Positions 1-64,000 of a DNA stretch of 64,000 bases are shown in pieces. Source of the DNA: Rhodobacteraceae bacterium Alg231-04 (GTDB lineage: Bacteria; Pseudomonadota; Alphaproteobacteria; Rhodobacterales; Rhodobacteraceae); assembly GCA_900143635.1 (NCBI GenBank), contig FREY01000011.1, positions 3 to 64,002 on the forward strand, in the 5' to 3' direction. Each line of letters begins with the position of its first letter. Positions within the stretch are counted from its first letter, which is position 1. A program made the translations under genes and the position numbers. Under the pieces are notes generated by a model. The model ran no database searches, had not been told where the DNA came from, and saw nothing but the letters and a program-made list of their open reading frames with translations.

Positions 1-225
1 TGATACCGCCCTGCGCAGGCGCTCGTTCTCCTTCTGGAGCCGCTTCAGTTCCTTAAGCTGCTCTGTGCCCATTCCGCCGTACTTCTTCTTCCAGCGGTAA
101 TAAGTTTGTTCGGTCACGCCGATCTGTCTGATTGCGTCAATCCGGGGCATGCCTTGCCCCATCAGAACTTCAACCTGCCGTAACTTCACGACAATCTCTT
201 CTGGCTTCGGTCTCTTTGTGGCCAT
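1..225 (-). CDS. IS3-family transposase OrfA, 5' part only
   Basis: DNA-binding first subunit of an IS3-family transposase; 75 codons are visible and the frame runs off the left edge of the window. The N-terminus starts MATKRPKPEEIVVKLRQVEV, followed by a helix-turn-helix (IRQIGVTEQTYYRWKKKYGG) and then the start of a leucine-zipper-like coiled coil (LKELKRLQKENERLRR), the usual OrfA plan. The ATG lies 57 bp inside the element end at 282. OrfB with the DDE catalytic core should lie beyond the window. The element sits in a phage-type integrase gene. The family call is firm; the exact IS name is not known. Confidence 0.88.
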   Translation of the reverse strand, partial: MATKRPKPEEIVVKLRQVEVLMGQGMPRIDAIRQIGVTEQTYYRWKKKYGGMGTEQLKELKRLQKENERLRRAVS

Positions 226-282
226 CTATGGTCCTCCGCTTTCCTAAACATAGGGGCGGACCATTTCAAAGGGGGAGGCTCA
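1..282 (-). mobile_element. IS3-family insertion sequence, one end
   Basis: The outer end reads, on the minus strand, TGAGCCTCCCCCTTTGAAAT from 282 inward. It opens with TG, as IS3-family termini do, and lies just upstream of the OrfA start. At 283 the sequence switches abruptly to the reading frame of an integrase. The other terminus and the target duplication lie outside the window, so completeness cannot be judged. Confidence 0.75.
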
Positions 283-620
283 ATCTTGTGCGCCTCTGAA
301 CGGAGCTTCGGGCGAGCAAGGTATGCATCCATTGCCACGGCCAGAGTTGGCGCACCAATCTGGATCTTCTTTCCTGCCCCCCTGCCCCATTCCAGAGCAA
401 ATCCAAGAGCCGTCTGGCGCGCAGCATCCGATGAAATTACTGGAAATCGACCGATAAGAACCCGGCGTGTCTGACCGCCTACATCTTTCTGATAGTACCA
501 AGTCTTCGATTTCTTCCCAACGAAGAGAACGAGGCCTCTGACCTCGCTGTCCCAATGCTTGTCGGTGCCAGTTTTTGTCTGGGAAATCTTTCGGGCGAAA
601 GTCTCTGTGAGCTTTGGCAT
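283..620 (-). pseudogene. P4-like tyrosine integrase, N-terminal fragment cut by an IS
   Basis: About 112 codons of the N-terminal arm-binding domain of a P4/phage-type integrase (DUF4102 family). It begins MPKLTETFARKISQTKTG and contains the family-typical stretch from GLVLFVGKKSKTWYYQ to RRVLIGRFPVISSDAARQTA. The frame runs into the IS end at about 282, and no catalytic R-H-R-Y domain is present in the window, so the fragment is dead here. It lies next to a broken tRNA-Gly, the classic target of this integrase class, which suggests the edge of an old genomic island unrelated to the ICE on the right. Confidence 0.8.
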
Positions 621-710
621 TTTGTCAGCTTTTTGTCGGAAATGAAATGATACACTGCGATACTGAGTGGTGCTCAGTGCAAGTCATTATCAAATAAAAT
701 GAAGCTATTA

Positions 711-730
711 GCAACTCAATGCAACTCAAC
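711..730. repeat. Tandem 10-bp repeat, possible integrase arm sites
   Basis: Two adjacent copies of GCAACTCAAY lie between the integrase fragment and the broken tRNA-Gly. Short direct repeats between an integrase gene and its tRNA target are often arm-type binding sites of the recombinase. The function is inferred from position alone. Confidence 0.4.
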
Positions 731-746
731 GAAAGTCACATCATTT

Positions 747-785
747 CCTTGGAAGGCTAAGGTCTTACCATTACACAACGCCCGC
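747..785 (-). pseudogene. Truncated tRNA-Gly(UCC), 5' half
   Basis: On the minus strand from 785 the sequence reads as the 5' half of a glycine tRNA: acceptor strand GCGGGCG, a D-arm containing AATGGTAAG, then an anticodon arm CTTAGCCTTCCAAG with UCC anticodon. After the anticodon loop the sequence no longer follows a tRNA: there is no matching CTAAG, T-arm or 3' acceptor strand. The break coincides with the start of the old island, so the 3' half was probably separated by integration or lost by later rearrangement. It should not be counted as a working tRNA. Confidence 0.6.
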
Positions 786-973
786 TCGGGCTGGAACAGT
801 GCCTAGAAGATCGCTTTTTGAGCGTCAAGAGCCCTTTGGCCGCTTGCAGGCCTGTTCTGGCTATTCACCTCCCCTTGATCAAGGCCGGTGAACCCCACCT
901 GCGATCCCGGTCTGGCAATTTGGCGGAAATCAGATCAGAGTCCGCCCAGCCTTTGTTGATCCGGATTCGCCTG

Positions 974-1690
974 ATGACTGCCCCAGCCACGCCTCGCATT
1001 GCCGTTCTGGCATCACATGGCCAGCCCTCCGCACCCGCAGCGCCCGAAGCGGATCTGGCGGATCTTGCAGCACAGGTCGCAGGCCTTCTGCCAGAGTGGG
1101 AGATCCGTTCAGCCACCCTATCTACGCCCGGCCGATTGGAGCAGCAGGCAGAGGACGGCGCGGTGATTTATCCATTTTTCATGGCGCGCGGCTGGTTTTC
1201 CAGTCAGGTCTTGCCCCGCCGTCTAACGGGCCTCACCTACCAGTCTGCCTGCCCCTTTGGCCTGGACCCTGATCTCCCGCAGCTCGTCGCAAACGCCATC
1301 CATGCCGAAATTCACCGTCAGAGCGATCAGCTGGCAGAGACCTCCCTTTTGCTGGCCGCGCATGGTTCCGCCCGCGGACCAAAGGCGGCCGAAGCGGCAC
1401 AGCGTTTTGCCGCGGAGCTGGCCAAAGTGATCCCACTGAGGCGCATTCGCTGCGGCTATGTCGAACAGTCGCCCTGGATTTCAACCGCAGCAGATGACAT
1501 TCCCAACCCCTCTATTTGCCTGCCGTTTTTTGCCCAAAACGGCGATCATGTGCAGCAGGACATCCCCGACGCACTCACCCAGGCCCGGTTCGCAGGCCAG
1601 GTCATGCCAGTCGTCGGCGCCCTGCCCGGTGTCGCACAACTGATCGCAGCCGCGCTCAGGCGCGCGGTGACACCTCCCAAGATCAACTGA
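974..1690 (+). CDS. CbiX/sirohydrochlorin chelatase-domain protein
   Basis: A 238-residue protein starting MTAPATPRIAVLASHGQPS. It has two CbiX-like halves, each opening with a 'hydrophobic-SHG / AAHGS' loop (VLASHG near residue 13; LLLAAHGSARG near residue 135) and each carrying a YPFF/LPFF-type motif. In this family the paired domains bind tetrapyrroles and insert Co or Ni/Fe; the histidine of the first strand is a metal ligand. I chose the ATG at 974 because the protein then begins right at the first beta strand; upstream in-frame codons look non-coding. It stands alone between a broken tRNA-Gly and tRNA-Cys, so no pathway context is available. It may be a chelatase paralogue rather than the cobalamin enzyme. 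Confidence 0.75.
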   Translation: MTAPATPRIAVLASHGQPSAPAAPEADLADLAAQVAGLLPEWEIRSATLSTPGRLEQQAEDGAVIYPFFMARGWFSSQVLPRRLTGLTYQSACPFGLDPDLPQLVANAIHAEIHRQSDQLAETSLLLAAHGSARGPKAAEAAQRFAAELAKVIPLRRIRCGYVEQSPWISTAADDIPNPSICLPFFAQNGDHVQQDIPDALTQARFAGQVMPVVGALPGVAQLIAAALRRAVTPPKIN

Positions 1691-1785
1691 ACACGTAGCT
1701 ATCCAAGAAAGCTGTTGGAAAAGTCATTAAACCACTCTTGCACGCAGTCGGCGCATGTGATTAATGACGTCTCACACCATAGGCT

Positions 1786-1859
1786 GGCGAGTTGGCGGAG
1801 TGGTGACGCAGCGGATTGCAAATCCGTGTACACCGGTTCGATTCCGGTACTCGCCTCCA
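1786..1859 (+). tRNA. tRNA-Cys(GCA), ICE integration site
   Basis: Full cloverleaf with encoded CCA. Acceptor strands GGCGAGT and ACTCGCC pair perfectly. The anticodon arm is GCGGA-TTGCAAA-TCCGT with GCA anticodon, and the T-arm is ACCGGTTCGATTCCGGT. The 3' 47 bases are repeated at 55382-55428, so this gene is the target of the ICE and stays intact because the element end supplies or preserves the 3' part. Confidence 0.97.
1813..1859. repeat. attL, 47-bp direct repeat copy 1
   Basis: The 3' part of tRNA-Cys from the anticodon stem to CCA. It matches 55382-55428 at 46 of 47 positions. The only difference is T at 1829 versus A at 55398, in the variable loop of the tRNA. The match ends abruptly on both sides. 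Confidence 0.95.
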
Positions 1860-1918
1860 ATAAAATCAATGACTTGCGTCATCCTTCCTCTCCTTCACTG
1901 CCATTTTTGAAACAACCG

Positions 1919-1929
1919 TTGAAACTTTC
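1919..1929. promoter_or_regulatory. Candidate integrase arm site, left end
   Basis: TTGAAACTTTC at 1919-1929 overlaps the last codon of the integrase. The same 11-mer is at 55301-55311 near the other end, with related TTGAAAC and TTGAAC copies close by on each side. Same-sense repeats inside both element ends are what arm-binding sites of a tyrosine recombinase look like; binding is inferred. Confidence 0.45.
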
Positions 1930-2959
1930 ACGTTTCGGTCTTGCTTCGTTCCATTTGATTTCTTGCCTCTTGAGCGCGCTTCGCGAGCTCTCTTTGCCGG
2001 ATCGGGCCACCGTACTTTTTCAGCATCTCAACGCCTGAGTGACCTGTGACAGCCTTGACCATCTCGTCATCACATCCAGCCAGATACAGCTCGATCGTCG
2101 CATTTTTCCTGAGCCCGTGGGTTTTGTAGTAGCTCGCCTTCTCGTGCTTCATCTTCTTTTTGATGGCCCGCATTTCCTCGGCAACGATACGGTAGCTCAC
2201 TGGTTGACCTTTCGCGTCGGTCACAACAGTGCCGTCCGTTCGTGCGAGCCCGTCGAGATGGGCTTTCAAGCGGTCGGTGAGCGGGATCCACAACGGCTTG
2301 TCGGTTTTTCCCTGCGTAAAATCGAATCCTTCATCGGAGAAGTGCTCCCACTTCATCTTCACGACATCGCCAATTCGTTGGCCTGTACCAATGCAAAGCT
2401 CATAGACCAGCCGCGCCCTCTTTGAGGCCAGCGCTTCGAACTCGGCCCGAACATCATCTGGCCAAGGCTCCCAGCCGTCGCTCTGCTGCTTGAAAAGCGG
2501 AATACCCTTCGCCGGATTGCCGTGCTCTTTCTTGATGAAGCCGATCAACCGGGCGTGATTCATCAGGACGACCATGACCTGGACAAGATAGTTGGCTTGC
2601 CGCCAATGATCCGCATTGGCCCGGTGCAATTCATAAATGTGATGGGTTTCGATCCTGGCCGGGTCTTTGTCGGCCCAGATCTCACGAATGTGGCTGATAT
2701 ACCGCCGATAATCGGACCTCGTCCGAGGCTTCAGCTTCTTGTAGGCGTCGCTCTCGTAATAGCTAAGAATCAGCGCCTCAAAATTGCGTTTCACCGGCGC
2801 TGGCGCGGGTTTTCCTTTCAGCAGACGATTGTAATGATCCCAAAATTCCGGCGTGCCCGCTTCCTCGTGCATCATGACCGAGATACCGCGCGAACGCCGG
2901 ATGAACCGGAGATACCCCCGGTCATTGTAGACGTATTTGGGCAAGCTCTTGCGAGTCAT
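1928..2959 (-). CDS. int: ICE tyrosine integrase
   Basis: Site-specific recombinase of 343 residues that should integrate and excise the element at tRNA-Cys. The N-terminal third carries a SAM-like core-binding region (about 60-150). The catalytic domain shows Arg in GTGQRIGD (about 193), HGLRKNATIELYL (about 284), TGHSG (about 306) and the nucleophile Tyr in KKYGG (about 316). Length and motif spacing are normal. It reads toward the tRNA and ends only 69 bp from it. Its ATG overlaps the stop of the upstream small gene (ATGA, 2956-2959), suggesting coupled translation. The call is firm; the target site is inferred from position. Confidence 0.95.
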   Translation of the reverse strand: MTRKSLPKYVYNDRGYLRFIRRSRGISVMMHEEAGTPEFWDHYNRLLKGKPAPAPVKRNFEALILSYYESDAYKKLKPRTRSDYRRYISHIREIWADKDPARIETHHIYELHRANADHWRQANYLVQVMVVLMNHARLIGFIKKEHGNPAKGIPLFKQQSDGWEPWPDDVRAEFEALASKRARLVYELCIGTGQRIGDVVKMKWEHFSDEGFDFTQGKTDKPLWIPLTDRLKAHLDGLARTDGTVVTDAKGQPVSYRIVAEEMRAIKKKMKHEKASYYKTHGLRKNATIELYLAGCDDEMVKAVTGHSGVEMLKKYGGPIRQRELAKRAQEARNQMERSKTET

Positions 2960-3147
2960 TCGCCCATTCTCAGGTCACTGTTGAGAAAGTCGTCTGCCGC
3001 CTCTGGCGCGACCATGTTGGCATCGACGATGACACTGCCATCAGGCTTGATCTCAAATTTTGCCCGCTGCCAACCTGCTTCCCGCGCCTCGCGGATGAAG
3101 GCGGAGGCTGCCTGTCTAGCCTTTGTCTGTACACTTGCTTTGGTCAT
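2956..3147 (-). CDS. Small protein coupled to integrase
   Basis: A 63-residue protein starting MTKASVQTKARQAASAFIRE. It has a basic amphipathic N-terminal helix, then a short segment FEIKPDGSVIVDA and an acidic tail. I chose the internal ATG at 3147 because the longer frame has an unlikely N-terminus. It overlaps the integrase start by four bases. Its position suggests an excisionase-like or integrase accessory role, but there is no recognisable winged-helix or MerR-type motif, so function is unknown. Confidence 0.65.
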   Translation of the reverse strand: MTKASVQTKARQAASAFIREAREAGWQRAKFEIKPDGSVIVDANMVAPEAADDFLNSDLRMGE

Positions 3148-3170
3148 ATGATCGACACCTCTCTTAATCG

Positions 3171-3365
3171 TTAACAACGCGCACTATCACCCTGATCCAT
3201 ATTGATATTTCCAACTGATCCGAGTGTGGACCTCCTGTCTTTCGCCGCGCGAATGGCGCGGATCACTTCTGAATTTTGGGAGTTTCCATTGCGATCTGAC
3301 TCCGCCTTGATCCACTCTTTGAGCTCTTGCGGAAGCCGAAGCTGCATTGGTTTACGACTTTTCAT
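3171..3365 (-). CDS. Ribbon-helix-helix (Arc-like) regulator
   Basis: A 64-residue protein starting MKSRKPMQLRLPQELKEWIK. The pattern is a short beta strand (PMQLRLP), then two helices with SQNSEVIRAI, the typical Arc/MetJ plan in which the strand contacts operator DNA. It is divergent from a second RHH gene at 3450, with inverted repeats between them. It probably controls the integrase cassette downstream. The C-terminal tail is unstructured. Confidence 0.75.
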   Translation of the reverse strand: MKSRKPMQLRLPQELKEWIKAESDRNGNSQNSEVIRAIRAAKDRRSTLGSVGNINMDQGDSARC

Positions 3366-3397
3366 GAAACGCCTCCAGGTTGAAACCACAACCTGTT

Positions 3398-3447
3398 AGT
3401 GGCACTTAGCCACTATTGCGTCAATTGCTTTTTATGGCACAGTGCCA
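3398..3447. promoter_or_regulatory. Two operator-like palindromes between divergent RHH genes
   Basis: AGTGGCacttaGCCACT at 3398-3414 and TGGCACaGTGCCA at 3435-3447 share the half-site GTGGC/TGGCAC. The second abuts the ATG at 3450. They sit exactly between two divergent Arc-type genes, so one or both proteins probably bind here and repress both promoters. Confidence 0.6.
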
Positions 3448-3449
3448 CT

Positions 3450-3788
3450 ATGTCAGAACAAAGCTCTCAAAATCAGGATAAATTCATCGTGCGTCTGCCA
3501 GACGGCCTGCGCGATCGAATACGCCTCGCGGCTGAGGCTAACCATCGCAGCATGAATGCTGAGGTCGTTGCCCTCCTCGAAGAAAACTATCCGGCCCCTG
3601 TACCGGAAAACGTCACCGATCCTGCTGCAAGGCTTCTTTTTTGGCTTGCCAAAAGAATACGACGCAGAACGCCTAAACCGGGCTCGGCGAGAGAGCGCCA
3701 AGCGGCGCTGTACGAGAGCATCGCGAGCGACATTACCGCTCGGATGGAGGCGATTCATCAGAGCAATCAGAAAGGCGGCAATGGTTAG
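3450..3788 (+). CDS. Arc-family ribbon-helix-helix regulator
   Basis: A 112-residue protein. The N-terminal 50 residues fit the Arc fold: DKFIVRLPDGLRDRIRLAAE, then NHRSMNAEVVALLEENY. The C-terminal half is a basic, helical extension (LAKRIRRRTPKPGS). I prefer the ATG at 3450 over the in-frame GTG at 3399 because the latter would run through the operator. No clear ribosome-binding site precedes it, so the mRNA may be nearly leaderless. It may be co-transcribed with the helicase gene 40 bp downstream. Confidence 0.75.
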   Translation: MSEQSSQNQDKFIVRLPDGLRDRIRLAAEANHRSMNAEVVALLEENYPAPVPENVTDPAARLLFWLAKRIRRRTPKPGSARERQAALYESIASDITARMEAIHQSNQKGGNG

Positions 3789-3828
3789 CGAATTGAACGT
3801 TTAACCTCTAGAATCTGCCGAGAAGAAA

Positions 3829-6675
3829 ATGCCCAAAACACTTTGGCAGCGCACGAAACACGTTGCCTCAACCTATACTTGGACCTTCATAGTTGTGATG
3901 GTCCTCAATCAACTTCTATTCTTCGGCTTTTGCCTAAATCCAATTTGTTTGATCGCGGCTATGCCGCATGTTCTTGCTATCACAGTGGCGTTGGGTAGCT
4001 GGTTCAACAAAATCAATGGCTGGGGCGGTGGCGACCAAGAAGTGGAGCGATCCCCCCCTTCAACGAGGGTCGTTCCAAAGAGAGTCCCAGCAGTTGGGCC
4101 CAGTTCAGAGTATTCAGATTGGCGCAGCGCTTGGTCAACATCCATTGAACCGAACAGATGGATCCCCAAAGGTGAAGCCGAGAACATTGTCCGACGCTTT
4201 CCACCATTTAAGAACGGGAGCGAAGAAGCTGAACCCACTTCGCAGTATCCGCATTTTCAGAAGGCTCTTGCAAAGGAGTTTGATGCGGCTAACGCCGCTT
4301 TTGGCAAAAAACAGAAAGAACGATTGAGCGAGTTTTTTTCTTCAGTTGAACGGAACCCGCTCACCCATGAGCAAATGGATTGCTGCATCTGCATGGACAG
4401 CGCGCTCCAAATCGTTGCTGCTGCAGGATCCGGTAAGACATCAACTATCGTTGCACGTGTTGGGTATGCGCTAAAGGAAGGCTTGGTCCCACCTGAGGAG
4501 ATATTAATTCTTGCGTTCAACCGATCTGTAAAGGACGAACTGGAAGGTCGCATCAAAGAACGCCTTGGTGATTTTCCCAACGTTCAACGCATTAATGTAA
4601 AGACATTCAATGCTTTCGGCCTGGAGGTAATCGGGAAGAGCACCGGGCGAAAGCCGAGGTTGGCTGACTGGGTTGAACCTGGCAAAGACGTTCAGGCCAT
4701 CTCAGAAATTGTAGAAGACCTTCGCCAACGCGATCCCCGCTTCCGGCTTGACTGGGATCTGTTCAGAACGGTCTACGGTCGCGGCATCGATGAGTGGGAG
4801 AACCTCAAGCAACCGGAAACCGACGTCATAGGTAAAGGCAGCATTCCAACGGCAGACGGGAAACTGGTTAAGAGCCAAGAAGAGCGCATGATCTGCGATT
4901 TTCTCTTCTACCACGGCGTGCCATATGAGTACGAACGTGCATACGAACACGACACTGCCACAGCAGAGCACTCCCAATACCATCCTGACTTCTATTACCC
5001 CCGTTTGAACCTCTACCACGAGCATTTTGCGCTTGACGCGTATGGCAAGGCACCGGCCCATTTTTCCGGCGACTATGTTTCGGGTGTCCTCTGGAAAAGG
5101 GAGCTACACGACGAAAAAGGAACCCAGCTATTCGAAACCACCTCGCATGGCTTGCGAGACGGTAACGACCTAGATCGGCTGAAATTCGAACTGGAGAAAC
5201 ACGGCGAAGTTCTAGAGTTCGACGAAAGCCGCAAATCCACCGGCCAAGAGCCAATTCCAACCAGGCAACTAGCCTCGACGATCCGTGCCTTCCAGCAGCA
5301 TGTCAAAAGCAATGGACTGAGCCCGAGGGACTTGCACCAGAAGATTGCTGATCATGAGCGTGGCCACCGCGACCGGCTAACGCGCTTCGTTAAACTTTAC
5401 GAAAGGGTCGCCAAGGAATGGCAGCGGCGTCTTGCTGTCGAAAACTGCATCGATTTCGATGACATGTTGCTCGATGCAATCAAGCACCTGAAAGAAGGGA
5501 CATATCAAAGCCCCTTCAACATGGTTCTTGCGGACGAGTTTCAGGATGTTTCTCAGGCTAAGTTGCGTTTACTCAAAGCCCTAAAAGAAAGCGCAGGGAC
5601 TTCCGCAAGCTTGTGCGTTGTTGGCGATGACTGGCAAGGGATCAACCGTTTCGCTGGTGCCGATATTTCTGTCATGACCGGTTTCGACCGAACATTCCTG
5701 AACGCTACACAGCTCACACTAAGCAAAACGTTCCGATGCCCTCAGGTTTTGTGCGAAGCATCCAGCGACTTCATCCAGAAGAATCCCATCCAAATAAGAA
5801 AGACCGTTGAAACCACCAACACTTATGAAAGAGCCGGACTTCATACATTTGCAGCTGAGACCATGAGTGGCGCTCTTGAGCGCATCGAGAAAGATCTTAG
5901 GCAGCTGCATGGTGCCGCCATAAATGGCCAGCTTGACGTTCCCGACGGCAACAAAATCACCATCATGCTCTTGGGCCGTTATCACAAGGATAAGCCCGCC
6001 AGCTTCAACAGCTGGAAGCGCGCTTATGGCGATCAACTTGAGCTCAGTTATTCTACTGCCCATGCCGCAAAAGGCCTCGAGGCTGATTATGTGATGCTTC
6101 TCAACGTCACCGAAGGCTTGATGGGTTTTCCAAGCCAAATCGTTGACGACCCTGCATTGCAGCTCGCGATGCCAGAGCCCGATGACTTCCCACTGGCTGA
6201 GGAGCGCCGCCTTTTCTATGTTGCCCTGACACGCGCCCGCCGACAAACGCGCATCTACACATTGCAGGACAAGCCTTCGAGATTTGTCGTCGAGCTCGCG
6301 AAAAACGGGCACACCGAGATTAAAAGTGAAAAGGCTACGTTGAAGGTCTGCCCAAAATGCGGGGCTGGCACACTCAGCCAAAAGACCGGACGATTTGGGC
6401 CGTTTGAAGCGTGCAGCGCGCATCCAGAATGTGATTATACCAAGCGACTACTTTCGATTGGTAGAGGCAGTGCTTCAGCGGTGAAATCCATTCGACTAAA
6501 AGAACCCATTATTGAAGGAGCGAAATGCCCAACATGCAATCAAGGCACCATGGTTCTCCGAATGGGGCAAAACGACGAACCTTTCCTTGGGTGCTCTTCC
6601 TTCCCTCGTTGTCGAACAACAGCACAAATCACCAAACGGCAAAACGGGAACGGAAAAAGGGGCTCTAGGCATTAG
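3829..6675 (+). CDS. UvrD/HelD-like helicase with N-terminal membrane segments and zinc ribbons
   Basis: A 948-residue superfamily 1A helicase. Two hydrophobic segments lie at about 17-60, unusual for this family and suggesting membrane anchoring. Motif I AAAGSGKT is near 198, then a nuclease-like insertion at about 348-420 (QYHPDFYYP and YHEHF), DEFQD near 569, GDDWQGINRFAGAD, LSKTFRCP, AHAAKGLEADYV and the arginine-finger block YVALTRARR. The C-terminus has two topoisomerase-type zinc ribbons (CPKC...C...C near 841 and CPTC...C...C near 900). The order resembles E. coli helicase IV, which has N-terminal membrane-like helices, but the double zinc ribbon is extra. It could serve DNA processing during transfer or be defence cargo. 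Confidence 0.88.
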   Translation: MPKTLWQRTKHVASTYTWTFIVVMVLNQLLFFGFCLNPICLIAAMPHVLAITVALGSWFNKINGWGGGDQEVERSPPSTRVVPKRVPAVGPSSEYSDWRSAWSTSIEPNRWIPKGEAENIVRRFPPFKNGSEEAEPTSQYPHFQKALAKEFDAANAAFGKKQKERLSEFFSSVERNPLTHEQMDCCICMDSALQIVAAAGSGKTSTIVARVGYALKEGLVPPEEILILAFNRSVKDELEGRIKERLGDFPNVQRINVKTFNAFGLEVIGKSTGRKPRLADWVEPGKDVQAISEIVEDLRQRDPRFRLDWDLFRTVYGRGIDEWENLKQPETDVIGKGSIPTADGKLVKSQEERMICDFLFYHGVPYEYERAYEHDTATAEHSQYHPDFYYPRLNLYHEHFALDAYGKAPAHFSGDYVSGVLWKRELHDEKGTQLFETTSHGLRDGNDLDRLKFELEKHGEVLEFDESRKSTGQEPIPTRQLASTIRAFQQHVKSNGLSPRDLHQKIADHERGHRDRLTRFVKLYERVAKEWQRRLAVENCIDFDDMLLDAIKHLKEGTYQSPFNMVLADEFQDVSQAKLRLLKALKESAGTSASLCVVGDDWQGINRFAGADISVMTGFDRTFLNATQLTLSKTFRCPQVLCEASSDFIQKNPIQIRKTVETTNTYERAGLHTFAAETMSGALERIEKDLRQLHGAAINGQLDVPDGNKITIMLLGRYHKDKPASFNSWKRAYGDQLELSYSTAHAAKGLEADYVMLLNVTEGLMGFPSQIVDDPALQLAMPEPDDFPLAEERRLFYVALTRARRQTRIYTLQDKPSRFVVELAKNGHTEIKSEKATLKVCPKCGAGTLSQKTGRFGPFEACSAHPECDYTKRLLSIGRGSASAVKSIRLKEPIIEGAKCPTCNQGTMVLRMGQNDEPFLGCSSFPRCRTTAQITKRQNGNGKRGSRH

Positions 6676-7313
6676 TAGGCCACCCACTCATATCCGTGGT
6701 TGCCTTCGTGATCTTCCCATTCGACACCGACGCCTCGTCGCCAATTTGACGACGAACAGCGCCGTGACGGCAGAACCCATTGCGGGGCAGCAGCTGGTGT
6801 CGTGCGCTGCCAACCGAATTCGCCCTGCGTGCCATAGGTCCCGAGGCGCATGTTGTAGCTCTCAGAACAATCATCGTCGCGACCACGTTCGCGATGACTG
6901 TAGTGTCGAACATCCCAGACACGGATCGAGCGCACGAAATCGAATTCCAGACCACTGATGTCGATGTCGGCACCGCCTTCAACCACCTGAGCCAGAATGA
7001 CTTGGCCGAGTATCTGACCATTCTGGTTGCTGGCCTCCCAGACTTTAGGGGCCATACTTTGCAACGGCGCGCGCTCAGAAACACCCATAGGGCAGCGCCA
7101 GATTTGCAAAGGCGGCTCAATCGGCCAGGGCGTGATCCGACGGATAAACACGGCGCGTGCATGGGCACATTCTGCTGACGCGGGCCACCCACCAGCCAGG
7201 CAAAGCAGAATGGCGCAGTCAACTTGGTAAGCTTTCGCGGTCTGTGGAGCCCAGCTTGCCAAGACAGCCATGACCAATGCACTGAACCAGTTTTTAAACA
7301 ACCTACTCACCAT
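6672..7313 (-). CDS. Secreted/periplasmic hypothetical protein
   Basis: A 213-residue protein of unknown function. It begins MVSRLFKNWFSALVMAVLAS and has a cleavable-looking signal peptide ending near the Ala-rich PQTAKA, so it should be exported. The rest is rich in Trp, Cys and Arg (for example GLEFDFVRSIRVWDVRHY), with no motif I recognise. The ATG at 7313 is supported by AAGGAG nine bases upstream. It overlaps the helicase stop tail-to-tail by four bases. It may be a periplasmic accessory of the conjugation apparatus. Confidence 0.65.
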   Translation of the reverse strand: MVSRLFKNWFSALVMAVLASWAPQTAKAYQVDCAILLCLAGGWPASAECAHARAVFIRRITPWPIEPPLQIWRCPMGVSERAPLQSMAPKVWEASNQNGQILGQVILAQVVEGGADIDISGLEFDFVRSIRVWDVRHYSHRERGRDDDCSESYNMRLGTYGTQGEFGWQRTTPAAAPQWVLPSRRCSSSNWRRGVGVEWEDHEGNHGYEWVAY

Positions 7314-7470
7314 GCCTATCAACTCCTTTTGTTATCATAAGGATAGTATTGCAACATTCTTCCAATCTTTGCCTTCACACCATATGCGAGCAACCGCCGA
7401 GAACAGCTCTCGCGCGTTTTGTGGAATATATTCCGTAGAGAGAGCCTCGTTGTTTGGCCGATGACAGGCC

Positions 7471-7683
7471 ATGAATTTACGGGAACGAGTAGGGTTAAAT
7501 GTCCGGAATATAAGAAGTTCCAGAGGATTGAGCCAAGAACAGCTAGCGTTGGCTGCCGACGTGGATCGCAGCTATATCAGCGAGATCGAACTCGCCAAGA
7601 ATTCAGCATCTGTCGATGTTCTGGAGCGTATCGCGCTTGCTCTCGAAGTCGACCCAAAAGAGTTATTTAACAAGAGGGGCTGA
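7471..7683 (+). CDS. XRE-family transcriptional regulator
   Basis: A 70-residue single-domain Cro/CI-type DNA-binding protein. It has a full helix-turn-helix: NVRNIRSSRGLSQEQLALAA, then DVDRSYISEIELAKNSASVD. This size class usually controls transfer or integrase genes of mobile elements. It is divergent from the exported protein at 6672-7313, and its stop overlaps the next small gene (TGATG), so the two are one operon. Confidence 0.88.
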   Translation: MNLRERVGLNVRNIRSSRGLSQEQLALAADVDRSYISEIELAKNSASVDVLERIALALEVDPKELFNKRG

Positions 7684-7862
7684 TGTTGCCCGAAATTACG
7701 AGTGTTCGAACAACGGCCGAAGCCATCGGCCGCATTACGTGCATCAAGACAGGCGAAGAAATCGGCTTTCTTTACCAGTGGGACAACGGCGAGACACAGG
7801 CTGCACTATACGATAAATACCCGCCGAAAACATCTGAGTCCCCTGGAAAAAACCGCCGATAG
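7683..7862 (+). CDS. Small protein translationally coupled to the XRE regulator
   Basis: A 59-residue protein starting MLPEITSVRTTAEAIGRITC. Its ATG overlaps the regulator stop codon as TGATG. The middle section (IKTGEEIGFLYQWDNGETQA) looks like a small beta-rich domain. There is no signal peptide and no known motif. The overlap and protein-like composition support a real gene; it may modulate the regulator. Confidence 0.6.
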   Translation: MLPEITSVRTTAEAIGRITCIKTGEEIGFLYQWDNGETQAALYDKYPPKTSESPGKNRR

Positions 7863-8018
7863 ACCCGCTAGGTCATCAAAGGCGTCTCTAGCATTCCGCG
7901 ACGTTGGGCGCTTTTGTGCGCGTTCCAAACGAGCCCACCCTTGGAACACCCTCAGAATCATGTGATTTTCCGACCAAACCTACATTTACCGCAAAGCGCA
8001 CACGCGATCTTTGACACG

Positions 8019-8867
8019 TTATTTTTCTTGAAAGAACGCGGATCGCCGCCCCTGCTTTTCAAAATACTTTAGCTTAAAAATGGACGCCTCATGTACAACC
8101 TGGCGCCAACTTTTGCAGCCGTGTTTAGCTGGAGTTTGCTCAGGATTCCGTGCAGCTATCCATCTACCAGCCTCGTCGACACATGCCCACCCGTCAACCG
8201 ACAGAACCGAAAATGCCTCCCTTAGTGCTATGACAACGCCATTATGTTCCCATTCCAGCGCCTGGTCTTCGGAAACACCGTTGAATACCTTATCTCTAAA
8301 TGAGTCAGATTGGATCACGTCAGACAACACCCTGCGCACTCGAAGCATATCCTTGGCCCACTCCGACAGCTGCTGGAAATGATCTTCGATACGGTTGAGC
8401 GACACGCTCAAGGACTCTTTAGCCACAACGCAGCCATCCACGCTTTGCATGTCAAAGTGGTCGAAAAAGTGATGAACCAAATCGTTGCGTAAGGTTACAA
8501 GCTCTTTGAGCTCCTGATTTATTCTCGCAAATTCCGAAGCTGGAAGGCTCAATTGCGTCCCTAGGGCAATCCAAGCGTCATCTTCAGGCAAGCTCGAGGA
8601 TGTATCTTGGGGTGCACTTTCGTCACTGGGAACCACATAAGAACCGAGAAGCTCACCAACCAGCGAGCCAAGTGTCTTACGAGCGGTTTCCTCCGCTCTC
8701 GCCGCTCGAACTTGCTCTATGCTGTGGACAGGCCCTGATACTTTGTGATCTGCCACGATAGCTTTAATGAGCCGCTCGTATTGTTGAAGCCGCAGTATGC
8801 ATTTTCCCAGAAAAAGCTGCACCTCCCTCTGGTGCGCGTCCAGCTCGCGTTCTAGCGATACATCCAT
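8019..8867 (-). CDS. LOTUS/OST-HTH-like domain protein
   Basis: A 282-residue soluble protein. The N-terminal 170 residues are helical, with a segment VTLRNDLVHHFF typical of RiboL-PSP/HEPN-like or AbiV-like helical proteins (R-x4-H spacing). The C-terminal 60 residues (DGWACVDEAGRW to GRRSAFFQEK, with HGCKSWRQVV in the middle) resemble the LOTUS/OST-HTH winged helix, which binds RNA in other systems. The combination suggests an RNA-directed activity, possibly defensive. It stands alone, leftward, between regulator genes and the virB operon. The LOTUS assignment is from pattern only. Confidence 0.6.
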   Translation of the reverse strand: MDVSLERELDAHQREVQLFLGKCILRLQQYERLIKAIVADHKVSGPVHSIEQVRAARAEETARKTLGSLVGELLGSYVVPSDESAPQDTSSSLPEDDAWIALGTQLSLPASEFARINQELKELVTLRNDLVHHFFDHFDMQSVDGCVVAKESLSVSLNRIEDHFQQLSEWAKDMLRVRRVLSDVIQSDSFRDKVFNGVSEDQALEWEHNGVVIALREAFSVLSVDGWACVDEAGRWIAARNPEQTPAKHGCKSWRQVVHEASIFKLKYFEKQGRRSAFFQEK

Positions 8868-9011
8868 TTAAAGCACCTAGTCAAAATAACCCGTCCAGCC
8901 AACTTAACACCGACATTACAGATGATCCCACTTTTTGTTTTCGGCCAGATGGTTGTCGCTAGACATTTGCAAACCCCACCCGGACAAGCCTGAGAGGTTT
9001 GATAGTGATGC

Positions 9012-9290
9012 CTACTCAGCTTCCAATTCTAGCAATCGCGCATATGCTTCGCTAAATTCTCGCGCTTGCACAAACACCTCCCGTCGCTTCTGATCCTGAC
9101 AACGGAAATAATTCTCGACATCCGCAAAATAAGCCTCCGCATCGCGCTTCAACAGATCCGCATAGGCCTGCACGTCATCGGCATCGGTCGGCATCCACGG
9201 CGGCGCAGGCGGCAAACAACTGCCCGCGATCGCGACAGATCCCCAGCTCAGAACGACCATAACCACGCATGTTGGTTTCAAAAGCCCCAT
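9012..9290 (-). CDS. Small periplasmic protein next to virB operon
   Basis: A 92-residue protein with a signal peptide (MGLLKPTCVVMVVLSWGSVA, cleavage after about AIAG), a proline-rich start of the mature part (CLPPAPPWMP), then one long acidic helix. Two cysteines (24 and 63) could form a disulphide. It is divergent from the virB operon. The role is unknown, possibly a transfer accessory protein. Confidence 0.6.
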   Translation of the reverse strand: MGLLKPTCVVMVVLSWGSVAIAGSCLPPAPPWMPTDADDVQAYADLLKRDAEAYFADVENYFRCQDQKRREVFVQAREFSEAYARLLELEAE

Positions 9291-9374
9291 ATTATCTTGG
9301 CTCAGCCACTCCGTTGCAGTAAATTCGTTTCAACGCATGAAGGGCGCAACAACTCAAACTGCACCTATTGATTG

Positions 9375-9390
9375 CAAGATTATAATATTG
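9375..9390. promoter_or_regulatory. Near-palindromic promoter/operator upstream of virB
   Basis: CAAGATTATAATATTG contains a consensus -10 hexamer TATAAT on both strands and is one base short of a perfect 16-bp palindrome. An exactly palindromic version lies at 31752-31767 upstream of the mobilisation operon. Shared regulation of both transfer operons is inferred. Confidence 0.5.
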
Positions 9391-9453
9391 TATCGGTTCG
9401 GTAGTCCATGAGGGACTGCCGGGCTCATGCACAATTCTGCAAGGCTCGATCCT

Positions 9454-9780
9454 ATGAATTTGATGCAAGACGCCCCCAATGTTGTCAGTGAAGACGGGCT
9501 GCGCACGCTGCTTGCCGAAGGTCATTCGGCGGATGTTGTGTGCCGGGTTACGCCCAAACGTACAGGTGCTCAGTGGTCCGGGGTTTGGACCGTGCATTGC
9601 GTCTCGCCAGATGGCGAGACGCGTCGCCTGCTCGTCACTGCGCGCAACAACATGGCAGCCCGAGAGTTCAAGACGATCAACGGCTTATCCAGCTTCCTTG
9701 CGGGCCTTGGTGTTTCGATCGTCTCGATCCCGATGCTCGAAGGCAAAGTCGCCTCACACAGGCTGGACGACGCGAGCTAA
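9454..9780 (+). CDS. Hypothetical protein, first gene of virB operon
   Basis: A 108-residue protein starting [20 protein letters not shown]. It looks soluble, with no signal peptide. It has a beta-rich middle ([20 protein letters not shown]) and a helical end. Its last 71 bases overlap the start region of the following transglycosylase in another frame. It has no recognised motif; being first in the operon it may be regulatory or a cytoplasmic accessory of the secretion system. Confidence 0.6.
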
Positions 9781-10423
9781 GCCACTTGCCGTCCTTGCAG
9801 CAATCATCGCTGCACCCGCTAATTCTGAAGGCTTCGTGCTTTCCATGCGGGCCGATGGCCAGCTGGAAACCAAATCCCCCCAATCCGGTTTTGCACAAAG
9901 TTACGTCGACGGGATTGGCGCAAACCCGCCAGAGCTGATCGTTTTCACAGCGCCTGAGCCCGAGGCACCGCCTCCTGCACCTGACCGCGCCTCTCCCCGA
10001 CCTGAAATCCTCGCAGCACTTGAAAGCACCGCGCATCGCTATGGCAGGCACCCCGCGCTGCGTCGCGCCGGGCTGTCGGTGACGGAATGGCAGGTCCTCT
10101 TCCAAGCCAATATTGAGATTGAAAGCGCCTATCGACCGAATGCGCGCAGTTCGGCAGGGGCGATCGGCCTTGGACAGCTGATGCCAGCGACGGCCGCGCA
10201 GCTCGGCGTGGATCCGCATGACTGGCAGGCCAATCTGGATGGCTCTGCCCGTTACCTTCTGATGATGTTGGCGCAATTCGGCACGCCCGAACTCGCGCTT
10301 GCCGCCTACAACGCGGGGCCCGACGCGGTCGCGCGCTATGGCGGCATCCCTCCCTACCGAGAAACCCAAAATCACGTGCGCCGCGTCATGGCCGTGCGTG
10401 ACAGACTGACTGGAGCCTCCTGA
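9710..10423 (+). CDS. Lytic transglycosylase, T4SS-associated
   Basis: Cuts peptidoglycan to make room for the secretion channel. An N-terminal hydrophobic stretch ([15 protein letters not shown]) acts as signal, followed by a Pro-rich linker ([17 protein letters not shown]). The SLT domain has catalytic Glu in IEIESAYRP, then [20 protein letters not shown] and [16 protein letters not shown]. The start is uncertain: in-frame GTG at 9710 or TTG at 9707 are the only reasonable codons, and neither has a good ribosome-binding site, so translation is probably coupled to the upstream gene it overlaps. The stop overlaps virB2 by one base. Confidence 0.85.
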
Positions 10424-10713
10424 TGCAAACACAATTCCGCATGATCCTGTCGCTGGCTCTGGCCAGTTTGATGATTGCAAACCCGGCTTTTGCGCAGAGT
10501 ATCGACCTCTCCCCAGTGCAGAACCTGTTGCAGGGCATCGTCGACACGATCACCGGCCCCTTGGGCATAGTCATCGGCACCCTGGCCCTAATCGGTGTGT
10601 TCCTCTCCTGGCTCTTCGGCATTCTCGATTTCCGCCAAGCCCTCTGGGTGCTGGTCGCCATTGCAGGCATCGCAGCTGCGCCGACCATCGTAACCGCCAT
10701 CTGGGGCGCGTAA
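10423..10713 (+). CDS. virB2: VirB2 pilin
   Basis: Major pilin subunit of the conjugative pilus, 96 residues. A signal peptide ([20 protein letters not shown], cleavage after AFAQ) is followed by two hydrophobic helices separated by a short loop (GPLGIVIGTLALIGVFLSWL and ALWVLVAIAGIAAAPTIV), the TrbC/VirB2 plan. Its start overlaps the stop of the transglycosylase. Second in the operon after the transglycosylase, as in other VirB loci. Confidence 0.88.
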   Translation: MQTQFRMILSLALASLMIANPAFAQSIDLSPVQNLLQGIVDTITGPLGIVIGTLALIGVFLSWLFGILDFRQALWVLVAIAGIAAAPTIVTAIWGA

Positions 10714-10720
10714 ATCCGGC

Positions 10721-10999
10721 ATGGCAACGCAAACCCGCCTCTTCCTGGGCCTGATCCGGCCGCCAAAGCTCATCGGCTTGCCGATCATGTATGCCATGGT
10801 GTGGCTCTTCGGGTTTGTGTTGCTGTTTCTGTGGGTCCAAAGCTGGCCGGTGATCATCATTGCCGCTCTGGCCTATCCTGCACTGTGGAAAGCGGCGGAT
10901 TGGGATCCGGCCTTTCTTGAGGTGATGGTCACTGCCCTGCAGGAAACGCCACCCACTCCGAACCGCGAGATCCATTCGGGGGACAGCTATGCTCCATGA
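10721..10999 (+). CDS. virB3: VirB3 inner-membrane protein
   Basis: A 92-residue protein with one paired hydrophobic segment (MYAMVWLFGFVLLFLWV plus PVIIIAALAYPALW) preceded by the VirB3-typical FLGLIRPPKLIGLP. VirB3 sits in the inner membrane and pairs with VirB4. It overlaps virB4 by 11 bases, consistent with coupled synthesis. Confidence 0.88.
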   Translation: MATQTRLFLGLIRPPKLIGLPIMYAMVWLFGFVLLFLWVQSWPVIIIAALAYPALWKAADWDPAFLEVMVTALQETPPTPNREIHSGDSYAP

Positions 11000-13349
11000 C
11001 CCCTCGGATGATCTTGCAACGCTGCCAGACTGGGCGCGCAAAGAGCGCCCGATGGCCAGCATGCTACCCTATGTCAGCCTCGTGAATGACGTGACGATCC
11101 GCACACGCGGCAATGCCCTGTTCCAATGCATCCGCCTCGATGGCGTCAACAGCATGACCAGCGATGACGCACATTTGGAGAAGATCCGCGCGCTCTTCGC
11201 AGCGATCATTGCGCAGATTGGGCCAGAGTACAGTTTCTACGTCCACAAGGTTTCAAAAGCGATCGAGACCGCCTTGCCACCAGTGCCCAACGAGGGGTTT
11301 GCCCAAGCCCTGGACAGCCTTTGGCAAATGGCAATGGCGCGGGCAGGCCTGCGGGACAAGACTCTCACGCTCACGGTACTGAAACGTCCGCCCCTCGGCG
11401 CGCGGCTGCGCCTGAAACGTTCAGACTCCATCGCACAGCTGAAAGACCAGACAGCCAAGCAACTGCGCAAGCTCGAAGAGGTCGTCGGGTTTCTGCTATC
11501 GTCCTTTGCAGAGATGAACCCGCGCCTGCTCGGCGCTGAATGCGGCGAGCTACTCGGGTTCCTCGGGGCACTCAACATCGGCCAAGAGCGACCACTCTTC
11601 GCAAAATCCCGCTTTGGCATCATTGCCGAAGATGTAGCCAACACCCGCGTCACGTTTCAGGGGCGAGGCTTCACGTTGGACGATGGGACGGCGGGCAAGC
11701 GGTTTGGCACCAGTTTTGCGATCAAGACTTACCCAGCCAAAACCAGCTTCACCATGTTCGATGAGCTGAACCTACCCGTCGACATGGTGGTCACACATTC
11801 CTTCACGCCCATAAACAGCAACATCATGGCCAGCCGGATCAAGCGCCAACAGCGTCTGATGAAGGCCAGTGATGATGGTGCGATTTCTCTTGCTGAAGAA
11901 CTGGTAGACGCGCTGGACGATCTTGAGTCCAAGCGCCTCAGCTTTGGCGATCATCACATGACGGTGACGGTTTTCGCCGAGACCGTGGAAAAGCTGGAAG
12001 CAATCGCCTCCGAGGTGCGCAACATAGCCGCAAGTGAAGGCGTCAATCTCGTAAACGAGAGCTTTGCGGCGCGCACCCACTATTTCGCGCAGCATCCGGG
12101 CAATGGGCAGATGCGCAGCCGTAAGGCTGCCATCACGAACACGAACTTTGCCGACCTCGCAGCGCTGCATCGCGGTCAACTTGGCAAACCCGGACACAAA
12201 GTGCCTTGGGGCAAACCGATCACCCTGTTTCCAACGCCTGAACGCTCGGGTTTCCTGTTCAATTACCACGAGACAGGTCAGCCAGACAAAGAGCCGACCG
12301 GTGGACACACATTGATCCTCGGCCGTCCTGGCTCCGGCAAATCGGTGTTGTCAGCCTTCCTCATGACCCAAGCCCGGCGCTGCGACGCGCGCGTCTTTGT
12401 CTTCGACTATCGCGCTGGCATGGAAATGGCCGTGCGGGCCAATGGCGGGCGCTACAGCGCCATCAAGGCAGGTGAAGCAACCGGTCTCAACCCACTGCGC
12501 ACCGAAATAGATGGGCGCGGCCAAGCCTGGCTGTCTGATTGGCTGGCAACGCTCTTGCTTCGCGCGGACAAGCCCCTGAGCCCGGTTCAGATCAACCGCA
12601 TCCAAGAGGTGGTGCGCCAGAACGCCGGGGCGAGCGATGCCGCCCTTCGCAACTGGCAAGATCTGGCCTCGCTCTTTGTGGCGGGAGCTGACGAAGGGGA
12701 TCTGTTTGAGCGGATACAGGAATGGACCGCAGACGGCCGCTTTGGCTGGATTTTCGGGCAAAGCGCGGAGGATTCTTTCTCCCTCGATGGTGATGTCGTG
12801 GGCTTCGACCTGACCGGCATTCTCGACAGCGAAAGCGAAAAAGAACGCATGTCGGTCCTATCCTACCTGTTTCGGCGGGTGGAGCGCGTGATCGAGGACC
12901 GACAGCCGACGTTGATCATCATCGATGAGGCCTGGAAGGCGCTCGACAACCCGTATTTCGCAGACCGGCTAAGCAATTGGCTCGTGACCGCGCGCAAGCA
13001 GAACGCTGTCGTCGTGATGATGACCCAATACGCAAGCCAACTCGAGAAAACCCGCACCGGCAAGACGATTGTTGAGGCCGTACCGACACAGCTTCTGCTT
13101 CCCAACATCCGCGCTTCGGCGTCCGATTACACCATGCTGGGCCTTACTGAGAAAGAGCTCAGCGTTTTGCTGGGCACAGGCAGCAACTCCCGTCTGGCGC
13201 TTGTGCGCGATGATCGAGGCTCGGTGGTGATCGATGCCGATCTCAGCGCCCTTGGCCCCTACCTCACGATCCTTGGCGGCATGGAAAAAGGTGAGGCGCT
13301 GGTTGGCGCGGATTACCGTCAGAACCCTGAATTTTGGAGACAGATTTGA
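10989..13349 (+). CDS. virB4: VirB4 secretion ATPase
   Basis: Energises pilus assembly and transfer at the inner membrane. 786 residues, the usual VirB4 length. The N-terminal CagE/TrbE-VirB domain spans about 1-420. Walker A GRPGSGKS is near 443 and Walker B LIIIDEAWKAL near 642, followed by VVMMTQYASQLE. The tail (LGLTEKELSVL) matches VirB4 C-termini. It overlaps virB3 at the start and the lipoprotein gene at the end (TGATG). Confidence 0.95.
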   Translation: MLHDPSDDLATLPDWARKERPMASMLPYVSLVNDVTIRTRGNALFQCIRLDGVNSMTSDDAHLEKIRALFAAIIAQIGPEYSFYVHKVSKAIETALPPVPNEGFAQALDSLWQMAMARAGLRDKTLTLTVLKRPPLGARLRLKRSDSIAQLKDQTAKQLRKLEEVVGFLLSSFAEMNPRLLGAECGELLGFLGALNIGQERPLFAKSRFGIIAEDVANTRVTFQGRGFTLDDGTAGKRFGTSFAIKTYPAKTSFTMFDELNLPVDMVVTHSFTPINSNIMASRIKRQQRLMKASDDGAISLAEELVDALDDLESKRLSFGDHHMTVTVFAETVEKLEAIASEVRNIAASEGVNLVNESFAARTHYFAQHPGNGQMRSRKAAITNTNFADLAALHRGQLGKPGHKVPWGKPITLFPTPERSGFLFNYHETGQPDKEPTGGHTLILGRPGSGKSVLSAFLMTQARRCDARVFVFDYRAGMEMAVRANGGRYSAIKAGEATGLNPLRTEIDGRGQAWLSDWLATLLLRADKPLSPVQINRIQEVVRQNAGASDAALRNWQDLASLFVAGADEGDLFERIQEWTADGRFGWIFGQSAEDSFSLDGDVVGFDLTGILDSESEKERMSVLSYLFRRVERVIEDRQPTLIIIDEAWKALDNPYFADRLSNWLVTARKQNAVVVMMTQYASQLEKTRTGKTIVEAVPTQLLLPNIRASASDYTMLGLTEKELSVLLGTGSNSRLALVRDDRGSVVIDADLSALGPYLTILGGMEKGEALVGADYRQNPEFWRQI

Positions 13350-13507
13350 TGCGTAGGCTGTTCGCCCTTACCCTCACCTTTTTGATCCTGACAGCCTGCG
13401 CGGAATACCGGCCGTCAGAAGCGGAATGCTTCAACTCTTTTGCCGAAGTCAGCCGCAGCAATTGCAATTTCGAGCTGCTCGGACCGATTGGTGGCCTGGG
13501 TGAGTAA
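13349..13507 (+). CDS. Small conjugal-transfer lipoprotein
   Basis: A 52-residue lipoprotein starting MRRLFALTLTFLILTACAEY. The lipobox is LTAC, so the mature protein begins with a lipidated Cys. Two further Cys (27 and 40) are in the mature part. The ATG overlaps the virB4 stop and the end overlaps the next gene by 8 bases. Small lipoproteins at this position occur in many VirB loci (VirB7-like or entry-exclusion-like); which applies cannot be told. Confidence 0.75.
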   Translation: MRRLFALTLTFLILTACAEYRPSEAECFNSFAEVSRSNCNFELLGPIGGLGE

Positions 13508-14648
13508 GATCCGTCCGCATATCCTTGCGGGCTTGGTGTGGTTCGCCGCGCCAGTGGCCTATGCCCAAGGCGTGCCAACCTTCGATGCAGGCATGTTCTT
13601 GCAGCGCGAGCGCGTGCTGCAGCAGGGCGAACAAGATCTGGTGCTGCAGCGGGATCGGTTGACCAAAGAAGAGGAGCTTGAAGCGCTCGAGCAGGAACAA
13701 CTCCAGGCGCTGGAATACATCCTCAATGCCTCAACCCTTGCAAGCGGAAATTCAGGCGCAATGGTCGCGAGCTTGGAAGCTGGTTCGTCGCCAGAGAGCG
13801 CCGCAGAAACGCTTTACGGTCCGGTCGATCCAAACCCCGGCGCAGCCCAGATGTTCGGCGACGCCTCTGGCTCAATCGAAGAGCTGATCATTCGTGCCGC
13901 GCAAGAAACGCACCATATGTCCGGCGTGCGCGCAGCGGGCCTGTCGCCCAAGCAATGGCGCTGTCTGTTACAGGCGCTGATCTGGCAAGAAAGCCGCTTT
14001 ACCATCGGCGCGCGTTCAACGGTTGGTGCGTTTGGCCTGACCCAGATCATGCCCGGCACGGCGCAGGATCTGGGGATTTACCCGGCCTACTACGAAAACC
14101 CCTATATCCAGGTCACGGGCGGCGCGCGCTATCTGGCGCAGATGCTGGCCATGTTTGACGGCAACATCATTCACGGGCTGGCCGCCTACAACGCCGGTCC
14201 CGGCAATGTGCAGCGCTACGGTGGCGTGCCGCCCTTTGCCGAGACCCAGCACTACGTTCAGGTGATCCCCGAACGCTACAATCTCTACCTCGCCCGCGTC
14301 GGCGGCGTCGACGCGCTTGGCACCATTGATCCCGTCTTGCTCGCCAACTCCACAATGAACCTCACCTCTTTCGGCGCAGGGGTCTATGGCGATTACTCCT
14401 TGGTCTCCGTGCGAGCGGCCGCGCTTCGGGTGCAGGACATCATCACCCGCATTGGCGAGACAGATGACATTCACGCGGCCGTGTCGCTCAACACCTATGC
14501 GCGAGCCGAACTCACTCGCCTGATCGCCATCCGCACGCGCCTCAAGGCCGCCTATACCCGCCCGCTTAGCGCGGCCGAGCTGGCCATGGCGGCCGCACAG
14601 GCCAGCGAACAAGACTTCATGCAATTCGATCTGGAGGCATTCCCATGA
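13500..14648 (+). CDS. virB1: VirB1-like lytic transglycosylase
   Basis: Second peptidoglycan hydrolase of the operon, 382 residues. From the GTG at 13500 it has a signal peptide (SKIRPHILAGLVWFAAPVAY, cleavage after AQ), then a coiled-coil region rich in Gln and Glu (about 30-75). The SLT domain has catalytic Glu in LIWQESRFTIG, then GAFGLTQIMPGTAQDLG and [17 protein letters not shown]. The mature N-terminus (QGVPTFD) resembles that of the VirB5 protein next to it, suggesting shared processing. The C-terminal 100 residues are an extra helical domain. The GTG start overlaps the lipoprotein gene. Confidence 0.88.
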   Translation: MSKIRPHILAGLVWFAAPVAYAQGVPTFDAGMFLQRERVLQQGEQDLVLQRDRLTKEEELEALEQEQLQALEYILNASTLASGNSGAMVASLEAGSSPESAAETLYGPVDPNPGAAQMFGDASGSIEELIIRAAQETHHMSGVRAAGLSPKQWRCLLQALIWQESRFTIGARSTVGAFGLTQIMPGTAQDLGIYPAYYENPYIQVTGGARYLAQMLAMFDGNIIHGLAAYNAGPGNVQRYGGVPPFAETQHYVQVIPERYNLYLARVGGVDALGTIDPVLLANSTMNLTSFGAGVYGDYSLVSVRAAALRVQDIITRIGETDDIHAAVSLNTYARAELTRLIAIRTRLKAAYTRPLSAAELAMAAAQASEQDFMQFDLEAFP

Positions 14649-15424
14649 TCCGTTTTCTATCCACCGTTGCCACCTGCGCGTTGCTGGTTGCCTCGCCCCT
14701 GTCTGCCCAAGGTGTCCCCACAGTCGATACACGCAACATCGCGCAGGAAATTCGCCAGCTGCAGCAGATGCTGCAGGATTTCGGGATCCAGACCGACCAG
14801 CTAGACACGCTTCTCGAACAGCTTGATCTCGTGCAGCAGCAACTCGACACGCTCAATGAAACTTACGCCGCCCTGACCGGCGCGACGGATATCATTGAAA
14901 TGGCCATGGGTGGTGATCTCGACGGGCTTCTCGATCAGGAATTCGGGGATCTCCTTGGCACCATCCGGCAAATCCAAAGCGGCGATTTCAGCGGTTTGAT
15001 CGGCAACGCAGCCCCTCAGATGGAAGGCCGCATGACGCAAGCCCTAGAAGATGCGGGGTTCGACCAAGACAGCCTGTCTGACATGGCCAGCAGCGGCAAT
15101 CCAGGGGCAGAACGCATTGCGAACCAGGCAGGCACTGGAGCGGTGATGTCGGCGGCAGCTGAGAACAGCTATGAAGAGGCCGCGCAATCCCTTGAACGGG
15201 TCGAGCAGCTGATCTCACTGATCCCCGATATGGAAACGCTCAAAGAAGCCGTGGATCACAACACCCGCGTCACAGCCGAACTGGCGATTGCCATGACGCG
15301 CATGTGGGAACTCGAAGCCATTCAGACCGTCGGCGCGGGCCAATCCGGCGTGGTGGATGCCGCCACGCTGGCCGAAGAACGCCGCTACATGGACTTCACC
15401 CTGCCAGACTTGCGCGCGGACTGA
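14645..15424 (+). CDS. virB5: VirB5-like minor pilin
   Basis: A 259-residue periplasmic protein with a signal peptide (MIRFLSTVATCALLVASPLS, AQ) and long Gln/Leu-rich helices (EIRQLQQMLQDFGI, LDLVQQQLDTLNETY), the VirB5/TrbJ pattern of a pilus-tip protein that contacts the recipient. The start overlaps the virB1-like stop (ATGA). Position between the VirB1-like and VirB8 genes supports the call. Confidence 0.8.
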   Translation: MIRFLSTVATCALLVASPLSAQGVPTVDTRNIAQEIRQLQQMLQDFGIQTDQLDTLLEQLDLVQQQLDTLNETYAALTGATDIIEMAMGGDLDGLLDQEFGDLLGTIRQIQSGDFSGLIGNAAPQMEGRMTQALEDAGFDQDSLSDMASSGNPGAERIANQAGTGAVMSAAAENSYEEAAQSLERVEQLISLIPDMETLKEAVDHNTRVTAELAIAMTRMWELEAIQTVGAGQSGVVDAATLAEERRYMDFTLPDLRAD

Positions 15425-15428
15425 CCCC

Positions 15429-16079
15429 ATGAACAGCGAGGCAGAAATCATCGAAGAAGAGCTCGTCTACGGCGCAAGACGACGCGAGCTCATGTGGCAG
15501 AAACTGGGGCTGACAGGCATGGCATTTGGCATGGCAGGTTGCCTCGCCGCTGCCCTCGTTGCCCTGTTCGACGTGGACCCGCCGCCCATGATCGTGCCCT
15601 TTGATAGCGAAACCGGCATGGCCCTCCCCAATGCCATGGTTGAAGCGGTCTCACTCACGGAACGCCCCGCTATCATCGAGGCACAGGTCTACCGCTATGT
15701 TATTGATCGAGAGACATACAATCAGCTCGACAATGATGTGCGCGTGCGGCGGGTCCTGGACCAGTCGGACGGCGCAGCCGCCGCTGGCCTGCGCGCGCTT
15801 TGGACCAGCGGCCATGAGGCCTATCCGCCCGACAGCTACGGCACAGATGCCCGGCTTGATGTTGAGGTGCTTTCGATCACCCATATCAGCGCCAATCGTG
15901 CCCAGGTGCGCCTACGCAAGCGGCTTAACTCGCCGCGCGGCACTCAAAACGGGCTCTTCACCGCAACGCTGATGTTTGAATTTCGGCCCGAGAATAGCCG
16001 ATCGATCGACGATGTCTGGCAGAACCCCTTCGGCTTCACCGTCACCGAATACGCGATCCGCTCGGATCGTTTGGAGTAA
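15429..16079 (+). CDS. virB8: VirB8 inner-membrane scaffold
   Basis: A 216-residue bitopic protein. It has a short cytoplasmic tail (MNSEAEIIEEELVYGARRRE), one membrane helix (about 25-47) and a periplasmic NTF2-like domain containing ALWTSGHEAYPP and QNPFGFTVTEYAI, the typical VirB8 C-terminal signature. The ATG at 15429 is 4 bases after the virB5 stop. VirB8 nucleates assembly of the secretion complex. Confidence 0.9.
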   Translation: MNSEAEIIEEELVYGARRRELMWQKLGLTGMAFGMAGCLAAALVALFDVDPPPMIVPFDSETGMALPNAMVEAVSLTERPAIIEAQVYRYVIDRETYNQLDNDVRVRRVLDQSDGAAAAGLRALWTSGHEAYPPDSYGTDARLDVEVLSITHISANRAQVRLRKRLNSPRGTQNGLFTATLMFEFRPENSRSIDDVWQNPFGFTVTEYAIRSDRLE

Positions 16080-16082
16080 CCA

Positions 16083-16778
16083 ATGCGCCGCCTGTTCCTG
16101 ATCTTCGCCCTCTTTGTTCCGCTTGCTGGCACCGCCTATGCAGAAACTCAGCCGCGCCAAGGCCCCTATGATGCCCGCGTCAGGCTGGCCACATATCAGG
16201 ATGGGCAGATCTACCGCATCCGCACCAGCCTGACCCATGTAACCAGCATTGAGTTCGGCCAGGGTGAGACCATCCGCTCGATCATTGCAGGCGACACCGA
16301 AGGGTTCCTTTTGGACGGCGTGCCCGGAGGCCAGGCCTTTGCGATCAAGCCCGTTACACGCGGCGCACATACCAACATCACCGTCTACACCAACCGGCGC
16401 AGCTATTATTTCAACGTGACCGAGGCGAGCTCGCCGACTTTCTATGTCATCCGCTTCACCTATCCCGAGGCGGCACCACAGCAATCGCGCGTGGCCTCAA
16501 GCCAACCTGCAAACCACGCTTACGGCGTCAGCGCGCGGTCCGAAATCACTCCGCGCGAAATTTGGGACGACGGCACCTTCACTTATTTCCGCTTTGCCGC
16601 AAACGCGCCGCTGCCCGCGATCTTTCGCTGGTCGGCTGGCAATGAGCGCAGCGTGAACGCGCTTGCGCGACCGGACGGCGTGATCCGCGTCTCAGGTGTC
16701 AACGATCGATGGGTCCTCAGGCTCGGCGAGGGCGAGATCTGCGTCCAAGAGATGAGCGAGGCAAGCCAGAATGAGTGA
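16083..16778 (+). CDS. virB9: VirB9 outer-membrane-complex protein
   Basis: A 231-residue periplasmic protein with a signal peptide (MRRLFLIFALFVPLAGTAYA). Family features include the RIRTSLTHVTSIEFGQGETI strand near the N-terminus, TNITVYTNRRSYYF in the middle and the C-terminal DGTFTYFRFAANAPLPAIF. It forms the core complex with VirB7-like and VirB10 proteins. It lies 3 bp after virB8 and overlaps virB10 by 8 bases. Confidence 0.93.
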   Translation: MRRLFLIFALFVPLAGTAYAETQPRQGPYDARVRLATYQDGQIYRIRTSLTHVTSIEFGQGETIRSIIAGDTEGFLLDGVPGGQAFAIKPVTRGAHTNITVYTNRRSYYFNVTEASSPTFYVIRFTYPEAAPQQSRVASSQPANHAYGVSARSEITPREIWDDGTFTYFRFAANAPLPAIFRWSAGNERSVNALARPDGVIRVSGVNDRWVLRLGEGEICVQEMSEASQNE

Positions 16779-18084
16779 AACAGCTGAGCTTAAGAAACGC
16801 CTCGAAGCGCTTGAAGGAAAATCACAAAACCGAAAGGCCCGGCCGTCTGGTATCACGATTGCCTTGGGCATTGTGGCAATCGCGACCCTTGGGGGTCTCC
16901 TGTTGTTGTTCTCTGGCGGCTCTGAACCCGAAAGCCTGGAAACCGCGTCCCCGGATGAGTTCCAAGCAGCCGGACCGGGCTTTGGTGCGCTCGAGCCCAC
17001 GCCTGCACCGATTGACACAACCCCGCCGCCGGAGCCGGAACCAGATAGCGAAACGGAAGAGCTACGCGCGCAAATGGACGCTATGCGCACCGAGCTCGAA
17101 GCCCTGCGCAACGCACCCGAACCTGAAGTCCCAGCCGTCAACACTGAAGCATTGGAGACCTTGGGTGCAGAGATCGATGCCCTGCGCAGTGAGGCCGCTG
17201 CTACGCAAGCCGCCTTGCACGAAGAGCTGGAAGAACGCGCACGTCAGATACAGCGACTGCAGAACGATCTGGAGCTTGCGCGCCTGGAAACCCCGCGCAC
17301 GCCCGCACCAACCGGCCCCACGGCCGAGGAGCTGCGTATGCAAGAGCTCGAGCGGCGGCGGCAAGCCGAGCTTGAGGAACTGCAAGCGCGTATTGCCAGC
17401 CCAATTATCGCTTTTGGCGGCACTGGAAGCGGCAACAATGATACCGCCGCCGAGCAGCGTCGACTTGATGGCGATACAGACTTTGTTCGCAACGGCGCTG
17501 AACCCGCTGAGGTGACGCAGGCCCAGCTGATCGTGAACCCGTCAAACACGGTTGCTCAGGGCACGATGATCCAGGCTGTTCTGGAGACCGCAATCGACAG
17601 CTCGCTCGCCGGTCAGGTCCGCGCGATGGTGTCTGAAGATGTCCACGCCTATGACGGCTCGCGGATCCTGATCCCGCGCGGCGCGCGTCTGATAGGGCGG
17701 TATCAATCCGGCCTCGACATTGCGCAACGACGCGTGACCATCGCCTGGGACCGGATCATTCTGCCCAGCAATCAGACCGTTGAAATCAGCGCTTTTGGTG
17801 GAGACGAACTGGGACGCTCCGGCACGACCGGTTTTGTCGACAGCCGCTTTGGCACGCGGTTCGGGTCAGCCGCCCTGATATCACTGATCGGAGCCTTGCC
17901 TGCCGTCGTCGCCCAAAACACAGAAGATGAGATCGCCTCGGATGTGCTCGAGGGCATTGGCGAAGACCTTCAGGACAGCGCGCAAAGCGTGATTGGCGAG
18001 TATCTCTCCGTCTCGCCGGTGATCTATGTCGATCAAGGTGCCCGCGTCACCGTGATGGTCGACCGTGATTTGGAGATTTTCTGA
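16771..18084 (+). CDS. virB10: VirB10 core-complex protein
   Basis: 437 residues spanning the envelope. An N-terminal membrane helix (about 25-47) is followed by a Pro/Glu-rich stretch (about 50-90) and a coiled coil (about 85-210), then the conserved TrbI/VirB10 beta-barrel domain with GTMIQAVLETAIDSSLAGQV, YDGSRILIPRGARLIGRY and STVxISAFGGD-like strands. The coiled coil is long for the family. It overlaps virB9 and is 2 bp from virB11. Confidence 0.93.
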   Translation: MSETAELKKRLEALEGKSQNRKARPSGITIALGIVAIATLGGLLLLFSGGSEPESLETASPDEFQAAGPGFGALEPTPAPIDTTPPPEPEPDSETEELRAQMDAMRTELEALRNAPEPEVPAVNTEALETLGAEIDALRSEAAATQAALHEELEERARQIQRLQNDLELARLETPRTPAPTGPTAEELRMQELERRRQAELEELQARIASPIIAFGGTGSGNNDTAAEQRRLDGDTDFVRNGAEPAEVTQAQLIVNPSNTVAQGTMIQAVLETAIDSSLAGQVRAMVSEDVHAYDGSRILIPRGARLIGRYQSGLDIAQRRVTIAWDRIILPSNQTVEISAFGGDELGRSGTTGFVDSRFGTRFGSAALISLIGALPAVVAQNTEDEIASDVLEGIGEDLQDSAQSVIGEYLSVSPVIYVDQGARVTVMVDRDLEIF

Positions 18085-18086
18085 TC

Positions 18087-19082
18087 ATGGCGGCCAGCTA
18101 TCTGCAAAGCTCGATGGACAAAATCCCCGAGGCACGTGACCCAAGGCTGATCGAGCTTTGCATCAATCCTGATGGCACGCTGTGGGCGGAGTTTCAGGGG
18201 GATCACTTCATGCGGCCCGTCAATCGGCGACTCACGCAGAACGAGATCAAGGATCTTGGCAATCAGGTTGCGTCCGCCGCGAACACCACGCTCAGCCGAA
18301 CGAAGCCTATCGTATCGGTCAGCATCACCTATCGCGACCGCCCTATCCGGGCGCAAGTCATCCAGCCCCCAGCCGTTGATGGCGGCTATGCGGTTTCTTT
18401 GCGGTTCTTCGCGGATTTGCCGTTGGAGCAGATCAAGCTGTCCTACCTCTTCGGCAAAGAGCGCAGCAATGAAGGTCCGCGGCGCAAGCGTAACGCCGAG
18501 CTGCGCGATGTCGTGGCCACGGGTGACATCGATGCCGCAATCAAGTTTTGCGTCACGCACAAGCTCAACATGATCGTGTCTGGCGGCACCTCGACGGGCA
18601 AGACCGTTACGGCCCGCAAGATCCTCTCCTTCGTGCCCACTGACGAGCGTATCATCACGATCGAAGAGGCCGCGGAACTGCGTCCGAGACAACCCAATCT
18701 CGTTACGCTGATGTCTGACCGCGACGAAGCCACGCGCAGCGCTGATGTCCTGCTGACCTCTACCCTGCGCATGCGGCCGGACCGGATTGTCTTAGGCGAA
18801 GTACGCGGCAAGGAGGCCATGACCTTCCTTGAGGCTATAAACACCGGCCATGGTGGCTCACTCACTACGCTCCATGCTGAAACCCCTCAGCTGGCGGTTC
18901 AGCGTCTCGCCATCGCCGCCCTGAAAACCGACGTGCCCATGACCTACCAGGACATGAACGATTACATCACACGCTCGATCGATGTGATCATCCAGGCTGG
19001 TCGCCATGAAGGCGCGCGCGGCATCACCGAATTCTACCTGCCGATTGATCCGGCCCATTCAAAGGAAACAGCCCATGTTTGA
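18087..19082 (+). CDS. virB11: VirB11 ATPase
   Basis: 331-residue hexameric traffic ATPase acting at the cytoplasmic face of the channel. Walker A GGTSTGKT is near 166. The Asp box is IITIEEAAELR, Walker B is RIVLGEVRGKEAMTFL and the His box is GHGGSLTTLHAE. Length is typical. The stop lies inside the start of the DUF4177 gene. Confidence 0.95.
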   Translation: MAASYLQSSMDKIPEARDPRLIELCINPDGTLWAEFQGDHFMRPVNRRLTQNEIKDLGNQVASAANTTLSRTKPIVSVSITYRDRPIRAQVIQPPAVDGGYAVSLRFFADLPLEQIKLSYLFGKERSNEGPRRKRNAELRDVVATGDIDAAIKFCVTHKLNMIVSGGTSTGKTVTARKILSFVPTDERIITIEEAAELRPRQPNLVTLMSDRDEATRSADVLLTSTLRMRPDRIVLGEVRGKEAMTFLEAINTGHGGSLTTLHAETPQLAVQRLAIAALKTDVPMTYQDMNDYITRSIDVIIQAGRHEGARGITEFYLPIDPAHSKETAHV

Positions 19083-19251
19083 ATACAAGATTGAACAGAT
19101 CAACACCGCCAAGATCAAGCCTCCGAAGATCGAAGCGCAGCTGACAGCTCTTGGCCAAGACGGCTGGGAGCTGGTCTCAGTCGTGCCGGATTTTGACGGC
19201 GAGCATATCCTGAAGGCCTTCTTGAAGCGTCGCACTGGTGACAGCGCCTAA
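19075..19251 (+). CDS. DUF4177-like small protein
   Basis: A 58-residue protein starting MFEYKIEQINTAKIKPPKIE. It has a GQDGWELVSVVPD core that matches the DUF4177 pattern of a small ferredoxin-like fold. It overlaps virB11 by 8 bases and lies 20 bp before virB6, preceding a GAGGAGG ribosome-binding site. The role in the transfer operon is unknown. Confidence 0.75.
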   Translation: MFEYKIEQINTAKIKPPKIEAQLTALGQDGWELVSVVPDFDGEHILKAFLKRRTGDSA

Positions 19252-19271
19252 ATCCAACCGAGGAGGAACTG

Positions 19272-20270
19272 ATGGGCGTTGTCACCTGGATGGTTGAGAC
19301 AACCGACACCTTTCTGGACGACGCGGCCCAAACCACTTTTGGCAACGTCGCCGGTCAGCTTGGCGGCGTCATTGCCGTTGCCTCGACGCTCGCCGTGATC
19401 GGCGTCTTCCTCAACATGGTGTTTCAATACAAATCCATGGATGGGCGGACCGCCTTTTGGTTCGCCCTCAAGCTCATGCTCATCTCTCTATTTGCGATGA
19501 ACTGGGTCCAATTCAACGCGGTGGCCAGCGCACTCATCAATGGGCTCGACCAACTCGCGGGTGGCATGGTGGCTGGGCTTGGCGGCGGCGGCGCAGGTGC
19601 ATCCTACTTTGCCGAAGCCTTTGACGATCTCATCGAGGAATTTGGTGATTATCTGAACGCGGCCGGTGACAACATGCATTGGATGGCCGGAGCCCTGATC
19701 GGCGCGATCGGCGCTTTCCTCCTCGGCGTCATCGGCGCGCTTTGCGGCCTTGTCCTGATCTTCGCGAAAATCATGCTGGCCTTCATGATCGGCATCGCCC
19801 CCATCATGATCGCGCTTTCGCTTTTTGATGTCAGCAAGGACTATTTCCATCGCTGGCTGTCCAGCACGGTATCCTATGCGCTCTACCCTCTCGTGATCGC
19901 AGGCGTGTTTTCCACCATCGTCGGCATGTCGCGCTCGCTGATGACCGAACTTGGAGATCCCTCCGGCGCAAGCAACATCGGCGCGCTGGTGCCGTTTTTC
20001 ATGATGATGTTCCTCGCAGGCGGCATGATCATCGCCACCCCGCTGATCGTCCGCTCAATCTCTGGCAATTTCATGATGGCCGGACCGCCAAGCATTCCGG
20101 GGCCTGGCGGCTTCGCCAAGGGATTGGTCGGCACCAAGGGGTCCCGGGCGCGAGCACGTTTTGGGACAAGGTCGAATGCTGAGATCGCTGGGGCTGGAAT
20201 ACGTCAGGCAGGTGGCGCGACCGTTTCGATGGTTCAGAGAGTTTCTGAACGGGCGAAGCGGTTGGAATAA
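19272..20270 (+). CDS. virB6: VirB6 polytopic channel protein
   Basis: 332 residues with about six membrane helices (for example GVIAVASTLAVIGVFLNMVF, FWFALKLMLISLFAM, LIGAIGAFLLGVIGALCG, KIMLAFMIGIAPIMIALSLF) and the TrbL/VirB6 layout. GGAGGAA seven bases upstream supports the ATG. It is the last gene of the virB operon and faces the convergent cargo operon 88 bp away. Confidence 0.92.
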   Translation: MGVVTWMVETTDTFLDDAAQTTFGNVAGQLGGVIAVASTLAVIGVFLNMVFQYKSMDGRTAFWFALKLMLISLFAMNWVQFNAVASALINGLDQLAGGMVAGLGGGGAGASYFAEAFDDLIEEFGDYLNAAGDNMHWMAGALIGAIGAFLLGVIGALCGLVLIFAKIMLAFMIGIAPIMIALSLFDVSKDYFHRWLSSTVSYALYPLVIAGVFSTIVGMSRSLMTELGDPSGASNIGALVPFFMMMFLAGGMIIATPLIVRSISGNFMMAGPPSIPGPGGFAKGLVGTKGSRARARFGTRSNAEIAGAGIRQAGGATVSMVQRVSERAKRLE

Positions 20271-20358
20271 TGGTCATGGGGCAAGTTGGCCTTAGAACGC
20301 TACAGCCAGATTCCAGGGTTTTGCGCGGCAGTCTCGTCATTAGTTCAGACTAAAGCTC

Positions 20359-23300
20359 TCAGTCTGGCATATTTACGATCGCCACCTTATCGATACAGTC
20401 TCTTGCCAACTCGACCAGATGCGCGTGGTGTGTGAAGAGGATTGCTTGTCCGTTCGCGCCGATCTCGGCACAGAGTTGCAAGGCCGCTCGTGCCCGCACA
20501 TCGTCAAATGTCTCCATGATATCGTCTAGGACCATCGGCAGTGGGCCAGGGTCACGCGCAAAGCTGCGATATCCAGCAAGACGCAACGCAAAGTACAGCT
20601 GACCCATTGTGCCCGTCGACATCTGCTCCACAGGAACCGTGTTTCCATCTGGCTGAATACCGACGAGCTTCTCGCCTTCGGACTGTGTCCAGACATCAAC
20701 ACCGGTCCAGGCCGGGGAGGTCATGGTGACGAAAGCCTCTTCGACGTCGCGCAGCATGCTGCCGCGCCGCTCTGCCGCAAGGCGACGCAGCGCCCCTCGT
20801 GCCGCCAGCACTCCGAGTCTAGCCACAGCCGCCTGACGCGCGCCGCTCCGTAGCTCTTCCAGCAGTGTCGCTTGTTCGGTCGCGAGGTCGCTGCGGTCAG
20901 CGGCTTGAAAAGCTTCGCGATATAACCGGTCAGCTTCTCGCTGAGCATCGCGGGCGGCGTCCCGGGTGAGCTGTGCGTCTTGCTGCGCCTGTTCCAGCTC
21001 TGTCGAGCGCGTTGCGTCAGGCATCCGATCTAGTTCCTCGGCGAAAAGATCGGCATCGACTCCTTCACGGGCTTTTTGGCGATCACGTGCCGCAATTGCC
21101 TTTTCCGCTCGCAGACGATCACGTTCAACCAACTTTGCAACACGATCGCGAGGTATCAAGTCCTGACCACCTTGCCCTTCGAAACAAGATTCTAGGTGGG
21201 CGTTCGCATCCTGGAGCTCCGTCTCTGCGCGACGTTTGAAACGGTAAAGTTCATCCCGTCGCAGAACCGCCTCTTCCCGTTTTTCGTCTGCCCGCACGGC
21301 CAAAGCTTGACGCGAGCGAGCGCGGTCGATGATCTGGACAGGATCTGCACCGTTTTCAGGATCCCCCAAAATTCGGATCAAGCGCTCTGCGCTATCTGCT
21401 AGCGCAGCGATCGCTTGCTCCAAGGCCCCAATCCGCATTGAGAGCTTTCTATGCTCTCCATAAAGCTGCTGCAGGCTCCGAAGGTGCGGCAAAGCGGCTC
21501 GAATACCATCAAGCGAACAATCCGGCAACGGTAACGCAGAAGTTAATTGTTCAAGCTTTTTCAAAGCGAAGTCGAGATCGTCGCGCGCTTGCTTAGCCTT
21601 TTTTTCCAACTCAGCAATGGTCTTCTCACCATCCTGCCATTTGGCCCAAGCCTCGCGATCGCTTTTTTCCAACGTGAGCGCTCTCTGAATTTGAGTGGGC
21701 AGATCACCTTGCGCGGGATCATACCCAAGGGTACGCGCCGCTCCAGTCAACGCATCGCAAGCCTCAGCTTGTTGCACAAGACGGTCTTTCAATGCTCTTT
21801 CAGCATTGGAAACATCGGCCGCGGCTTCGGCAGCCGTCGTCAGAGCTTGTTGGCGAGCGTTGAAGGCCGAAACGGGCGTGCCTGCTTCAAACCCCAGTGC
21901 CAGCGCCAATCTTGAACAGCTTTCTGACAAGCGGTCATGTCTCACTTTCAAGTCGTCGTGACGGATCTTTGCAGTTTCATGCCGGGCTTCAGCGCTCCGC
22001 ACCTGTCCCTGTGCGGCCAGCAGCCGCTGCCGAGCCTCAGCACCCGTAAGGTAATGTGCTCGGGCGCTGTCATCAGCGTACATCGCCGCCTCGAACTGGT
22101 CAGCCGTCTCACCCGTCAGATCACCCCGATGCTGCTGCCATTCGATATCACGCTGCCGCCGCGTCTCTTCTGTCTTGACGATGTCAACGGCGTCAGGTGC
22201 AGCCTCCTGCGTAGATAGATCTGCCCGGGCCTCCACCAACTCGGCTACGCGGGCCTCGAGGCCTTTCCGAGCCGACGCAAGATCGGCAGTTAGGGTCGCC
22301 CAATCCTGACTGACTTCGTCGAGCGTTTCTCGCGCAGGTAGGCCTGATGCAACAAGATCCATCCATGACTGCGGCAGACCAGCTGCGACCTTAGTCAGGC
22401 GCGCCAAAGCTTGGCCATGGGCAACTTCGAAAGCGGACATATCCGCCACGGCTTTCCATTTTTCAAAAGCGAGTCTCAGAGCCGTCAAATCTTGCGGCTC
22501 ACGGGGCGCTTTGCCATGTTGGGCGAGAGCGACTTCAGCGGCCTCCTTTGCAGCACCGGCTGAAAGATTGGCCGTCAAGCACTCCTGTACTGCCGTGGCG
22601 AGGTCCTCCAAATCATTTGCCTCTAATGCGATTGTGGATGGCGGCGCATCCGGCACCTCGAGGAGAACCAAAATTTTGTCTATCTGCTGTCCGAGGTTGT
22701 CCAAGTCTTCGCGGCGACGGTCGAGGTCAGCCTTCGCGGTGCTCGCGCGCCCCAAAAGCGGTGCACCATCAAAAGTTAGTTGATCAAGCCGTTCCAACTC
22801 TGCCTTCAAAGGCTGGGCCAAGTTGTCGATTGGGTGGTCTTCGATGATCTGATCTAGTTTGACGATTTCTTCTTCCGCTTCAGTGACTCGGATCGACTGA
22901 GCCGCGATTTTCTCGACCAGGGCAGCGACACGCTCTGCCGCATCGGGGGCAAGGTCGGGACCGCCGGGAAAATCGGCCAAGGCTTCAGTTAGTTGCCCCA
23001 TCTTCTCGGTCCGATCATACCATAACTCCGCAGCCTTCGACGCTGCTTGTCGTTGATAAACTTGTCGAAGCTCAGCATCGGCAGTTTCGAAATCGGCTAC
23101 TGTCCGGTCACGATCTTGGCGAAGTTTGCACTCTCGCTCAGTCGTCAAGTGATCAGCACGCAATTCGCGACCAATCTCTTTGAGACGATCACTGCCGGTC
23201 TTCAATACCGTACCCCGACCACGTTTCTTGTAGAATTTGTCTGCTCGCTCAGCCAAGGAATCTAGAGTTTGAGCCATCCCTGTCAGGCCGGAGAGACCTG

Positions 23301-23760
23301 CATGCAGGAGTTGGCCAAGGTCACCCTGCGCTCCAGCTATCCGCTCGCCGCCCTCTCGCAGACCTTTCTCATTGAGTGAAAACCGTTCCTCATAGGTGTC
23401 TCGAGTCAGGCCGTGCAGAGCTCCAGACAAAATCGCCTCGTTTATAGGGCGTTCGTTCGAGTCCAGCAGCGATTGGGTTCTCTTGCTGTTGCGACGCAAT
23501 ACGGTGGTTCCACGTTCAGGCAGATCAAGTTCAGCACCCACCACAAGATCACTTCGATCGAACCGGAAAGCGTAGGGATGTGCCCCGCCTTTGAAACCGA
23601 AGAGCAATTCCAGAAAACCATTGAAAGCGGTAGACTTGCCTGCCTCGTTCTGTCCGAAAACCACCGTTACATCAGGTTTCCCATCGGCCGGTTTTGGAAA
23701 ACAAATTTCGGCATCTTTAAAGCGCCCATAACGGATAAGATCCAACCGGTTCAATCTCAT
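20359..23760 (-). CDS. SbcC/YhaN-like coiled-coil ATPase
   Basis: 1133 residues of the SMC-Rad50 superfamily. It starts MRLNRLDLIRYGRFKDAEIC; Walker A FGQNEAGKST is near 37, and very long coiled coils lie at about 180-1000. The ABC signature region MSTGTMGQLYFALRL is at 1047, Walker B LPMVLDDIMETFDD near 1075 and the H-loop ILFTHH near 1110. There is no CxxC zinc hook, which fits YhaN rather than SbcC/Rad50. It should pair with the metallophosphoesterase encoded just upstream, whose stop overlaps its ATG by four bases (23757-23760), to form an SbcCD-like DNA-processing complex. It is last of a three-gene operon headed by an RloC-like ATPase. Confidence 0.85.
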   Translation of the reverse strand: MRLNRLDLIRYGRFKDAEICFPKPADGKPDVTVVFGQNEAGKSTAFNGFLELLFGFKGGAHPYAFRFDRSDLVVGAELDLPERGTTVLRRNSKRTQSLLDSNERPINEAILSGALHGLTRDTYEERFSLNEKGLREGGERIAGAQGDLGQLLHAGLSGLTGMAQTLDSLAERADKFYKKRGRGTVLKTGSDRLKEIGRELRADHLTTERECKLRQDRDRTVADFETADAELRQVYQRQAASKAAELWYDRTEKMGQLTEALADFPGGPDLAPDAAERVAALVEKIAAQSIRVTEAEEEIVKLDQIIEDHPIDNLAQPLKAELERLDQLTFDGAPLLGRASTAKADLDRRREDLDNLGQQIDKILVLLEVPDAPPSTIALEANDLEDLATAVQECLTANLSAGAAKEAAEVALAQHGKAPREPQDLTALRLAFEKWKAVADMSAFEVAHGQALARLTKVAAGLPQSWMDLVASGLPARETLDEVSQDWATLTADLASARKGLEARVAELVEARADLSTQEAAPDAVDIVKTEETRRQRDIEWQQHRGDLTGETADQFEAAMYADDSARAHYLTGAEARQRLLAAQGQVRSAEARHETAKIRHDDLKVRHDRLSESCSRLALALGFEAGTPVSAFNARQQALTTAAEAAADVSNAERALKDRLVQQAEACDALTGAARTLGYDPAQGDLPTQIQRALTLEKSDREAWAKWQDGEKTIAELEKKAKQARDDLDFALKKLEQLTSALPLPDCSLDGIRAALPHLRSLQQLYGEHRKLSMRIGALEQAIAALADSAERLIRILGDPENGADPVQIIDRARSRQALAVRADEKREEAVLRRDELYRFKRRAETELQDANAHLESCFEGQGGQDLIPRDRVAKLVERDRLRAEKAIAARDRQKAREGVDADLFAEELDRMPDATRSTELEQAQQDAQLTRDAARDAQREADRLYREAFQAADRSDLATEQATLLEELRSGARQAAVARLGVLAARGALRRLAAERRGSMLRDVEEAFVTMTSPAWTGVDVWTQSEGEKLVGIQPDGNTVPVEQMSTGTMGQLYFALRLAGYRSFARDPGPLPMVLDDIMETFDDVRARAALQLCAEIGANGQAILFTHHAHLVELARDCIDKVAIVNMPD

Positions 23761-24938
23761 TGGGAGGTACCCGCATGCAGAGTTAGAGAGACTTCTGCAA
23801 TCGCGTCTTCGAGAAGCGCATCCAATCTCTCCTCAGCAACCTCGTCTGTGATTTCTGACGGCATAGCTAGACGCAGTTCTTCGAGCTGTTGGAGAGCGGC
23901 CTGTCGAAAACCATCTTCGGAGAATTCAACCTGCATCAAGCGAACCAAATCGTCTGTCTCGGGACTGACTTGGCTGACCGACGGTGCCGATTTAACCTTA
24001 TCGAGGAATACGCCATTAATACTGTCCAGGACTTCTGACGCCAGCTCTGTAACAAGCTCCGTACCATATCGATCCGAGGTAGTGTTAAGGCGTACCGCTA
24101 CATCGCGCCCTGGCACTTGCGTGGTCATTAATCCGTCGCGCAATCTTCTAAGTACCTCTTGTTGGTCAGAACAGGCGCTTAGGTCTAGAGAGCATTCAGA
24201 AAAGCCAAGTCGCCCAACCGCTTGGCGTTCAAATTCCGGGACCCCATCCCCCATCGAAACCAAGGTCACAGTTCCCCCGTGACGCTCGCCAAAATGACGC
24301 GGTTGCGGGATACCTGGCATAACCGCCAGAACCGATCCATCAACTCGCTCAAACGGTGCGTGAATGTGCCCCAGACACCAAAGATCGAAACCGTGCCCCA
24401 TCAGGTCCTGTTCAGCGCAAGGCGCATAGGGATCATGACCTGGGGCACCATCTAGCGAGGTGTGCATAAGACCAATATTTCGTTTTCCCGGAACTGGGAC
24501 TGGGTAGTCCGGTAGGAAGCTCTTTGCCACATGCGCCGTATCGAAAGACAGGCCATGGAACGCAGCATCACCGATTTCGACGGTAGGAGCGTCTTTGTGC
24601 AAAAGATGGATATTTGGCCCCAAGTCTCCATGAGCATTGTGATCCAAAAGCGCGTCGTGGTTGCCCCGGATCAGTACCGTGGGCACCCCAGCTTCTGCGG
24701 CACGCGCCAGCTGAGTTATCAGGAAAGCACGAGACTTAAGATCCGGGTAACCATTGTCAAAAATGTCACCCGCTAGCACAAACGCATCGACCTGTTCCGA
24801 TATCGCCAGATCAACGATCTCGACAAAGGCATCACGGCTGGCCTGCTTCAAGCGATCTCCCAGGTCGGGGTTGCGTAGTGCCACAGACCTTATTGGTGAT
24901 CCTAGGTGAGTGTCCGCTGACACTAAAAGGCGCATCAT
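23757..24938 (-). CDS. SbcD/YhaO-like metallophosphoesterase (DNA exonuclease subunit)
   Basis: 393 residues of the Mre11/SbcD/YhaO calcineurin-like nuclease family. All phosphoesterase motifs are visible: SADTHLG (D9, H11), AGDIFDNGY, RGNHDALLDH, LMHTS and CLGHIHAPF. The C-terminal 130 residues are a helical capping/ATPase-contact region. It overlaps both neighbours by ATGA, so its product should be made stoichiometrically with the YhaN-like ATPase and the RloC-like protein. The residues look active. DNA is the expected substrate from family knowledge. Confidence 0.88.
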   Translation of the reverse strand: MMRLLVSADTHLGSPIRSVALRNPDLGDRLKQASRDAFVEIVDLAISEQVDAFVLAGDIFDNGYPDLKSRAFLITQLARAAEAGVPTVLIRGNHDALLDHNAHGDLGPNIHLLHKDAPTVEIGDAAFHGLSFDTAHVAKSFLPDYPVPVPGKRNIGLMHTSLDGAPGHDPYAPCAEQDLMGHGFDLWCLGHIHAPFERVDGSVLAVMPGIPQPRHFGERHGGTVTLVSMGDGVPEFERQAVGRLGFSECSLDLSACSDQQEVLRRLRDGLMTTQVPGRDVAVRLNTTSDRYGTELVTELASEVLDSINGVFLDKVKSAPSVSQVSPETDDLVRLMQVEFSEDGFRQAALQQLEELRLAMPSEITDEVAEERLDALLEDAIAEVSLTLHAGTSQ

Positions 24939-27205
24939 GCTCCATCTACCTCCTGTTCGATAAGAGCTTGATCTTGGACATTGTCTACGACTTCCAAAGG
25001 GAGCGGAACGTAGTCATCACCCATCATCATCTTGTAATGGCCGGCATGACCCGACTCTTCGAAAATCCGCTGGAAAACAGCAAGGTGACGATCAACTTGG
25101 TTTGGATCACAAGCCAAGTAGAGATCATCTGGAGCAAAGTGCGAGCCATCGTTGATCCACGACAGCAAAGAATTGCAGACCATTTTGTCTTTGCCTTCGA
25201 AGCTGTCGATAATTGTCTCAGGCGTGATCCCGCCGTAGAACTTGAAGTAGTGTTCGAGAATTCTTCTAGTGACGTTCTGGATCGCGGTATCTGACGGCGG
25301 TTTTTGCCGGACCTCGCGCCAAAGTAGCTCATAGCTCGATTTGATCGGGTTCTCGTTGAAAGGCACAATCTGTGAGCAATCCGATGTCTTACGCACTACC
25401 CAAAACGTTTCATCACTTCTTGCCGTGGCACCGCTGCGCTTTTTATCGAACGTCACCTCCTTGTGGAAATAAATATTGTGCGTGAGTACAAACACTTGCT
25501 TGATTGGGCTTGTACCGGAACGCATCTCGGTAACTATGTGTTTTATCAGATTGCAGACGATGAAAAGAATGTCCGCGTCAAGGCTCGAGACGGGATCGTC
25601 GAACACAACAACTTTGTCGTTGGTGCCACCGCTCGAGTTGAACGAACCCCGGATCAGATACCAAAAATATAGGAAAGTAATGAAGGACTTCTCGCCTTCG
25701 CTCAGCGTCCGTTTCGCGTCGCTACCGTCCGCACGTTTGACTTCATAGAAACCGCTCTCCTCGCCTTCTGCGAGATGAAAATTGGTGAACCCAAATGACT
25801 TCAGAAGCTTATTGATGGCATCAATCGTTGGCTTGATGCTTGTAATCTTACGTTCATTTTCTTCGATCTCCTCTTGCTTGGCCACCAAGTTTTTCATTTC
25901 GGTCTCAATCTGACCGTTTAACGATGTGATCGCCTTGTCGAGATCATTAGCCTCCGTGTTGAACTGATTGTAGGTTGTCTTTGTGTCTTCGAGCAGCCGC
26001 TTCCAAACCTGGGATGTCAGTTCCTTCTTGCGAGCGGCAAGATTGTCAATGGTATCGTTGTTTGCTTTGACTTTCGCGTTGGCCGTGCTGATATGCCCAT
26101 TCACCGCAGCAAAGAGTGGGGCTGTGTCGGTGAGCGTGGCAGGAGCGCTTGGTTCTTTTCGTTTGGCTGAAATGTGCTCTACATTGCTATCCAGAGCGAG
26201 GCGAAGGGCTGTGACATCCTTCTCGAAAGCTTCGCGGTCAAGGTATGACGACTCAACAGTCTCGGCGGCGCTATATCCATCCAACAAGTTATTCGCAGCA
26301 GCCCTGTAGTCCGAAAGCAACTTGTCGATATCACCTAGGTCGGCAATATAAGTCTCGTCGAAATACGTCTCCAGGCTCAGCTTGAAGGCCGCATCAGTTT
26401 CTTGCTGACAAAACGGACACTGATCTTCCAATTGATCAAAAAAATGCCGCCCTTGCTGAACCCAGTCGCTATTGCCGAGCGTTTCAATCAGCCCAGCGAT
26501 ATCCACGTCTTCTTTGCCGATGATCTTTTTCTTTAGGATCGCGGCGCCTTCTAGCGCCGTAACCTTTGAACTGTCCTGATCGGGCAAAGTGCTTGCCGTT
26601 GTTAGCGCTCCCGAGAAGACGATCTCCGCGTCATCGCGGAGTTCTGTCATTTCCCTTAAAGTCGTTGTGTTGCTTGAAGCCTCTATCAGATAGCGGTCTC
26701 GGAATTTTTTCTTGTCGCTGTTGAGGCCAGTGAAGGCATCTTTCAATTCACTGAACTTTCCCTTGGCGTCCCAGACATTCTGCAAGAGGAGCGTATCGAG
26801 CGTTTCGCGTTCTTTCTTTTTTCCGCTTTCTCCATCCTCCCCAATAAGAATTTTTCGAAGGTTCTTTAGCTTAGCATCGATCTTATCAGCTTCGCCCTTT
26901 AGCGTCTTAATCCTTGTAGCGACCTCGATGTTCTCGCCGAAGGTGTAGATACCCTTGATGCTGCTTTCGGCATCGAAGTGTTTTTCCACAAAATCCTTGT
27001 TATAAACGCGGGTTTCTAACGCCGCTCCGCCTGTCCAGGATATCTTGCAATCAGGAAAACTTCCCGTGCCCTCGACCACACGAGAGATTGTTGTCTTTCC
27101 TGATCCGTTAGAACCGAAGATGTAATTGAGCTTCTTTAACTCTTCGAGCTTGGTGCCTGTCGCATCATACGCACCTTCATTCGCCAAAAATATGCTTTCG
27201 ATCAT
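24935..27205 (-). CDS. RloC-like ATPase, putative anticodon nuclease
   Basis: 756 residues, AAA_13 family. Walker A GSNGSGKTT is near 32; coiled coils flank a zinc-hook CPFC at 263-266. Then come the signature TLSEGEKSFITFLYFWY, Walker B VVVFDDPVSSLD (about 535) and H-loop VFVLTHNIYFHKEV. The C-terminal domain has R647-x3-E651 (RRILEHYF) and H689 (WINDGSH), the same order as the Arg-Glu-His triad of the PrrC anticodon nuclease. RloC is the zinc-hook version of PrrC, a phage-exclusion tRNA nuclease, with a similar length. It is first gene of the operon, with about 200 bp upstream for a promoter. ATPase and hook are certain; nuclease activity is inferred. Confidence 0.75.
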   Translation of the reverse strand: MIESIFLANEGAYDATGTKLEELKKLNYIFGSNGSGKTTISRVVEGTGSFPDCKISWTGGAALETRVYNKDFVEKHFDAESSIKGIYTFGENIEVATRIKTLKGEADKIDAKLKNLRKILIGEDGESGKKKERETLDTLLLQNVWDAKGKFSELKDAFTGLNSDKKKFRDRYLIEASSNTTTLREMTELRDDAEIVFSGALTTASTLPDQDSSKVTALEGAAILKKKIIGKEDVDIAGLIETLGNSDWVQQGRHFFDQLEDQCPFCQQETDAAFKLSLETYFDETYIADLGDIDKLLSDYRAAANNLLDGYSAAETVESSYLDREAFEKDVTALRLALDSNVEHISAKRKEPSAPATLTDTAPLFAAVNGHISTANAKVKANNDTIDNLAARKKELTSQVWKRLLEDTKTTYNQFNTEANDLDKAITSLNGQIETEMKNLVAKQEEIEENERKITSIKPTIDAINKLLKSFGFTNFHLAEGEESGFYEVKRADGSDAKRTLSEGEKSFITFLYFWYLIRGSFNSSGGTNDKVVVFDDPVSSLDADILFIVCNLIKHIVTEMRSGTSPIKQVFVLTHNIYFHKEVTFDKKRSGATARSDETFWVVRKTSDCSQIVPFNENPIKSSYELLWREVRQKPPSDTAIQNVTRRILEHYFKFYGGITPETIIDSFEGKDKMVCNSLLSWINDGSHFAPDDLYLACDPNQVDRHLAVFQRIFEESGHAGHYKMMMGDDYVPLPLEVVDNVQDQALIEQEVDGA

Positions 27206-27407
27206 CCAAACTTCTCAGCAATAAAATGAAGCCCTCGAATCCCACAACGGCCAGAGGTCATCCCGCACCGTCGCATTCGATCACAAATTATGCAATCATA
27301 GCGTGTTGCCGGACGGAACACTTTGACCACTCTGAACGATGCACCGCAGGTTCAAATCTGGATTTACCCAGTATTTCTTAAATGTTCCGGTATCGTGACA
27401 ACTATCG

Positions 27408-29300
27408 CTACCTGTCTGAAGCTTGCTCCAAAAACCGTTCCACCCTAGCTGTTCCCGCTTGGTAGTCGCCTAATTCGGGTTGTTCCGCGAGCTGCTCACC
27501 TCGCCCCCCAGAAGCCAAATCCTCAATCTCATCACGCCGTTTCCCACCACCTGCAAAGGCATCAACGGCTGCCTCTCTTGGCACTTCCAACGCTCCGATC
27601 TTAGCCTCCAGCGCCTTGATTTGCCCTTGCAGGCCGCGCATCTGGTCCCCCGCTGAGGGATAAGGCAGATCACCGATCTGCTTGTCGAAGATCTGCTTAA
27701 AGAACCGATCCTCATAGTATTTGATCCGCTTGGCGCGCACGGGCATTTGCGCGTCGACCACCAGAACGATGTCATCAAGATCCATGCGCCGCGCCTTGTC
27801 CTCGGGCAGCAAAGCGGTTTCTTCGGTCCGTTCGGACATGCTGCGACCGGCGAAGGGGTTGCGACCGACCGAGCGCGAGCGGGTCACAACGCGCTTGGTG
27901 GTTTTGCCGACGGCTTTGCTAAGCTCTTCGATGGTCTTCTCATCCGAGGGCGTCAGATAGAGCTTGATGCCCGCGTTACCCTGCAAGGCGCGGCGGGCGT
28001 TTTCACCATAGATCTCGTCAAGTGCCGGGATTGTCTGTGTGACGATCGCAAGATTGGCTCGGTACGATCGCAGGGTTTCAATGCTGTCCAGAACGATCGG
28101 CATTTTGCCCAGGCGGTTGAACTCATCGAGCATGATCATCACCGGCCAGGGTTCGTCCTTGCCGGGTTCATGATCCTGAAGCGATGCCAGCAAATCCGAG
28201 AAGAACAAGCGGATCAACGGCGCGAGCGGTTTTACCATCAGCGGTTCGACCACGAGATAAACCGAAAACGGCGACTTTCGGATGTCGCGGAAATCGAAGT
28301 CTGACGTTGCGGTCGCACGGTCGATGGCGGGGTTTGACCACTGCTTCAGGCCGGACGTCATCAAGAGCGACAGATAAGAGGTGAGCGTGTCGTTGTTGGT
28401 CGAGGCCATACGCATGAAAATCAGCTTGGCGGCTGGATTGACGACTTCGTCTGCGCGGCGGCGATACTCCTTCTGCTTGTCCCCGCCTGATGCAGTGATG
28501 CGGTAGATCTCGCCCAGGGTCGGCCGCTTTCGCTCAAATGCCAAAAGCCCTGCCGCCACGAATAGATCGATACCGCCATCGAGGAGCCCCTGAACCCGGT
28601 CGTTATCAGCCTGAAGGAACAGCGAAGCCAGGAGTTGCAGCTCCATCTGCTGGCGGTCGACATTCTCAAGTGCCGATATGCGCAGCAAGGGGTTGTATCG
28701 GTGCGAGCGGCCATCCTTCCAGTCAGTGGGCGCGAAGCGAAATACCCTGTCGCCCTGCGCGGCCCTGTGGCGCGCCGTTGCCGCGAAGTTCTCGCCCTTC
28801 ACGTCCAGCACCACCGCACTGCCCTGGTAGGTCAGAAGATTCGGGATGACGAACCCCGTCGTCTTGCCCCGTCCGGTCGGAGCGACGATCAGGGCATGGG
28901 GGAATACCTTGGACATAACGAAGGGTTTGCGACTCTTCGGCTTGCCCATTTTGCCGAGAACAAAGCCATGGCCGGGCTTACCGAAGAAGCCATTGCGCTT
29001 CATCTCGGACATGTGCTGCCAGTGGGTTTCGCCGAACTTGGTCAGCGCGTCATTCATCAAGACAGCGCTGAGCAAAACACCAGCGCAGGTGCATACCCCA
29101 ACGATCAAGTGAACGATCTGCATATCGTCGGGATGGGTTGTTCGAAGTACCCCATAGCTGCGCGCCAGCATCAGGAAATCGATATCCGCCCCGACCCCGA
29201 CCCAGCGGAACGTCAGAAAGGCCGACGCCAGAACATACCCCAGCACCGCGCCAAGAAGGGCAAAGCTCATGACGCCGAGTGCGATCCGCGCCTTACCCAT
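27408..29300 (-). CDS. virD4: VirD4/TraG coupling protein
   Basis: Type IV coupling protein that brings the relaxosome to the channel, 630 residues from the ATG at 29300. Two N-terminal membrane helices (about 5-30 and 55-80), Walker A APTGRGKT near 140, VVLDVKGEN, then Walker B VMIMLDEFNRLGKMP. I prefer this start because its ATG overlaps the relaxase stop (CATGGGTAA); the longer frame would overlap by 71 bases. The C-terminal 60 residues are charged and variable. Confidence 0.93.
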   Translation of the reverse strand: MGKARIALGVMSFALLGAVLGYVLASAFLTFRWVGVGADIDFLMLARSYGVLRTTHPDDMQIVHLIVGVCTCAGVLLSAVLMNDALTKFGETHWQHMSEMKRNGFFGKPGHGFVLGKMGKPKSRKPFVMSKVFPHALIVAPTGRGKTTGFVIPNLLTYQGSAVVLDVKGENFAATARHRAAQGDRVFRFAPTDWKDGRSHRYNPLLRISALENVDRQQMELQLLASLFLQADNDRVQGLLDGGIDLFVAAGLLAFERKRPTLGEIYRITASGGDKQKEYRRRADEVVNPAAKLIFMRMASTNNDTLTSYLSLLMTSGLKQWSNPAIDRATATSDFDFRDIRKSPFSVYLVVEPLMVKPLAPLIRLFFSDLLASLQDHEPGKDEPWPVMIMLDEFNRLGKMPIVLDSIETLRSYRANLAIVTQTIPALDEIYGENARRALQGNAGIKLYLTPSDEKTIEELSKAVGKTTKRVVTRSRSVGRNPFAGRSMSERTEETALLPEDKARRMDLDDIVLVVDAQMPVRAKRIKYYEDRFFKQIFDKQIGDLPYPSAGDQMRGLQGQIKALEAKIGALEVPREAAVDAFAGGGKRRDEIEDLASGGRGEQLAEQPELGDYQAGTARVERFLEQASDR

Positions 29301-31101
29301 GCGTCGCGCCCTTTTCGCCGTCGGCATCGACATGCCGCTCGCGTTGAACATCAATTTCTTCATTGGCGATCTCGTCTAGGACATGCTCCATCGCCACACT
29401 GTTCGTCAGAGCGGCATCGCTCTGCAGATAGGCCTTAGCCGCATAGAGCCGGTCCAGGCGGTCTTCGATATGTTCCTCCAGCGCGGTCTCATCGCCAATT
29501 GCCAAGTCCGGGGTATTTTCTTCACCGGCCAGATCCTCCAGTTCGGCCCTCAAGGTCTCGCGCTCCAGATCGTTTCGGAATGGATCTGCGGTCGGATCAT
29601 CTCTCAAACGGCTCAGGATGTCAGAGGTGGTCGGCGGCAACCCGTCGACTATGGCTTCCTCCCGGTCGGCCTCCACCGCTCCACTGTACTTGAGAACTTC
29701 AGCATCGGCCAACATACGGCCCAGATCACTGTGCACCTGGTCAAGACGGTCGATCACTTTCTCAAGCTCATCGGCGCTCGCCAAGTCAAAGCCTTCCTTG
29801 TCGGCAATCGCCTTCAGATCCTGTCCAAGCCATTGCTGTTCCAGCGCGGCATTGCCCGCGCCAATCTCGACGCGGCGCGTCACCTCTTGCGCGTCAATGC
29901 CAGTGCCTTTCAAAGCCTGCTGAAGACGTTCGGTAAGTGCCGTATCCCGCAATGCGCTTTGTGCATCGGCCTGAATGTTCGCGGCCGAATAGATCCCGCT
30001 CTTGGATGCATCCTCAAGCAAGGTATGGGACTGCGTTCCCATTGGGCTGAGATGCGACAAAGAGCGATAGATGTCGTTCAGCTCATGCTCCAGTGCCGCA
30101 CGCCGCTCCACCGGGGCGTCAGCGACAATGCGTTCGGCTTGGTTGATCTTGTCGTGAAAGGCATCCACGACCTCATCAAATGAATGTTGTTCTTCGGCCA
30201 TACCATATACCTTTCCATCTGCTTCAATCGGTTTGCCCTGCGCCAAGAGCCGCGCGGCCTTATCCAAGGCTGCTGCAATGTCATGCTGGCTCTCGCGCGA
30301 GGCTTCGGCAGCAAGGCCGCGGTAAAGCCGCGCATTCTGCGCCACCTCGGCCATTGCGCGGTCAAGTTCTGACCCCACGCGCTCGCGCTCAATCAGCTTC
30401 TGGCCCGAGGCTTCCGCGCGACGCTGGTCAACATCGCTTGGCCTCTTCGTCGTGATCCCACGTTCGAGCTTTCGGGTCGCCTCAAGCCGCAGCCCATAGC
30501 GGTCCGACACCTCCACCATCGCCTCCCGAAAACTGTCGTAGTTGAAGTGGTGCCCTTCTTTCAGAAAGAAGAACTCCCCGTCCTTGCTGCGCCGGTTCAG
30601 GACGATATGGGCGTGTGGGTGGTCCCGGTCCTCATGCACGGCGGCGATGTAGTCAAAGTGGCTGCCTTCGCCCTGAAAGAAACGCTCGCAAATCTCGCGT
30701 GTGATGTCGGCGACATCCTCGCGGCGCGTGCCAATCGGGAAGGCCATCAGTAGGTGCGTTGTATGCCCCAGCTTGGGATGGAACCCCTCATTCCATTGCG
30801 CTGAAAACCGACGCGTGACCTGCTCGATCTCTTTGGCTGACAGAACGCTTTGGCCGTCATAGGTGCCCCGGCTGTCGATGATAATGCTCGACTTGGTGGT
30901 CAGGTATTCCAGTTGGTTGCGCAGCTGCGTTTTGTTGTGTGTGCCGCCATCGCGAATAGCTTTGAAGATCGCGGGGGAATGGCCCATGGCGGCGCGCGCC
31001 ATCTGCTTTGCACGGGCGCGCGGGACGCTGCCGCGAATGCGGCTCCAGTCGCGATCGAAGAAGGCCTCCTGCGCGGCAGAAACGGCGCTATTCCGGGCCA
31101 T
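29293..31101 (-). CDS. VirD2-like relaxase
   Basis: 602 residues. It nicks oriT and pilots the strand into the recipient. The relaxase domain covers about 60-260 and contains HTTHLLMAFPIGT, the metal-binding HEDRDHPHAHIVLNRR near 160 and NYDSFREAMVEVSDRYGL as in VirD2. The catalytic Tyr is probably within LEYLTTKSS near 70. The C-terminal 340 residues are helical and acidic, probably the transfer signal and coupling-protein contact. The ATG at 31101 is inside the mobC-like gene (14-base overlap). Confidence 0.92.
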   Translation of the reverse strand: MARNSAVSAAQEAFFDRDWSRIRGSVPRARAKQMARAAMGHSPAIFKAIRDGGTHNKTQLRNQLEYLTTKSSIIIDSRGTYDGQSVLSAKEIEQVTRRFSAQWNEGFHPKLGHTTHLLMAFPIGTRREDVADITREICERFFQGEGSHFDYIAAVHEDRDHPHAHIVLNRRSKDGEFFFLKEGHHFNYDSFREAMVEVSDRYGLRLEATRKLERGITTKRPSDVDQRRAEASGQKLIERERVGSELDRAMAEVAQNARLYRGLAAEASRESQHDIAAALDKAARLLAQGKPIEADGKVYGMAEEQHSFDEVVDAFHDKINQAERIVADAPVERRAALEHELNDIYRSLSHLSPMGTQSHTLLEDASKSGIYSAANIQADAQSALRDTALTERLQQALKGTGIDAQEVTRRVEIGAGNAALEQQWLGQDLKAIADKEGFDLASADELEKVIDRLDQVHSDLGRMLADAEVLKYSGAVEADREEAIVDGLPPTTSDILSRLRDDPTADPFRNDLERETLRAELEDLAGEENTPDLAIGDETALEEHIEDRLDRLYAAKAYLQSDAALTNSVAMEHVLDEIANEEIDVQRERHVDADGEKGATHG

Positions 31102-31678
31102 CGGCAAAGCCTCCCAGTACGCGGGCAACCTCGCCGGACAATGCGCTGCGGCGACGCTGCGCCATGTCCTGAACCTGGTCTGCAATGTCGAAGATCAGCC
31201 CGGCCAAAGCGCGGACTTGGGCATGGGCAGAATTGCCATAGGGCGGCGTCTTGCCCTGACGTTTTGCTTCGTTCAGGCGCTGCGCAATCTGGTTGATATT
31301 GTTGCCGGTCCGATTGAGCGAGGCCGATAGCCCCTGCATCTGATTGGCCAGTTCATCGTCGGGAACGAAGAGATCGTTTGAGGCATGGATCAGCCGACGC
31401 AGCCCTTCGGCGCGGTTGGCAATATCATGCCGCGTCAGCACGGCATCAAAGTTCGCAAGCTCCTTTGGCGTAAGCCGGACATTCACCAGCTCAGAGCGCA
31501 CGCGCGCATCAAGCTTGCGGCTTTGATCGCCCTTCAACGTGTAGAAGATGCTGCGCGGCGTGACGCCGAATTCACGGGCCAGATCCTCGATCGGCACCCC
31601 TTCGGCACGCTTGCGCACGATGGCAAAACGCTGGTTCTGCGTCAGTCGTTTGTGCCGTGGTGCGCGCGGTCGGCCCAT
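31088..31678 (-). CDS. MobC-like relaxosome accessory protein
   Basis: 196 residues. An N-terminal helix-turn-helix (FAIVRKRAEGVPIEDLAREF, then GVTPRSIFYTLKG) probably binds oriT. The central and C-terminal parts show the MobC pattern (VRLTPKELANFDAVL, LSASLNRTGNNINQIAQRLN). It is first gene of the mobilisation operon, just right of which lies the palindrome cluster taken as oriT. It helps the relaxase open the nic region by analogy. Confidence 0.85.
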   Translation of the reverse strand: MGRPRAPRHKRLTQNQRFAIVRKRAEGVPIEDLAREFGVTPRSIFYTLKGDQSRKLDARVRSELVNVRLTPKELANFDAVLTRHDIANRAEGLRRLIHASNDLFVPDDELANQMQGLSASLNRTGNNINQIAQRLNEAKRQGKTPPYGNSAHAQVRALAGLIFDIADQVQDMAQRRRSALSGEVARVLGGFADGPE

Positions 31679-31711
31679 GTGAAGTAATCATCCCTATTTC
31701 TTGCCAGCATC

Positions 31712-31783
31712 ATACAGGCAGCCCTGTTATGGCATTTCGCCATAATTGATTCAATATTATAATATTGCATCAACTGCCTGTAT
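31712..31783. other. Probable oriT: nested inverted repeats
   Basis: A 72-bp stretch flanked by the inverted repeat ATACAGGCAG (31712-31721) and CTGCCTGTAT (31774-31783). Inside are TTATGGCatttcGCCATAA (31727-31745) and the perfect palindrome CAATATTATAATATTG (31752-31767). It lies directly upstream of the mobC-like and relaxase genes, the usual place of an origin of transfer. The AT-rich palindrome also carries TATAAT on both strands and may double as promoter/operator. The nic site cannot be read from sequence alone. Confidence 0.6.
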
Positions 31784-31793
31784 TCCGTTTGGA

Positions 31794-31847
31794 GCAGCCA
31801 TCGGCTGCGACCGCCGGGCAAAGCCCGGCCCCATGCGCAAGGCATGG
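31794..31847. repeat. Three consecutive hairpins next to oriT
   Basis: GCAGCCatcGGCTGC (31794-31808), GCCGGGCaaaGCCCGGC (31813-31829) and CCATGCgcaagGCATGG (31831-31847) follow one another without gaps of more than four bases. They could terminate the leftward small-gene operon or be part of the oriT fold. No U-tract follows on the minus strand. Confidence 0.5.
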
Positions 31848-31852
31848 CACCA

Positions 31853-32134
31853 CTAATCGTGGTTCCACGCCTCAGCATCGCCAAGCAATTGCAAAGCAAT
31901 TGCGCGGGCCACGCCTTCGGCGCTGGAATAGATTTGATGGTCGGTCAGCTCGTGCAGATCAAAAGGCTGTTGCGGGTCGTCCGGGGTCTCGACGCGAACA
32001 TAGATCGCCCAGCCATCGATCAGTGCTGGATCATCACAATACTCCTGCCCGCCATCGGGCAGATTACAGAACCCATGAAGATGCACACTGGCGCGGCCCT
32101 CTCGGGCCGCCTGCTTGATATCAGAATACTTCAT
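31853..32134 (-). CDS. Small leading-region protein
   Basis: 93 residues starting MKYSDIKQAAREGRASVHLH. It is soluble and acidic, with a mixed alpha/beta look and the sequence GWAIYVRVETPDDPQQPF. It is last of four short leftward genes that overlap at their ends. No motif is known to me. Genes of this size next to oriT often act early in the recipient. Confidence 0.65.
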   Translation of the reverse strand: MKYSDIKQAAREGRASVHLHGFCNLPDGGQEYCDDPALIDGWAIYVRVETPDDPQQPFDLHELTDHQIYSSAEGVARAIALQLLGDAEAWNHD

Positions 32135-32345
32135 GGCAAACCTCGGCGCTTTCACCGATGAAAAATTCGTCAGGGTTGCCGTTCAGGCGGGTGCCATCCC
32201 GACTGGTCAAACCAATAGCTGACCCATTCCGTGTGAAGGTGATGAGGTATTGCCCGAGGTCATCACGCGTCACCACATAGCCGCTGTTGACCCAATGAAC
32301 GCGGTTGCCCGCGTCCACTGCTGCTTTGATGTCTTCCAAGGTCAT
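32121..32345 (-). CDS. Small leading-region protein
   Basis: 74 residues starting MTLEDIKAAVDAGNRVHWVN. A short helix is followed by beta strands (GYVVTRDDLGQYLITFTRNG). It resembles its downstream neighbour in plan (helix with IK-AA-G, then strands), suggesting an old duplication. It overlaps both neighbours by 4-14 bases. Function unknown. Confidence 0.65.
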   Translation of the reverse strand: MTLEDIKAAVDAGNRVHWVNSGYVVTRDDLGQYLITFTRNGSAIGLTSRDGTRLNGNPDEFFIGESAEVCHEVF

Positions 32346-32545
32346 CGCAACGCCTCCTCAAGGATTGCGAGCGCCCCGAGACAATCGTCGATATAGGGCT
32401 GCTCTTCGCCGTCCAGATCGTTCAATTCCAGTCGGTTCAACACCGCGTAAAGCGTGGCGCGCGCCTCACGGGCAGCGCTTCGCAAGCTGACGGTATCTTC
32501 CAGACGCGCCGTCGCAAAATCATCGCTGTGATAGTCAGGGATCAT
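32342..32545 (-). CDS. Small helical leading-region protein
   Basis: 67 residues starting MIPDYHSDDFATARLEDTVS. It is almost entirely helical and acidic. The ATG at 32545 overlaps the stop of the gene before it (ATGA), which favours it over the ATG 27 bases upstream. No motif recognised. Confidence 0.6.
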   Translation of the reverse strand: MIPDYHSDDFATARLEDTVSLRSAAREARATLYAVLNRLELNDLDGEEQPYIDDCLGALAILEEALR

Positions 32546-32850
32546 CGGATTTCTCCTGCCTTGTGTTTCCAACGCGGGGCGATGTCTTTGAACGGCACGG
32601 TGAAGGGCGGCAGCGCGTCAAAGCCATTCGAGCTCTTGACCACCTTCACCTTGGCGCAATCCTCCTCGACGCTGAGGATCTCGACACAGAACACGCCCCC
32701 CAAACCGGACGGGACAACGATCTCCCTCAGCTCGTGCCGATGCTTTCCGCAATAGACGCAGGTGCTATAAAGCCCGTCGATGATGTGACCGCCGGTCGTG
32801 CGATCACAGTCGCAGGTCCAGAATTTCGGGGGCTGATATTTGTGAGCCAT
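32542..32850 (-). CDS. Small zinc-ribbon-like leading-region protein
   Basis: 102 residues starting MAHKYQPPKFWTCDCDRTTG. It has a likely zinc knuckle (CDCD and CVYCGKH near 13-35), then a beta-rich half. The ATG at 32850 has the ribosome-binding site GAGGAGG with the same spacing and flanking bases as ardC, because both genes share a duplicated leader. First gene of the four-gene operon. Confidence 0.65.
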   Translation of the reverse strand: MAHKYQPPKFWTCDCDRTTGGHIIDGLYSTCVYCGKHRHELREIVVPSGLGGVFCVEILSVEEDCAKVKVVKSSNGFDALPPFTVPFKDIAPRWKHKAGEIR

Positions 32851-33150
32851 TTGTGGCCTCCTCTTGGGTGCTGCGGTTGGGGCTTGGCTCCCCTCCCGCC
32901 GATGGGCTGCACACCGGCCCATCTGATCTGACCGAATACGCATGTATTCGGCGGAACAGAGTGGGTGGGGGCACAGCCCGACCCACGCCCCTGGAGCGGC
33001 CAGTCAAAGGGTCAGAGCCAGCAACTGGTGCGGCCCGCAGCGCACGCCCTCGCGCGAGGACACGGGTTGCAGGCTTTGACGACGCGCCCGCGCGGCGCTT
33101 GCCCATTGACGGGGCGCGACAGGGATGTTGGGCGGACCAATCAAATTGAA
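32851..33150 (-). promoter_or_regulatory. Structured leader, copy A
   Basis: Non-coding 300 bp upstream of the four-gene operon, repeated upstream of ardC at 34356-34680. Shared parts, in the same order, are: TTGTGGCCTCCTC next to the start codon; a 43-base exact block (32923-32965) containing CCGAATACGCATGTATTCGG at 32932-32951; and CAGGGATGTTGGGCGGACCA at 33120-33139. The same order and similar spacing in both copies points to a working promoter/leader module, not chance. Confidence 0.75.
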
Positions 33151-33216
33151 AGAAGCCTGAAGGAGGTGAGCGGGCTGAAAGCCAGCCGATCCTCCGCACA
33201 GTCCGTTTCTCAGAGC

Positions 33217-33240
33217 GGCCCGTGCGCAGCAGCACGGGCC
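33217..33240. other. 9-bp stem hairpin
   Basis: GGCCCGTGC-gcagca-GCACGGGCC followed on the plus strand by acaattttt. It sits between leader A and the ardC-operon terminator. It could act as a plus-strand terminator or be part of the leader structure; no plus-strand gene ends here. Confidence 0.4.
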
Positions 33241-33267
33241 ACAATTTTTCATCTGGTTCAAAATGCC

Positions 33268-33295
33268 TGCGCCCCGCCACATGAGGCGGGGCGCA
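33268..33295 (-). terminator. Terminator of the ardC operon
   Basis: An 11-bp perfect stem TGCGCCCCGCC/GGCGGGGCGCA with a 6-base loop begins 5 bp after the stop of the zinc-ribbon gene. On the minus strand it is followed by GGCATTTTG. Position and strength fit an intrinsic terminator with a short U-tract. Confidence 0.7.
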
Positions 33296-33300
33296 GACGT

Positions 33301-33480
33301 TTAAAGCTCAACACCGGCTTTCAAGTTGCCGTCCGGATCCAGCCAGGAACGGGCCTCGGCGCAATCCAAGCAAATACAGGAGCAACTGCCTTTCACGATG
33401 ACCGGCGCGAGAAAGATCACTGGGTTTGACGCGCCGCATTTGCGGCACGTCATCGGGGGCAGGATTGCTGGCCCGCTCAT
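33301..33480 (-). CDS. Small zinc-ribbon protein coupled to ardC
   Basis: 59 residues starting MSGPAILPPMTCRKCGASNP. Cysteines in CRKC and in CSCICLDC give a likely zinc ribbon. The ATG overlaps the ardC stop (33477-33480, ATGA), and a strong terminator follows, so it is the second and last gene of the ardC operon. Function unknown; by position it may help ArdC or act on DNA in the recipient. Confidence 0.7.
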   Translation of the reverse strand: MSGPAILPPMTCRKCGASNPVIFLAPVIVKGSCSCICLDCAEARSWLDPDGNLKAGVEL

Positions 33481-34355
33481 GCTGCGGCCGCTTTCGACTG
33501 ACCTGCGGCTGCTAGGACAAAATCGGCTGCCTTCTGGGCCTCGGACGCCGCACGAAAAATCGCCCGTTTGTCTTCTTTGAGCGCTTTCAACCAGCCTTCA
33601 ACGTAGGCGGCGCTTTGGTCGAATTCCGGCGCGACGCCAATCTGAGCACCAAGAAAACAAGCGCCAATTTCCGCCACCAGCTCTTCAAAGGCATAGGCCT
33701 CACGGTTTGCAAACTTCTTGATCCGCTCCAGCCGCTTTTCGCTGCCGGTCCAATGGATCACCTCATGGGCCAACGTCCCATAATAGCCTGCCGCATCGTG
33801 AAACGTGGCAATCGGCGGCATGTGGATGTGATCTTTGGCGGGGCTGTAATAGGCACGCGGATCATCACTGGTGAGAATCTCGGCCCCTGTCCGGCCGAAA
33901 AACGCCTCAAGCTCTGGATCTTCCGCCGTGCCCAGGTCGCGCGGGGCCTCGGGCCGGATGTAATACTCCTCCGGCAATCCCTCGATCTGATCCGCATTGA
34001 AAACGCGATAGGCGCGCACATAGGGCAGCTCTTCCTCGATGCCCAACTCGTTCTCTCGGGTGAAGGTCCCGTATTTGACCACGGTCGACGACGTTTCGCC
34101 TTTACGGACTTGGCCGCCCAGCTCCTGCGCCTGTTTGTAGGTCATCCAGCGGCTGGAAACATGGCCATGCTTGGCCGCCATGATCCAGAGCATCAGGATG
34201 TTAATCCCGCGATACTCCTCGCCGTTGTGCCGTGTCGGCAGGGCAATGCCGGACGCGCTTCCAGTCCACGGCTTGCGCCACGGCGGCGTGCCCGCCTCGA
34301 TCTCTGCAATAATGGTGTGGGTGACATGGGCATAAACATCAAACTTCGGTGCCAT
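33477..34355 (-). CDS. ardC: ArdC-like antirestriction protein
   Basis: 292 residues. The N-terminal ssDNA-binding ArdC domain contains FDVYAHVTHTIIAEIEAGTP, PWRKPW, RHNGEEYRGINILMLW and a SSRWMTYKQAQELGGQVRKG block. The C-terminal zincin-like metallopeptidase domain has HEVIHWTG near 197, with a further Glu in FEELVAEIGA. ArdC proteins protect incoming conjugative DNA from host restriction. It is read toward oriT in the probable leading region, behind leader copy B with GAGGAGG as ribosome-binding site. Confidence 0.9.
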   Translation of the reverse strand: MAPKFDVYAHVTHTIIAEIEAGTPPWRKPWTGSASGIALPTRHNGEEYRGINILMLWIMAAKHGHVSSRWMTYKQAQELGGQVRKGETSSTVVKYGTFTRENELGIEEELPYVRAYRVFNADQIEGLPEEYYIRPEAPRDLGTAEDPELEAFFGRTGAEILTSDDPRAYYSPAKDHIHMPPIATFHDAAGYYGTLAHEVIHWTGSEKRLERIKKFANREAYAFEELVAEIGACFLGAQIGVAPEFDQSAAYVEGWLKALKEDKRAIFRAASEAQKAADFVLAAAGQSKAAAA

Positions 34356-34680
34356 TTGTGGCCTCCTCGATCAAAGTGACGCGGGTGAGGCTTCGTGCCC
34401 CCTTCCGCCGATGGGCTGCGCCTCGGCCACCTGATCTGACCGAATACGCATGTATTCGGCGGAACAGAGTGGGAGAGGGCAAAGCCCGACCCACGGCCCT
34501 GAACGGGGCTGTCAATCGGCCACATTTGCGGAGAAAATGTCTGCGCCAAAATCAGACGCCAATTTGCGCCGCGAGGAATGGCTCGCCCGCGAGACAGGGG
34601 AAATTGATGGCTGATTTTGTGGATGGACTAAGGTTGACCGCCACGGTCAGGGATGTTGGGCGGACCAAACAAAATTGATG
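34356..34680 (-). promoter_or_regulatory. Structured leader, copy B
   Basis: Upstream region of ardC, the second copy of the module at 32851-33150. The exact 43-base block is at 34431-34473, its hairpin palindrome CCGAATACGCATGTATTCGG at 34440-34459 and CAGGGATGTTGGGCGGACCA at 34648-34667. The sequence between the blocks has diverged, so conservation is focused on these elements. 34681-34925 holds no gene; it has a short palindrome (34759-34778) and the promoter region of the BREX operon. Confidence 0.75.
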
Positions 34681-34925
34681 ATGTCTGGATCGGGGTGAGC
34701 GGGCCAACGGCCCGTTGAGCCTCGGTGCAGTCTATTGGGAGATGTTGCCCGCGCGCTTAAGCGCGGGTTCTTCTGAAACCATGCGATACTTCCCAGGCCG
34801 CGCGCGATACAAGGCCAAAGCAATCCCTCAACCCGCTGACAGAATTACAAGATATCGCAGACGGTCCGCTGAGTATATGGTTCTTAAATGTAGACCCATC
34901 CCCTAGGTTGAACTAGACTTAAGCT

Positions 34926-35798
34926 ATGACAAGCGAATCGAATAGTCTTTCACGATGGCAGCAGGATCGCCGTGCATTCATTGAGCACAGGGTCTTTTGG
35001 CGTGGACGTGTCGGCCTTGCGGATCTGATGGATGTTATGGGCCTCAGTCGGGCTCAAGCTTCGAAAGACCTCAATAGCTACATCAATGATCATCCCGAAC
35101 ACATCATCTACGATAAAACGGCCAAGACCTACGTTCTGGGCCCAAAGTTCGAAGAACACTACACTGCGCTTGATCCGTCAGAGTATCTTGATGATCTCCT
35201 GTCGATCTCACGGGGCGGTTCAGTCCCCGCTGCAGACTGGATTGTCTACCAACCGGACATTCTGGCAACCACTGTGCCTGGGCGCGGACTAAGCGCACTA
35301 ACACTTCGCAACGTCTTATTGGCCTGTGAACAGCGCAAAGAGCTGCAGATAAGCTATCAGTCCATGTCCTCCCCCGATCCAGAAAATCGCGTTATCATTC
35401 CTCATGCCCTCGCACATGACGGATTTCGTTGGCATGCGAGAGCGCTTTGCTCAAAAGACCAAGTTTTCAAAGACTTTGTTCTCGGACGCATACTGAAGAG
35501 CGCATTGGGGGAACAATCAGATGCCGACGCCGGTACCGATGAAGACTGGCACCAAACAATAACGCTCAAAATCGCACCGCACCCTGGCCTGTCTGAAAAC
35601 CAACGCAGGATTGTAGAGCTAGACTATGCAATGAATGACGGGGCGGCAGAACTTTCAGTGCGAAAGTGCCTATTGTTCTACAATCTAAAGCGGCTAGGCC
35701 TTGATGTTGATCCAAGTATCCGCGCCCCGCAGGATCAGCACATAGTTTTGATCAATGACGGAGAAGTCCGCGCTGCTCTCGAGAGGGGACGGCGATGA
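34926..35798 (+). CDS. brxR: BrxR/CapW-like WYL-domain regulator of BREX
   Basis: 290 residues. The N-terminal winged helix is about 10-75 (WRGRVGLADLMDVMGLSRAQ). The central WYL domain covers about 125-215, with LQISYQSMS, HALAHDGFRWHARAL and FVLGRILK. A C-terminal WCX-like extension follows. This is the plan of the BrxR/CapW repressors that precede BREX and other defence loci and sense phage infection or DNA ends. The stop overlaps brxA (ATGA), making it the first gene of the BREX operon, probably autoregulated. There is no obvious Shine-Dalgarno sequence. Confidence 0.9.
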   Translation: MTSESNSLSRWQQDRRAFIEHRVFWRGRVGLADLMDVMGLSRAQASKDLNSYINDHPEHIIYDKTAKTYVLGPKFEEHYTALDPSEYLDDLLSISRGGSVPAADWIVYQPDILATTVPGRGLSALTLRNVLLACEQRKELQISYQSMSSPDPENRVIIPHALAHDGFRWHARALCSKDQVFKDFVLGRILKSALGEQSDADAGTDEDWHQTITLKIAPHPGLSENQRRIVELDYAMNDGAAELSVRKCLLFYNLKRLGLDVDPSIRAPQDQHIVLINDGEVRAALERGRR

Positions 35799-36409
35799 GT
35801 GCTTTCGCGAGACAAGACTACAAGATGTCATTTAGCACCGGCGGGCTCTTCCTGAACGAAAGCCTGGAAGTCGCGCGCTTGCATAAAAACGGTGAAGCTT
35901 GGGAAGACACAATTCTCAGAGCCATGGAGGAAGGCACAACCAGCCTACCGAAATCAGCATCGAACCGTCGATCGTTGCGCGAAATTTCTAATCGCCTGCT
36001 TACTCTTACGGATGAGGAACGCGCTTACCTTGTGGAAGAGGCGGACCGCTCCGAACAGCAGGCGATGTTGTGGATCGCCACATGCCGCGCATATCGGTTC
36101 ATTCGTGAATTTGCGGTGGAAGTGGTGAGAGAGCGATACCTATCTTACCAACTCGATCTACCGCTCGAAAGCTTTGACATTCTTTTTGAGGCAAAAGCTG
36201 AATGGGATGAAGGACTGGCCGGATTAAGTCGGTCGACCCGCCTGAAACTTCGTCAAATCATGTTTCGCATGATGCGTGAAGCCGGGATCATTTCAGAAGA
36301 TGATCGCATTCAAACCGCGATTATTTCCACACGTTTCAAACACATGATTGAAGACCACAACCCCGGCGAGCTGGCCATTTTCCCCAGCGTTCCGGTCGAG
36401 GGAGCTTAA
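35795..36409 (+). CDS. brxA: BrxA (DUF1819)
   Basis: 204 residues. A helical DNA-binding-like protein of BREX. It shows the family-typical start YKMSFSTGGLFLNESLEVAR, the middle RAYRFIREFAVEVVRERYLS and the FRMMREAGIIS wing region. It overlaps the regulator by 4 bases and ends one base before brxB. Needed for BREX in some systems; the exact role is unclear. Confidence 0.92.
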   Translation: MSAFARQDYKMSFSTGGLFLNESLEVARLHKNGEAWEDTILRAMEEGTTSLPKSASNRRSLREISNRLLTLTDEERAYLVEEADRSEQQAMLWIATCRAYRFIREFAVEVVRERYLSYQLDLPLESFDILFEAKAEWDEGLAGLSRSTRLKLRQIMFRMMREAGIISEDDRIQTAIISTRFKHMIEDHNPGELAIFPSVPVEGA

Positions 36410-36410
36410 A

Positions 36411-37013
36411 TTGAAACGAGAACTAAACCGGAAAGAGCGGGCCGAGCATCTATACCGCGTGATCACCAGCGAACGTTTCCTGACCAAACAAGGCCTAGGG
36501 AATGAAGTGCCATTTTTTATCTACCCCTTTCCTGCCGAGGAAGGGCTCACCATGGTTGAGGATCGCGAAGATCTTGTGGCCCGAATTCAGCACTCTGGCA
36601 CTCAAGTGTTGGACCTGAACCTTTACGATCTCGCGCTCGACATACTTTCAGAGCGCGGGATCTTAGAGCAGGTTCTCGAAATTGAGGCCGACAGTAGCAA
36701 GGGTGAGATCAAGGAGCTTCTCCAAGGCGTCTTGGACCCACAGGCCCACCTGATCCCGCGTATTGGCCAGGCGATCCAAGCAATCCCGCATGACGTCATT
36801 TTCTTGTCAGGCGTCGGTGAGGTATACCCTTACATCCGCTCTCACAACGTGCTGAACAACCTACAAAGCACTGCGAAAGAAGCACCAACCGTTCTCTTCT
36901 TCCCTGGAAGCTACACCCATGCTTTGGCGACTGGCGCGTCATTGGATCTCTTTGGTCAGCTTCATGACGACAAGTATTACCGCGCCTTCAACATTCTGAA
37001 TTACGAGGTCTAA
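36411..37013 (+). CDS. brxB: BrxB (DUF1788)
   Basis: 200 residues from a TTG start at 36411, chosen because it follows the brxA stop by one base, with GGGAG just upstream. The DUF1788 pattern is present: VPFFIYPFPAEE, LDLNLYDLALDIL, VIFLSGVGEVYPYIRSHNVL and the C-terminal TVLFFPGSYT. No catalytic residues are known. It is a core BREX component of type I systems, 4 bp upstream of brxC. Confidence 0.92.
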   Translation: MKRELNRKERAEHLYRVITSERFLTKQGLGNEVPFFIYPFPAEEGLTMVEDREDLVARIQHSGTQVLDLNLYDLALDILSERGILEQVLEIEADSSKGEIKELLQGVLDPQAHLIPRIGQAIQAIPHDVIFLSGVGEVYPYIRSHNVLNNLQSTAKEAPTVLFFPGSYTHALATGASLDLFGQLHDDKYYRAFNILNYEV

Positions 37014-37017
37014 GCCC

Positions 37018-40000
37018 ATGGCCCAGCTGCTAAAAGACATTTTTGAGAAACCCGTTGATCGCGCCATTGACGGCGTCATCAAGGCCGACGACGAGGCAAG
37101 CCTCCGCATCGAGCTCGACGAGTACGTCATCACAGGAGAGATCGGCCAACGGCTGGAGCAGTTCCTCGAAGCCTACAACAACTATGACACTTCAAATGGC
37201 GTCTGGATCTCTGGCTTCTTTGGCTCTGGTAAGTCGCACTTGCTGAAGATGCTGGCTCTACTGCTCGAAAATCGTGAGGTCGACGGCAAAACTGCTCACG
37301 AGATCTTCGCTGAAAAGCTCAAAGGCGAGCCAATGCTGGCAGGCGCACTCAACAAGGCCGTTTCCATCCCGTCGAAATCGATCTTGTTCAATATCGACCA
37401 GAAGGCAGATGTGATCTCGAAAACGGATGTAGATGCGCTTCTATCTGTCTTCCAAAAGGTCTTTGACGAAGCCTGCGGGTTCTATGGCAAACAGCCTCAT
37501 ATCGCGCAATTCGAACGCGACTTGCAGGGGCGTGGGCAATTCGAGGCATTCAAAGAAGCTTTTCGAAGCGCTGCCGGTAAAAACTGGGAACGCGGTCGAG
37601 AACAGGCGCTGCTCGAAGCCAAGAATATTGCGACAGCGTTTGCAGAAGCAACCGGTGGTGATCCTTCAGATGCAAAAGACATCCTGAGCCAATACCGGAA
37701 GGACACACGTGTCTCGATTGAGGACTTCGCTGGCACAGTCAAAGCTTGGATCGATGACCAGCCCAAGGGTTTCCGGCTCAACTTCTTCGTTGACGAAGTC
37801 GGCCAATATATTGCGGACAATGTAAAGCTCATGACCAACCTGCAAACCATCGCAGAGAGCCTTAACACCAAATGCAAAGGGCAGGCTTGGATCATAGTAA
37901 CTGCGCAGCAAGACATGGCGTCGGTTATCGGCGACATGACGCAACAGCAAGAGAATGACTTCTCCAAAATTCAGGCCCGCTTCAGCAACCGTATGCCGCT
38001 GAACTCGGCCGATGTCGCTGAAGTGATCCAGCGCCGCCTCCTCGCCAAGACGTCGGAAGGGCAAGTGACGCTTGGCAACCTTCATGACCGCGAAGAAAAC
38101 AACCTCAAGACCCTGTTCGATTTTGCTGACGGCTCGATGAAGCTTAAAAACTACCGGGATCGCGAACACTTCATCTCAAGCTATCCTTTCCCCCCCTATC
38201 AGTATGACCTCTTTCAAATGGCGATCACGTCTTTGTCGGAGCACAACGCATTTGAAGGCAAACACAGCTCGGTCGGCGAGCGGTCGATGTTGGGCGTTTT
38301 CCAAGAGGTCTCGAAGAAGCTGAAAGACAAAGAAGTCGGAGGGTTGGCCACTTTCGATCTTATGTTCGAAGGGATCCGCACCGCGCTGAAATCTTCGGTT
38401 CAGCAGAGTATTCAGATTGCCGAAAAAAACCTGGACGATCCGTTCGCCGTTCGGGTCTTGAAATCCTTGTTTCTCGTCAAATACGTCAAAGGCTTCAAAC
38501 CGTCGGTTCGAAACATCGGAATTCTGCTCCTGTCAGAGTTTGAGGCGGACCAGACGAGCCAACGCCGCAAGATCGAGGAAGCATTGAGCCGTCTGGAAAG
38601 GGAAACCTATATCCAGCGGAACGGTGAGGTCTATGAGTTCCTCACCAATGAGGAAAAGGATGTCGAAGCGGAAATCAAAGCCCTCGACATAGACCCTTCT
38701 GAGCTCTCGAAAGAACTCGAAACCCTCGCATTCGATACCATTCTGCGTCATCGCAAGATCAAGCATCTCGCAACCAACAGCGAATATTCCTTTACCCGGA
38801 AGCTTGATGATCACGCGGTTGGTCGCGAGTACGAACTGGCAATCAATCTCGTTTCGCCCCTCAGCGACGAGGTTGAAAGCCCCGATGGCATTCGAATGAA
38901 AACTATGTCTCGGGAAGAGCTCGCGGTTGCCATGAAACCAGATGCCAACTTCGTCCGCGACCTGATCCTGTTTAAGCAAACGGACAAGTTCATCCGTCAG
39001 TCCCGCAGCGGTTCTCCGCAGCCGGGCCGCGACCGTATCGTCGCAGAAAAAGGAGAACAAAACGGCCGCCGCGCAAAGGACCTTGAAATGCGGCTTCGCA
39101 AGTTGATGGGAAGCGCCCGACTTTTCGTCAGGGGTGACGAATTGGAGATCGGTGGAGAGGATGCTCAAGAGCGCATTAGCAAGGCGTTCCAGTCCCTGGT
39201 CGACAAAGTCTACACCAATCTCCCGATGCTGCGCGGCGTCAGCTATACCGAGGCCGATATCAACAAAGCGGTACAGTCGGAAAGCGGGCTCTTCGGTTCT
39301 GACGGCACAGGTATCAACGAAGCCGAACAAGACGTCCTCAGCTTCATCAATGCGCAGGCACGCAACGGGGTGAAGGTCTCCGTCAAATATCTGGCTGATC
39401 GGTTCACATCCAAACCCTACGGCTGGCCAGTAACCGCAGTCCTTTGCCTTGCAGGCAGCTTGGTCGCCAAAGGAAAAATCGAAGCGCGCGTCGACAGTGC
39501 CATCAAGGAAGGGCTGGATCTCGCCAAGGCGTTGAACAACAGTCACGCGCTAACGAACATATTGCTGACCCCTCAGACGGAATTCTCCGCTGCAGAAATT
39601 CGGCGGGCGAAAGAACTATATCAGGAACTCTTTGCGCATCCCTCATCAGGAACAGATGCGCGCAGTTTGGGCGCAGAGTGGGCTACAAGCATTGATGCAC
39701 TTGAAGCCGAGGTAGACCGGTATGTTCGCCAGTCGCACAGCTACCCTTTCCTAACCGCGCTCGAGCCGTTCCATGAACTGCTGCGGGGCATGAAGGGCAA
39801 ACCGGCGAACTGGTATATTTCCGACGCACCCAAGCGCGAGGATGACCTTCTGAACGCGAAAGAGGATATCCTGGATAAGGTGAAATCCTTCATGGGGGGT
39901 GCACAAAAAGGTATCTACGACGACGCCCGCGATATGCTCGACAGCCAATCTGCCAACATCGACTATGTCGATCCTGATGCTGGGGCGAAGCTGCGCGCCG

Positions 40001-40536
40001 CATTGGAGGATCCGGGCTGCTTTAAGGGGTCATCGATCCAGAACCTCAAATCCGACCTGTTTGACCTGAAAAACAAGGTTGAACTCAAGGTTCTTGAGGA
40101 ACGCAAATCCGTCATCGCAGAGGTGGAAGACGTCTCTGCTAAGATCGCGCAGATGCCGGACTTCCAGGCGCTCGACACGGACAAACAAGCCCGCATCACC
40201 GCGCGCATCGAGAGCCACAAGGCAGGCCTCGACACGGTCACGCTGATCCCTGTGCTGCGCGACCGGGCCAATGGCGCGCGCACCAACCTGCTGTCGGACG
40301 TCGTCACCGAACTCGACCGCCTCGCGCGACCGACACCTGCGCCCGAGCCACAGCCCGGCATGTCGGACCGGCCTGCGCCCGCGCCGCAGCCTCCCACTAC
40401 AGTCCTCGCCTCGCAGCTGAAGGTCACAGCCCCCAAGACGCTGCTGACCGATGAAGCGGACGTCGACCAATACCTTGAAGAAATGAAAAAGACCCTGCTG
40501 GCCGAAATTCGCGCGGGTAAGAAAGTTATTGTGTAA
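37018..40536 (+). CDS. brxC: BrxC ATPase
   Basis: 1172 residues, DUF499-type P-loop ATPase. It starts MAQLLKDIFEKPVDRAIDGV; Walker A GFFGSGKSHLLKML is near 65-78; KLNFFVDEVGQYI-like Walker B near 255-265 reads LNFFVDEVGQYIAD. The C-terminal third includes a Pro-rich linker (PTPAPEPQPGMSDRPAPAPQ) and then the tail. The stop overlaps the pglX start by one base (TAATG). Essential in studied BREX systems. Confidence 0.95.
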   Translation: MAQLLKDIFEKPVDRAIDGVIKADDEASLRIELDEYVITGEIGQRLEQFLEAYNNYDTSNGVWISGFFGSGKSHLLKMLALLLENREVDGKTAHEIFAEKLKGEPMLAGALNKAVSIPSKSILFNIDQKADVISKTDVDALLSVFQKVFDEACGFYGKQPHIAQFERDLQGRGQFEAFKEAFRSAAGKNWERGREQALLEAKNIATAFAEATGGDPSDAKDILSQYRKDTRVSIEDFAGTVKAWIDDQPKGFRLNFFVDEVGQYIADNVKLMTNLQTIAESLNTKCKGQAWIIVTAQQDMASVIGDMTQQQENDFSKIQARFSNRMPLNSADVAEVIQRRLLAKTSEGQVTLGNLHDREENNLKTLFDFADGSMKLKNYRDREHFISSYPFPPYQYDLFQMAITSLSEHNAFEGKHSSVGERSMLGVFQEVSKKLKDKEVGGLATFDLMFEGIRTALKSSVQQSIQIAEKNLDDPFAVRVLKSLFLVKYVKGFKPSVRNIGILLLSEFEADQTSQRRKIEEALSRLERETYIQRNGEVYEFLTNEEKDVEAEIKALDIDPSELSKELETLAFDTILRHRKIKHLATNSEYSFTRKLDDHAVGREYELAINLVSPLSDEVESPDGIRMKTMSREELAVAMKPDANFVRDLILFKQTDKFIRQSRSGSPQPGRDRIVAEKGEQNGRRAKDLEMRLRKLMGSARLFVRGDELEIGGEDAQERISKAFQSLVDKVYTNLPMLRGVSYTEADINKAVQSESGLFGSDGTGINEAEQDVLSFINAQARNGVKVSVKYLADRFTSKPYGWPVTAVLCLAGSLVAKGKIEARVDSAIKEGLDLAKALNNSHALTNILLTPQTEFSAAEIRRAKELYQELFAHPSSGTDARSLGAEWATSIDALEAEVDRYVRQSHSYPFLTALEPFHELLRGMKGKPANWYISDAPKREDDLLNAKEDILDKVKSFMGGAQKGIYDDARDMLDSQSANIDYVDPDAGAKLRAALEDPGCFKGSSIQNLKSDLFDLKNKVELKVLEERKSVIAEVEDVSAKIAQMPDFQALDTDKQARITARIESHKAGLDTVTLIPVLRDRANGARTNLLSDVVTELDRLARPTPAPEPQPGMSDRPAPAPQPPTTVLASQLKVTAPKTLLTDEADVDQYLEEMKKTLLAEIRAGKKVIV

Positions 40537-43500
40537 TGGATACCAACGCGCTCAAGAAATTTGCCCAAGCCGCCCGCAACCTGTTGATCGATCAGGTCGC
40601 TTCCAAGCTCGACGTTGTGCTGGCTGAGGGCAGCGCCGCGCGGCGTGAGGCCCCGAAGGCGGTCAAAGACCTCGAAAACGCCATTGCCAAAGCAGACAAG
40701 CGTCAGGTCATCGAACAGGTCGCCTACACCTGGTTCAACCGCTTCACCGCCCTGCGCTTCATGGATGCGAACGGCTACACGCAGGTTCGCACAGTCTCCC
40801 CGGCCGACGGGGCCACGCGGCCTGAACTGTTGTCAGAAGCGATGGCGGGCAACCTGCCGGACGGTGCCCCCACGACCATCCAGTCCCTCCTCGACGGGCG
40901 CACGCCGTCTCATGACCCACAGGCCGAGGCCTATCGCCTCCTGCTCGTCCATACCTGCAACCAATGGCACGGCCCCATGCCGTTCCTGTTCGAGGAAATC
41001 GACGACTACACCGAACTGCTGATGCCCGAGGATCTGCTGTCACAGACCTCCATCCTCGCCGAACTTCGCAAGGTGATGACCGAGGACGCCTGTCAGGATG
41101 TCGAGATCATCGGCTGGCTCTACCAGTTCTACATCTCGGAGAAGAAGGATCAGGTCTTCGCGGGCCTCAAGAAGAACCAGAAGATCACAGCCGAGAACAT
41201 CCCCGCCGCGACGCAGCTTTTTACCCCGCATTGGATCGTGCGCTATCTGGTGGAGAACTCGCTCGGAAGGCTGTGGCTGCTCAATCGCCCGCAGTCGAAA
41301 CTGGCCGAGCGGATGGACTACTACATCGCGCCGGAAGAGCCCGAGACGGATTTCCTGAAGATCGGCAAGCCCGAGGAGATCAGGGTCTGCGATCCGGCCT
41401 GCGGGTCAGGGCACATGCTGACCTATGCCTTTGACCTGCTCTACGCCATCTACGAGGAAGAGGGATATGACGCGACCGAGATCCCCGCGCTGATCCTGAC
41501 GCACAACCTGACGGGGGTGGAGATCGACGACCGAGCGGGCGCGCTGGGTGCCTTTGCGCTGGCGATGAAGGCGGCGGCGCGGCTGGGGCGTCGGCGGTTT
41601 CTGCGGATGGAGGCAAAGCCCGACATCTGCGTCTTGCAGAACGTGAGCTTTACAGAGACCGAGATGCAGGACGTGGCCGCCGTCGTGGGCAAGGATCTGT
41701 TCACCGATGAGCTGCGCGAGACATGTGCGCAGTTCGAGCAGGCCAAGAACTTCGGCTCGCTGATCGTGCCGAAACTGCGTGACCCGGCAGAGACGTTGCG
41801 GGTGGTCGAGGCGCGGGATTTTGGCGGCGACCTGCTGTTGAAGGAGGTGCAGGAGCGCGTTTTGGCCGTGCTGCGCATGGCCGAGGCGCTGTCGCCGAAG
41901 TACCACGTGGTGGTGGCCAACCCGCCTTATATGGGCGCGCGCAACATGAACCCTCAACTAAAAAAATGGACCGACAAAAACTATCCAGACAGCAGAACGG
42001 ACCTTTTTGCTCTTTTCATGGAACGTTCTTTGGCTGCCTGCGCCAAGAACGGGTACATGGCCATGATCAATATGCAGTCATGGATGTTCCTTTCTTCATT
42101 CGAAAAGTTGAGGGCAGCCCTTCTCTCAAAGGGGACCATTCTTACGATGGCCCATCTGGGCGAGCGTGCTTTTGACACAATCGGTGGAGCTGTGGTGTCT
42201 ACCACGGCTTTCGTTTGCCGAAACACAAGCATGAAGAGCTATGCTGGCGCGTTCATTCGCGCAATCTCGGGCCGAAATGAATCGGAGAAACAGGAAATAC
42301 TGTTGGCTGCTGCAGGGGGATCCCCTGATAGTCTTTTCCGTATTTCTCAAAGCGAGTTGGTTGGGGTTCCCGGAACCCCAATTGCCTATTGGCTTAGCGA
42401 GAGTGTCCGCGAAGCGTTTGGCAATTTCGATCCTCTCCGTTCAATTAGTGTTCCGCGCCAAGGAAATACTACTACTGACAACGAGCGGTTTGTCCGATTT
42501 TGGCCTGAAGTCTCTAAACCTTCGCTTGGTACAGATTTCGCAAGTGCCGAGGACTTCAACGCCGAACGAAAGAAATGGGCGCCGTACAACAAAGGCGGGG
42601 GTTCCCGCCGCTGGTACGGGCAAAATGATTCAGTGGTTAATTGGGAACAGAACGGACGTGAAATTAAGGCTATCCCACACTCTGTGATCGCTAATGAAAA
42701 AAGCTATTTTTCTCCTGGCCTCACATGGTCGACGATTTCCACGAATGACATTGGATTTCGCCACTTCGGGCATGGCTTCCTATTCGATAATAAAGGCGCA
42801 TGCATATTCGTCTCAGACGCCATGCAGCAATACCTTGCGAGCCTTCTGAATACGAAAGTGTTCGTTAGCATTTTGTATCAGATAAATCCGACCGTTTCCC
42901 TACAGCCCGGCGATGTTGCCAAATTTCCGGTAATCCCAATGGAGGCTGTAGACTCATCGTCCGCCCGATCCAACGCGACAGGCTGCATCAATCTGGCGAA
43001 ATCCGACTGGGACGCCTACGAAACCTCCTGGGACTTCACGACGCTCCCGCTGCTCTCGCCCGAGCATCGCGGCAGGACGCTGGAGGACAGCTACGCCACG
43101 CTCCGCACCCATTGGCAATCCATGACGGACGAGATGCAGCGGCTGGAGGAAGAGAACAACCGCATCTTCATCGACGCCTATGGTCTGCAGGACGAGCTGA
43201 CCCCCGAGGTGTCGCTGAACGAGATCACCCTCACCTGCAACCCCGCCTATCGCTATGGCGTGAAGGGCAGCGAGGAAGACCGTGAAACCCGCCTGCGCGC
43301 CGACACCATGGCCGAGTTCCTCAGCTATGCCGTGGGCTGCATGTTCGGCCGATACAGCCTCGACGCGCCGTGCCTGATCCTCGCCAATCAGGGCGAGCGG
43401 CTGGAGGATTACCTCGCCCGCATCCCCGAGCCGAGTTTCATGCCGGACGAAGACAACGTCATCCCCGTGCTTGACGAAAACTGGTTCCCCGACGACATCA

Positions 43501-44021
43501 CCGAACGCTTCCGCCTGTTCCTGCGCGTGACCTTCGGCGAGGCGCATTTCCGCGAGAACCTGAAGTTCATCGAGGACAGTCTGGGCAAGGACATCCGCAA
43601 ATACTTCACCAAGGATTTCTACGCGGACCACGTGAAGCGGTATAAGAAGCGCCCGATCTACTGGATGGTCTCCAGCCCCAAGGGGACGTTCAACGCGCTG
43701 ATCTACATGCACCGCTATCAAAGCGACACGGTGTCGGTGCTGCTCAACGATTACCTGCGCGAGTTCATCACAAAGCTGGAGGGTGAACGCGCCCGGCTGG
43801 ACAAGCTGTCCGATGACCCGACCGCGACCCAAGGCCAGAAGACCAAGGCGCTAAAGGATGTGGCGGCGGTGGCCAAGCAGATCGACGAGCTGAACGAATG
43901 GGAACGCGACGTGATCTTCCCGCTGGCGCAGCAAAAGATCGAGATTGATCTGGATGATGGGGTGAAGGCGAACTATCCGAAGTTCGGCACCGCGCTGAAG
44001 AAGATCGCGGGGCTGTCATGA
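40536..44021 (+). CDS. pglX: PglX (BrxX) adenine methyltransferase
   Basis: 1161 residues, type I BREX length. It methylates an asymmetric adenine motif to mark self DNA. The SAM-binding motif CDPACGSGHMLTYAFD is near 290 and the catalytic NPPY in VVANPPYMGARNM near 462. A target-recognition region follows (about 475-810) and a helical C-terminus. Base composition changes sharply inside the gene: about 65% GC at 41581-41640 against 45% at 42421-42480, with GC-rich sequence resuming after about 42960, so the recognition part seems swapped in. It overlaps pglZ by ATGA. Confidence 0.96.
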   Translation: MDTNALKKFAQAARNLLIDQVASKLDVVLAEGSAARREAPKAVKDLENAIAKADKRQVIEQVAYTWFNRFTALRFMDANGYTQVRTVSPADGATRPELLSEAMAGNLPDGAPTTIQSLLDGRTPSHDPQAEAYRLLLVHTCNQWHGPMPFLFEEIDDYTELLMPEDLLSQTSILAELRKVMTEDACQDVEIIGWLYQFYISEKKDQVFAGLKKNQKITAENIPAATQLFTPHWIVRYLVENSLGRLWLLNRPQSKLAERMDYYIAPEEPETDFLKIGKPEEIRVCDPACGSGHMLTYAFDLLYAIYEEEGYDATEIPALILTHNLTGVEIDDRAGALGAFALAMKAAARLGRRRFLRMEAKPDICVLQNVSFTETEMQDVAAVVGKDLFTDELRETCAQFEQAKNFGSLIVPKLRDPAETLRVVEARDFGGDLLLKEVQERVLAVLRMAEALSPKYHVVVANPPYMGARNMNPQLKKWTDKNYPDSRTDLFALFMERSLAACAKNGYMAMINMQSWMFLSSFEKLRAALLSKGTILTMAHLGERAFDTIGGAVVSTTAFVCRNTSMKSYAGAFIRAISGRNESEKQEILLAAAGGSPDSLFRISQSELVGVPGTPIAYWLSESVREAFGNFDPLRSISVPRQGNTTTDNERFVRFWPEVSKPSLGTDFASAEDFNAERKKWAPYNKGGGSRRWYGQNDSVVNWEQNGREIKAIPHSVIANEKSYFSPGLTWSTISTNDIGFRHFGHGFLFDNKGACIFVSDAMQQYLASLLNTKVFVSILYQINPTVSLQPGDVAKFPVIPMEAVDSSSARSNATGCINLAKSDWDAYETSWDFTTLPLLSPEHRGRTLEDSYATLRTHWQSMTDEMQRLEEENNRIFIDAYGLQDELTPEVSLNEITLTCNPAYRYGVKGSEEDRETRLRADTMAEFLSYAVGCMFGRYSLDAPCLILANQGERLEDYLARIPEPSFMPDEDNVIPVLDENWFPDDITERFRLFLRVTFGEAHFRENLKFIEDSLGKDIRKYFTKDFYADHVKRYKKRPIYWMVSSPKGTFNALIYMHRYQSDTVSVLLNDYLREFITKLEGERARLDKLSDDPTATQGQKTKALKDVAAVAKQIDELNEWERDVIFPLAQQKIEIDLDDGVKANYPKFGTALKKIAGLS

Positions 44022-46513
44022 CTGACCGGATCAAGACGGGCCTAGAGCGGCTGTTCATCGATCACCGGATTGTCTTCTGGTACGACGCCGCGCGCGACAT
44101 GCGGGCCGAATATGACGCCGTGGATCTGCCGGATGTGGAAAAGGTGGAGGTCGCGAATAACGAGTTCGGCCTGAAATACCGCATGCTGCGGCAAGAGCCG
44201 AAACAGAAGTTTCTGGTGTTCCACGACGGCCCCGCGCCCGAGTTCGCCGACAATTGGCTGCTGGACCTCTATTTCGCCTGCGGTACGTTCAAAGCCGACC
44301 AAGCCGCGATCTGGCTGGCCGAGCTTGGCCTGCCGCTGCAATTCGAAGACGTGGTGCGCGACCACATGGAATTCTACCGCGCCAAGGGCCGCATCGAGGC
44401 GCTGAAGCAGATGATTACGCCATCCGACACGAAGACCGATGTGCTACGCCGCATGTTGGCCGTCTGCGCCGGGGCCGAGGGAGCCTTGGACGCGGTGATT
44501 GAGGAGCTGCTGGCCGAGCTCGCGGACGAGCGCGACGATGCGATGCGCCTGATGGAGCGATCCGGTCTGACAGAGTTCTTCTGGAAACAGGTCGAGAATG
44601 CCTACGGCTATGTCAGCGATGCGCCTGACTTTGAGGATTTCGCGATCACCCTGTTCCAGTCCTGCTATGCCCGCGCCTTGGGCGAAGATGGCAAGCTGAA
44701 CGGCGAAGCGCTGCTTGTCTTCCGCCGCTGGAAAAATAACCGGCTGGGGGCAAAGTCTTTTGAGACACTGAGCGGGACGTACCAGAAACACCTGAAGATT
44801 TCTGAAGACGTGCAGGAGCGCGACATCAAGGCCCTGCGTGCCATTGACCATTTTGAGGAGATCGACCGGCAGATCATTCGATCTCTGGTCCGTGAGATGG
44901 CGAGCCAGACGGTGTCATCAGCCGAGGTGCTGAAGACCGTGCGAGAGCGGCGGCAAAGCCATTGGTATCCGACGTATGAAGATATTTATCAGGCCATCGG
45001 CTATGCCACAGAGTTCCAGCAGGCGTTGGCTGAGGCGAACCTGACCATGACCTCCCCCGCTGAGGGGGTTAAGCGCTATGTTTCACACTGGTACAAGATC
45101 GACCAGCTCTACCGAAAATTCATCTATCATATGCAAAAGAGCGGTCAGGCCTCGCTGCTTAGCGCGTTGTTCGAGAGCGTAGAGAACCGCTACACGACCA
45201 ATTTCCTGTCTGCCGTTAATGATGCCTGGCAGGATCAGATCGCTGTACTGAGCGATTGGAAGATCTCGGGCTTTGCTCATCAGACAGATTTTTACATGGA
45301 CCAGGCCGCCGAATTCCGCCGCCGCGATCAGAAGGTGGTGGTGATCATCTCAGACGCATTGCGCTATGAGGTTGCAGAAGAAGCTCTGCGCGAGATCCGC
45401 AAGCTGAACCGGTTCGACGCCGACCTAAAGCCGATGATTTCTGCTTTGCCCAGCTACACGCAGCTCGGCATGGCTGCTCTCTTACCGAACAAGGATCTGG
45501 AGCTTTCAGAGGACGGAAACGTGTCTTCCTTTGGCTTACCTACTCAGGGAACGGCAAACCGCGAAAAGGTTCTGGGCATGGGGCGCTCGGGAGACCGTGT
45601 CAAAGCCATGAAAGCCGATGATTTCATGAGCCTGAAAGCGGACGACGGCAAAGAGATTTTCCGCGATCATGACATTCTCTACCTATACCACAACAGGATC
45701 GACATCGTTGGCGACAAGCTTGCCACCGAGGAACGCGTGACAGAGGCTGCAGAAGTCGCTGTCGAAGATCTGACCAAACTGGTCCGCAAGCTCACAACCG
45801 CCAACTTTTCCAACATTCTTGTGACGGCCGATCACGGCTTCATCTATCAGCACCGCACGTTGGATGAAACAGATTTTTCGGTAGCGGTGCCTGCTGGTGC
45901 GGAAATCCTTGTTAAAAATCGTCGATTTATCATCGGGCGAGACCTTGGTGCGACTTCTGGAATGAAGAAGTTCTCATCCGCAAATCTGGGTCTATCAGGT
46001 AACTTGGATGTTCTACTGCCCAATTCGATCAATCGTATGCGCGTCAAGGGGGCGGGAAGCCGGTTTGTGCATGGCGGGGCCACGCTTCAAGAGGTCATTG
46101 TTCCCGTACTCCGCGTTGGTAAACGACGCGAAGCCGATGTCGAAAAAGTTGAAGTGCAGATCATCGTAACTGGAAAAAGCCTGATCTCTTCCGGCCAAAC
46201 AGCGATCACTCTCTATCAAACACAGCCGGTTTCAGAGAAACAGCAACAACGTGATGTTCTTGCTGGGATTTACGCTTCGGACGGCACGCTCATTTCAGAT
46301 GAGCACCCGCTGACCTTTGACTACACCTCGCAAAATGCGCGCGAACGGGAGCTGCCCATCAAGTTCCTGCTTTCTCGCGATGCTGATCGGTTCAACAACC
46401 AGGACGTCTTTCTCAAGCTTCGCGAACGAATCGGCAAGACGAGCCACTTCGAGGATTACACAAGCCACCGTTTCCAACTGCGTCGTGGCATATCGACAGA
46501 TTTCGACTTTTAA
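44018..46513 (+). CDS. pglZ: PglZ (BrxZ) phosphatase-fold protein
   Basis: 831 residues with the alkaline-phosphatase-superfamily PglZ domain in the second half: VVVIISDALRYEVAEEAL near 446, LPSYTQLGMAALLP near 485 and ILVTADHGFIYQH near 603. The N-terminal half is helical and typical of type I PglZ. These metal-binding residues look intact. It partners with PglX in type I BREX. It overlaps pglX by four bases and is 9 bp from brxL. Confidence 0.96.
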   Translation: MTDRIKTGLERLFIDHRIVFWYDAARDMRAEYDAVDLPDVEKVEVANNEFGLKYRMLRQEPKQKFLVFHDGPAPEFADNWLLDLYFACGTFKADQAAIWLAELGLPLQFEDVVRDHMEFYRAKGRIEALKQMITPSDTKTDVLRRMLAVCAGAEGALDAVIEELLAELADERDDAMRLMERSGLTEFFWKQVENAYGYVSDAPDFEDFAITLFQSCYARALGEDGKLNGEALLVFRRWKNNRLGAKSFETLSGTYQKHLKISEDVQERDIKALRAIDHFEEIDRQIIRSLVREMASQTVSSAEVLKTVRERRQSHWYPTYEDIYQAIGYATEFQQALAEANLTMTSPAEGVKRYVSHWYKIDQLYRKFIYHMQKSGQASLLSALFESVENRYTTNFLSAVNDAWQDQIAVLSDWKISGFAHQTDFYMDQAAEFRRRDQKVVVIISDALRYEVAEEALREIRKLNRFDADLKPMISALPSYTQLGMAALLPNKDLELSEDGNVSSFGLPTQGTANREKVLGMGRSGDRVKAMKADDFMSLKADDGKEIFRDHDILYLYHNRIDIVGDKLATEERVTEAAEVAVEDLTKLVRKLTTANFSNILVTADHGFIYQHRTLDETDFSVAVPAGAEILVKNRRFIIGRDLGATSGMKKFSSANLGLSGNLDVLLPNSINRMRVKGAGSRFVHGGATLQEVIVPVLRVGKRREADVEKVEVQIIVTGKSLISSGQTAITLYQTQPVSEKQQQRDVLAGIYASDGTLISDEHPLTFDYTSQNARERELPIKFLLSRDADRFNNQDVFLKLRERIGKTSHFEDYTSHRFQLRRGISTDFDF

Positions 46514-46522
46514 GGACCTATC

Positions 46523-48598
46523 ATGAGCGCACTCGACGAAAAAATTAACGAGCATTTCGCGGGCTACGTGGTCCGCAAAGATCTTGTGAAAGCGGTCAAA
46601 GGCAACGCAATCGTTCCAACCTATGTCCTCGAATACCTGCTTGGGCAGTACTGTGCGACTGACGACGAAGCATCGATCGAGAGCGGCATCGAAACCGTCA
46701 AAGAAATCCTCAGAAAGCACTACGTTCACAGAAGCGAAGCGGGACTGATCCAATCCACGATCAAGGAAAAGGGACGCTACAAGGTCATCGACCAAATCAG
46801 CGTCTCGCTGAACGAAAAAACAGACAGCTACGAAGCCACGTTTGACAACTTGGACATCAAAAAGGTTGCGGTGGATAGCGGCACAGTCAAAGCGCATCCA
46901 AAGCTGCTTGTGACCGGCGTATGGTGTATTGCCGATGTCCAATACGAATTTTCAGAGGACGCGCGAACATCTCCGTGGGTGCTCGAGACCATCAAACCCA
47001 TCCAGATCGCGAAGGTCGACTACGAGGGGTACAAGGAGGCGCGCGCGCAATTTACCAAAGACGAGTGGATTGATCTCCTTATGCAGTCGATCGGCTTCAA
47101 TCCTGAAGCCTTCGGCCGTCGAAGCAAGCTGCTGCAGCTGATGCGCCTGATCCCCTTCGTCGAACGAAACTACAACATCATCGAACTGGGCCCAAAGGGA
47201 ACGGGCAAATCGCATATCTACTCTGAGTTTTCGCCACACGGCCAGCTGATCTCTGGCGGCGAAGTGACCATCCCGAAGTTGTTTGTCAACAACTCGAATG
47301 GGCGGATTGGACTGGTCGGCTACTGGGATGTCGTAGCCTTTGATGAATTTGCGGGACGCGAAAAAACTGCGAACAAGGCCCTAGTAGACATCATGAAAAA
47401 CTACATGGCAAACAAGACCTTCTCGCGCGGGGTTAACCCCATGGGGGCAGAAGCGAGCTTCGCATTCGTAGGCAACACAGACCATAACGTCCCGTTCATG
47501 CTCAAGAACAGCGACTTGTTCGAAGCCCTGCCGCCCCAGTTCCATGACTCTGCATTCATTGACCGCCTCCACGCTTATCTGCCTGGCTGGGAGATCGACG
47601 TGATCCGAGGCGAGATGTTCACCACTGGCTACGGGTTCATTGTCGACTACCTCGCCGAGATCCTTCGCCATTTGCGCCAAGAAGACTTCTCCAACCGGCC
47701 GGACCTGCATTTCAAAGTCAGCGAGAAGATTTCAACCCGTGATCGGGACGCCATCTACAAAACCATGTCGGGCTTCCTGAAGGTGATTTTCCCTGCCGGA
47801 GATGAAACACCCGATGACGTTGAAGAGCTCTTGCAGCTCGCACTTGAAAGTCGAAAGCGCGTAAAGGACCAACTGTTTCGGATCGATGCGACCTATCCAG
47901 ATGTCGACTTCTTCTACACTGGCTCTGACGGGGAAAAGCGGCGCGTCCAGACCGTCGAAGAGCAAGAGTTCCCCCAATTCTACTATCTGAAACCTGCCTT
48001 AGACCCGAAGCAGCAGGATAAATCCACTGATGCTGTCGATGATGACATCATCGAAGTCGAACATGAGCCGCGCGACACACCGGAGACCTCAGCGCCCGCC
48101 AAGCCGCGCACCGAAGAGGGGCACCACGTATTCGCCGAAAACCGAAAGGGCGTCAGCTACGATAAACTGTTTGGGCCCTATCTGGACGGTGCATCTAGGA
48201 TCGTGGTGACAGACCCCTACATTCGCTATTTTTACCAGATCAAGAACATGATGGAATTCGTCGAGATGGTCATTCAACGCAAGGCGTTGGAAGATCAAGT
48301 GGCTATCCATCTTGTCACCGGGCCCGATGACGGAAACGTGCAAAAGCAACGCGAATTGCTGGAGAGCATTACCGAGGCATGCATTGGTTCGGGCGTTGAT
48401 TTTACCTGGGCATTTGATGGTTCAGGGACCGCGCACTCGAGAGATATCGTCACCGATACCGGCTGGAAAATCGTTCTAGATCGCGGTCTAGATATATTCC
48501 AAGCGCCCATGCGACGCGACGGGTTCAGCCTAGGCGACCGCCTGCAGGAGCACCGCATGCTAAAGAACTTCTATGTGACCTATGTGCGGCAAGACTAA
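46523..48598 (+). CDS. brxL: BrxL AAA+ protein with MIT_C-like C-terminus
   Basis: 691 residues. The AAA+ core has Walker A GPKGTGKSHIYSEFSP near 223, ISGGEVTIPKLF, and Walker B WDVVAFDEFAG near 272, as in BrxL of type I BREX. The last 145 residues (from about 545: YDKLFGPYLDGASRIVVTDP, then YIRYFYQIKNMMEFVEMV) resemble the MIT_C (phospholipase-D-like) domain rather than a Lon peptidase with a Ser-Lys dyad. A low-complexity acidic linker (about 495-535) joins them. A GGACC upstream is a weak ribosome site. Last core BREX gene. Confidence 0.9.
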   Translation: MSALDEKINEHFAGYVVRKDLVKAVKGNAIVPTYVLEYLLGQYCATDDEASIESGIETVKEILRKHYVHRSEAGLIQSTIKEKGRYKVIDQISVSLNEKTDSYEATFDNLDIKKVAVDSGTVKAHPKLLVTGVWCIADVQYEFSEDARTSPWVLETIKPIQIAKVDYEGYKEARAQFTKDEWIDLLMQSIGFNPEAFGRRSKLLQLMRLIPFVERNYNIIELGPKGTGKSHIYSEFSPHGQLISGGEVTIPKLFVNNSNGRIGLVGYWDVVAFDEFAGREKTANKALVDIMKNYMANKTFSRGVNPMGAEASFAFVGNTDHNVPFMLKNSDLFEALPPQFHDSAFIDRLHAYLPGWEIDVIRGEMFTTGYGFIVDYLAEILRHLRQEDFSNRPDLHFKVSEKISTRDRDAIYKTMSGFLKVIFPAGDETPDDVEELLQLALESRKRVKDQLFRIDATYPDVDFFYTGSDGEKRRVQTVEEQEFPQFYYLKPALDPKQQDKSTDAVDDDIIEVEHEPRDTPETSAPAKPRTEEGHHVFAENRKGVSYDKLFGPYLDGASRIVVTDPYIRYFYQIKNMMEFVEMVIQRKALEDQVAIHLVTGPDDGNVQKQRELLESITEACIGSGVDFTWAFDGSGTAHSRDIVTDTGWKIVLDRGLDIFQAPMRRDGFSLGDRLQEHRMLKNFYVTYVRQD

Positions 48599-48637
48599 CG
48601 GTGAAACTGAGTAGATATTTCAGAAAAGAGCAAAGCC

Positions 48638-48775
48638 ATGTTCCGCGTTGATTTGAACCAAAACCGCTTGTCCCGCCTGTCCCAGAAGCGCTTCGCCGAC
48701 TTGAACCTGTGCGAGCGCGGCGATTTGCAGGAACGGCTTGCGAACGAACCAAAATTGCAGATGCGCAGAAATTAG
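48638..48775 (+). pseudogene. 45-codon remnant of a nuclease-type N-terminus
   Basis: MFRVDLNQNRLSRLSQKRFA then DLNLCERGDLQERLANEP. This resembles the N-terminus of DUF91/DUF4268-type nuclease-like proteins, where the pattern 'F-x-x-L-x-L-x-E-R-x-D-L-Q' precedes a much larger domain. Here the frame stops after 45 codons. It lies in the 190 bp between brxL and the DUF262 gene, so it is probably the stub of a BREX-linked accessory gene replaced by its neighbour. A genuine micro-protein is possible. Confidence 0.5.
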
Positions 48776-48787
48776 ACGGACGAACGA

Positions 48788-50917
48788 ATGAATAACCAGC
48801 CAAAGCCAGATTCGAAGACATACGACGACCTGATCTCGGACGTCAAAAAAGGCATCATCAAAGTGCCCAAGTTCCAACGGGATTTCGTCTGGGACTTGAA
48901 GGCAACCGCGAAGCTTCTGGACTCGATCCTTAAAGGTTATCCCATCGGAACCTTCATCCTTTGGGAAACGGATCAACGCATCAATGATATAAAAAACATT
49001 GGTGGCTTTGACCTACCCGAGACGCCCATAGGGCGCAATGTTCAGTATGTCCTTGATGGGCAGCAACGCATCACTTCCCTCTTCGCAGCTTATCTTGGTG
49101 CGCAGATCAGAAAACCCACCGAGAAAAAGGTGACCGACTACAAAGACATCGTCGTGAACCTGGAAGAGAACCTCGAGGAGAAGGAAAAGGACATCGTCAC
49201 CGTGAAAGACGAGGCGGAGGTTTTCATACCTCTGCATGACGTTCTGAACTTTGACTACCAGATGGGCAATGAACTGGAACAGCGTGGTTTTGAGAAACCA
49301 CAAATCAATCAGATCAGTGCTTATTCCAGCGCCTTTAAAACCTATGCGTTCTCAACCGTCACCCTTCGACAGAACGATATCGAGTCCGCCATTGAGGTGT
49401 TTACTCGAATAAATACGGGGGGAAAGGTTCTCACGCTTTTCGAAATCATGTCGGCCAAGACCTACGATGAAGCCGCTGATTTCGACATGCAGGCCCGTTG
49501 GGAGAAGTTCCAGAAAAGGCTTAATGACAGCAAGTACGAAAACATTTCTCCCTCTGTTCTTCTGCAAATCCTGAGCCTCGTCATAAGCGAGTCGAAGGAG
49601 TGCAAGCGAAAGACGATCCTTGGCCTGGACAAGGCGGACATCATCGCAAGGTGGGATGATGTCATCTCTGCGATCGAGAAGACCATCGATCACTTCCGAA
49701 CAGTATTGCGGATACCTGTTTCCCAAATTCTGCCCTACGACACTCTTATCGTGCCTTTTGCCTACTTCTTCTTGAAAACGGGCAAGTCACCCAGCGGGCA
49801 GCAACGGAAATATCTGGAAGAGCTTTTCTGGCGTTCTTCCTTGTCGCTGCGGTATTCATCGGCAACTGAATCCAAGCTGGCGGCTGATATCAAGAAAGTT
49901 GATCTAATCATAGCAGGCCAGCGGCCAGCTTACCCCGAGTTCAAACTTTTCATCAATTCAGCTCAAGATCTTCGTGAAACAGACTTCTCGACCGGGAACG
50001 CCATCTGCAAGTCGATCCTGTGCATTCTCGCATATCATGAACCAAAAGATTTCGACACAAACGGTAAAGTGCTTCTGGATAACTCCTATCTCAAGATCGC
50101 CAGCAGTAAGAACTACCACCATTTCTTTCCGAGGGCATTTGTCCGTAAACATGGCAGCGATGCAGAAACCCCTTATGCCAACTCGATTGTCAACATCACT
50201 TTGGTCAGCGCCGAACTGAACAAGAAGCGGATCGGCGCAAAGGCCCCCTCGGTCTATCTAGCGGATTTTGCAGATGAGAACTCAGAATTGAAACACGCGC
50301 TGAGCAGCCATCTCATCGAGTTGGATGATGCCTCAGTTGTTCAAGACGATTTCACTGCATTCCTGAAGCGTCGCTCAGAAGTTCTCTATGCCGAGATCTT
50401 GAAGCGCATCGAACCATCCGAGGCACCTGCTCAGATCGATCCCATCCACGAAATGATCCTCGAGGGGGAAGGCCAGCTGGTAGAGTTTAAATCCACTCTG
50501 CGGTACGACATGCGTACTGGCGAAGTGAACAAGAAGCTCGAGCATGTGGTCGCCAAGACAGTTGCGGCATTCATGAATTCTGACGGTGGAAGCCTCTTCA
50601 TTGGTGTAGATGACCATGGGAATGCCATTGGCCTCGAACTCGACTGCGGCACACTTTCAAAGAAAGATCGGGACGGCTTTCAACTCCACATTGCTAATAT
50701 CTTCGACAAGTTCCTCGGCAAGGATGTTATGAAGCTCTGGAAGCTCAACTGGCCCACCTATGACGACAAACAGATTTGTCATGTTGAGGTCACAAGGGCT
50801 AACAAACCCGTTTACGTGATTTCCGAAGGTAAGGAGGAGTTCTTCGTACGCAAAGAAGGATCATCGCAGCCCCTTTCGCGTGCGGAAGAGCATGAATGGA
50901 ACAAGGGACGCTTCTGA
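48788..50917 (+). CDS. GmrSD-like DUF262-DUF1524 protein fused to AlbA_2 domain
   Basis: 709 residues. The DUF262 half has KVPKFQRDFVWD and the ParB-like nucleotide motif VLDGQQRITSLF (90-101). A DUF1524-type HNH region includes NYHHFFPRAFVRKH near 441 and NSIVNITLVSAELNKKRIGA. Residues about 558-700 form an AlbA_2/Schlafen-like module (GQLVEFKSTLR, NSDGGSLFIGVDDHGNAIGL, EEFFVRKEGSS). GmrSD-type enzymes, including BrxU found in BREX islands, cut modified phage DNA. It follows brxL by 189 bp on the same strand. The added AlbA_2 module is unusual. Confidence 0.82.
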   Translation: MNNQPKPDSKTYDDLISDVKKGIIKVPKFQRDFVWDLKATAKLLDSILKGYPIGTFILWETDQRINDIKNIGGFDLPETPIGRNVQYVLDGQQRITSLFAAYLGAQIRKPTEKKVTDYKDIVVNLEENLEEKEKDIVTVKDEAEVFIPLHDVLNFDYQMGNELEQRGFEKPQINQISAYSSAFKTYAFSTVTLRQNDIESAIEVFTRINTGGKVLTLFEIMSAKTYDEAADFDMQARWEKFQKRLNDSKYENISPSVLLQILSLVISESKECKRKTILGLDKADIIARWDDVISAIEKTIDHFRTVLRIPVSQILPYDTLIVPFAYFFLKTGKSPSGQQRKYLEELFWRSSLSLRYSSATESKLAADIKKVDLIIAGQRPAYPEFKLFINSAQDLRETDFSTGNAICKSILCILAYHEPKDFDTNGKVLLDNSYLKIASSKNYHHFFPRAFVRKHGSDAETPYANSIVNITLVSAELNKKRIGAKAPSVYLADFADENSELKHALSSHLIELDDASVVQDDFTAFLKRRSEVLYAEILKRIEPSEAPAQIDPIHEMILEGEGQLVEFKSTLRYDMRTGEVNKKLEHVVAKTVAAFMNSDGGSLFIGVDDHGNAIGLELDCGTLSKKDRDGFQLHIANIFDKFLGKDVMKLWKLNWPTYDDKQICHVEVTRANKPVYVISEGKEEFFVRKEGSSQPLSRAEEHEWNKGRF

Positions 50918-50979
50918 GAAAAGATCCAGAGCCTTGAGCAACGGGGCACCAGCGCGGGAATCCCGCCCTGGCGCTGAGA

Positions 50980-51177
50980 TCACTCGATGACCGGGTCTTC
51001 ATCGCGACGAGGGAAGGCGACCATGTCGACGTCGGGGAACATGCTGTGCTTGACGTTGATCGACGTGATGTTGCCGCTGTCGTCGGTGTTGACGAATACG
51101 ACGCCGCAGCGGTCCCAGAAGTTCTTGCCGTCTTTTTCGCCGGATTTGACGTTCAGTTTCAGAGTTTGAGTAGCCAT
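50980..51177 (-). CDS. Small conserved-looking protein, unknown
   Basis: 65 residues starting MATQTLKLNVKSGEKDGKNF. Beta-rich (WDRCGVVFVNTDDSGNITSI), with an acidic end. A GAGGATC ribosome site precedes the ATG. It is probably a small single-domain protein of mobile elements; no motif assigned. It is convergent with the nuclease gene, 62 bp away. Confidence 0.65.
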   Translation of the reverse strand: MATQTLKLNVKSGEKDGKNFWDRCGVVFVNTDDSGNITSINVKHSMFPDVDMVAFPRRDEDPVIE

Positions 51178-51426
51178 TTTTTGATCCTCACTTTGAGTGT
51201 TTCGATGAACATGACCAAAGCTGGTACCAAGGGGCTGTCAGCGAGAAACTTGCCTCGCGAGGAATGCGCTGGCGCAGGGGAATTTTCTTGTTGAAGCGGG
51301 GCTTGCCCCGCGTCTGCTACGGCTGCCCGCTTATGTTCAGCAGTCGGAAACACGGTACTGAGAATGAAAAACTGGCAACCCCAAAATACTGCTGCGTAGA
51401 TTTCACAAACCCCAAAAGAACCAGAA
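51178..51426. other. Intergenic region with a GC hairpin
   Basis: About 250 bp upstream of the small gene. It contains GCGGGGCttGCCCCGC (51296-51311) and a stretch GCGAGGAATGCGCTGGCGCA similar to the ardC leader around 34569, but lacks the CCGAATAC palindrome. It is probably the promoter/leader of the leftward small gene. Confidence 0.4.
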
Positions 51427-52500
51427 CTAGAGGCCACGGCCTGGCCAACTGAAACCAAAATGACGGACGTAGTATTTGTCATGCATGTACTTCAGATCGT
51501 CTTCCCAATCCGAAATCGCATCCTCGTAGCCGCGTGACTGCATTTTTTTGAAGTTTTTCGCTAGACCGGCAATGTGATAAGCGATTTTTCTAAGCCTCAA
51601 AGCAGACTTTGGTTCGCCCCACATACGAAGCGCCGAAATCCCTTCGACTGGTGGAAGATGTCCCGAGAAGCAGCGGTCCAGGATCAACCGCCGTGTCGAT
51701 GCTGGCAAGCCATTTGTTTTCCCGACGGTATATCCGAGCACTTTCAGAAAACTTTCTTCAGCCCTCTCAAAATCACCGCCACCATGACCACTTCCAACAT
51801 CTGTGGTAGGCCATTTGAAGGCTTCCACCTCGGGCAAATCTCGGACCCTTCGCCTCCACTCCTTTTCGACAGCTGAAACAATCAAAAGGTGTTCGTTTTT
51901 CTTTTGGCCTGTCGAATTGGCTGCACGTGATGTGTTTGCCTTCCACAGGTTTAAGAGTTGCTCATTGTTTGACTTTGACAGGGAAGAGCGAATTCTTTTT
52001 CCGCTTTCGACGAGTGATGACATCTCTCGCTTCTGACGAGCTTTTGCTTGCCGCTTCACCTCTTCTTTTCTGCGAGCTTCTTTTGATTTTCCCTTTTCCA
52101 GCCTCTTTTGGACTTTTTGCTCTTTGGCTGCCTGTTGTTGATCGATATGCCGCTGCTTTCTAGCAGCTGTTTCGATAGTCTTTGCCCATGAATGAAAGTG
52201 TCGCTCGTAGATCAAGTCTATTTCCGCCTCGTGGCGGATGACGGTTTGCCCTTTGAAGGTCAGGCCGACCGTGAATTTCGGTCCTTCTTGCGGAGACCCG
52301 ACCCACATTTCATCTCTCATCACAGTGAAGAGGCGCACGAAAACCTGGTTGAAGATCGGATCGTCGCCAAAGCCGTGCAGTTCCTGATAAGCCTTACCGA
52401 CAGCAATCCACTCTTTTGGCTGATCAGCCAAGCTGTTCAAAACGAAAAGCGACAATTTTCGAACGGTATCGAGATTAAGTTCAAATTTGGATCTGCTCAT
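51427..52500 (-). CDS. Uncharacterised protein with basic coiled coil
   Basis: 357 residues from the second ATG, which has the better-spaced AAGG. Three parts: an N-terminal alpha/beta domain (about 1-110), a Lys/Arg/Gln-rich coiled coil (about 115-175), and a C-terminal domain with LKVLGYTVGKTNGLPASTRR, LRLRKIAYHIAGLAKNFKKM and AISDWEDDLKYMHDKYY. The last motif recurs in hypothetical proteins of mobile elements but its function is not known to me. Lower GC than its surroundings, suggesting recent arrival. It stands alone between the small gene and hipA. Confidence 0.7.
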   Translation of the reverse strand: MSRSKFELNLDTVRKLSLFVLNSLADQPKEWIAVGKAYQELHGFGDDPIFNQVFVRLFTVMRDEMWVGSPQEGPKFTVGLTFKGQTVIRHEAEIDLIYERHFHSWAKTIETAARKQRHIDQQQAAKEQKVQKRLEKGKSKEARRKEEVKRQAKARQKREMSSLVESGKRIRSSLSKSNNEQLLNLWKANTSRAANSTGQKKNEHLLIVSAVEKEWRRRVRDLPEVEAFKWPTTDVGSGHGGGDFERAEESFLKVLGYTVGKTNGLPASTRRLILDRCFSGHLPPVEGISALRMWGEPKSALRLRKIAYHIAGLAKNFKKMQSRGYEDAISDWEDDLKYMHDKYYVRHFGFSWPGRGL

Positions 52501-52573
52501 TAGCATTCGCCTTGAAAAATCAATTACTTAAGCTCCGTCGAAGATTGCTCTTAAAGGGGCATTTTTTGTGACC

Positions 52574-53875
52574 CTACTTCAAAAGAGGTAGGCGACTCCT
52601 CAGCGCGCCATCGATCGAAGCAAGCAACGCCTCAGGGAAACCTTCCGGAAGCTGATTGAACGTGGCCTCAATGATCGCGTGCGAAGTCTCCTGCAGCTCT
52701 TCGAACAGGCGCTGCACGACTGCGCGGGAAAAGCCGGATTTAACTCCTGTCTCCACGATGTGGCGGCCGACTATATTTGCCACTTTGTAGTGGTTTGAGT
52801 TTCCGAAATTCATAGCGAGCTTGAAGTATTTCCGCTCGATCTGCCGGGCGTCGACGGTCGGCTGCACCGTCAGCACGTCGTAAAGCGGTGTCATGCGGAA
52901 ACGGCCGCCGGGTAAGAGGCTGACGCTGAAGTTCTTTCCATGACCATCTGTTGCACCCAGCAACCAGAAAAGGACATTCGCTTTGAAAAAATCGTACCGG
53001 TCTTTGTTGGGGTCATCACTTCCCAACAAGAGATCCATGATATCCGGGATCCCTGGACCGCCCTCGTTCTGGTACTTTTGCGTGGGCACAATGGATAGTG
53101 CTTGGCAGCAATCTTCCTGTGGCAGACGGATCAAGCGGCCATCAGACGTCCAGCGCCGATCAAAACGCTCAACGACCAAGGCTTTCTTGTCGCCAAATTG
53201 CGCCATCTCGACATTCGCCGCCCGAAGCCCAAACGCCTCCATCAGCTTGAGACAAAAGTATTCATTCTCAACGCTGTCGGACAGATCCATGCCGTTGGGC
53301 AGTCTGCCTATTTGCGGCTTGATGATGTGCGTGGTTGGTGTCGTGCCGGTTGGCTCAATCCACTGGCCGTCTTTGCGAAGCAGAGCCGTTTTTTCCTGCG
53401 CGCCAGCCACAGAAATTCGGAAGTCATTCTCGCGGCGGATACCCAGTGGTGCTAGATCGAGGTCGCTCAAAATTGCCCCGATCTGCGCCTCGTCAACAGG
53501 TTCTCCCGTTAACTCGGACATTGGCTGGGGCTCTTGCCCATCGGGCAGAAACTGCAGCGCGCCAATGCAATCGCGCCCGATTTGTGACAGCAGGCTGAAG
53601 GCATCGACGCCTTCAGCCCCTACACGTTCCGCGACCCGTCGGCGGATGACGTCGCTGTCAGGCAACAGGTTGTCAAAAACGGCGAGCACAGGAGCGCCGC
53701 TGTAGCGGTTCTCCTGCAATGGCAATGATAGCGACACCGGCATCCGGTGCTCCCATTCGAGCCAGTCTCGCGCATAGGCGAAACTGACGCCGCCCGAGGG
53801 CTCACGGACGAACTGGCCCACGAGCCGCGAGTTCAGGAAAACGTTCAGCGGTGTGTAGCTGCGCTTACGGCCCAT
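52574..53875 (-). CDS. hipA: HipA-type Ser/Thr kinase toxin
   Basis: 433 residues, close to E. coli HipA. The N-terminal subdomain has LVGQFVREPSGGVSFAYARD. The ATP-binding/activation region is ISVAGAQEKTALL and THIIKPQIG. The catalytic block is WLLGATDGHGKNFSVSL (Asp near 309), then PLYDVLT. HipA phosphorylates glutamyl-tRNA synthetase and induces growth arrest in E. coli. Active residues look intact. Downstream of hipB with 1 bp between, so antitoxin and toxin are co-expressed. Confidence 0.93.
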   Translation of the reverse strand: MGRKRSYTPLNVFLNSRLVGQFVREPSGGVSFAYARDWLEWEHRMPVSLSLPLQENRYSGAPVLAVFDNLLPDSDVIRRRVAERVGAEGVDAFSLLSQIGRDCIGALQFLPDGQEPQPMSELTGEPVDEAQIGAILSDLDLAPLGIRRENDFRISVAGAQEKTALLRKDGQWIEPTGTTPTTHIIKPQIGRLPNGMDLSDSVENEYFCLKLMEAFGLRAANVEMAQFGDKKALVVERFDRRWTSDGRLIRLPQEDCCQALSIVPTQKYQNEGGPGIPDIMDLLLGSDDPNKDRYDFFKANVLFWLLGATDGHGKNFSVSLLPGGRFRMTPLYDVLTVQPTVDARQIERKYFKLAMNFGNSNHYKVANIVGRHIVETGVKSGFSRAVVQRLFEELQETSHAIIEATFNQLPEGFPEALLASIDGALRSRLPLLK

Positions 53876-53876
53876 G

Positions 53877-54128
53877 TCAGAAGATGTCCTCTAGCCCGTC
53901 TGATGTGCCTTTACTGCGCTCGGTCACAGTTATTTCGAGATCCAAAGCCGCGATCAAATCGAATACCGTTTCCAGCTTGGTTCCACCGCTGCCGTTCTCG
54001 ATCTTGGAAATTGTCTCTTGCCAGACACCGCTCATCGAGGCGAGTTCCTTCTGGGTAAGGTTCTTTGCCTTCCGAGCCTGACGAATTGCGTGGCCCAAGT
54101 TTTTTGATGTACGAACGAGGTGCTTCAT
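53877..54128 (-). CDS. hipB: HipB-type antitoxin
   Basis: 83 residues from the ATG at 54128, which has AGGAG upstream. XRE helix-turn-helix: LGHAIRQARKAKNLTQKELA, then SMSGVWQETISKIENGSGGT; the C-terminal beta/helix region ETVFDLIAALDLEITV matches HipB. It binds HipA and represses the operon. Three operators lie directly upstream. Confidence 0.9.
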   Translation of the reverse strand: MKHLVRTSKNLGHAIRQARKAKNLTQKELASMSGVWQETISKIENGSGGTKLETVFDLIAALDLEITVTERSKGTSDGLEDIF

Positions 54129-54149
54129 GGCGGTTCTCCTGCCACTCCA

Positions 54150-54221
54150 TATGACCTCTGGATCATAAATTGTCAATATGATCTACAAATCATAAGTGCG
54201 CAGTATGATCTGAGCACCATA
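54150..54221. promoter_or_regulatory. Three HipB operators with 27-bp period
   Basis: TATGACCTCTGGATCATA (54150), TATGATCTACAAATCATA (54177) and TATGATCTGAGCACCATA (54204) are 18-bp inverted repeats of the form TATGAY-N6-RYCATA. Their starts are exactly 27 bp apart. They cover the promoter region of hipB, so cooperative, autoregulatory binding by HipB is expected. Confidence 0.8.
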
Positions 54222-54267
54222 AAGCTTGACGCCATTGGTGGCTGTCTCCAAGACTTAGCGAATGCAC

Positions 54268-55131
54268 TCACACCTGCAGCCCCGCAGCGCGCACCTGCTC
54301 GGGCGTCACCAGCTTTGATGCGATCAAATCCTCGATCTGCCGGTTGGTGATGTGGCGGCAAAGGGGATGGCGCTCGTGGATCCACTCGGCGAGGCTCGCT
54401 CGGCCTTTGGCTTCGGCCTCTCGCGCCTTCTCGCGGTCGGCCTGGATCTGGGCCAGTCCCTTCTCCCACCGGCGCATCTTGAACCAGTTGTCTGAGAAAC
54501 AGACCTTGCTGCGCGTGTAGCCCTCGCTTTCCTTGGCATAGGCTTTGACCGCCTGCTTCAGATCATGGGGCTTCACTCCCGCCTTCACAGCTGCTGCGAT
54601 CAGGCGCAGACTGGTCCGCCGGTCTCGGATCCTGTCCTCGGGATAGACCGCCAAGATCTTCTCAGCTTCAAGATCTTCAACCTCTTCCGCCACTTCGCGC
54701 CTGCGCGTAGGTGGTTTATGGATGGTTTTAGGATGGTTTGGGGTCCACCGTGAACCCCGTACCCCGTTCACCGTGGACCCCGTACCGGGTTCAGGCTGGA
54801 CGGGGTTCACAGTGACCCCCGTCTCAATATCGGGCTCGGCCGTGGGTTCGAGCGCGGCCACGCGCTCCAGAACAATGCGGTAAATGACGGTGTAGCCGTT
54901 CTTGCATTGCCGCCGTCCTGTCTCGATCAGAATGCCTTCGCGCAGGAAGTCGATGATGGTGCGCTTAACCGTGCTCTCGCTAAGCTCTGTGTGGCGCTGG
55001 ATGGTCCCTTTGGAGCACCAGATACCCGAACCGTCATCGCTCGCCTTATCCGCCAGGAACATGATGATCTGCTTGCGCGCGGCGCTGCCAAAGCGGCGCT
55101 CAGCGCACTCATTTGCGATACGCCAGCTCAT
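54268..55131 (-). CDS. Winged-helix Rep-like protein
   Basis: 287 residues starting MSWRIANECAERRFGSAARK. The N-terminal winged helix (about 10-85: WCSKGTIQRHTELSESTVKR, TIIDFLREGILIETG) is followed by a Pro/Thr-rich linker containing imperfect repeats (VNPVQPEPGTG, VNGVRGS) and a basic helical C-terminus. The plan recalls replication initiators/helix-turn-helix Rep proteins of alphaproteobacterial mobile elements. At the attR end of the ICE it could drive replication of the excised circle or control it. GAGGTGG precedes the ATG. Confidence 0.6.
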   Translation of the reverse strand: MSWRIANECAERRFGSAARKQIIMFLADKASDDGSGIWCSKGTIQRHTELSESTVKRTIIDFLREGILIETGRRQCKNGYTVIYRIVLERVAALEPTAEPDIETGVTVNPVQPEPGTGSTVNGVRGSRWTPNHPKTIHKPPTRRREVAEEVEDLEAEKILAVYPEDRIRDRRTSLRLIAAAVKAGVKPHDLKQAVKAYAKESEGYTRSKVCFSDNWFKMRRWEKGLAQIQADREKAREAEAKGRASLAEWIHERHPLCRHITNRQIEDLIASKLVTPEQVRAAGLQV

Positions 55132-55237
55132 TGGACCACCTCGCCAGTCAGAGGCCACGAAAGAGCCGACTGAGCGTTTGCGGTACGGCACTGGCTCATG
55201 CTAATGTGCTGCGAAAGCTGACAGGCTTTTTCTATTT

Positions 55238-55276
55238 GGCCCCGGTTCACAGTTGCCGCTGTGACGGGGCCTTTTT
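55238..55276 (+). terminator. Strong intrinsic terminator near attR
   Basis: GGCCCCG-GTTCACAG-ttgccg-CTGTGA-CGGGGCC followed by TTTTTCG on the plus strand. No plus-strand coding gene ends here. It may insulate the element end, or close a short plus-strand RNA starting in the 55.13-55.23 kb gap. Confidence 0.7.
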
Positions 55277-55300
55277 CGTTTTGAACCGGCGAATTTGGCT

Positions 55301-55331
55301 TTGAAACTTTCGCTTTTTGTTCACTTTTTGT
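55301..55331. promoter_or_regulatory. Candidate integrase arm sites, right end
   Basis: TTGAAACTTTC at 55301-55311 repeats the left-end site at 1919-1929. Two copies of CTTTTTGT follow at 55313 and 55324. They lie about 50-80 bp inside attR. Recombinase binding is inferred. Confidence 0.45.
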
Positions 55332-55381
55332 CAGGGGGTGTTTTGCACCCTTAAGCCGTTGTTTTCGCTTACGCTCTTTCT

Positions 55382-55428
55382 GGATTGCAAATCCGTGAAC
55401 ACCGGTTCGATTCCGGTACTCGCCTCCA
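55382..55428. repeat. attR, 47-bp direct repeat copy 2
   Basis: A partial tRNA-Cys from the anticodon stem to CCA, lacking the 5' half, so not a gene. It matches 1813-1859 except A at 55398 for T at 1829. It marks the right end of the ICE; the chromosome resumes at 55429. The 300 bp to the next gene hold no further feature I can support. Confidence 0.95.
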
Positions 55429-55731
55429 CATATTTCACCCACTTAAGACAATTATTGTCTGCCCACCAAAAGGGCTCTCAACGGGTTTCTCAGCAGTCGA
55501 GTTTGATCTTATTCTGATCCGTCAGGGCGGAATCACTGCCGTCTTTTCTATGGCCCAAACTGTCTAATTCGCGCCCCCGCATCACTTGCCATGAGCGTCC
55601 CCTGCCTCAGTAGCGGCTTTTGTGAAATACTTCGGTTCGCAAGTCGCAATCGCATCATTCTGCCGCATTCCGCCTTGAACAGAACGCCGTGATTGGCAAT
55701 CGTCGCCTTCGCTGACAAAGAGAGGTGCCCT

Positions 55732-57096
55732 GTGGCTCTGACAATTCTTGAACCTGCCCGGGAGATCCCGGTGATCCATGAAACCGATGTGCTGGTGGTC
55801 GGATCCGGCCCCGGTGGGCTGGCGGCGGCACTTGCAGCGGCGCGCGCAGGGGTTGAGGTCGCTCTGATGGATCGTTTTGGCTGTTTCGGCGGCAATATCA
55901 CCACAGTCGGCGTCGAAGGTTTTGCCTGGTATCGCCATGAAAAGACGGTCGAAGCCGGCGGGATCGGCTGGGAATTCGAAGAACGCGCCAAGGCGATGGG
56001 GGCTGCAACGCCCGAAAGCCAATCGCTGAGCTATGAGCTGGATAGCGAAGGGTTCAAACTGGTTGCAGACCGGTTGGTGGAAGAAGCCGGTATTCACCCG
56101 ATGCTGCACCGGACGTTTGTGGCCCCGATCCGCGAAGGCAGCCGCATCACAGGCGTGATCTGCGAAAGCAAAGCGGGCCGCGAGGCCATTCTGGCCAAAC
56201 GGGTGATCGATGCCACCGGCGATGCGGATATCGCCCATATGATGGGGGCGCCCTGCCACAAGACCCCGGTTGAGGAGATGCAGGCGGCCAGTGTCATGTT
56301 CCATATTGCCGGCGTCGACAAGCAGCGGTTCATGGAAGGCGTGAAGGCCGACCCGCAGACCTATGCCAACTGGTCCACCGGTGAATGGCAGGTGGAAACG
56401 GATGGCAAGGAGGACGCGATGTTCTCTCCTTTCCTGGCCAAACCCTTTGCGCAGGCCATCCGTGACGGGGTGATTCCGGCGCATCTGAATACCATCGGCG
56501 GCACCTGGGGCGCGGTGCATGACAGTGGTGAGATGACCTATATGAACCTCGTGCACCTGGCAGGCATCGACGGCACCGATCCTGACAGCATGACCCGCGG
56601 CGAAATCGAGGGGCGCAAACAGGCGATGCTGGCGATTGAGGCGCTCAAGGCCTACACCCCCGGCTGCGCCGAGGCGCGGCTCAGGAACTTCGGCATGACC
56701 ATTGGCATCCGCGACACCCGCAAGATCGACGCGCATCATAACATCACCGAAGACGAGACCCGCCATCAGGGCCGTTTTGACGATACCATCGGCATCTATC
56801 CGGAATTCATTGATGGCTACGGAATTCTGATTTTGCCAACAACCGGGCGCTACATGCAGATCCCCTATCGGTCGTTGTTGCCCAAGGGCGTTGACGGCCT
56901 GTTGGTAGCCGGGCGGGCCATTGGCGGCGACAAGGTGGCCCATGCGGCCACTCGAAACATGGCCTGTTGCGCGGTCGCTGGTCAGGGGGCCGGGATTGCA
57001 GCGGCGATCTCGGTCAAATCCGGCACCGCACTGGACAGTGTCGATATCACAGCCGTCCAAGGTGAGCTGATCCGTCAGGGTGTCAGAATTCACTGA
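55732..57096 (+). CDS. FAD-dependent oxidoreductase
   Basis: 454 residues from a GTG at 55732 with GAGAGGTG just upstream. The FAD-binding Rossmann motif VLVVGSGPGGLAAALAAARA is near 20-40 and the second cluster LPKGVDGLLVAGRAIGGDKV near the C-terminus. It carries CFGG after the first motif, as in FAD_oxidored-type proteins (CFGGNITTVG). Substrate unknown. First chromosomal gene right of the ICE; a terminator follows at 57106. Confidence 0.88.
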   Translation: MALTILEPAREIPVIHETDVLVVGSGPGGLAAALAAARAGVEVALMDRFGCFGGNITTVGVEGFAWYRHEKTVEAGGIGWEFEERAKAMGAATPESQSLSYELDSEGFKLVADRLVEEAGIHPMLHRTFVAPIREGSRITGVICESKAGREAILAKRVIDATGDADIAHMMGAPCHKTPVEEMQAASVMFHIAGVDKQRFMEGVKADPQTYANWSTGEWQVETDGKEDAMFSPFLAKPFAQAIRDGVIPAHLNTIGGTWGAVHDSGEMTYMNLVHLAGIDGTDPDSMTRGEIEGRKQAMLAIEALKAYTPGCAEARLRNFGMTIGIRDTRKIDAHHNITEDETRHQGRFDDTIGIYPEFIDGYGILILPTTGRYMQIPYRSLLPKGVDGLLVAGRAIGGDKVAHAATRNMACCAVAGQGAGIAAAISVKSGTALDSVDITAVQGELIRQGVRIH

Positions 57097-57105
57097 CACC
57101 CGCGT

Positions 57106-57135
57106 TTGACCGGGGCAGCGCCTTGCCCCGGTCAA
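57106..57135 (+). terminator. Hairpin after the oxidoreductase gene
   Basis: A 12-bp perfect stem TTGACCGGGGCA/TGCCCCGGTCAA with a 6-base loop starts 10 bp after the stop, followed by TCTTC. The tail is weak, but position and strength fit a terminator. Confidence 0.6.
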
Positions 57136-57244
57136 TCTTCACGTAGCTTCACGGACGCGTGATCATTGTGAACCAAGGCGGAGCCCGCCCCGTAACTCCT
57201 GTCACATGGCGCCGCAGAGGTCGCCGCATCAGGAGGAAGACACA

Positions 57245-57754
57245 ATGACAATCCGCACCCTTGCAGCCGCAGCTGCCACCGCTCTTGCCCTTACCGGAAC
57301 CGCCAGCGCCAACACCATCGTTGACATCGCCGCCGGAGATGAACGGTTTTCGACCCTCGTCGCCGCCGTCACCGCCGCAGGTCTGGTTGAAACCCTGCAG
57401 GGCCCCGGCCCCTTCACCGTCTATGCGCCGGTAAACGAGGCCTTCGCCGCCCTGCCCGATGGCACTGTCGACACATTGCTGAAGCCGGAAAACAAACAGC
57501 AGCTGACCGATGTGCTGCTGTACCACGTGGATGACCGCAAGCTGATGGCGAAACAGATCCCCGGTGGGTCCAACTACTTCAAACCTGTACTGGCCGATGC
57601 GCGCCTCTGCATCACCAAGGGCGCGGGCGGCGTGTCTATCGATGATGGGTCAGGCGCAACCGCAAATGTGGTGATCGCGGATATCATCGCCGAAAACGGC
57701 GTGATCCATGTGGTCGACAAGGTACTGCTGCCGGGCACCCGCCCCAGCTGCTAA
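57245..57754 (+). CDS. Exported fasciclin-domain protein
   Basis: 169 residues. A signal peptide (MTIRTLAAAAATALALTGTA, cleavage after SA) is followed by one FAS1 domain: FSTLVAAVTAAGLVETLQGP, FTVYAPVNEAFAALPDGTVD and the closing VIADIIAENGVIHVVDKVLL. FAS1 proteins are secreted or surface adhesion-type proteins. AGGAGGAAG upstream supports the ATG. Confidence 0.92.
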   Translation: MTIRTLAAAAATALALTGTASANTIVDIAAGDERFSTLVAAVTAAGLVETLQGPGPFTVYAPVNEAFAALPDGTVDTLLKPENKQQLTDVLLYHVDDRKLMAKQIPGGSNYFKPVLADARLCITKGAGGVSIDDGSGATANVVIADIIAENGVIHVVDKVLLPGTRPSC

Positions 57755-57836
57755 CCACCCCCCTGGCCATTGTCTCCCGTCAGCCTCCGGCTGATGCGGC
57801 ACCATGCTTTGGCTGGCGCGACACTGGCCAACCTCT

Positions 57837-57872
57837 GGAAAAGGCGCTTAACCGCGCCTTTTCCTTTGTTTT
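57837..57872 (+). terminator. Intrinsic terminator after fasciclin gene
   Basis: An 11-bp perfect stem GGAAAAGGCGC/GCGCCTTTTCC, loop ttaacc, then TTTGTTTT. About 85 bp after the fasciclin stop. Confidence 0.85.
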
Positions 57873-58011
57873 CCACAGCGGCACGCCTAAACTCCACAGC
57901 TAGTTGTGCCCGGTCCCCTTGAATGCTTTGCGGCCTTGGGCAAAGACTGCAGAAACCACTGTGCCATCGGCGCAGAGCAGATTCGCGAAATGTCGCAAGG
58001 GGCACAGCAGC

Positions 58012-59121
58012 ATGGCACTTCCAGCGCAAAGACAGGCGAGTTACTGGGGCATCGCCGCCCTGATTTTTGTTGTGGTCCTCTGGGCGCTTGGCGATGTGTT
58101 GCTGCCCTTTGTCTTGGGCGGCGCCATTGCCTACCTCATAGATCCGCTGGCCGACCGGCTGGAAAAACTTGGGCTTAGCCGGGCGGGCGCGACGGCCGTT
58201 ATCACCGTTGGGGCTATCGTCGCCTTTCTGCTTGCCTTTCTGGTGATCGTGCCAACGCTGATCTTCCAGATGATCGACCTGATCCAGGTCCTGCCCGAAG
58301 CATTCCGCGACATGCGCAATTTTGCCAATACCCATTTCCCATCGCTGTTTGATGAAGACAGCCGCGCGCATCAGACGTTGATCTCGGTGGCGGAAACGCT
58401 TCAGGCCAAGGGCATGGATGTGTTGCAAACCATCGCCGGCTCTGCGGTTTCACTGCTCAACGTGGTTGTTCTGCTGGTGATCGTGCCGGTCGTATCGGTC
58501 TATCTGCTGCTGGATTGGGACCGTATGGTCGAACGGATCGACGCGCTGCTGCCGCGCGACCACGCCCCGGTGGTGCGCCGCCTCGCCGGAGAGATCGACA
58601 CCACGCTGGCCTCCTTCGTGCGCGGCATGGGGATGGTCTGTTTCATCCTTGGCACGTATTACGCCATCGCCCTGATGCTTGTGGGGCTGAACTTTGGCCT
58701 CGCCGTTGGGTTTGTAGCCGGGCTTGTGACCTTCATTCCCTACCTCGGCGCGCTGATTGGCGGCGCGCTGGCCATCGGGCTGGCCCTGTTCCAATACTGG
58801 AGCGCCATCGAGGTCGTCGACGGTGATACCGTCACCTATGCCACCGATTGGGTCCGCATTGGTGTTGTTGCCGGAATTTTTGCACTGGGTCAGGTGGCCG
58901 AAGGCAATTTCCTCACCCCCAAACTGGTCGGCACCTCGGTGGGTCTGCACCCGGTCTGGCTGCTTCTGGGCCTGTCGGTGTTTGGCGCGCTCTTTGGATT
59001 TGTCGGCATGTTGGTCGCGGTGCCCGTGGCCGCCTCACTGGGGGTGATCGCCCGCTTCCTGACCACGCAATACCTGGACAGCCGCCTTTATCAGGGCAAA
59101 GACCATCAGGACGCGCAGTAA
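58012..59121 (+). CDS. AI-2E family transporter/permease
   Basis: 369 residues with about eight membrane helices (for example YWGIAALIFVVVLWALGDVL, ATAVITVGAIVAFLLAFLVI, VVVLLVIVPVVSVYLLLDWD) and the family motifs PLADRLEKLGLSR and AEGNFLTPKLVG. Members export small molecules or act in Na+/H+ exchange; the substrate here is unknown. The ATG at 58012 starts just before the first helix. It ends 5 bp before hdaA, suggesting one operon. Confidence 0.88.
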   Translation: MALPAQRQASYWGIAALIFVVVLWALGDVLLPFVLGGAIAYLIDPLADRLEKLGLSRAGATAVITVGAIVAFLLAFLVIVPTLIFQMIDLIQVLPEAFRDMRNFANTHFPSLFDEDSRAHQTLISVAETLQAKGMDVLQTIAGSAVSLLNVVVLLVIVPVVSVYLLLDWDRMVERIDALLPRDHAPVVRRLAGEIDTTLASFVRGMGMVCFILGTYYAIALMLVGLNFGLAVGFVAGLVTFIPYLGALIGGALAIGLALFQYWSAIEVVDGDTVTYATDWVRIGVVAGIFALGQVAEGNFLTPKLVGTSVGLHPVWLLLGLSVFGALFGFVGMLVAVPVAASLGVIARFLTTQYLDSRLYQGKDHQDAQ

Positions 59122-59126
59122 GACAA

Positions 59127-59813
59127 ATGGCCCAACAGCTCAGCTTTGACCTGCCGGCCAAACCGGCACTGGGGCGGGACGATTTCTTTGTCGCGCCCTC
59201 CAACGCCATGGCTGTGGCGATGATCGATCCTGGCTTTGTCTGGCCCAGCGGCAAACTGGTGCTGAGCGGCCCGCTTGGATCGGGCAAGACCCATCTGGTG
59301 CATGTCTGGACAAGCCAGTCGGGCGGTCGCATTCTGGCCGCCAAAGATCTGAACGAGGATCTGGTGCCCGAGCTGGCGCAGGGCCCCGTCGCGATCGAAG
59401 ACGTGCCCGCCATTGCCACCGATCCGGAGGCGCAAAAGGCGCTGTTTCACCTCCACAACCTGCTGTTGGCCGCCGGGCAGCCGCTGCTGATGACCGGTCA
59501 AAAGGCCCCCAATCTCTGGGGCTTGTCCCTGCCGGATCTGCAAAGCCGGGTAGAGGGTGCCACCCATGCCGCCCTTGATGCGCCGGATGATGCCCTGCTG
59601 GCCGTAGTGCTGGCAAAGCTGTTCAATGACCGTCAGATCATGCCGAAACCGGATGTGATCCCCTATCTGATTGCCCGTATGGACCGCTCGTTCGAGGCGG
59701 CGCAGGATGTCGTCGCCCGCCTCGATCAGGTGGCGCTGGAAGAACGGCGCGATTTGTCGCGCGCTTTGGCAATCCGGCTTCTTGCGAAAGACCAGCAAGA
59801 GGTTTTACGATAG
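59127..59813 (+). CDS. hdaA: HdaA-like DnaA regulatory inactivator
   Basis: 228 residues starting MAQQLSFDLPAKPALGRDDF. The N-terminal QLSFDLP is a clamp-binding motif like that of Hda. The truncated AAA+ domain has GPLGSGKTHLVHVW (Walker A), AIEDV (Walker B-like), and sensor region GLSLPDLQSRVEGA. It lacks the DnaA DNA-binding domain. In Caulobacter HdaA promotes hydrolysis of DnaA-ATP after replisome passage. Usual length. Confidence 0.9.
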   Translation: MAQQLSFDLPAKPALGRDDFFVAPSNAMAVAMIDPGFVWPSGKLVLSGPLGSGKTHLVHVWTSQSGGRILAAKDLNEDLVPELAQGPVAIEDVPAIATDPEAQKALFHLHNLLLAAGQPLLMTGQKAPNLWGLSLPDLQSRVEGATHAALDAPDDALLAVVLAKLFNDRQIMPKPDVIPYLIARMDRSFEAAQDVVARLDQVALEERRDLSRALAIRLLAKDQQEVLR

Positions 59814-59888
59814 GTGCAGACCCATGGTAACCATAGATAAACCGGTGCCTTTGCATCCTGAAACGATCCCGACCCGACAGGACCGCCC

Positions 59889-61433
59889 ATGAATCTGACA
59901 CCGCTTCCCGACTCTGCCGATTGGGGCCCGTTCGGGCGACCCCTGTTTGATGGCCCCAGCGCGCGGGCCCTGTCCCGCGTTGGTGTTGTTGATGTCGGAT
60001 CCAACTCTGTCCGCCTGGTGGTGTTTGACGGCGCGGCCCGCAGCCCGGCCTATTTCTACAATGAGAAAATCATGTGCGCGCTGGGGGCCGGTGTCTCGGA
60101 GACCGGCAATCTCAGCCCCGAGGGTCGCATCCGCGCCCTGAACGCCCTGCGCCGTTTTCAGCATCTGGCCAATGGCATGCGCCTGCCGCCGCTCACAGTG
60201 GTGGCCACAGCCGCGGTGCGCGACGCCGCCGACGGCCCCGATTTCTGCGACGAAGTTCTGCGCGAAACAGGGCTGAAAATCCACGTGATCGACGGCAAGG
60301 AAGAGGCCCGCCTGTCCGCACAGGGCGTATTGCTGGGCTGGCCCGGCTCTTACGGTCTGGTCTGCGACATTGGCGGCTCCTCGATGGAACTGGCTGAAAT
60401 TCACGACGGCCAAGTCGGCAAACGGGTCACTTCCTCGCTTGGACCGCTGAAGCTGCGCGACATCAAGGGGGGCCGCAAGGGTCGCAAGGAGCATATCAAA
60501 GAGGTCATCAAGGACCTGCGCGAAGAAATGGGACCGCAAAAAGACCGGCTGTTTCTGGTCGGCGGCAGCTGGCGCGCCATTGCCCGTATCGACATGCACC
60601 GCCGTGGCTATCCGCTGAAGGTTCTGCACGAATACCGCATGTCCGCCAAAGACCTGCGGGAGACCATCAAATACATCGAAACCGCCGACCTCGATAAATT
60701 GCGCGGCCTCACCGGCACCTCTGCGTCACGGATGGCACTGGTGCCCTATGCCGCTGATGTGCTGGCCCGTCTGATCCGCACCTTCAAGCCCAAGGATATC
60801 GCCGTATCCTCCTACGGGATCCGCGAGGGGCTGCTGTATGAACAGATGCCGCAGCGTCTGCGCGACCGCGACCCGCTGACCGAGGCCTGCCGCGTTGCCG
60901 AAACCAAAGAGGCCCGCCTGCCCGGTTTTGGTGCCACCCTGCATGACTTTGTCAAACCGCTGTTCCGCCACGGTCCCCACAGCCTGCAACGGCTGGTCGA
61001 GGCCGCCTGCCTGCTGCATGATGTCAGCTGGCGCGCGCACCCTGATTACCGCGCCGAGGTCTGTTTTGAGAATGCCACCCGCGCCAATCTTGGCGGGCTG
61101 AAACATTCCGAACGGGTCTTTCTGGGCCTCGCACTGCTGCACCGCTACCGCAACAAACGTCAGGGCACCTCGTTTGAGAATCTCTATGATCTCCTGGACG
61201 AAAAAGGCAGCCACGAGGCCGAGGTTCTGGGCAAGGCGATGCGGTTTGGAGCCATGCTGATGGTGAACCAGGAAACCGACATTGGCGCGCTGCACTGGCA
61301 GCCGCGCAAACGCGTTCTGCACCTCAAACTCCCCGCGGCGCTCGAGCCGCTCTATGGCGAAGTGGCCGAGTCGCGCCTGCGCTCGCTTTCCAGCACTTTG
61401 GATGCTGAGGTGGTGATCAAGATCGCCAGATAA
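59889..61433 (+). CDS. ppx: Ppx/GppA phosphatase
   Basis: 514 residues. An exopolyphosphatase/pppGpp phosphohydrolase of the actin-like fold: VGSNSVRLVVFDGAARS near 35, DIGGSSMELAEI near 160, and VGGSWRAIARIDMHRRGYPL. The C-terminal 170 residues form the HD-like domain (DVSWRAHPDYRAE). It follows hdaA with a 75-bp gap. No ppk gene is present in that gap, although exopolyphosphatase and polyphosphate kinase genes are often adjacent. Confidence 0.92.
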   Translation: MNLTPLPDSADWGPFGRPLFDGPSARALSRVGVVDVGSNSVRLVVFDGAARSPAYFYNEKIMCALGAGVSETGNLSPEGRIRALNALRRFQHLANGMRLPPLTVVATAAVRDAADGPDFCDEVLRETGLKIHVIDGKEEARLSAQGVLLGWPGSYGLVCDIGGSSMELAEIHDGQVGKRVTSSLGPLKLRDIKGGRKGRKEHIKEVIKDLREEMGPQKDRLFLVGGSWRAIARIDMHRRGYPLKVLHEYRMSAKDLRETIKYIETADLDKLRGLTGTSASRMALVPYAADVLARLIRTFKPKDIAVSSYGIREGLLYEQMPQRLRDRDPLTEACRVAETKEARLPGFGATLHDFVKPLFRHGPHSLQRLVEAACLLHDVSWRAHPDYRAEVCFENATRANLGGLKHSERVFLGLALLHRYRNKRQGTSFENLYDLLDEKGSHEAEVLGKAMRFGAMLMVNQETDIGALHWQPRKRVLHLKLPAALEPLYGEVAESRLRSLSSTLDAEVVIKIAR

Positions 61434-61441
61434 GGCAATGT

Positions 61442-61837
61442 TCAGATATCGGTGGTTCCGGCAGGCGGATCTGCTTCTGGCGCATCCGGGCTCTGATCAG
61501 GCCGGTCTTCCTCGGGCTTGCGGCGGATGATGATATCCCCGTTGGGCAGGACTTCCGGCATCTCATAGACGCTCCAATCCTCGACCTGCGAGGCGATATC
61601 CGCCAACGCCGGCCCCATCTCGGCCAGAAACGTCTGCATCGATGGGCCTATGGTTTCCGCCAGGCCCTGCAGATCATCCAGCGCCGGTTCCATCTCCTTG
61701 CGCAGCCCCTCCATGAACAGCTCCATCCCCTGTTCCATCAGGCTCTGGCTGCCATCACCTTCGGTGGGCGCCTCTTCCGCAATGATGGGAGTGGCCGCCA
61801 ATGCGACTGCGAAAACGGGGACAAGGATCTGTTTCAT
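61442..61837 (-). CDS. Exported acidic hypothetical protein
   Basis: 131 residues with a signal peptide (MKQILVPVFAVALAATPIIA). The mature part is rich in Met and Glu with amphipathic helices (LMEQGMELFMEGLRKEMEPA, FLAEMGPALADIASQVEDW), then YEMPEVLPNGDIIIRRKP and a Pro/Asp tail. Similar small periplasmic proteins are common in Rhodobacterales; function unknown. Convergent with ppx, 8 bp apart. Confidence 0.75.
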   Translation of the reverse strand: MKQILVPVFAVALAATPIIAEEAPTEGDGSQSLMEQGMELFMEGLRKEMEPALDDLQGLAETIGPSMQTFLAEMGPALADIASQVEDWSVYEMPEVLPNGDIIIRRKPEEDRPDQSPDAPEADPPAGTTDI

Positions 61838-61867
61838 AAGACGAATATAGTGGCTTTGCGCTGAGGT

Positions 61868-62863
61868 TTAAGTCAATTCGATATCAATACTGACCGGAAA
61901 GTGATCCGAGGCCGTCAACAAGGCCTCACGCAGGACAGGATCACCATAGCATTCTTCATCCTCGAAAGGGTGCCAGATCCGCCAGGCCGGCCGCAGGGCC
62001 AGCAAATCGGGCGACACCATCACATAGTCCAGCAGCGCCCGGAAAAAACGTTTGGTCTGCAGACTGTAGAACCGCGCCGAACTGGGAAACGCCTGCGCCC
62101 GCGGCTGCAGGGATTTGCGCGCATGGGGGTCGAACAGATCCTGCCCCATCACGATCTCGACGGATGAGCGGCCAAACAGCCGCTCGTATTCGTCCAGCCC
62201 CGGACCGTCGTTCAGATCACCCATCACAATCAGGCTGTCACCGGCCGCCAGATGGCTGTCGATCCGGCGCCGCATCCAGATCGCCTGCGCCAGCTGCTTG
62301 CGCCGGTTGGCAATCGATTTGCGGATCGCCGCCGCTCCGTCCTTGGCCCCATGCGGCACTTTCGATTTCAGATGGGCGCCAATGAGGCGCAGCCGGTTGC
62401 CGCCCTTGGTTTCCACCCTCAGTTCCAGCGGTGGTTTCGAAAACACCACCTTGTCCATGGTGGCATCCACATCCAGATCAATGCCCAAAACCCCATCAAA
62501 CCGGGGCGCGTCTTCCTCTGCGCGCGGATCATGGGTTGCACTCAGCACATCGGGATCAAACAGCATTGCGATCTCTTGCTGGGTGTCATTGGCAAAACCC
62601 ATCACCGCACGCCGCGCCCGCAGCCCACACTCGGCAGCAAAGCCCTCCAGTGCGCGCACGCAATCCTGATGGCGCCCGCTGTTGGGCGCTTCGACGATCA
62701 TGATCGCATCCGCATCCAGCCGTCGGAACACCAGCGCAAGGGCCGCCGCCTGTTCGGCACGGGTCACATCCTGGCGACCCGACCAAGCATCATCCGCCTG
62801 CAGCCTGTCCTGCTGGTCAAAAAGCGCTTCGAACCATTCGACGTTATAAGTTACCAGCCGCAT
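61868..62863 (-). CDS. Endonuclease/exonuclease/phosphatase family protein
   Basis: 331 residues, cytoplasmic. EEP-fold motifs: LVTYNVEWFEALF at the start, IGAHLKSKV, VMGDLNDGPGLDEYE and a terminal TASDHFPVSIDIE. It may hydrolyse DNA, a nucleotide or a phospholipid; the substrate cannot be told. The start overlaps the TerB-DnaJ gene by 20 bases, so the two are co-transcribed. Confidence 0.88.
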   Translation of the reverse strand: MRLVTYNVEWFEALFDQQDRLQADDAWSGRQDVTRAEQAAALALVFRRLDADAIMIVEAPNSGRHQDCVRALEGFAAECGLRARRAVMGFANDTQQEIAMLFDPDVLSATHDPRAEEDAPRFDGVLGIDLDVDATMDKVVFSKPPLELRVETKGGNRLRLIGAHLKSKVPHGAKDGAAAIRKSIANRRKQLAQAIWMRRRIDSHLAAGDSLIVMGDLNDGPGLDEYERLFGRSSVEIVMGQDLFDPHARKSLQPRAQAFPSSARFYSLQTKRFFRALLDYVMVSPDLLALRPAWRIWHPFEDEECYGDPVLREALLTASDHFPVSIDIELT

Positions 62864-63542
62864 TGCCGCAGCACCCGTTTATCTCGTCCCAGGCCCGATT
62901 GATGTCGATCATCCGCTTCTCCGCCAGCCGCACCGCCTCTTCGGGGACACCGCGCGCCATCATCGCATCGGGGTGGGTTTCACGCACCAGCTGGCGCCAG
63001 ACCTTGCGAATTTCAGCAATCGGCGTGCCCGGTGCCACGCCCAGTACAGTAAAAGGATCTTTCGGCGCATCCGGCACGAACCGCGCCCGCAAAGCATTGA
63101 AATGCAGCTCATCCAACCCGAAGATGCGCGCGACATCCTCCAGGAACTGGTTTTCACCGGGGTGATAGAACCCATCCGCCATAGCGATATGAAACAGACC
63201 TTCCATCAAGTCATTCAGCGTCACCGGGTCCCGTTCGAACATGGTCGCAACCTTGCTGGCATATTCCTGATATCCAGCAACATCTGTCCGCGCCATGTTG
63301 AAAACCTTGGCCGCACCTTCTTCGTCGTTGCGGGCAATCTGAAACACCTCGCGAAAGGCGGTGACCTCATCCCGTGTCACCTGCCCGTCCGCCTTGGCCA
63401 TCTTGGCCCCCAGCGCAATAACCGCAATGGCAAAAGCAACCGAGCGTTCCGGCGGCGCGCGCAGCCGGTCGAACACCTCGCTGAGGCTCTCTCCGCTGGT
63501 CAGGGCCGCCAGCGCATCTGATATCCGGGTCCAGAGTGACAT
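62844..63542 (-). CDS. TerB-DnaJ (DjlA-like) co-chaperone
   Basis: 232 residues. TerB-like helical domain (about 30-150: FAIAVIALGAKMAKADGQVT and IAMADGFYHPGENQFL). A C-terminal J-domain has VLGVAPGTPIAEIRKVWRQL and the HPD motif (about 195) in ETHPDAMM. Unlike E. coli DjlA no N-terminal membrane helix is seen. Such proteins stimulate DnaK. First gene of a two-gene operon with the EEP protein. Confidence 0.9.
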   Translation of the reverse strand: MSLWTRISDALAALTSGESLSEVFDRLRAPPERSVAFAIAVIALGAKMAKADGQVTRDEVTAFREVFQIARNDEEGAAKVFNMARTDVAGYQEYASKVATMFERDPVTLNDLMEGLFHIAMADGFYHPGENQFLEDVARIFGLDELHFNALRARFVPDAPKDPFTVLGVAPGTPIAEIRKVWRQLVRETHPDAMMARGVPEEAVRLAEKRMIDINRAWDEINGCCGNAAGNL

Positions 63543-63573
63543 GACGCCAGACTAGACCGGTTTCAACCCGCTG

Positions 63574-64000
63574 TCAGTCCAGATCGCCGTGTGGTGGCAA
63601 ATTCTTCTGCATCAGTACAAGATCCAGTTTTTGCCCCTGTTTTCGGCCCACTTTTTCCAATCGGCCCGTCTGCACATAGCCAAGATGTTTATGAAAGGAG
63701 ACAGCATCAGGGTTCGCACCGCTGATCCCGGCGATCAGCACATCAATTCCCGCCTCGGCAGCGGCCCGCTCTACTGCATTCATCAGCGCACGCCCAATGC
63801 CGCGCCCGGCGCAGCCCTTGGCGAGATAGACCGAATGCTCAGCCGTTGCCGCATAGCCCGGCCCCGCCCGGAACGCTGAAAATGTGCCATAGCCCAGAAC
63901 TTTGCCCGCCTCTTCGGCCACAAAGACCGGCGTGGCGCCGCAGATTTCACCCCGCCAGTCCCCTGTTGATTTCACCTCCGTGGTAAAGGTCACCAACGTA
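63574..64000 (-). CDS. GNAT N-acetyltransferase, N-terminus outside the window
   Basis: About 142 codons visible, ending at 63574. The acetyl-CoA motif is AKGCAGRGIGRALMNAVERA and the later strand-helix is FHKHLGYVQTGRLEKVGRKQ, as in phosphinothricin/amino-acid acetyltransferases. The reading frame continues past the right edge upstream of VTFTTEVKS, and family members have about 20-25 more residues there, so the GTG at 63996 is not the real start. Confidence 0.88.
   Translation of the reverse strand, partial: TLVTFTTEVKSTGDWRGEICGATPVFVAEEAGKVLGYGTFSAFRAGPGYAATAEHSVYLAKGCAGRGIGRALMNAVERAAAEAGIDVLIAGISGANPDAVSFHKHLGYVQTGRLEKVGRKQGQKLDLVLMQKNLPPHGDLD

Follow-up and report, generated by a model that had tools for sequence, protein, structure and literature searches.

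An RloC-type anticodon nuclease gene overlapping a YhaO/YhaN-like Mre11/Rad50-type pair in a putative conjugative element of Rhodobacteraceae

The three genes and their predicted products

The window analysed here, a stretch of 64,000 nucleotides from Rhodobacteraceae bacterium Alg231-04 (contig FREY01000011.1), is a contig end in a 4.8-Mb genome. Its ORF map contains three minus-strand genes with two junctions, each overlapping by exactly 4 bp. The first gene (24935–27205) encodes a predicted RloC anticodon nuclease of 756 aa with an ABC/Rad50-like ATPase, a zinc hook and a putative C-terminal HEPN-type R-x3-E...SH nuclease region, the second (23757–24938) a 393-aa metallophosphoesterase of the YhaO/SbcD/Mre11 type, and the third (20359–23760) a 1133-aa YhaN-like Rad50-type ATPase. 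The RloC–YhaO junction (24935–24938, minus strand) is an ATGA stop/start overlap, GGAGCATGATGCGCC, that is found in the window and in two further elements, L041 and L063, and the YhaO–YhaN junction (23757–23760, minus strand) is an ATGA overlap shared with the pairs in L033–L037 and L042–L049. The trio has the same orientation as VirD4 and starts 202 bp behind it, and this gap (27206–27407, minus strand) is the sole intergenic leader upstream of the trio in the gene map. Two convergent transfer operons, the VirB operon on the plus strand and the VirD4/relaxase operon on the minus strand, flank the three genes.

RloC was defined by Davidov and Kaufmann as a protein of 658–897 aa whose ABC ATPase is split by a CxxC hook (PMC2610378), with the C-terminal pattern R-x3-E-x36-52-H in which Ser often precedes His (PMC2610378). 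The 756-aa protein displays all of these features in size, split ABC ATPase, hook and C-terminal pattern. It matches PF13166 at 3e-175 over residues 11–716, PADLOC PDC-S06 at 4e-270 and PADLOC PrrC at 1e-10. The CPFC zinc hook occupies residues 263–266, and the C-terminal triad reads R647-x3-E651-x37-H689 with S688 before the His, inside the published spacing. The hook cysteines and R647, E651 and H689 were first found invariant in six homologues; across several phyla, 45 homologues keep C263, C266, R647, E651, S688 and H689 unchanged, and their Walker A, LSEGE, FDDP and THN motifs are invariant or nearly so. In the AlphaFold model of the protein, the head is Rad50-like and matches 5da9_B with a VIA Z of 16.7 and an rmsd of 3.4 over 241 residues. 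A 122-aa model of the C-terminal domain (pLDDT 75) is all-helical, and the solved folds closest to it include AbiV and HEPN toxins, with weak VIA Z values of 2.7–4.0 that lie within noise. A PDB sequence search with RloC returned no related structure. In a published analysis, the PrrC/RloC nuclease was assigned to the HEPN superfamily (PMC3710099). The protein is predicted to be a true RloC-type anticodon nuclease.

The 393-aa phosphoesterase matches PF00149 at 1.3e-14 and SbcD/Mre11 entries of the PDB at 1e-6 to 1e-3, and all eight metal ligands (D9, H11, D58, N93, H94, H159, H191 and H193) are present. The adjoining 1133-aa ATPase matches PF13514 AAA_27 (YhaN) at 2e-53, and its translation contains the Walker A GQNEAGKST and the Walker B VLDD. 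No CxxC hook was found in this ATPase or in 21 relatives. A phosphodiesterase-motif metallophosphoesterase next to a Rad50-type ABC ATPase is the composition of an Mre11-Rad50, SbcCD or YhaON pair, and the second and third genes are predicted to encode a YhaO/YhaN-like pair of the Mre11/Rad50 type, hookless and with intact catalytic motifs. SbcCD proper was rejected because the phosphoesterase match to TIGR00619 sbcd (7e-16, 58.7 bits) lies below the cut-off of 77.65 and the ATPase is without CxxC. The PADLOC 2.0 models gave no strong match to YhaO or YhaN of the mobile pair.

A first-pass annotation of the window had already given the coordinates, lengths, strand and both 4-bp overlaps, and the ORF map confirmed them exactly; the cargo slot between convergent transfer operons that it described is likewise borne out by the two flanking operons. 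Its suggestion that the 756-aa protein looks like RloC agrees with PF13166, PDC-S06 and the motifs, and the CPFC at 263–266 and R647, E651 and H689 that it pointed out are present and invariant in the 45 homologues. Its description of a metallophosphoesterase with all nuclease motifs and a YhaN-like 1133-residue ATPase without a hook holds as well, with all Mre11-type metal-ligand motifs found, an AAA_27 match and zero CxxC.

The surrounding element and the history of the cassette

Based on the tRNA-Cys, the tyrosine integrase, the VirB genes (plus strand), the VirD4/relaxase genes (minus strand), ArdC and a type 1 BREX system, the window looks like it carries an integrative conjugative element. 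At 1786–2959, the tRNA-Cys(gca) adjoins the tyrosine integrase, and this is probably the attachment end of the element. The ArdC anti-restriction gene (33477–34355) lies 6 kb from RloC, and an RloC–ArdC linkage was already remarked in 2008 (PMC2610378). The type 1 BREX system (34926–50917) is complete with a WYL regulator, BrxA, BrxB, BrxC, PglX, PglZ and BrxL, and is followed by a gene for a GmrSD_N and Schlafen/AlbA_2 fusion (48788–50917, PADLOC PDC-M55C/HEC-05). A HipA-type kinase gene (52574–53875, minus strand) is located beyond BREX.

The exact trio is known from three Rhodobacteraceae genomes (the window, L041/L064 and L063) and sits in the same VirD4/VirB6 slot in all three. The element of an uncultured member of the family, L063, additionally carries a RES-domain, toxin-like gene between VirD4 and RloC (L063:4839–5756). 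Elsewhere the two halves are largely separate. A scan of about 85,000 species genomes gave 80 retained RloC loci; the YhaON pair is absent from 78 of them and present only in L063 and L064. Of the 296 genomes sampled from the family, 51 contain a YhaO relative and only 3 a close RloC, and the two stand side by side only in the window and in G241, the same organism as L064. RloC is also found alone directly downstream of VirD4, in a similar slot, in the Phaeobacter plasmid pP24_b. Since the trio-linked RloC proteins and the trio-linked YhaN proteins each form one clade (support 100 in both cases) nested among unlinked kin, RloC and the pair were joined once. The three-gene linkage is thus confined to one clade and one slot; with only two genomes besides the window and a single joining event behind it, the trio does not have the wide spread of a named system.

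The YhaO–YhaN overlap is ancestral within the clade of the pair. The RloC–YhaO overlap is specific to the trio, yet it has been kept in three elements at 12–18% protein divergence. The leader GATGGA..ATGATG is common to RloC-linked and RloC-free YhaO genes, which, although this shared leader is very short, suggests attachment of RloC at the ribosome-binding site of YhaO. RloC, YhaO and YhaN each show a dN/dS of 0.10–0.18 and are therefore all under purifying selection. Between the window and L063, dS is 0.41–0.61 for the trio and 1.05–1.84 for VirB6, VirD4 and the relaxase; the flanking transfer genes have thus diverged more than the cassette. In the comparison of the window with L041, the two parts show similar divergence. 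Because the trio dS lies below the backbone dS in the comparison with L063, the cassette was most likely exchanged as one block between related elements.

The YhaO/YhaN pair keeps varied company of its own. Its close kin adjoin Gabija, HerA-DUF4297 together with Shango, AbiE, HipA or RmrA/Fic. YhaO/YhaN stands directly behind GajA-GajB in L037/L044 (with identical YhaN). In L042 it lies a few kb from Gabija on the opposite strand, and the pair of L033 has a GajB fragment nearby; a Gabija–YhaON association is possible.

Recurrent adjacency of RloC to other Mre11/Rad50-type pairs

A profile of the Mre11/SbcD/YhaO type was run over the 80 RloC loci with a window of 6 kb, and a metallophosphoesterase of this type was found within that distance of RloC in 7 of them. 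Five settings beyond the trio were recognized. L082:6001-12722, on a Desulfobacterales metagenome contig, contains RloC-SbcD-SbcC with a 4-bp overlap and a hook-bearing SbcC, and its RloC has one in-frame stop. In L117, RloC is followed by a pair of 369 and 876 aa, and in L135 a related pair is followed by RloC. L097 and its plasmid relative L039 share the order SbcD-SMC-small gene-RloC, and in L073 and its plasmid relative L032 the pair lies 5 kb from RloC, beyond an R-M system. Counting independent settings with the trio included, the pair is on the RloC strand in 6/6 and directly adjacent in 4/6. The RloC-adjoining pairs are of at least three kinds, namely long hookless YhaON, short hookless and hook-bearing SbcCD-type, and the phosphoesterases of the other pairs are only 19–22% identical to that of the window. 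In the plasmid loci L032:18536-23613 and L039:2193-7291, near RloC, a WYL regulator is opposite SbcD and a hook-bearing, weakly LmuB-like SMC, an arrangement resembling an independent mobile defence module.

For a control, the same kind of profile was applied to 240 alphaproteobacterial genomes, where it gave 46 places, and 57 HsdR places served as the defence control; none of the latter had such a metallophosphoesterase within 6 kb, the nearest being about 12 kb away. The contrast between RloC and HsdR (7/80 versus 0/57, p = 0.02; 5/80 versus 0/57, 0.06) is one of small counts, with a profile built partly from RloC neighbours, differing taxa and an alphaproteobacterial control only. In a scan of viral contigs, 0 of 80 RloC loci had an Mre11-type neighbour, and the RloC loci in class-level genome searches were too few for a statistical test of linkage. 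We regard the excess of adjacency as a real but modest signal. Part of it may be island hitchhiking, because defence genes cluster. Repetition in independent contexts favours a functional link, and the repeated adjacency of RloC to Mre11/Rad50-type pairs hints that the two work together.

The first-pass annotation had asked for the same three-gene order elsewhere and for an association with defence islands. The order does occur in two other genomes, but in the same slot and from one joining event, and the island association is found for the close kin of the pair, which adjoin Gabija, HerA-DUF4297/Shango, AbiE and other defence genes. Its proposal of a new defence system is only partly supported: RloC stands repeatedly beside other Mre11/Rad50-type pairs, and the exact trio itself is rare and of one origin. 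The purifying selection on all three genes, the lower divergence of the cassette than of its flanks between two elements, and the repeats with other pairs nevertheless make the trio more than a single accidental adjacency.

Known systems and interpretation

The RloC proteins of Geobacillus kaustophilus and Acinetobacter baylyi have the same size, ABC motifs, CxxC hook and R-x3-E...SH triad as the protein of the window. Known RloC is a double-strand-break-responsive, wobble-nucleotide-excising anticodon nuclease that stands alone or is now and then linked to R-M or Pgl, whereas the RloC gene of the window shares 4 bp with the first gene of an Mre11/Rad50-type pair. YhaO/YhaN and SbcCD, the bacterial Mre11-Rad50, consist of the same overlapping phosphoesterase and ABC ATPase with all catalytic motifs; the pair of the window belongs to a mobile clade that shares about 33–43% identity with most other YhaO homologues of the family, has no zinc hook and is located on plasmids and in defence islands. 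PrrC-EcoprrI likewise combines an anticodon nuclease with a DNA-attacking enzyme as a second line of defence, but there the DNA-attacking partner is a type Ic R-M enzyme, which keeps PrrC silent, while in the window RloC senses by itself and is accompanied by a nuclease pair directed at DNA ends. Lamassu (LmuABC) also joins a Rad50/SMC-like ATPase to an effector nuclease; the window contains no LmuA-type effector, and RloC itself is both ATPase and effector. Lamassu was rejected as an assignment, with LmuA matching none of the three proteins and LmuB matching RloC only, at 6e-20 versus 4e-270 for PDC-S06 (PADLOC). RloC and YhaON/SbcCD are each known, and their joining is not described in the open-access papers searched, in agreement with the first-pass statement that such a coupling is not known as a named system; a paper naming RloC, SbcCD and defense island together treats them separately.

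Mre11/Rad50-type pairs make, trim or remove DNA ends. Linear DNA and inducers of double-strand breaks switch on the RloC nuclease, whose activity lasts only as long as ends are present (PMC3874168). We give about an even chance to the reading of the locus as defence cargo of an integrative conjugative element, in which two separately evolved DNA-end modules are co-expressed and layered, neither being obligate for the other. RloC was set once onto the start of the YhaON pair, so that the three genes would be expressed as one operon. In the first layer, the YhaO/YhaN pair would most likely attack or process DNA ends, whether the DNA is invading or broken. RloC, by homology, would sense double-strand ends via its Rad50-like ATPase and zinc hook, cleave tRNA anticodons and halt translation as long as DNA ends remain. 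Each module could act without the other. A single obligate machine of RloC and YhaON is disfavoured, because each half is common alone and the RloC-adjoining pairs are so different. That a general two-layer logic of end-processing and translation shutdown at persisting ends drew RloC and varied Mre11/Rad50-type pairs together is possible, though on the doubtful side.

The integrated single system proposed by the first-pass annotation, with YhaON as sensor/nuclease and RloC as its dedicated effector in a physical complex, is unlikely. Both 4-bp junctions are kept in three elements and RloC has come together with different Mre11/Rad50-type pairs on several occasions, as such a system would have it, but RloC functions alone with an end-sensing ATPase of its own (PMC3874168), the partner is absent from most RloC and most YhaON loci, and the subfamilies of the partner pairs differ clearly, an argument against any single specific protein interface. 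Plain cargo stacking, in which two unrelated defence modules share a slot and the overlap provides shared expression without a functional tie, is somewhat unlikely: the solitary RloC behind VirD4 in Phaeobacter pP24_b, the free change of neighbours of the YhaON pair and the empty viral-contig scan fit it, but the independent same-strand repeats, mostly in direct adjacency and in excess over HsdR loci, speak against it. A damper, in which YhaON trims or removes ends and thereby limits or ends RloC activation and shields the host from its own tRNA nuclease, is very unlikely. Mre11-type nucleases are established to process ends and a shared operon would match expression, and RloC activity requires persisting ends (PMC3874168), but most genomes tolerate RloC without such a partner.

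By its company of Gabija, HerA-DUF4297, Shango and AbiE, the mobile YhaO/YhaN clade is a candidate defence module. The operon that pairs RloC with an Mre11/Rad50-type nuclease, together with the several independent repeats of this pairing, makes the makers and removers of the DNA ends sensed by RloC directly testable.

Follow-up and report, generated by a model that had tools for sequence, protein, structure and literature searches.

Two matching non-coding leaders in the DNA of Rhodobacteraceae bacterium Alg231-04 belong to a real and widespread family of modules that covary, are strand-specific and are largely locked in one orientation. Both lie in the window (the whole stretch of DNA that was analysed, 64,000 nucleotides long), ahead of genes that read toward a relaxase. 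Experiments have established single-strand promoters in enterobacterial plasmids, and we consider it probable that the modules are promoters of this kind, acting like Frpo on behalf of entry genes, with the transferred strand predicted from gene order.

Two modules in the predicted leading region of an ICE

The element is an ICE that adjoins tRNA-Cys and carries an integrase and a T4SS of the VirB/Trb type. The genes named below, with ardC at one end and the coupling protein at the other, all have a leftward direction. The features of this region are the following:

34356..34790, minus strand: module 2, directly upstream of ardC, homologous to module 1 and to modules elsewhere
33477..34355, minus strand: ardC, with an ArdcN domain and a zincin-like metallopeptidase domain (Pfam PF08401, 1.9e-37; PF18818, 4.8e-48)
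33301..33480, minus strand: 59-aa cysteine-rich ORF overlapping the end of ardC, without Pfam match, likely in one operon with ardC
33261..33302, minus strand: strong inverted repeat past the ardC operon, detected by inverted-repeat search and absent from the terminator-scan list, likely a terminator that parts the ardC operon from module 1
32851..33240, minus strand: module 1, which abuts the 102-aa gene on its upstream side and is homologous to module 2 and to the modules of other elements
32542..32850, minus strand: 102-aa protein with two Cys pairs, without Pfam match, kept behind module 1 in related ICEs
31853..32155, minus strand: 100-aa ORF between the modules and oriT, without Pfam match
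31679..31852, no strand assigned: probable oriT, conserved ahead of mobC-like genes in relatives
31088..31678, minus strand: MobC-like relaxosome accessory gene (Pfam: HTH only), which precedes the relaxase and has homologs in relatives
29293..31185, minus strand: relaxase ORF, MobA/VirD2-like (PF03432, 3.6e-14), exact start uncertain
27408..29363, minus strand: type IV coupling protein, VirD4/TraG-like (PF02534, 6.3e-84)

The first-pass annotation had described duplicated leaders sharing, in like order, a 43-base block, a hairpin, a motif and the start-codon context, and this description was confirmed by repeat and shuffle tests. The longest exact block common to both modules is indeed 43 bases long (32923-32965 and 34431-34473). 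Five stretches recur in the same order with a spacing of 1505-1529 nt, and their identities are 86% (96 nt), 83% (40 nt), 72% (39 nt), 87% (30 nt) and 100% (18 nt), the last being the start-codon context of both modules. The palindrome CCGAATACGCATGTATTCGG, found at 32932-32951 in module 1 and at 34440-34459 in module 2, is expected 0 times in shuffles even if 3 mismatches are allowed. The box GGGATGTTGGGCGGACCA, at 33122-33139 and 34650-34667 respectively, has a shuffle mean of 0.07, and two copies were found in none of the shuffles. It also holds that both modules precede genes of the minus strand, one of them ardC, that read toward the mobC-like gene and the relaxase. The proposed size of ~300 bp needs correction: the two non-coding modules span about 390-435 nt, from start codons at 32850 and 34355 to upstream ends at ~33240 and ~34790.

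The probable oriT region contains a 10-base inverted repeat (31712-31721/31774-31783), a palindrome (31752-31767) and a hairpin (31727-31745). An alignment of 28 oriT-region sequences did not locate nic, as the inverted repeat is symmetrical and the MOBP nic consensus is matched about equally well by either flank. We infer the direction of transfer and the nic site of this ICE from gene order. In several relatives the oriT alignment (window 31774-31852 and its counterparts) falls apart immediately beyond GCTGCTCCAAACGG on its leading side, with the mobC side constant, as if leading regions had been swapped at or near oriT.

Genes related to defence were also detected in the vicinity. A BREX cluster (BrxB, BrxC, a PglX-type methylase, PglZ and BrxL) lies at 34926-50917, directly past the leading-region modules, with a WYL regulator ahead and a GmrSD-like gene behind. 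The interval between the coupling protein and the T4SS (window 20359-27205) harbors an AAA_27 (SbcC-like) ATPase, a calcineurin-like phosphoesterase and an AAA_13 protein that matches PADLOC PDC-S06 (4e-270), and its genes are possibly a further defence cassette.

Fold, strand preference and promoter boxes

When folding is computed across modules, the strand predicted to be transferred forms a pair of long, imperfect hairpins, named P and Q. The hairpin and the motif of the first-pass annotation are both present; they are, however, parts of these two structures and not separate units. The coordinates are:

34413..34487, plus strand: hairpin Q of module 2, whose apex is the palindrome at 34440-34459
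34490..34515, plus strand (predicted transferred strand): 5' arm of hairpin P, module 2, which pairs with 34634-34663 and shows covariation
34634..34663, plus strand: 3' arm of hairpin P, module 2, with TTGAC at its start, beside the inner loop; it contains GGGATGTTGGGCGG
32904..32979, plus strand: hairpin Q of module 1, apex at 32932-32951
32982..33007, plus strand: 5' arm of hairpin P, module 1
33106..33135, plus strand: 3' arm of hairpin P, module 1

The arms of hairpin P, one of which includes GGGATGTTGGGCGGACC, are separated by ~100-120 nt on the predicted entering strand and pair in an unvarying register; both were found in 99 of 100 modules. The register, which was set by motifs and not by folding, runs through TTGAC, nine covarying positions, CAGG, two further positions, and TGTTGGGCGG against CCGTGGGTCGG. 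TTGAC/GTCAA is near-invariant in 44 non-redundant modules of subfamily I, and the neighbouring positions change together. In an alignment of 28 sequences, hairpin P has 22 pairs and 84.7% of its cells are paired, compared with 28-46% when the arms are slid; double changes occur in 13 of the pairs (0/500 shuffles). Hairpin Q is 97.6% paired. The RNAalifold consensus has 53 pairs, 17 of them with a double change, and the folding z of the two window modules is -4.45 and -5.92.

Folding of the plus strand had been proposed earlier as a check, and the outcome was clear: with DNA parameters, the predicted transferred strand beats its complement in 45/45 modules, with a mean difference of -13.1 kcal/mol. 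Part of this advantage is compositional, as dinucleotide shuffles of the module sequences give a mean of -4.9 (14/540 reach the observed value). In a control made of 120 upstream regions of other ORFs in those loci, the mean was -0.55 and 58/120 favoured the antisense strand. Twenty weaker hits of the covariance model R1, all outside its training set, agreed without exception (20/20, mean -13.9), and F-type Frpo sequences favoured the transferred strand in 4/4 cases in a like test. Within P, G-T cells number 49 on the predicted transferred strand but 3 on its complement; omission of the invariant position 20 lowers the first count to 21 and leaves the second at 3. Hence, the bias in strand and wobble favors a fold of the plus strand and argues against sense RNA as the selected fold. 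The fold test behaves alike for plus-strand DNA and plus-strand RNA, and cannot separate the two.

These data bear on the idea that ordinary double-stranded DNA gives rise to a leader RNA acting in cis, be it riboswitch-like, a thermosensor or a 5' UTR that binds a protein. The position of the module just ahead of the ribosome site suits this interpretation, and short hairpins are possible in the sense RNA, with an alifold structure of -29.6. The other strand folds better, however, both with RNA values (-42.1 vs -29.6) and with DNA values (-14.7 vs -8.9), and the wobble pairs are on the transferred strand. Furthermore, a promoter scan detected no ordinary sigma-70 promoter at 32800-35000, and a search of Rfam gave no module match at the gathering threshold (tRNA only) and nothing credible at permissive thresholds. 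A leader RNA is therefore unlikely.

Inspection by eye of the module alignment, together with a scan of the window, revealed no TATAAT-like -10 hexamer 16-18 nt from TTGAC. In the main subfamily, I, TTGAC resembles a -35 box and is suitably positioned for one. Among 20 distant modules, also classified by eye, 16 belong to subfamily II, two resemble subfamily I and two (L134 and L138) make up subfamily III. Subfamily II is mostly found ahead of another ArdC, of 294 aa. Its box reads TTGTCA in one arm and TTTTCT in the other, and that of subfamily III reads CTGTCT. The distant subfamilies thus keep the P stem and the GGNNTG...GGCGG arm but not the -35-like box, and the replacement of the box in subfamilies II and III indicates that TTGAC cannot be read as a -35 element in general.

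Distribution, downstream genes and orientation

The core pattern was detected in 99 stretches (one genome per species); among the matches listed (80 named of 99), most are from Rhodobacterales, with additional cases in Jiella, Aurantimonas, Fulvimarina and Altericroceibacterium. In PLSDB, 25 records had matches when searched with DNA. The only stretch with the core in the IMG/VR viral collection carries ardC and a mobC-like gene, and looks like an ICE filed as viral. An nhmmer profile run over the collected DNA retrieved 100 full-length modules, which the chosen redundancy threshold reduced to 45; hits that include the 3' part numbered 124. Model R1 matched 54/292 genomes of the order, 2/385 of the class and 1/200 of the phylum, each count including the source genome, and a DNA-only search matched 11/295 genomes of the family.

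Several modules may coexist in one plasmid. L006 harbors near-identical modules at 646-889, 4057-4321 and 7866-8130 with different genes downstream, and the same is true of L010 (5883-6122 and 9771-10010), a pattern that suggests recent cassette duplication or gene conversion. In L004, a module appears to be split in two: its parts (2797-3036 and 4101-4243) are separated by ~1 kb, in which the other strand encodes a HAD hydrolase.

A start codon is found at the end of the module (-3 to +12 nt) in 113/124 hits, as counted by hand from the listed offsets. The first genes behind the modules include ardC and genes for ParB-like, DUF932, DUF3560 and DUF3768 proteins and DNA methylases. Across the 124 hits, the downstream genes that recur most often by sequence are ardC and those of the 102-aa family. 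Pfam analysis of 20 downstream proteins, hand-chosen for variety, identified DUF3768 (4), ParB-like (3), DUF3560 (2), DUF932 (1), an N6/N4 DNA methylase (1), DUF1419 (1), MobC (1) and DUF4942 with a weak methyltransferase match (1); the other six matched no family. The leading regions of F and ColIb-P9 contain genes for ParB-like, antirestriction, methylase, SSB and PsiB proteins, with DUF932 in F and DUF4942 in ColIb-P9, so that the likeness to Frpo-type leading regions noticed in the first place extends to shared gene classes. For plasmid R388, it is reported that ardC must be expressed in the recipient, whereas the donor does not require its expression (PMC7213743).

The module could also be an ssi site and nothing else: the folded transferred strand would prime synthesis of the complementary strand via primase or RNA polymerase, with no coding transcript intended. 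A strand-specific fold is equally expected of such a site, the absence of a -10 box fits it, and Frpo is reported as both promoter and priming site (PMC7690428, PMC7736820). However, a pure priming site does not need the start codon at which 113/124 modules end, nor does priming alone call for repetition ahead of several genes per element (four or more on W03). We thus find this explanation quite improbable.

Orientation was examined in 39 records, with relaxases detected by PF03432 and modules by R1. Out of 77 module places, 69 were used and the eight weakest were dropped. A relaxase was present on the same contig for 47 of the 69 and on none for the other 22. In 46 of the 47 (29/30 contigs), the module faces a relaxase on the same strand, 1.0-33.9 kb downstream. 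Hence, the geometry of a leading region whose genes read toward the predicted oriT, initially noted in this window, recurs across many elements. The one exception lies on contig G318:C10 (71,024 bases, from the L064 record); if this contig were closed into a circle, the module would have the relaxase 4.8 kb downstream of it, just like W01 and W02. Of the eight dropped places, three share their contig with a relaxase. Two of these agree, and the third (W04), which is the palindromic hairpin detected as a shadow on the reverse strand, does not, which brings the total to 48/50.

A second set was made of weaker relatives (62 places in 42 genomes). A relaxase was found on the contig in 38 of them, within 60 kb in 30, and 22/30 agreed; the 60-kb limit was chosen after the distances had been seen, and 22/38 agree without it. 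Agreement depended on score: 15/16 at 64 bits or more, and 7/14 below. In two of the misses, the relaxase shares the strand of the module but lies upstream of it. The other six are low-scoring modules inverted at 3.3-3.6 kb from the relaxase (G905, G769, G840, G897, G828 and G752), and they do not fit the entry-strand model. Their equal distances to the relaxase suggest that they represent one lineage of elements. In the case that was inspected (L139 7600-7950, G769:C5), the divergent inverted module reads away from the relaxase and adjoins a virC1-like gene.

The near-identical copies found within L006 and L010 would be in keeping with a double-stranded regulatory or recombination site (an operator, a cruciform or a cassette for homologous exchange), but strong strand asymmetry and biased orientation are unexpected for a double-stranded palindrome, and we regard such a site as very unlikely. 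A plus-strand non-coding RNA, antisense to the leader and acting on the mRNA or on RNA polymerase, would go undetected in a fold test blind to the difference between RNA and DNA, and module 1 is followed by a terminator-like repeat on the plus strand (33217-33240), but the T-run behind this repeat is not kept across modules (by eye) and, as the genes are unrelated and just ~40 nt separate their start codons from the conserved part, a shared promoter would have scant room, so that the idea has very little probability.

Comparison with Frpo and proposed mechanism

M13/G4-type single-strand origins are ssDNA hairpins read by RNA polymerase or primase, and are not known to be coupled to a coding leader. 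Further parallels are Frpo1 and Frpo2 of F (ssiD) and the ssi sites of ColIb-P9. Like these, the modules occupy the leading region, fold on the transferred strand, read toward oriT, occur in several copies ahead of operons, have a similar length and share downstream gene classes. Unlike them, they are GC-rich, have neither an A/T-rich apex nor a visible -10 box, form two hairpins instead of one long stem, and reside in Alphaproteobacteria. Frpo is described as a 328-bp leading-region stem-loop (PMC7690428) that contains a -35 and a -10 box; early expression in F is reported to require it in vivo and, judged by similarity, it is widespread (PMC11541004, PMC9849209, PMC7690428, PMC7736820, PMC12826799).

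Direct homology to the Frpo of F was sought with nhmmer and not detected (best E 3.6 elsewhere in the region, and E 12 in the Frpo2 area). One short stretch in common, GACAG-N5-TCAGG-CCGTGG, is suggestive: on either strand of 20 kb of F it has a single occurrence, inside Frpo2. When the plus strand of this F region is scored with a profile of the module arm, Frpo2 comes third and Frpo1 fifth. In ColIb-P9 the profile does not pick the ssi sites, and other positions score higher. Because the likeness was noticed post hoc and the ColIb-P9 sites are not ranked, we do not use it as proof. Anatomy and context are shared and sequence is not; we therefore view the module as working like Frpo without filing it as a member.

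Samuel et al. 2024 (PMC11541004) put forward Frpo' and low-certainty Frpo candidates as single-strand promoters in anti-defence islands. The idea is the same as ours and the means of detection differs: their candidates are described as coming from BLAST to five known Frpo/ssi sequences plus TTGACA/TATAAT/UP consensus in four islands. The word "Alphaproteobacteria" does not appear in the main text of that article. A search of mainly open-access journal articles turned up no description of elements of this type in Alphaproteobacteria.

Under the interpretation that we favor, that of single-strand promoters, the sequence of events might be as follows. In conjugation, the plus strand would enter the recipient from oriT (~31.7 kb), and each module, while single-stranded, would fold into the long imperfect hairpins P and Q. 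Hairpin P would then offer a double-stranded-like TTGAC beside its inner loop and, ~19-26 nt farther along the stem, a mismatched segment. There, the RNA polymerase of the host (or, with lower probability, a different priming enzyme) would initiate and copy the entering strand toward oriT. In this manner, ardC and the small ORF, as well as the 102-aa gene and those behind it, could be expressed before second-strand synthesis. Once the DNA became double-stranded, the hairpins would be lost and expression would cease. The computations establish the modules, their distribution, gene context and orientation, as well as the covariation and the strand-specific fold; we infer the direction of transfer in this ICE, transcription from a single strand and the polymerising enzyme.

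A more tentative proposal, which we hold to be somewhat less probable than not, is that alphaproteobacterial elements carry an independently evolved class of single-strand promoters: GC-rich, made of two hairpins without a -10 box, read by structure instead of consensus boxes, and borne by ICEs and plasmids as a portable cassette ahead of each entry gene. If the modules are single-strand promoters, R1 provides a searchable model for finding entry genes, and DUF3560, DUF3768, DUF932 and the 102-aa Cys protein would become candidate anti-defence or establishment factors. Early expression from the entering ssDNA would then be a general strategy, reached in Alphaproteobacteria by means of a different structure.
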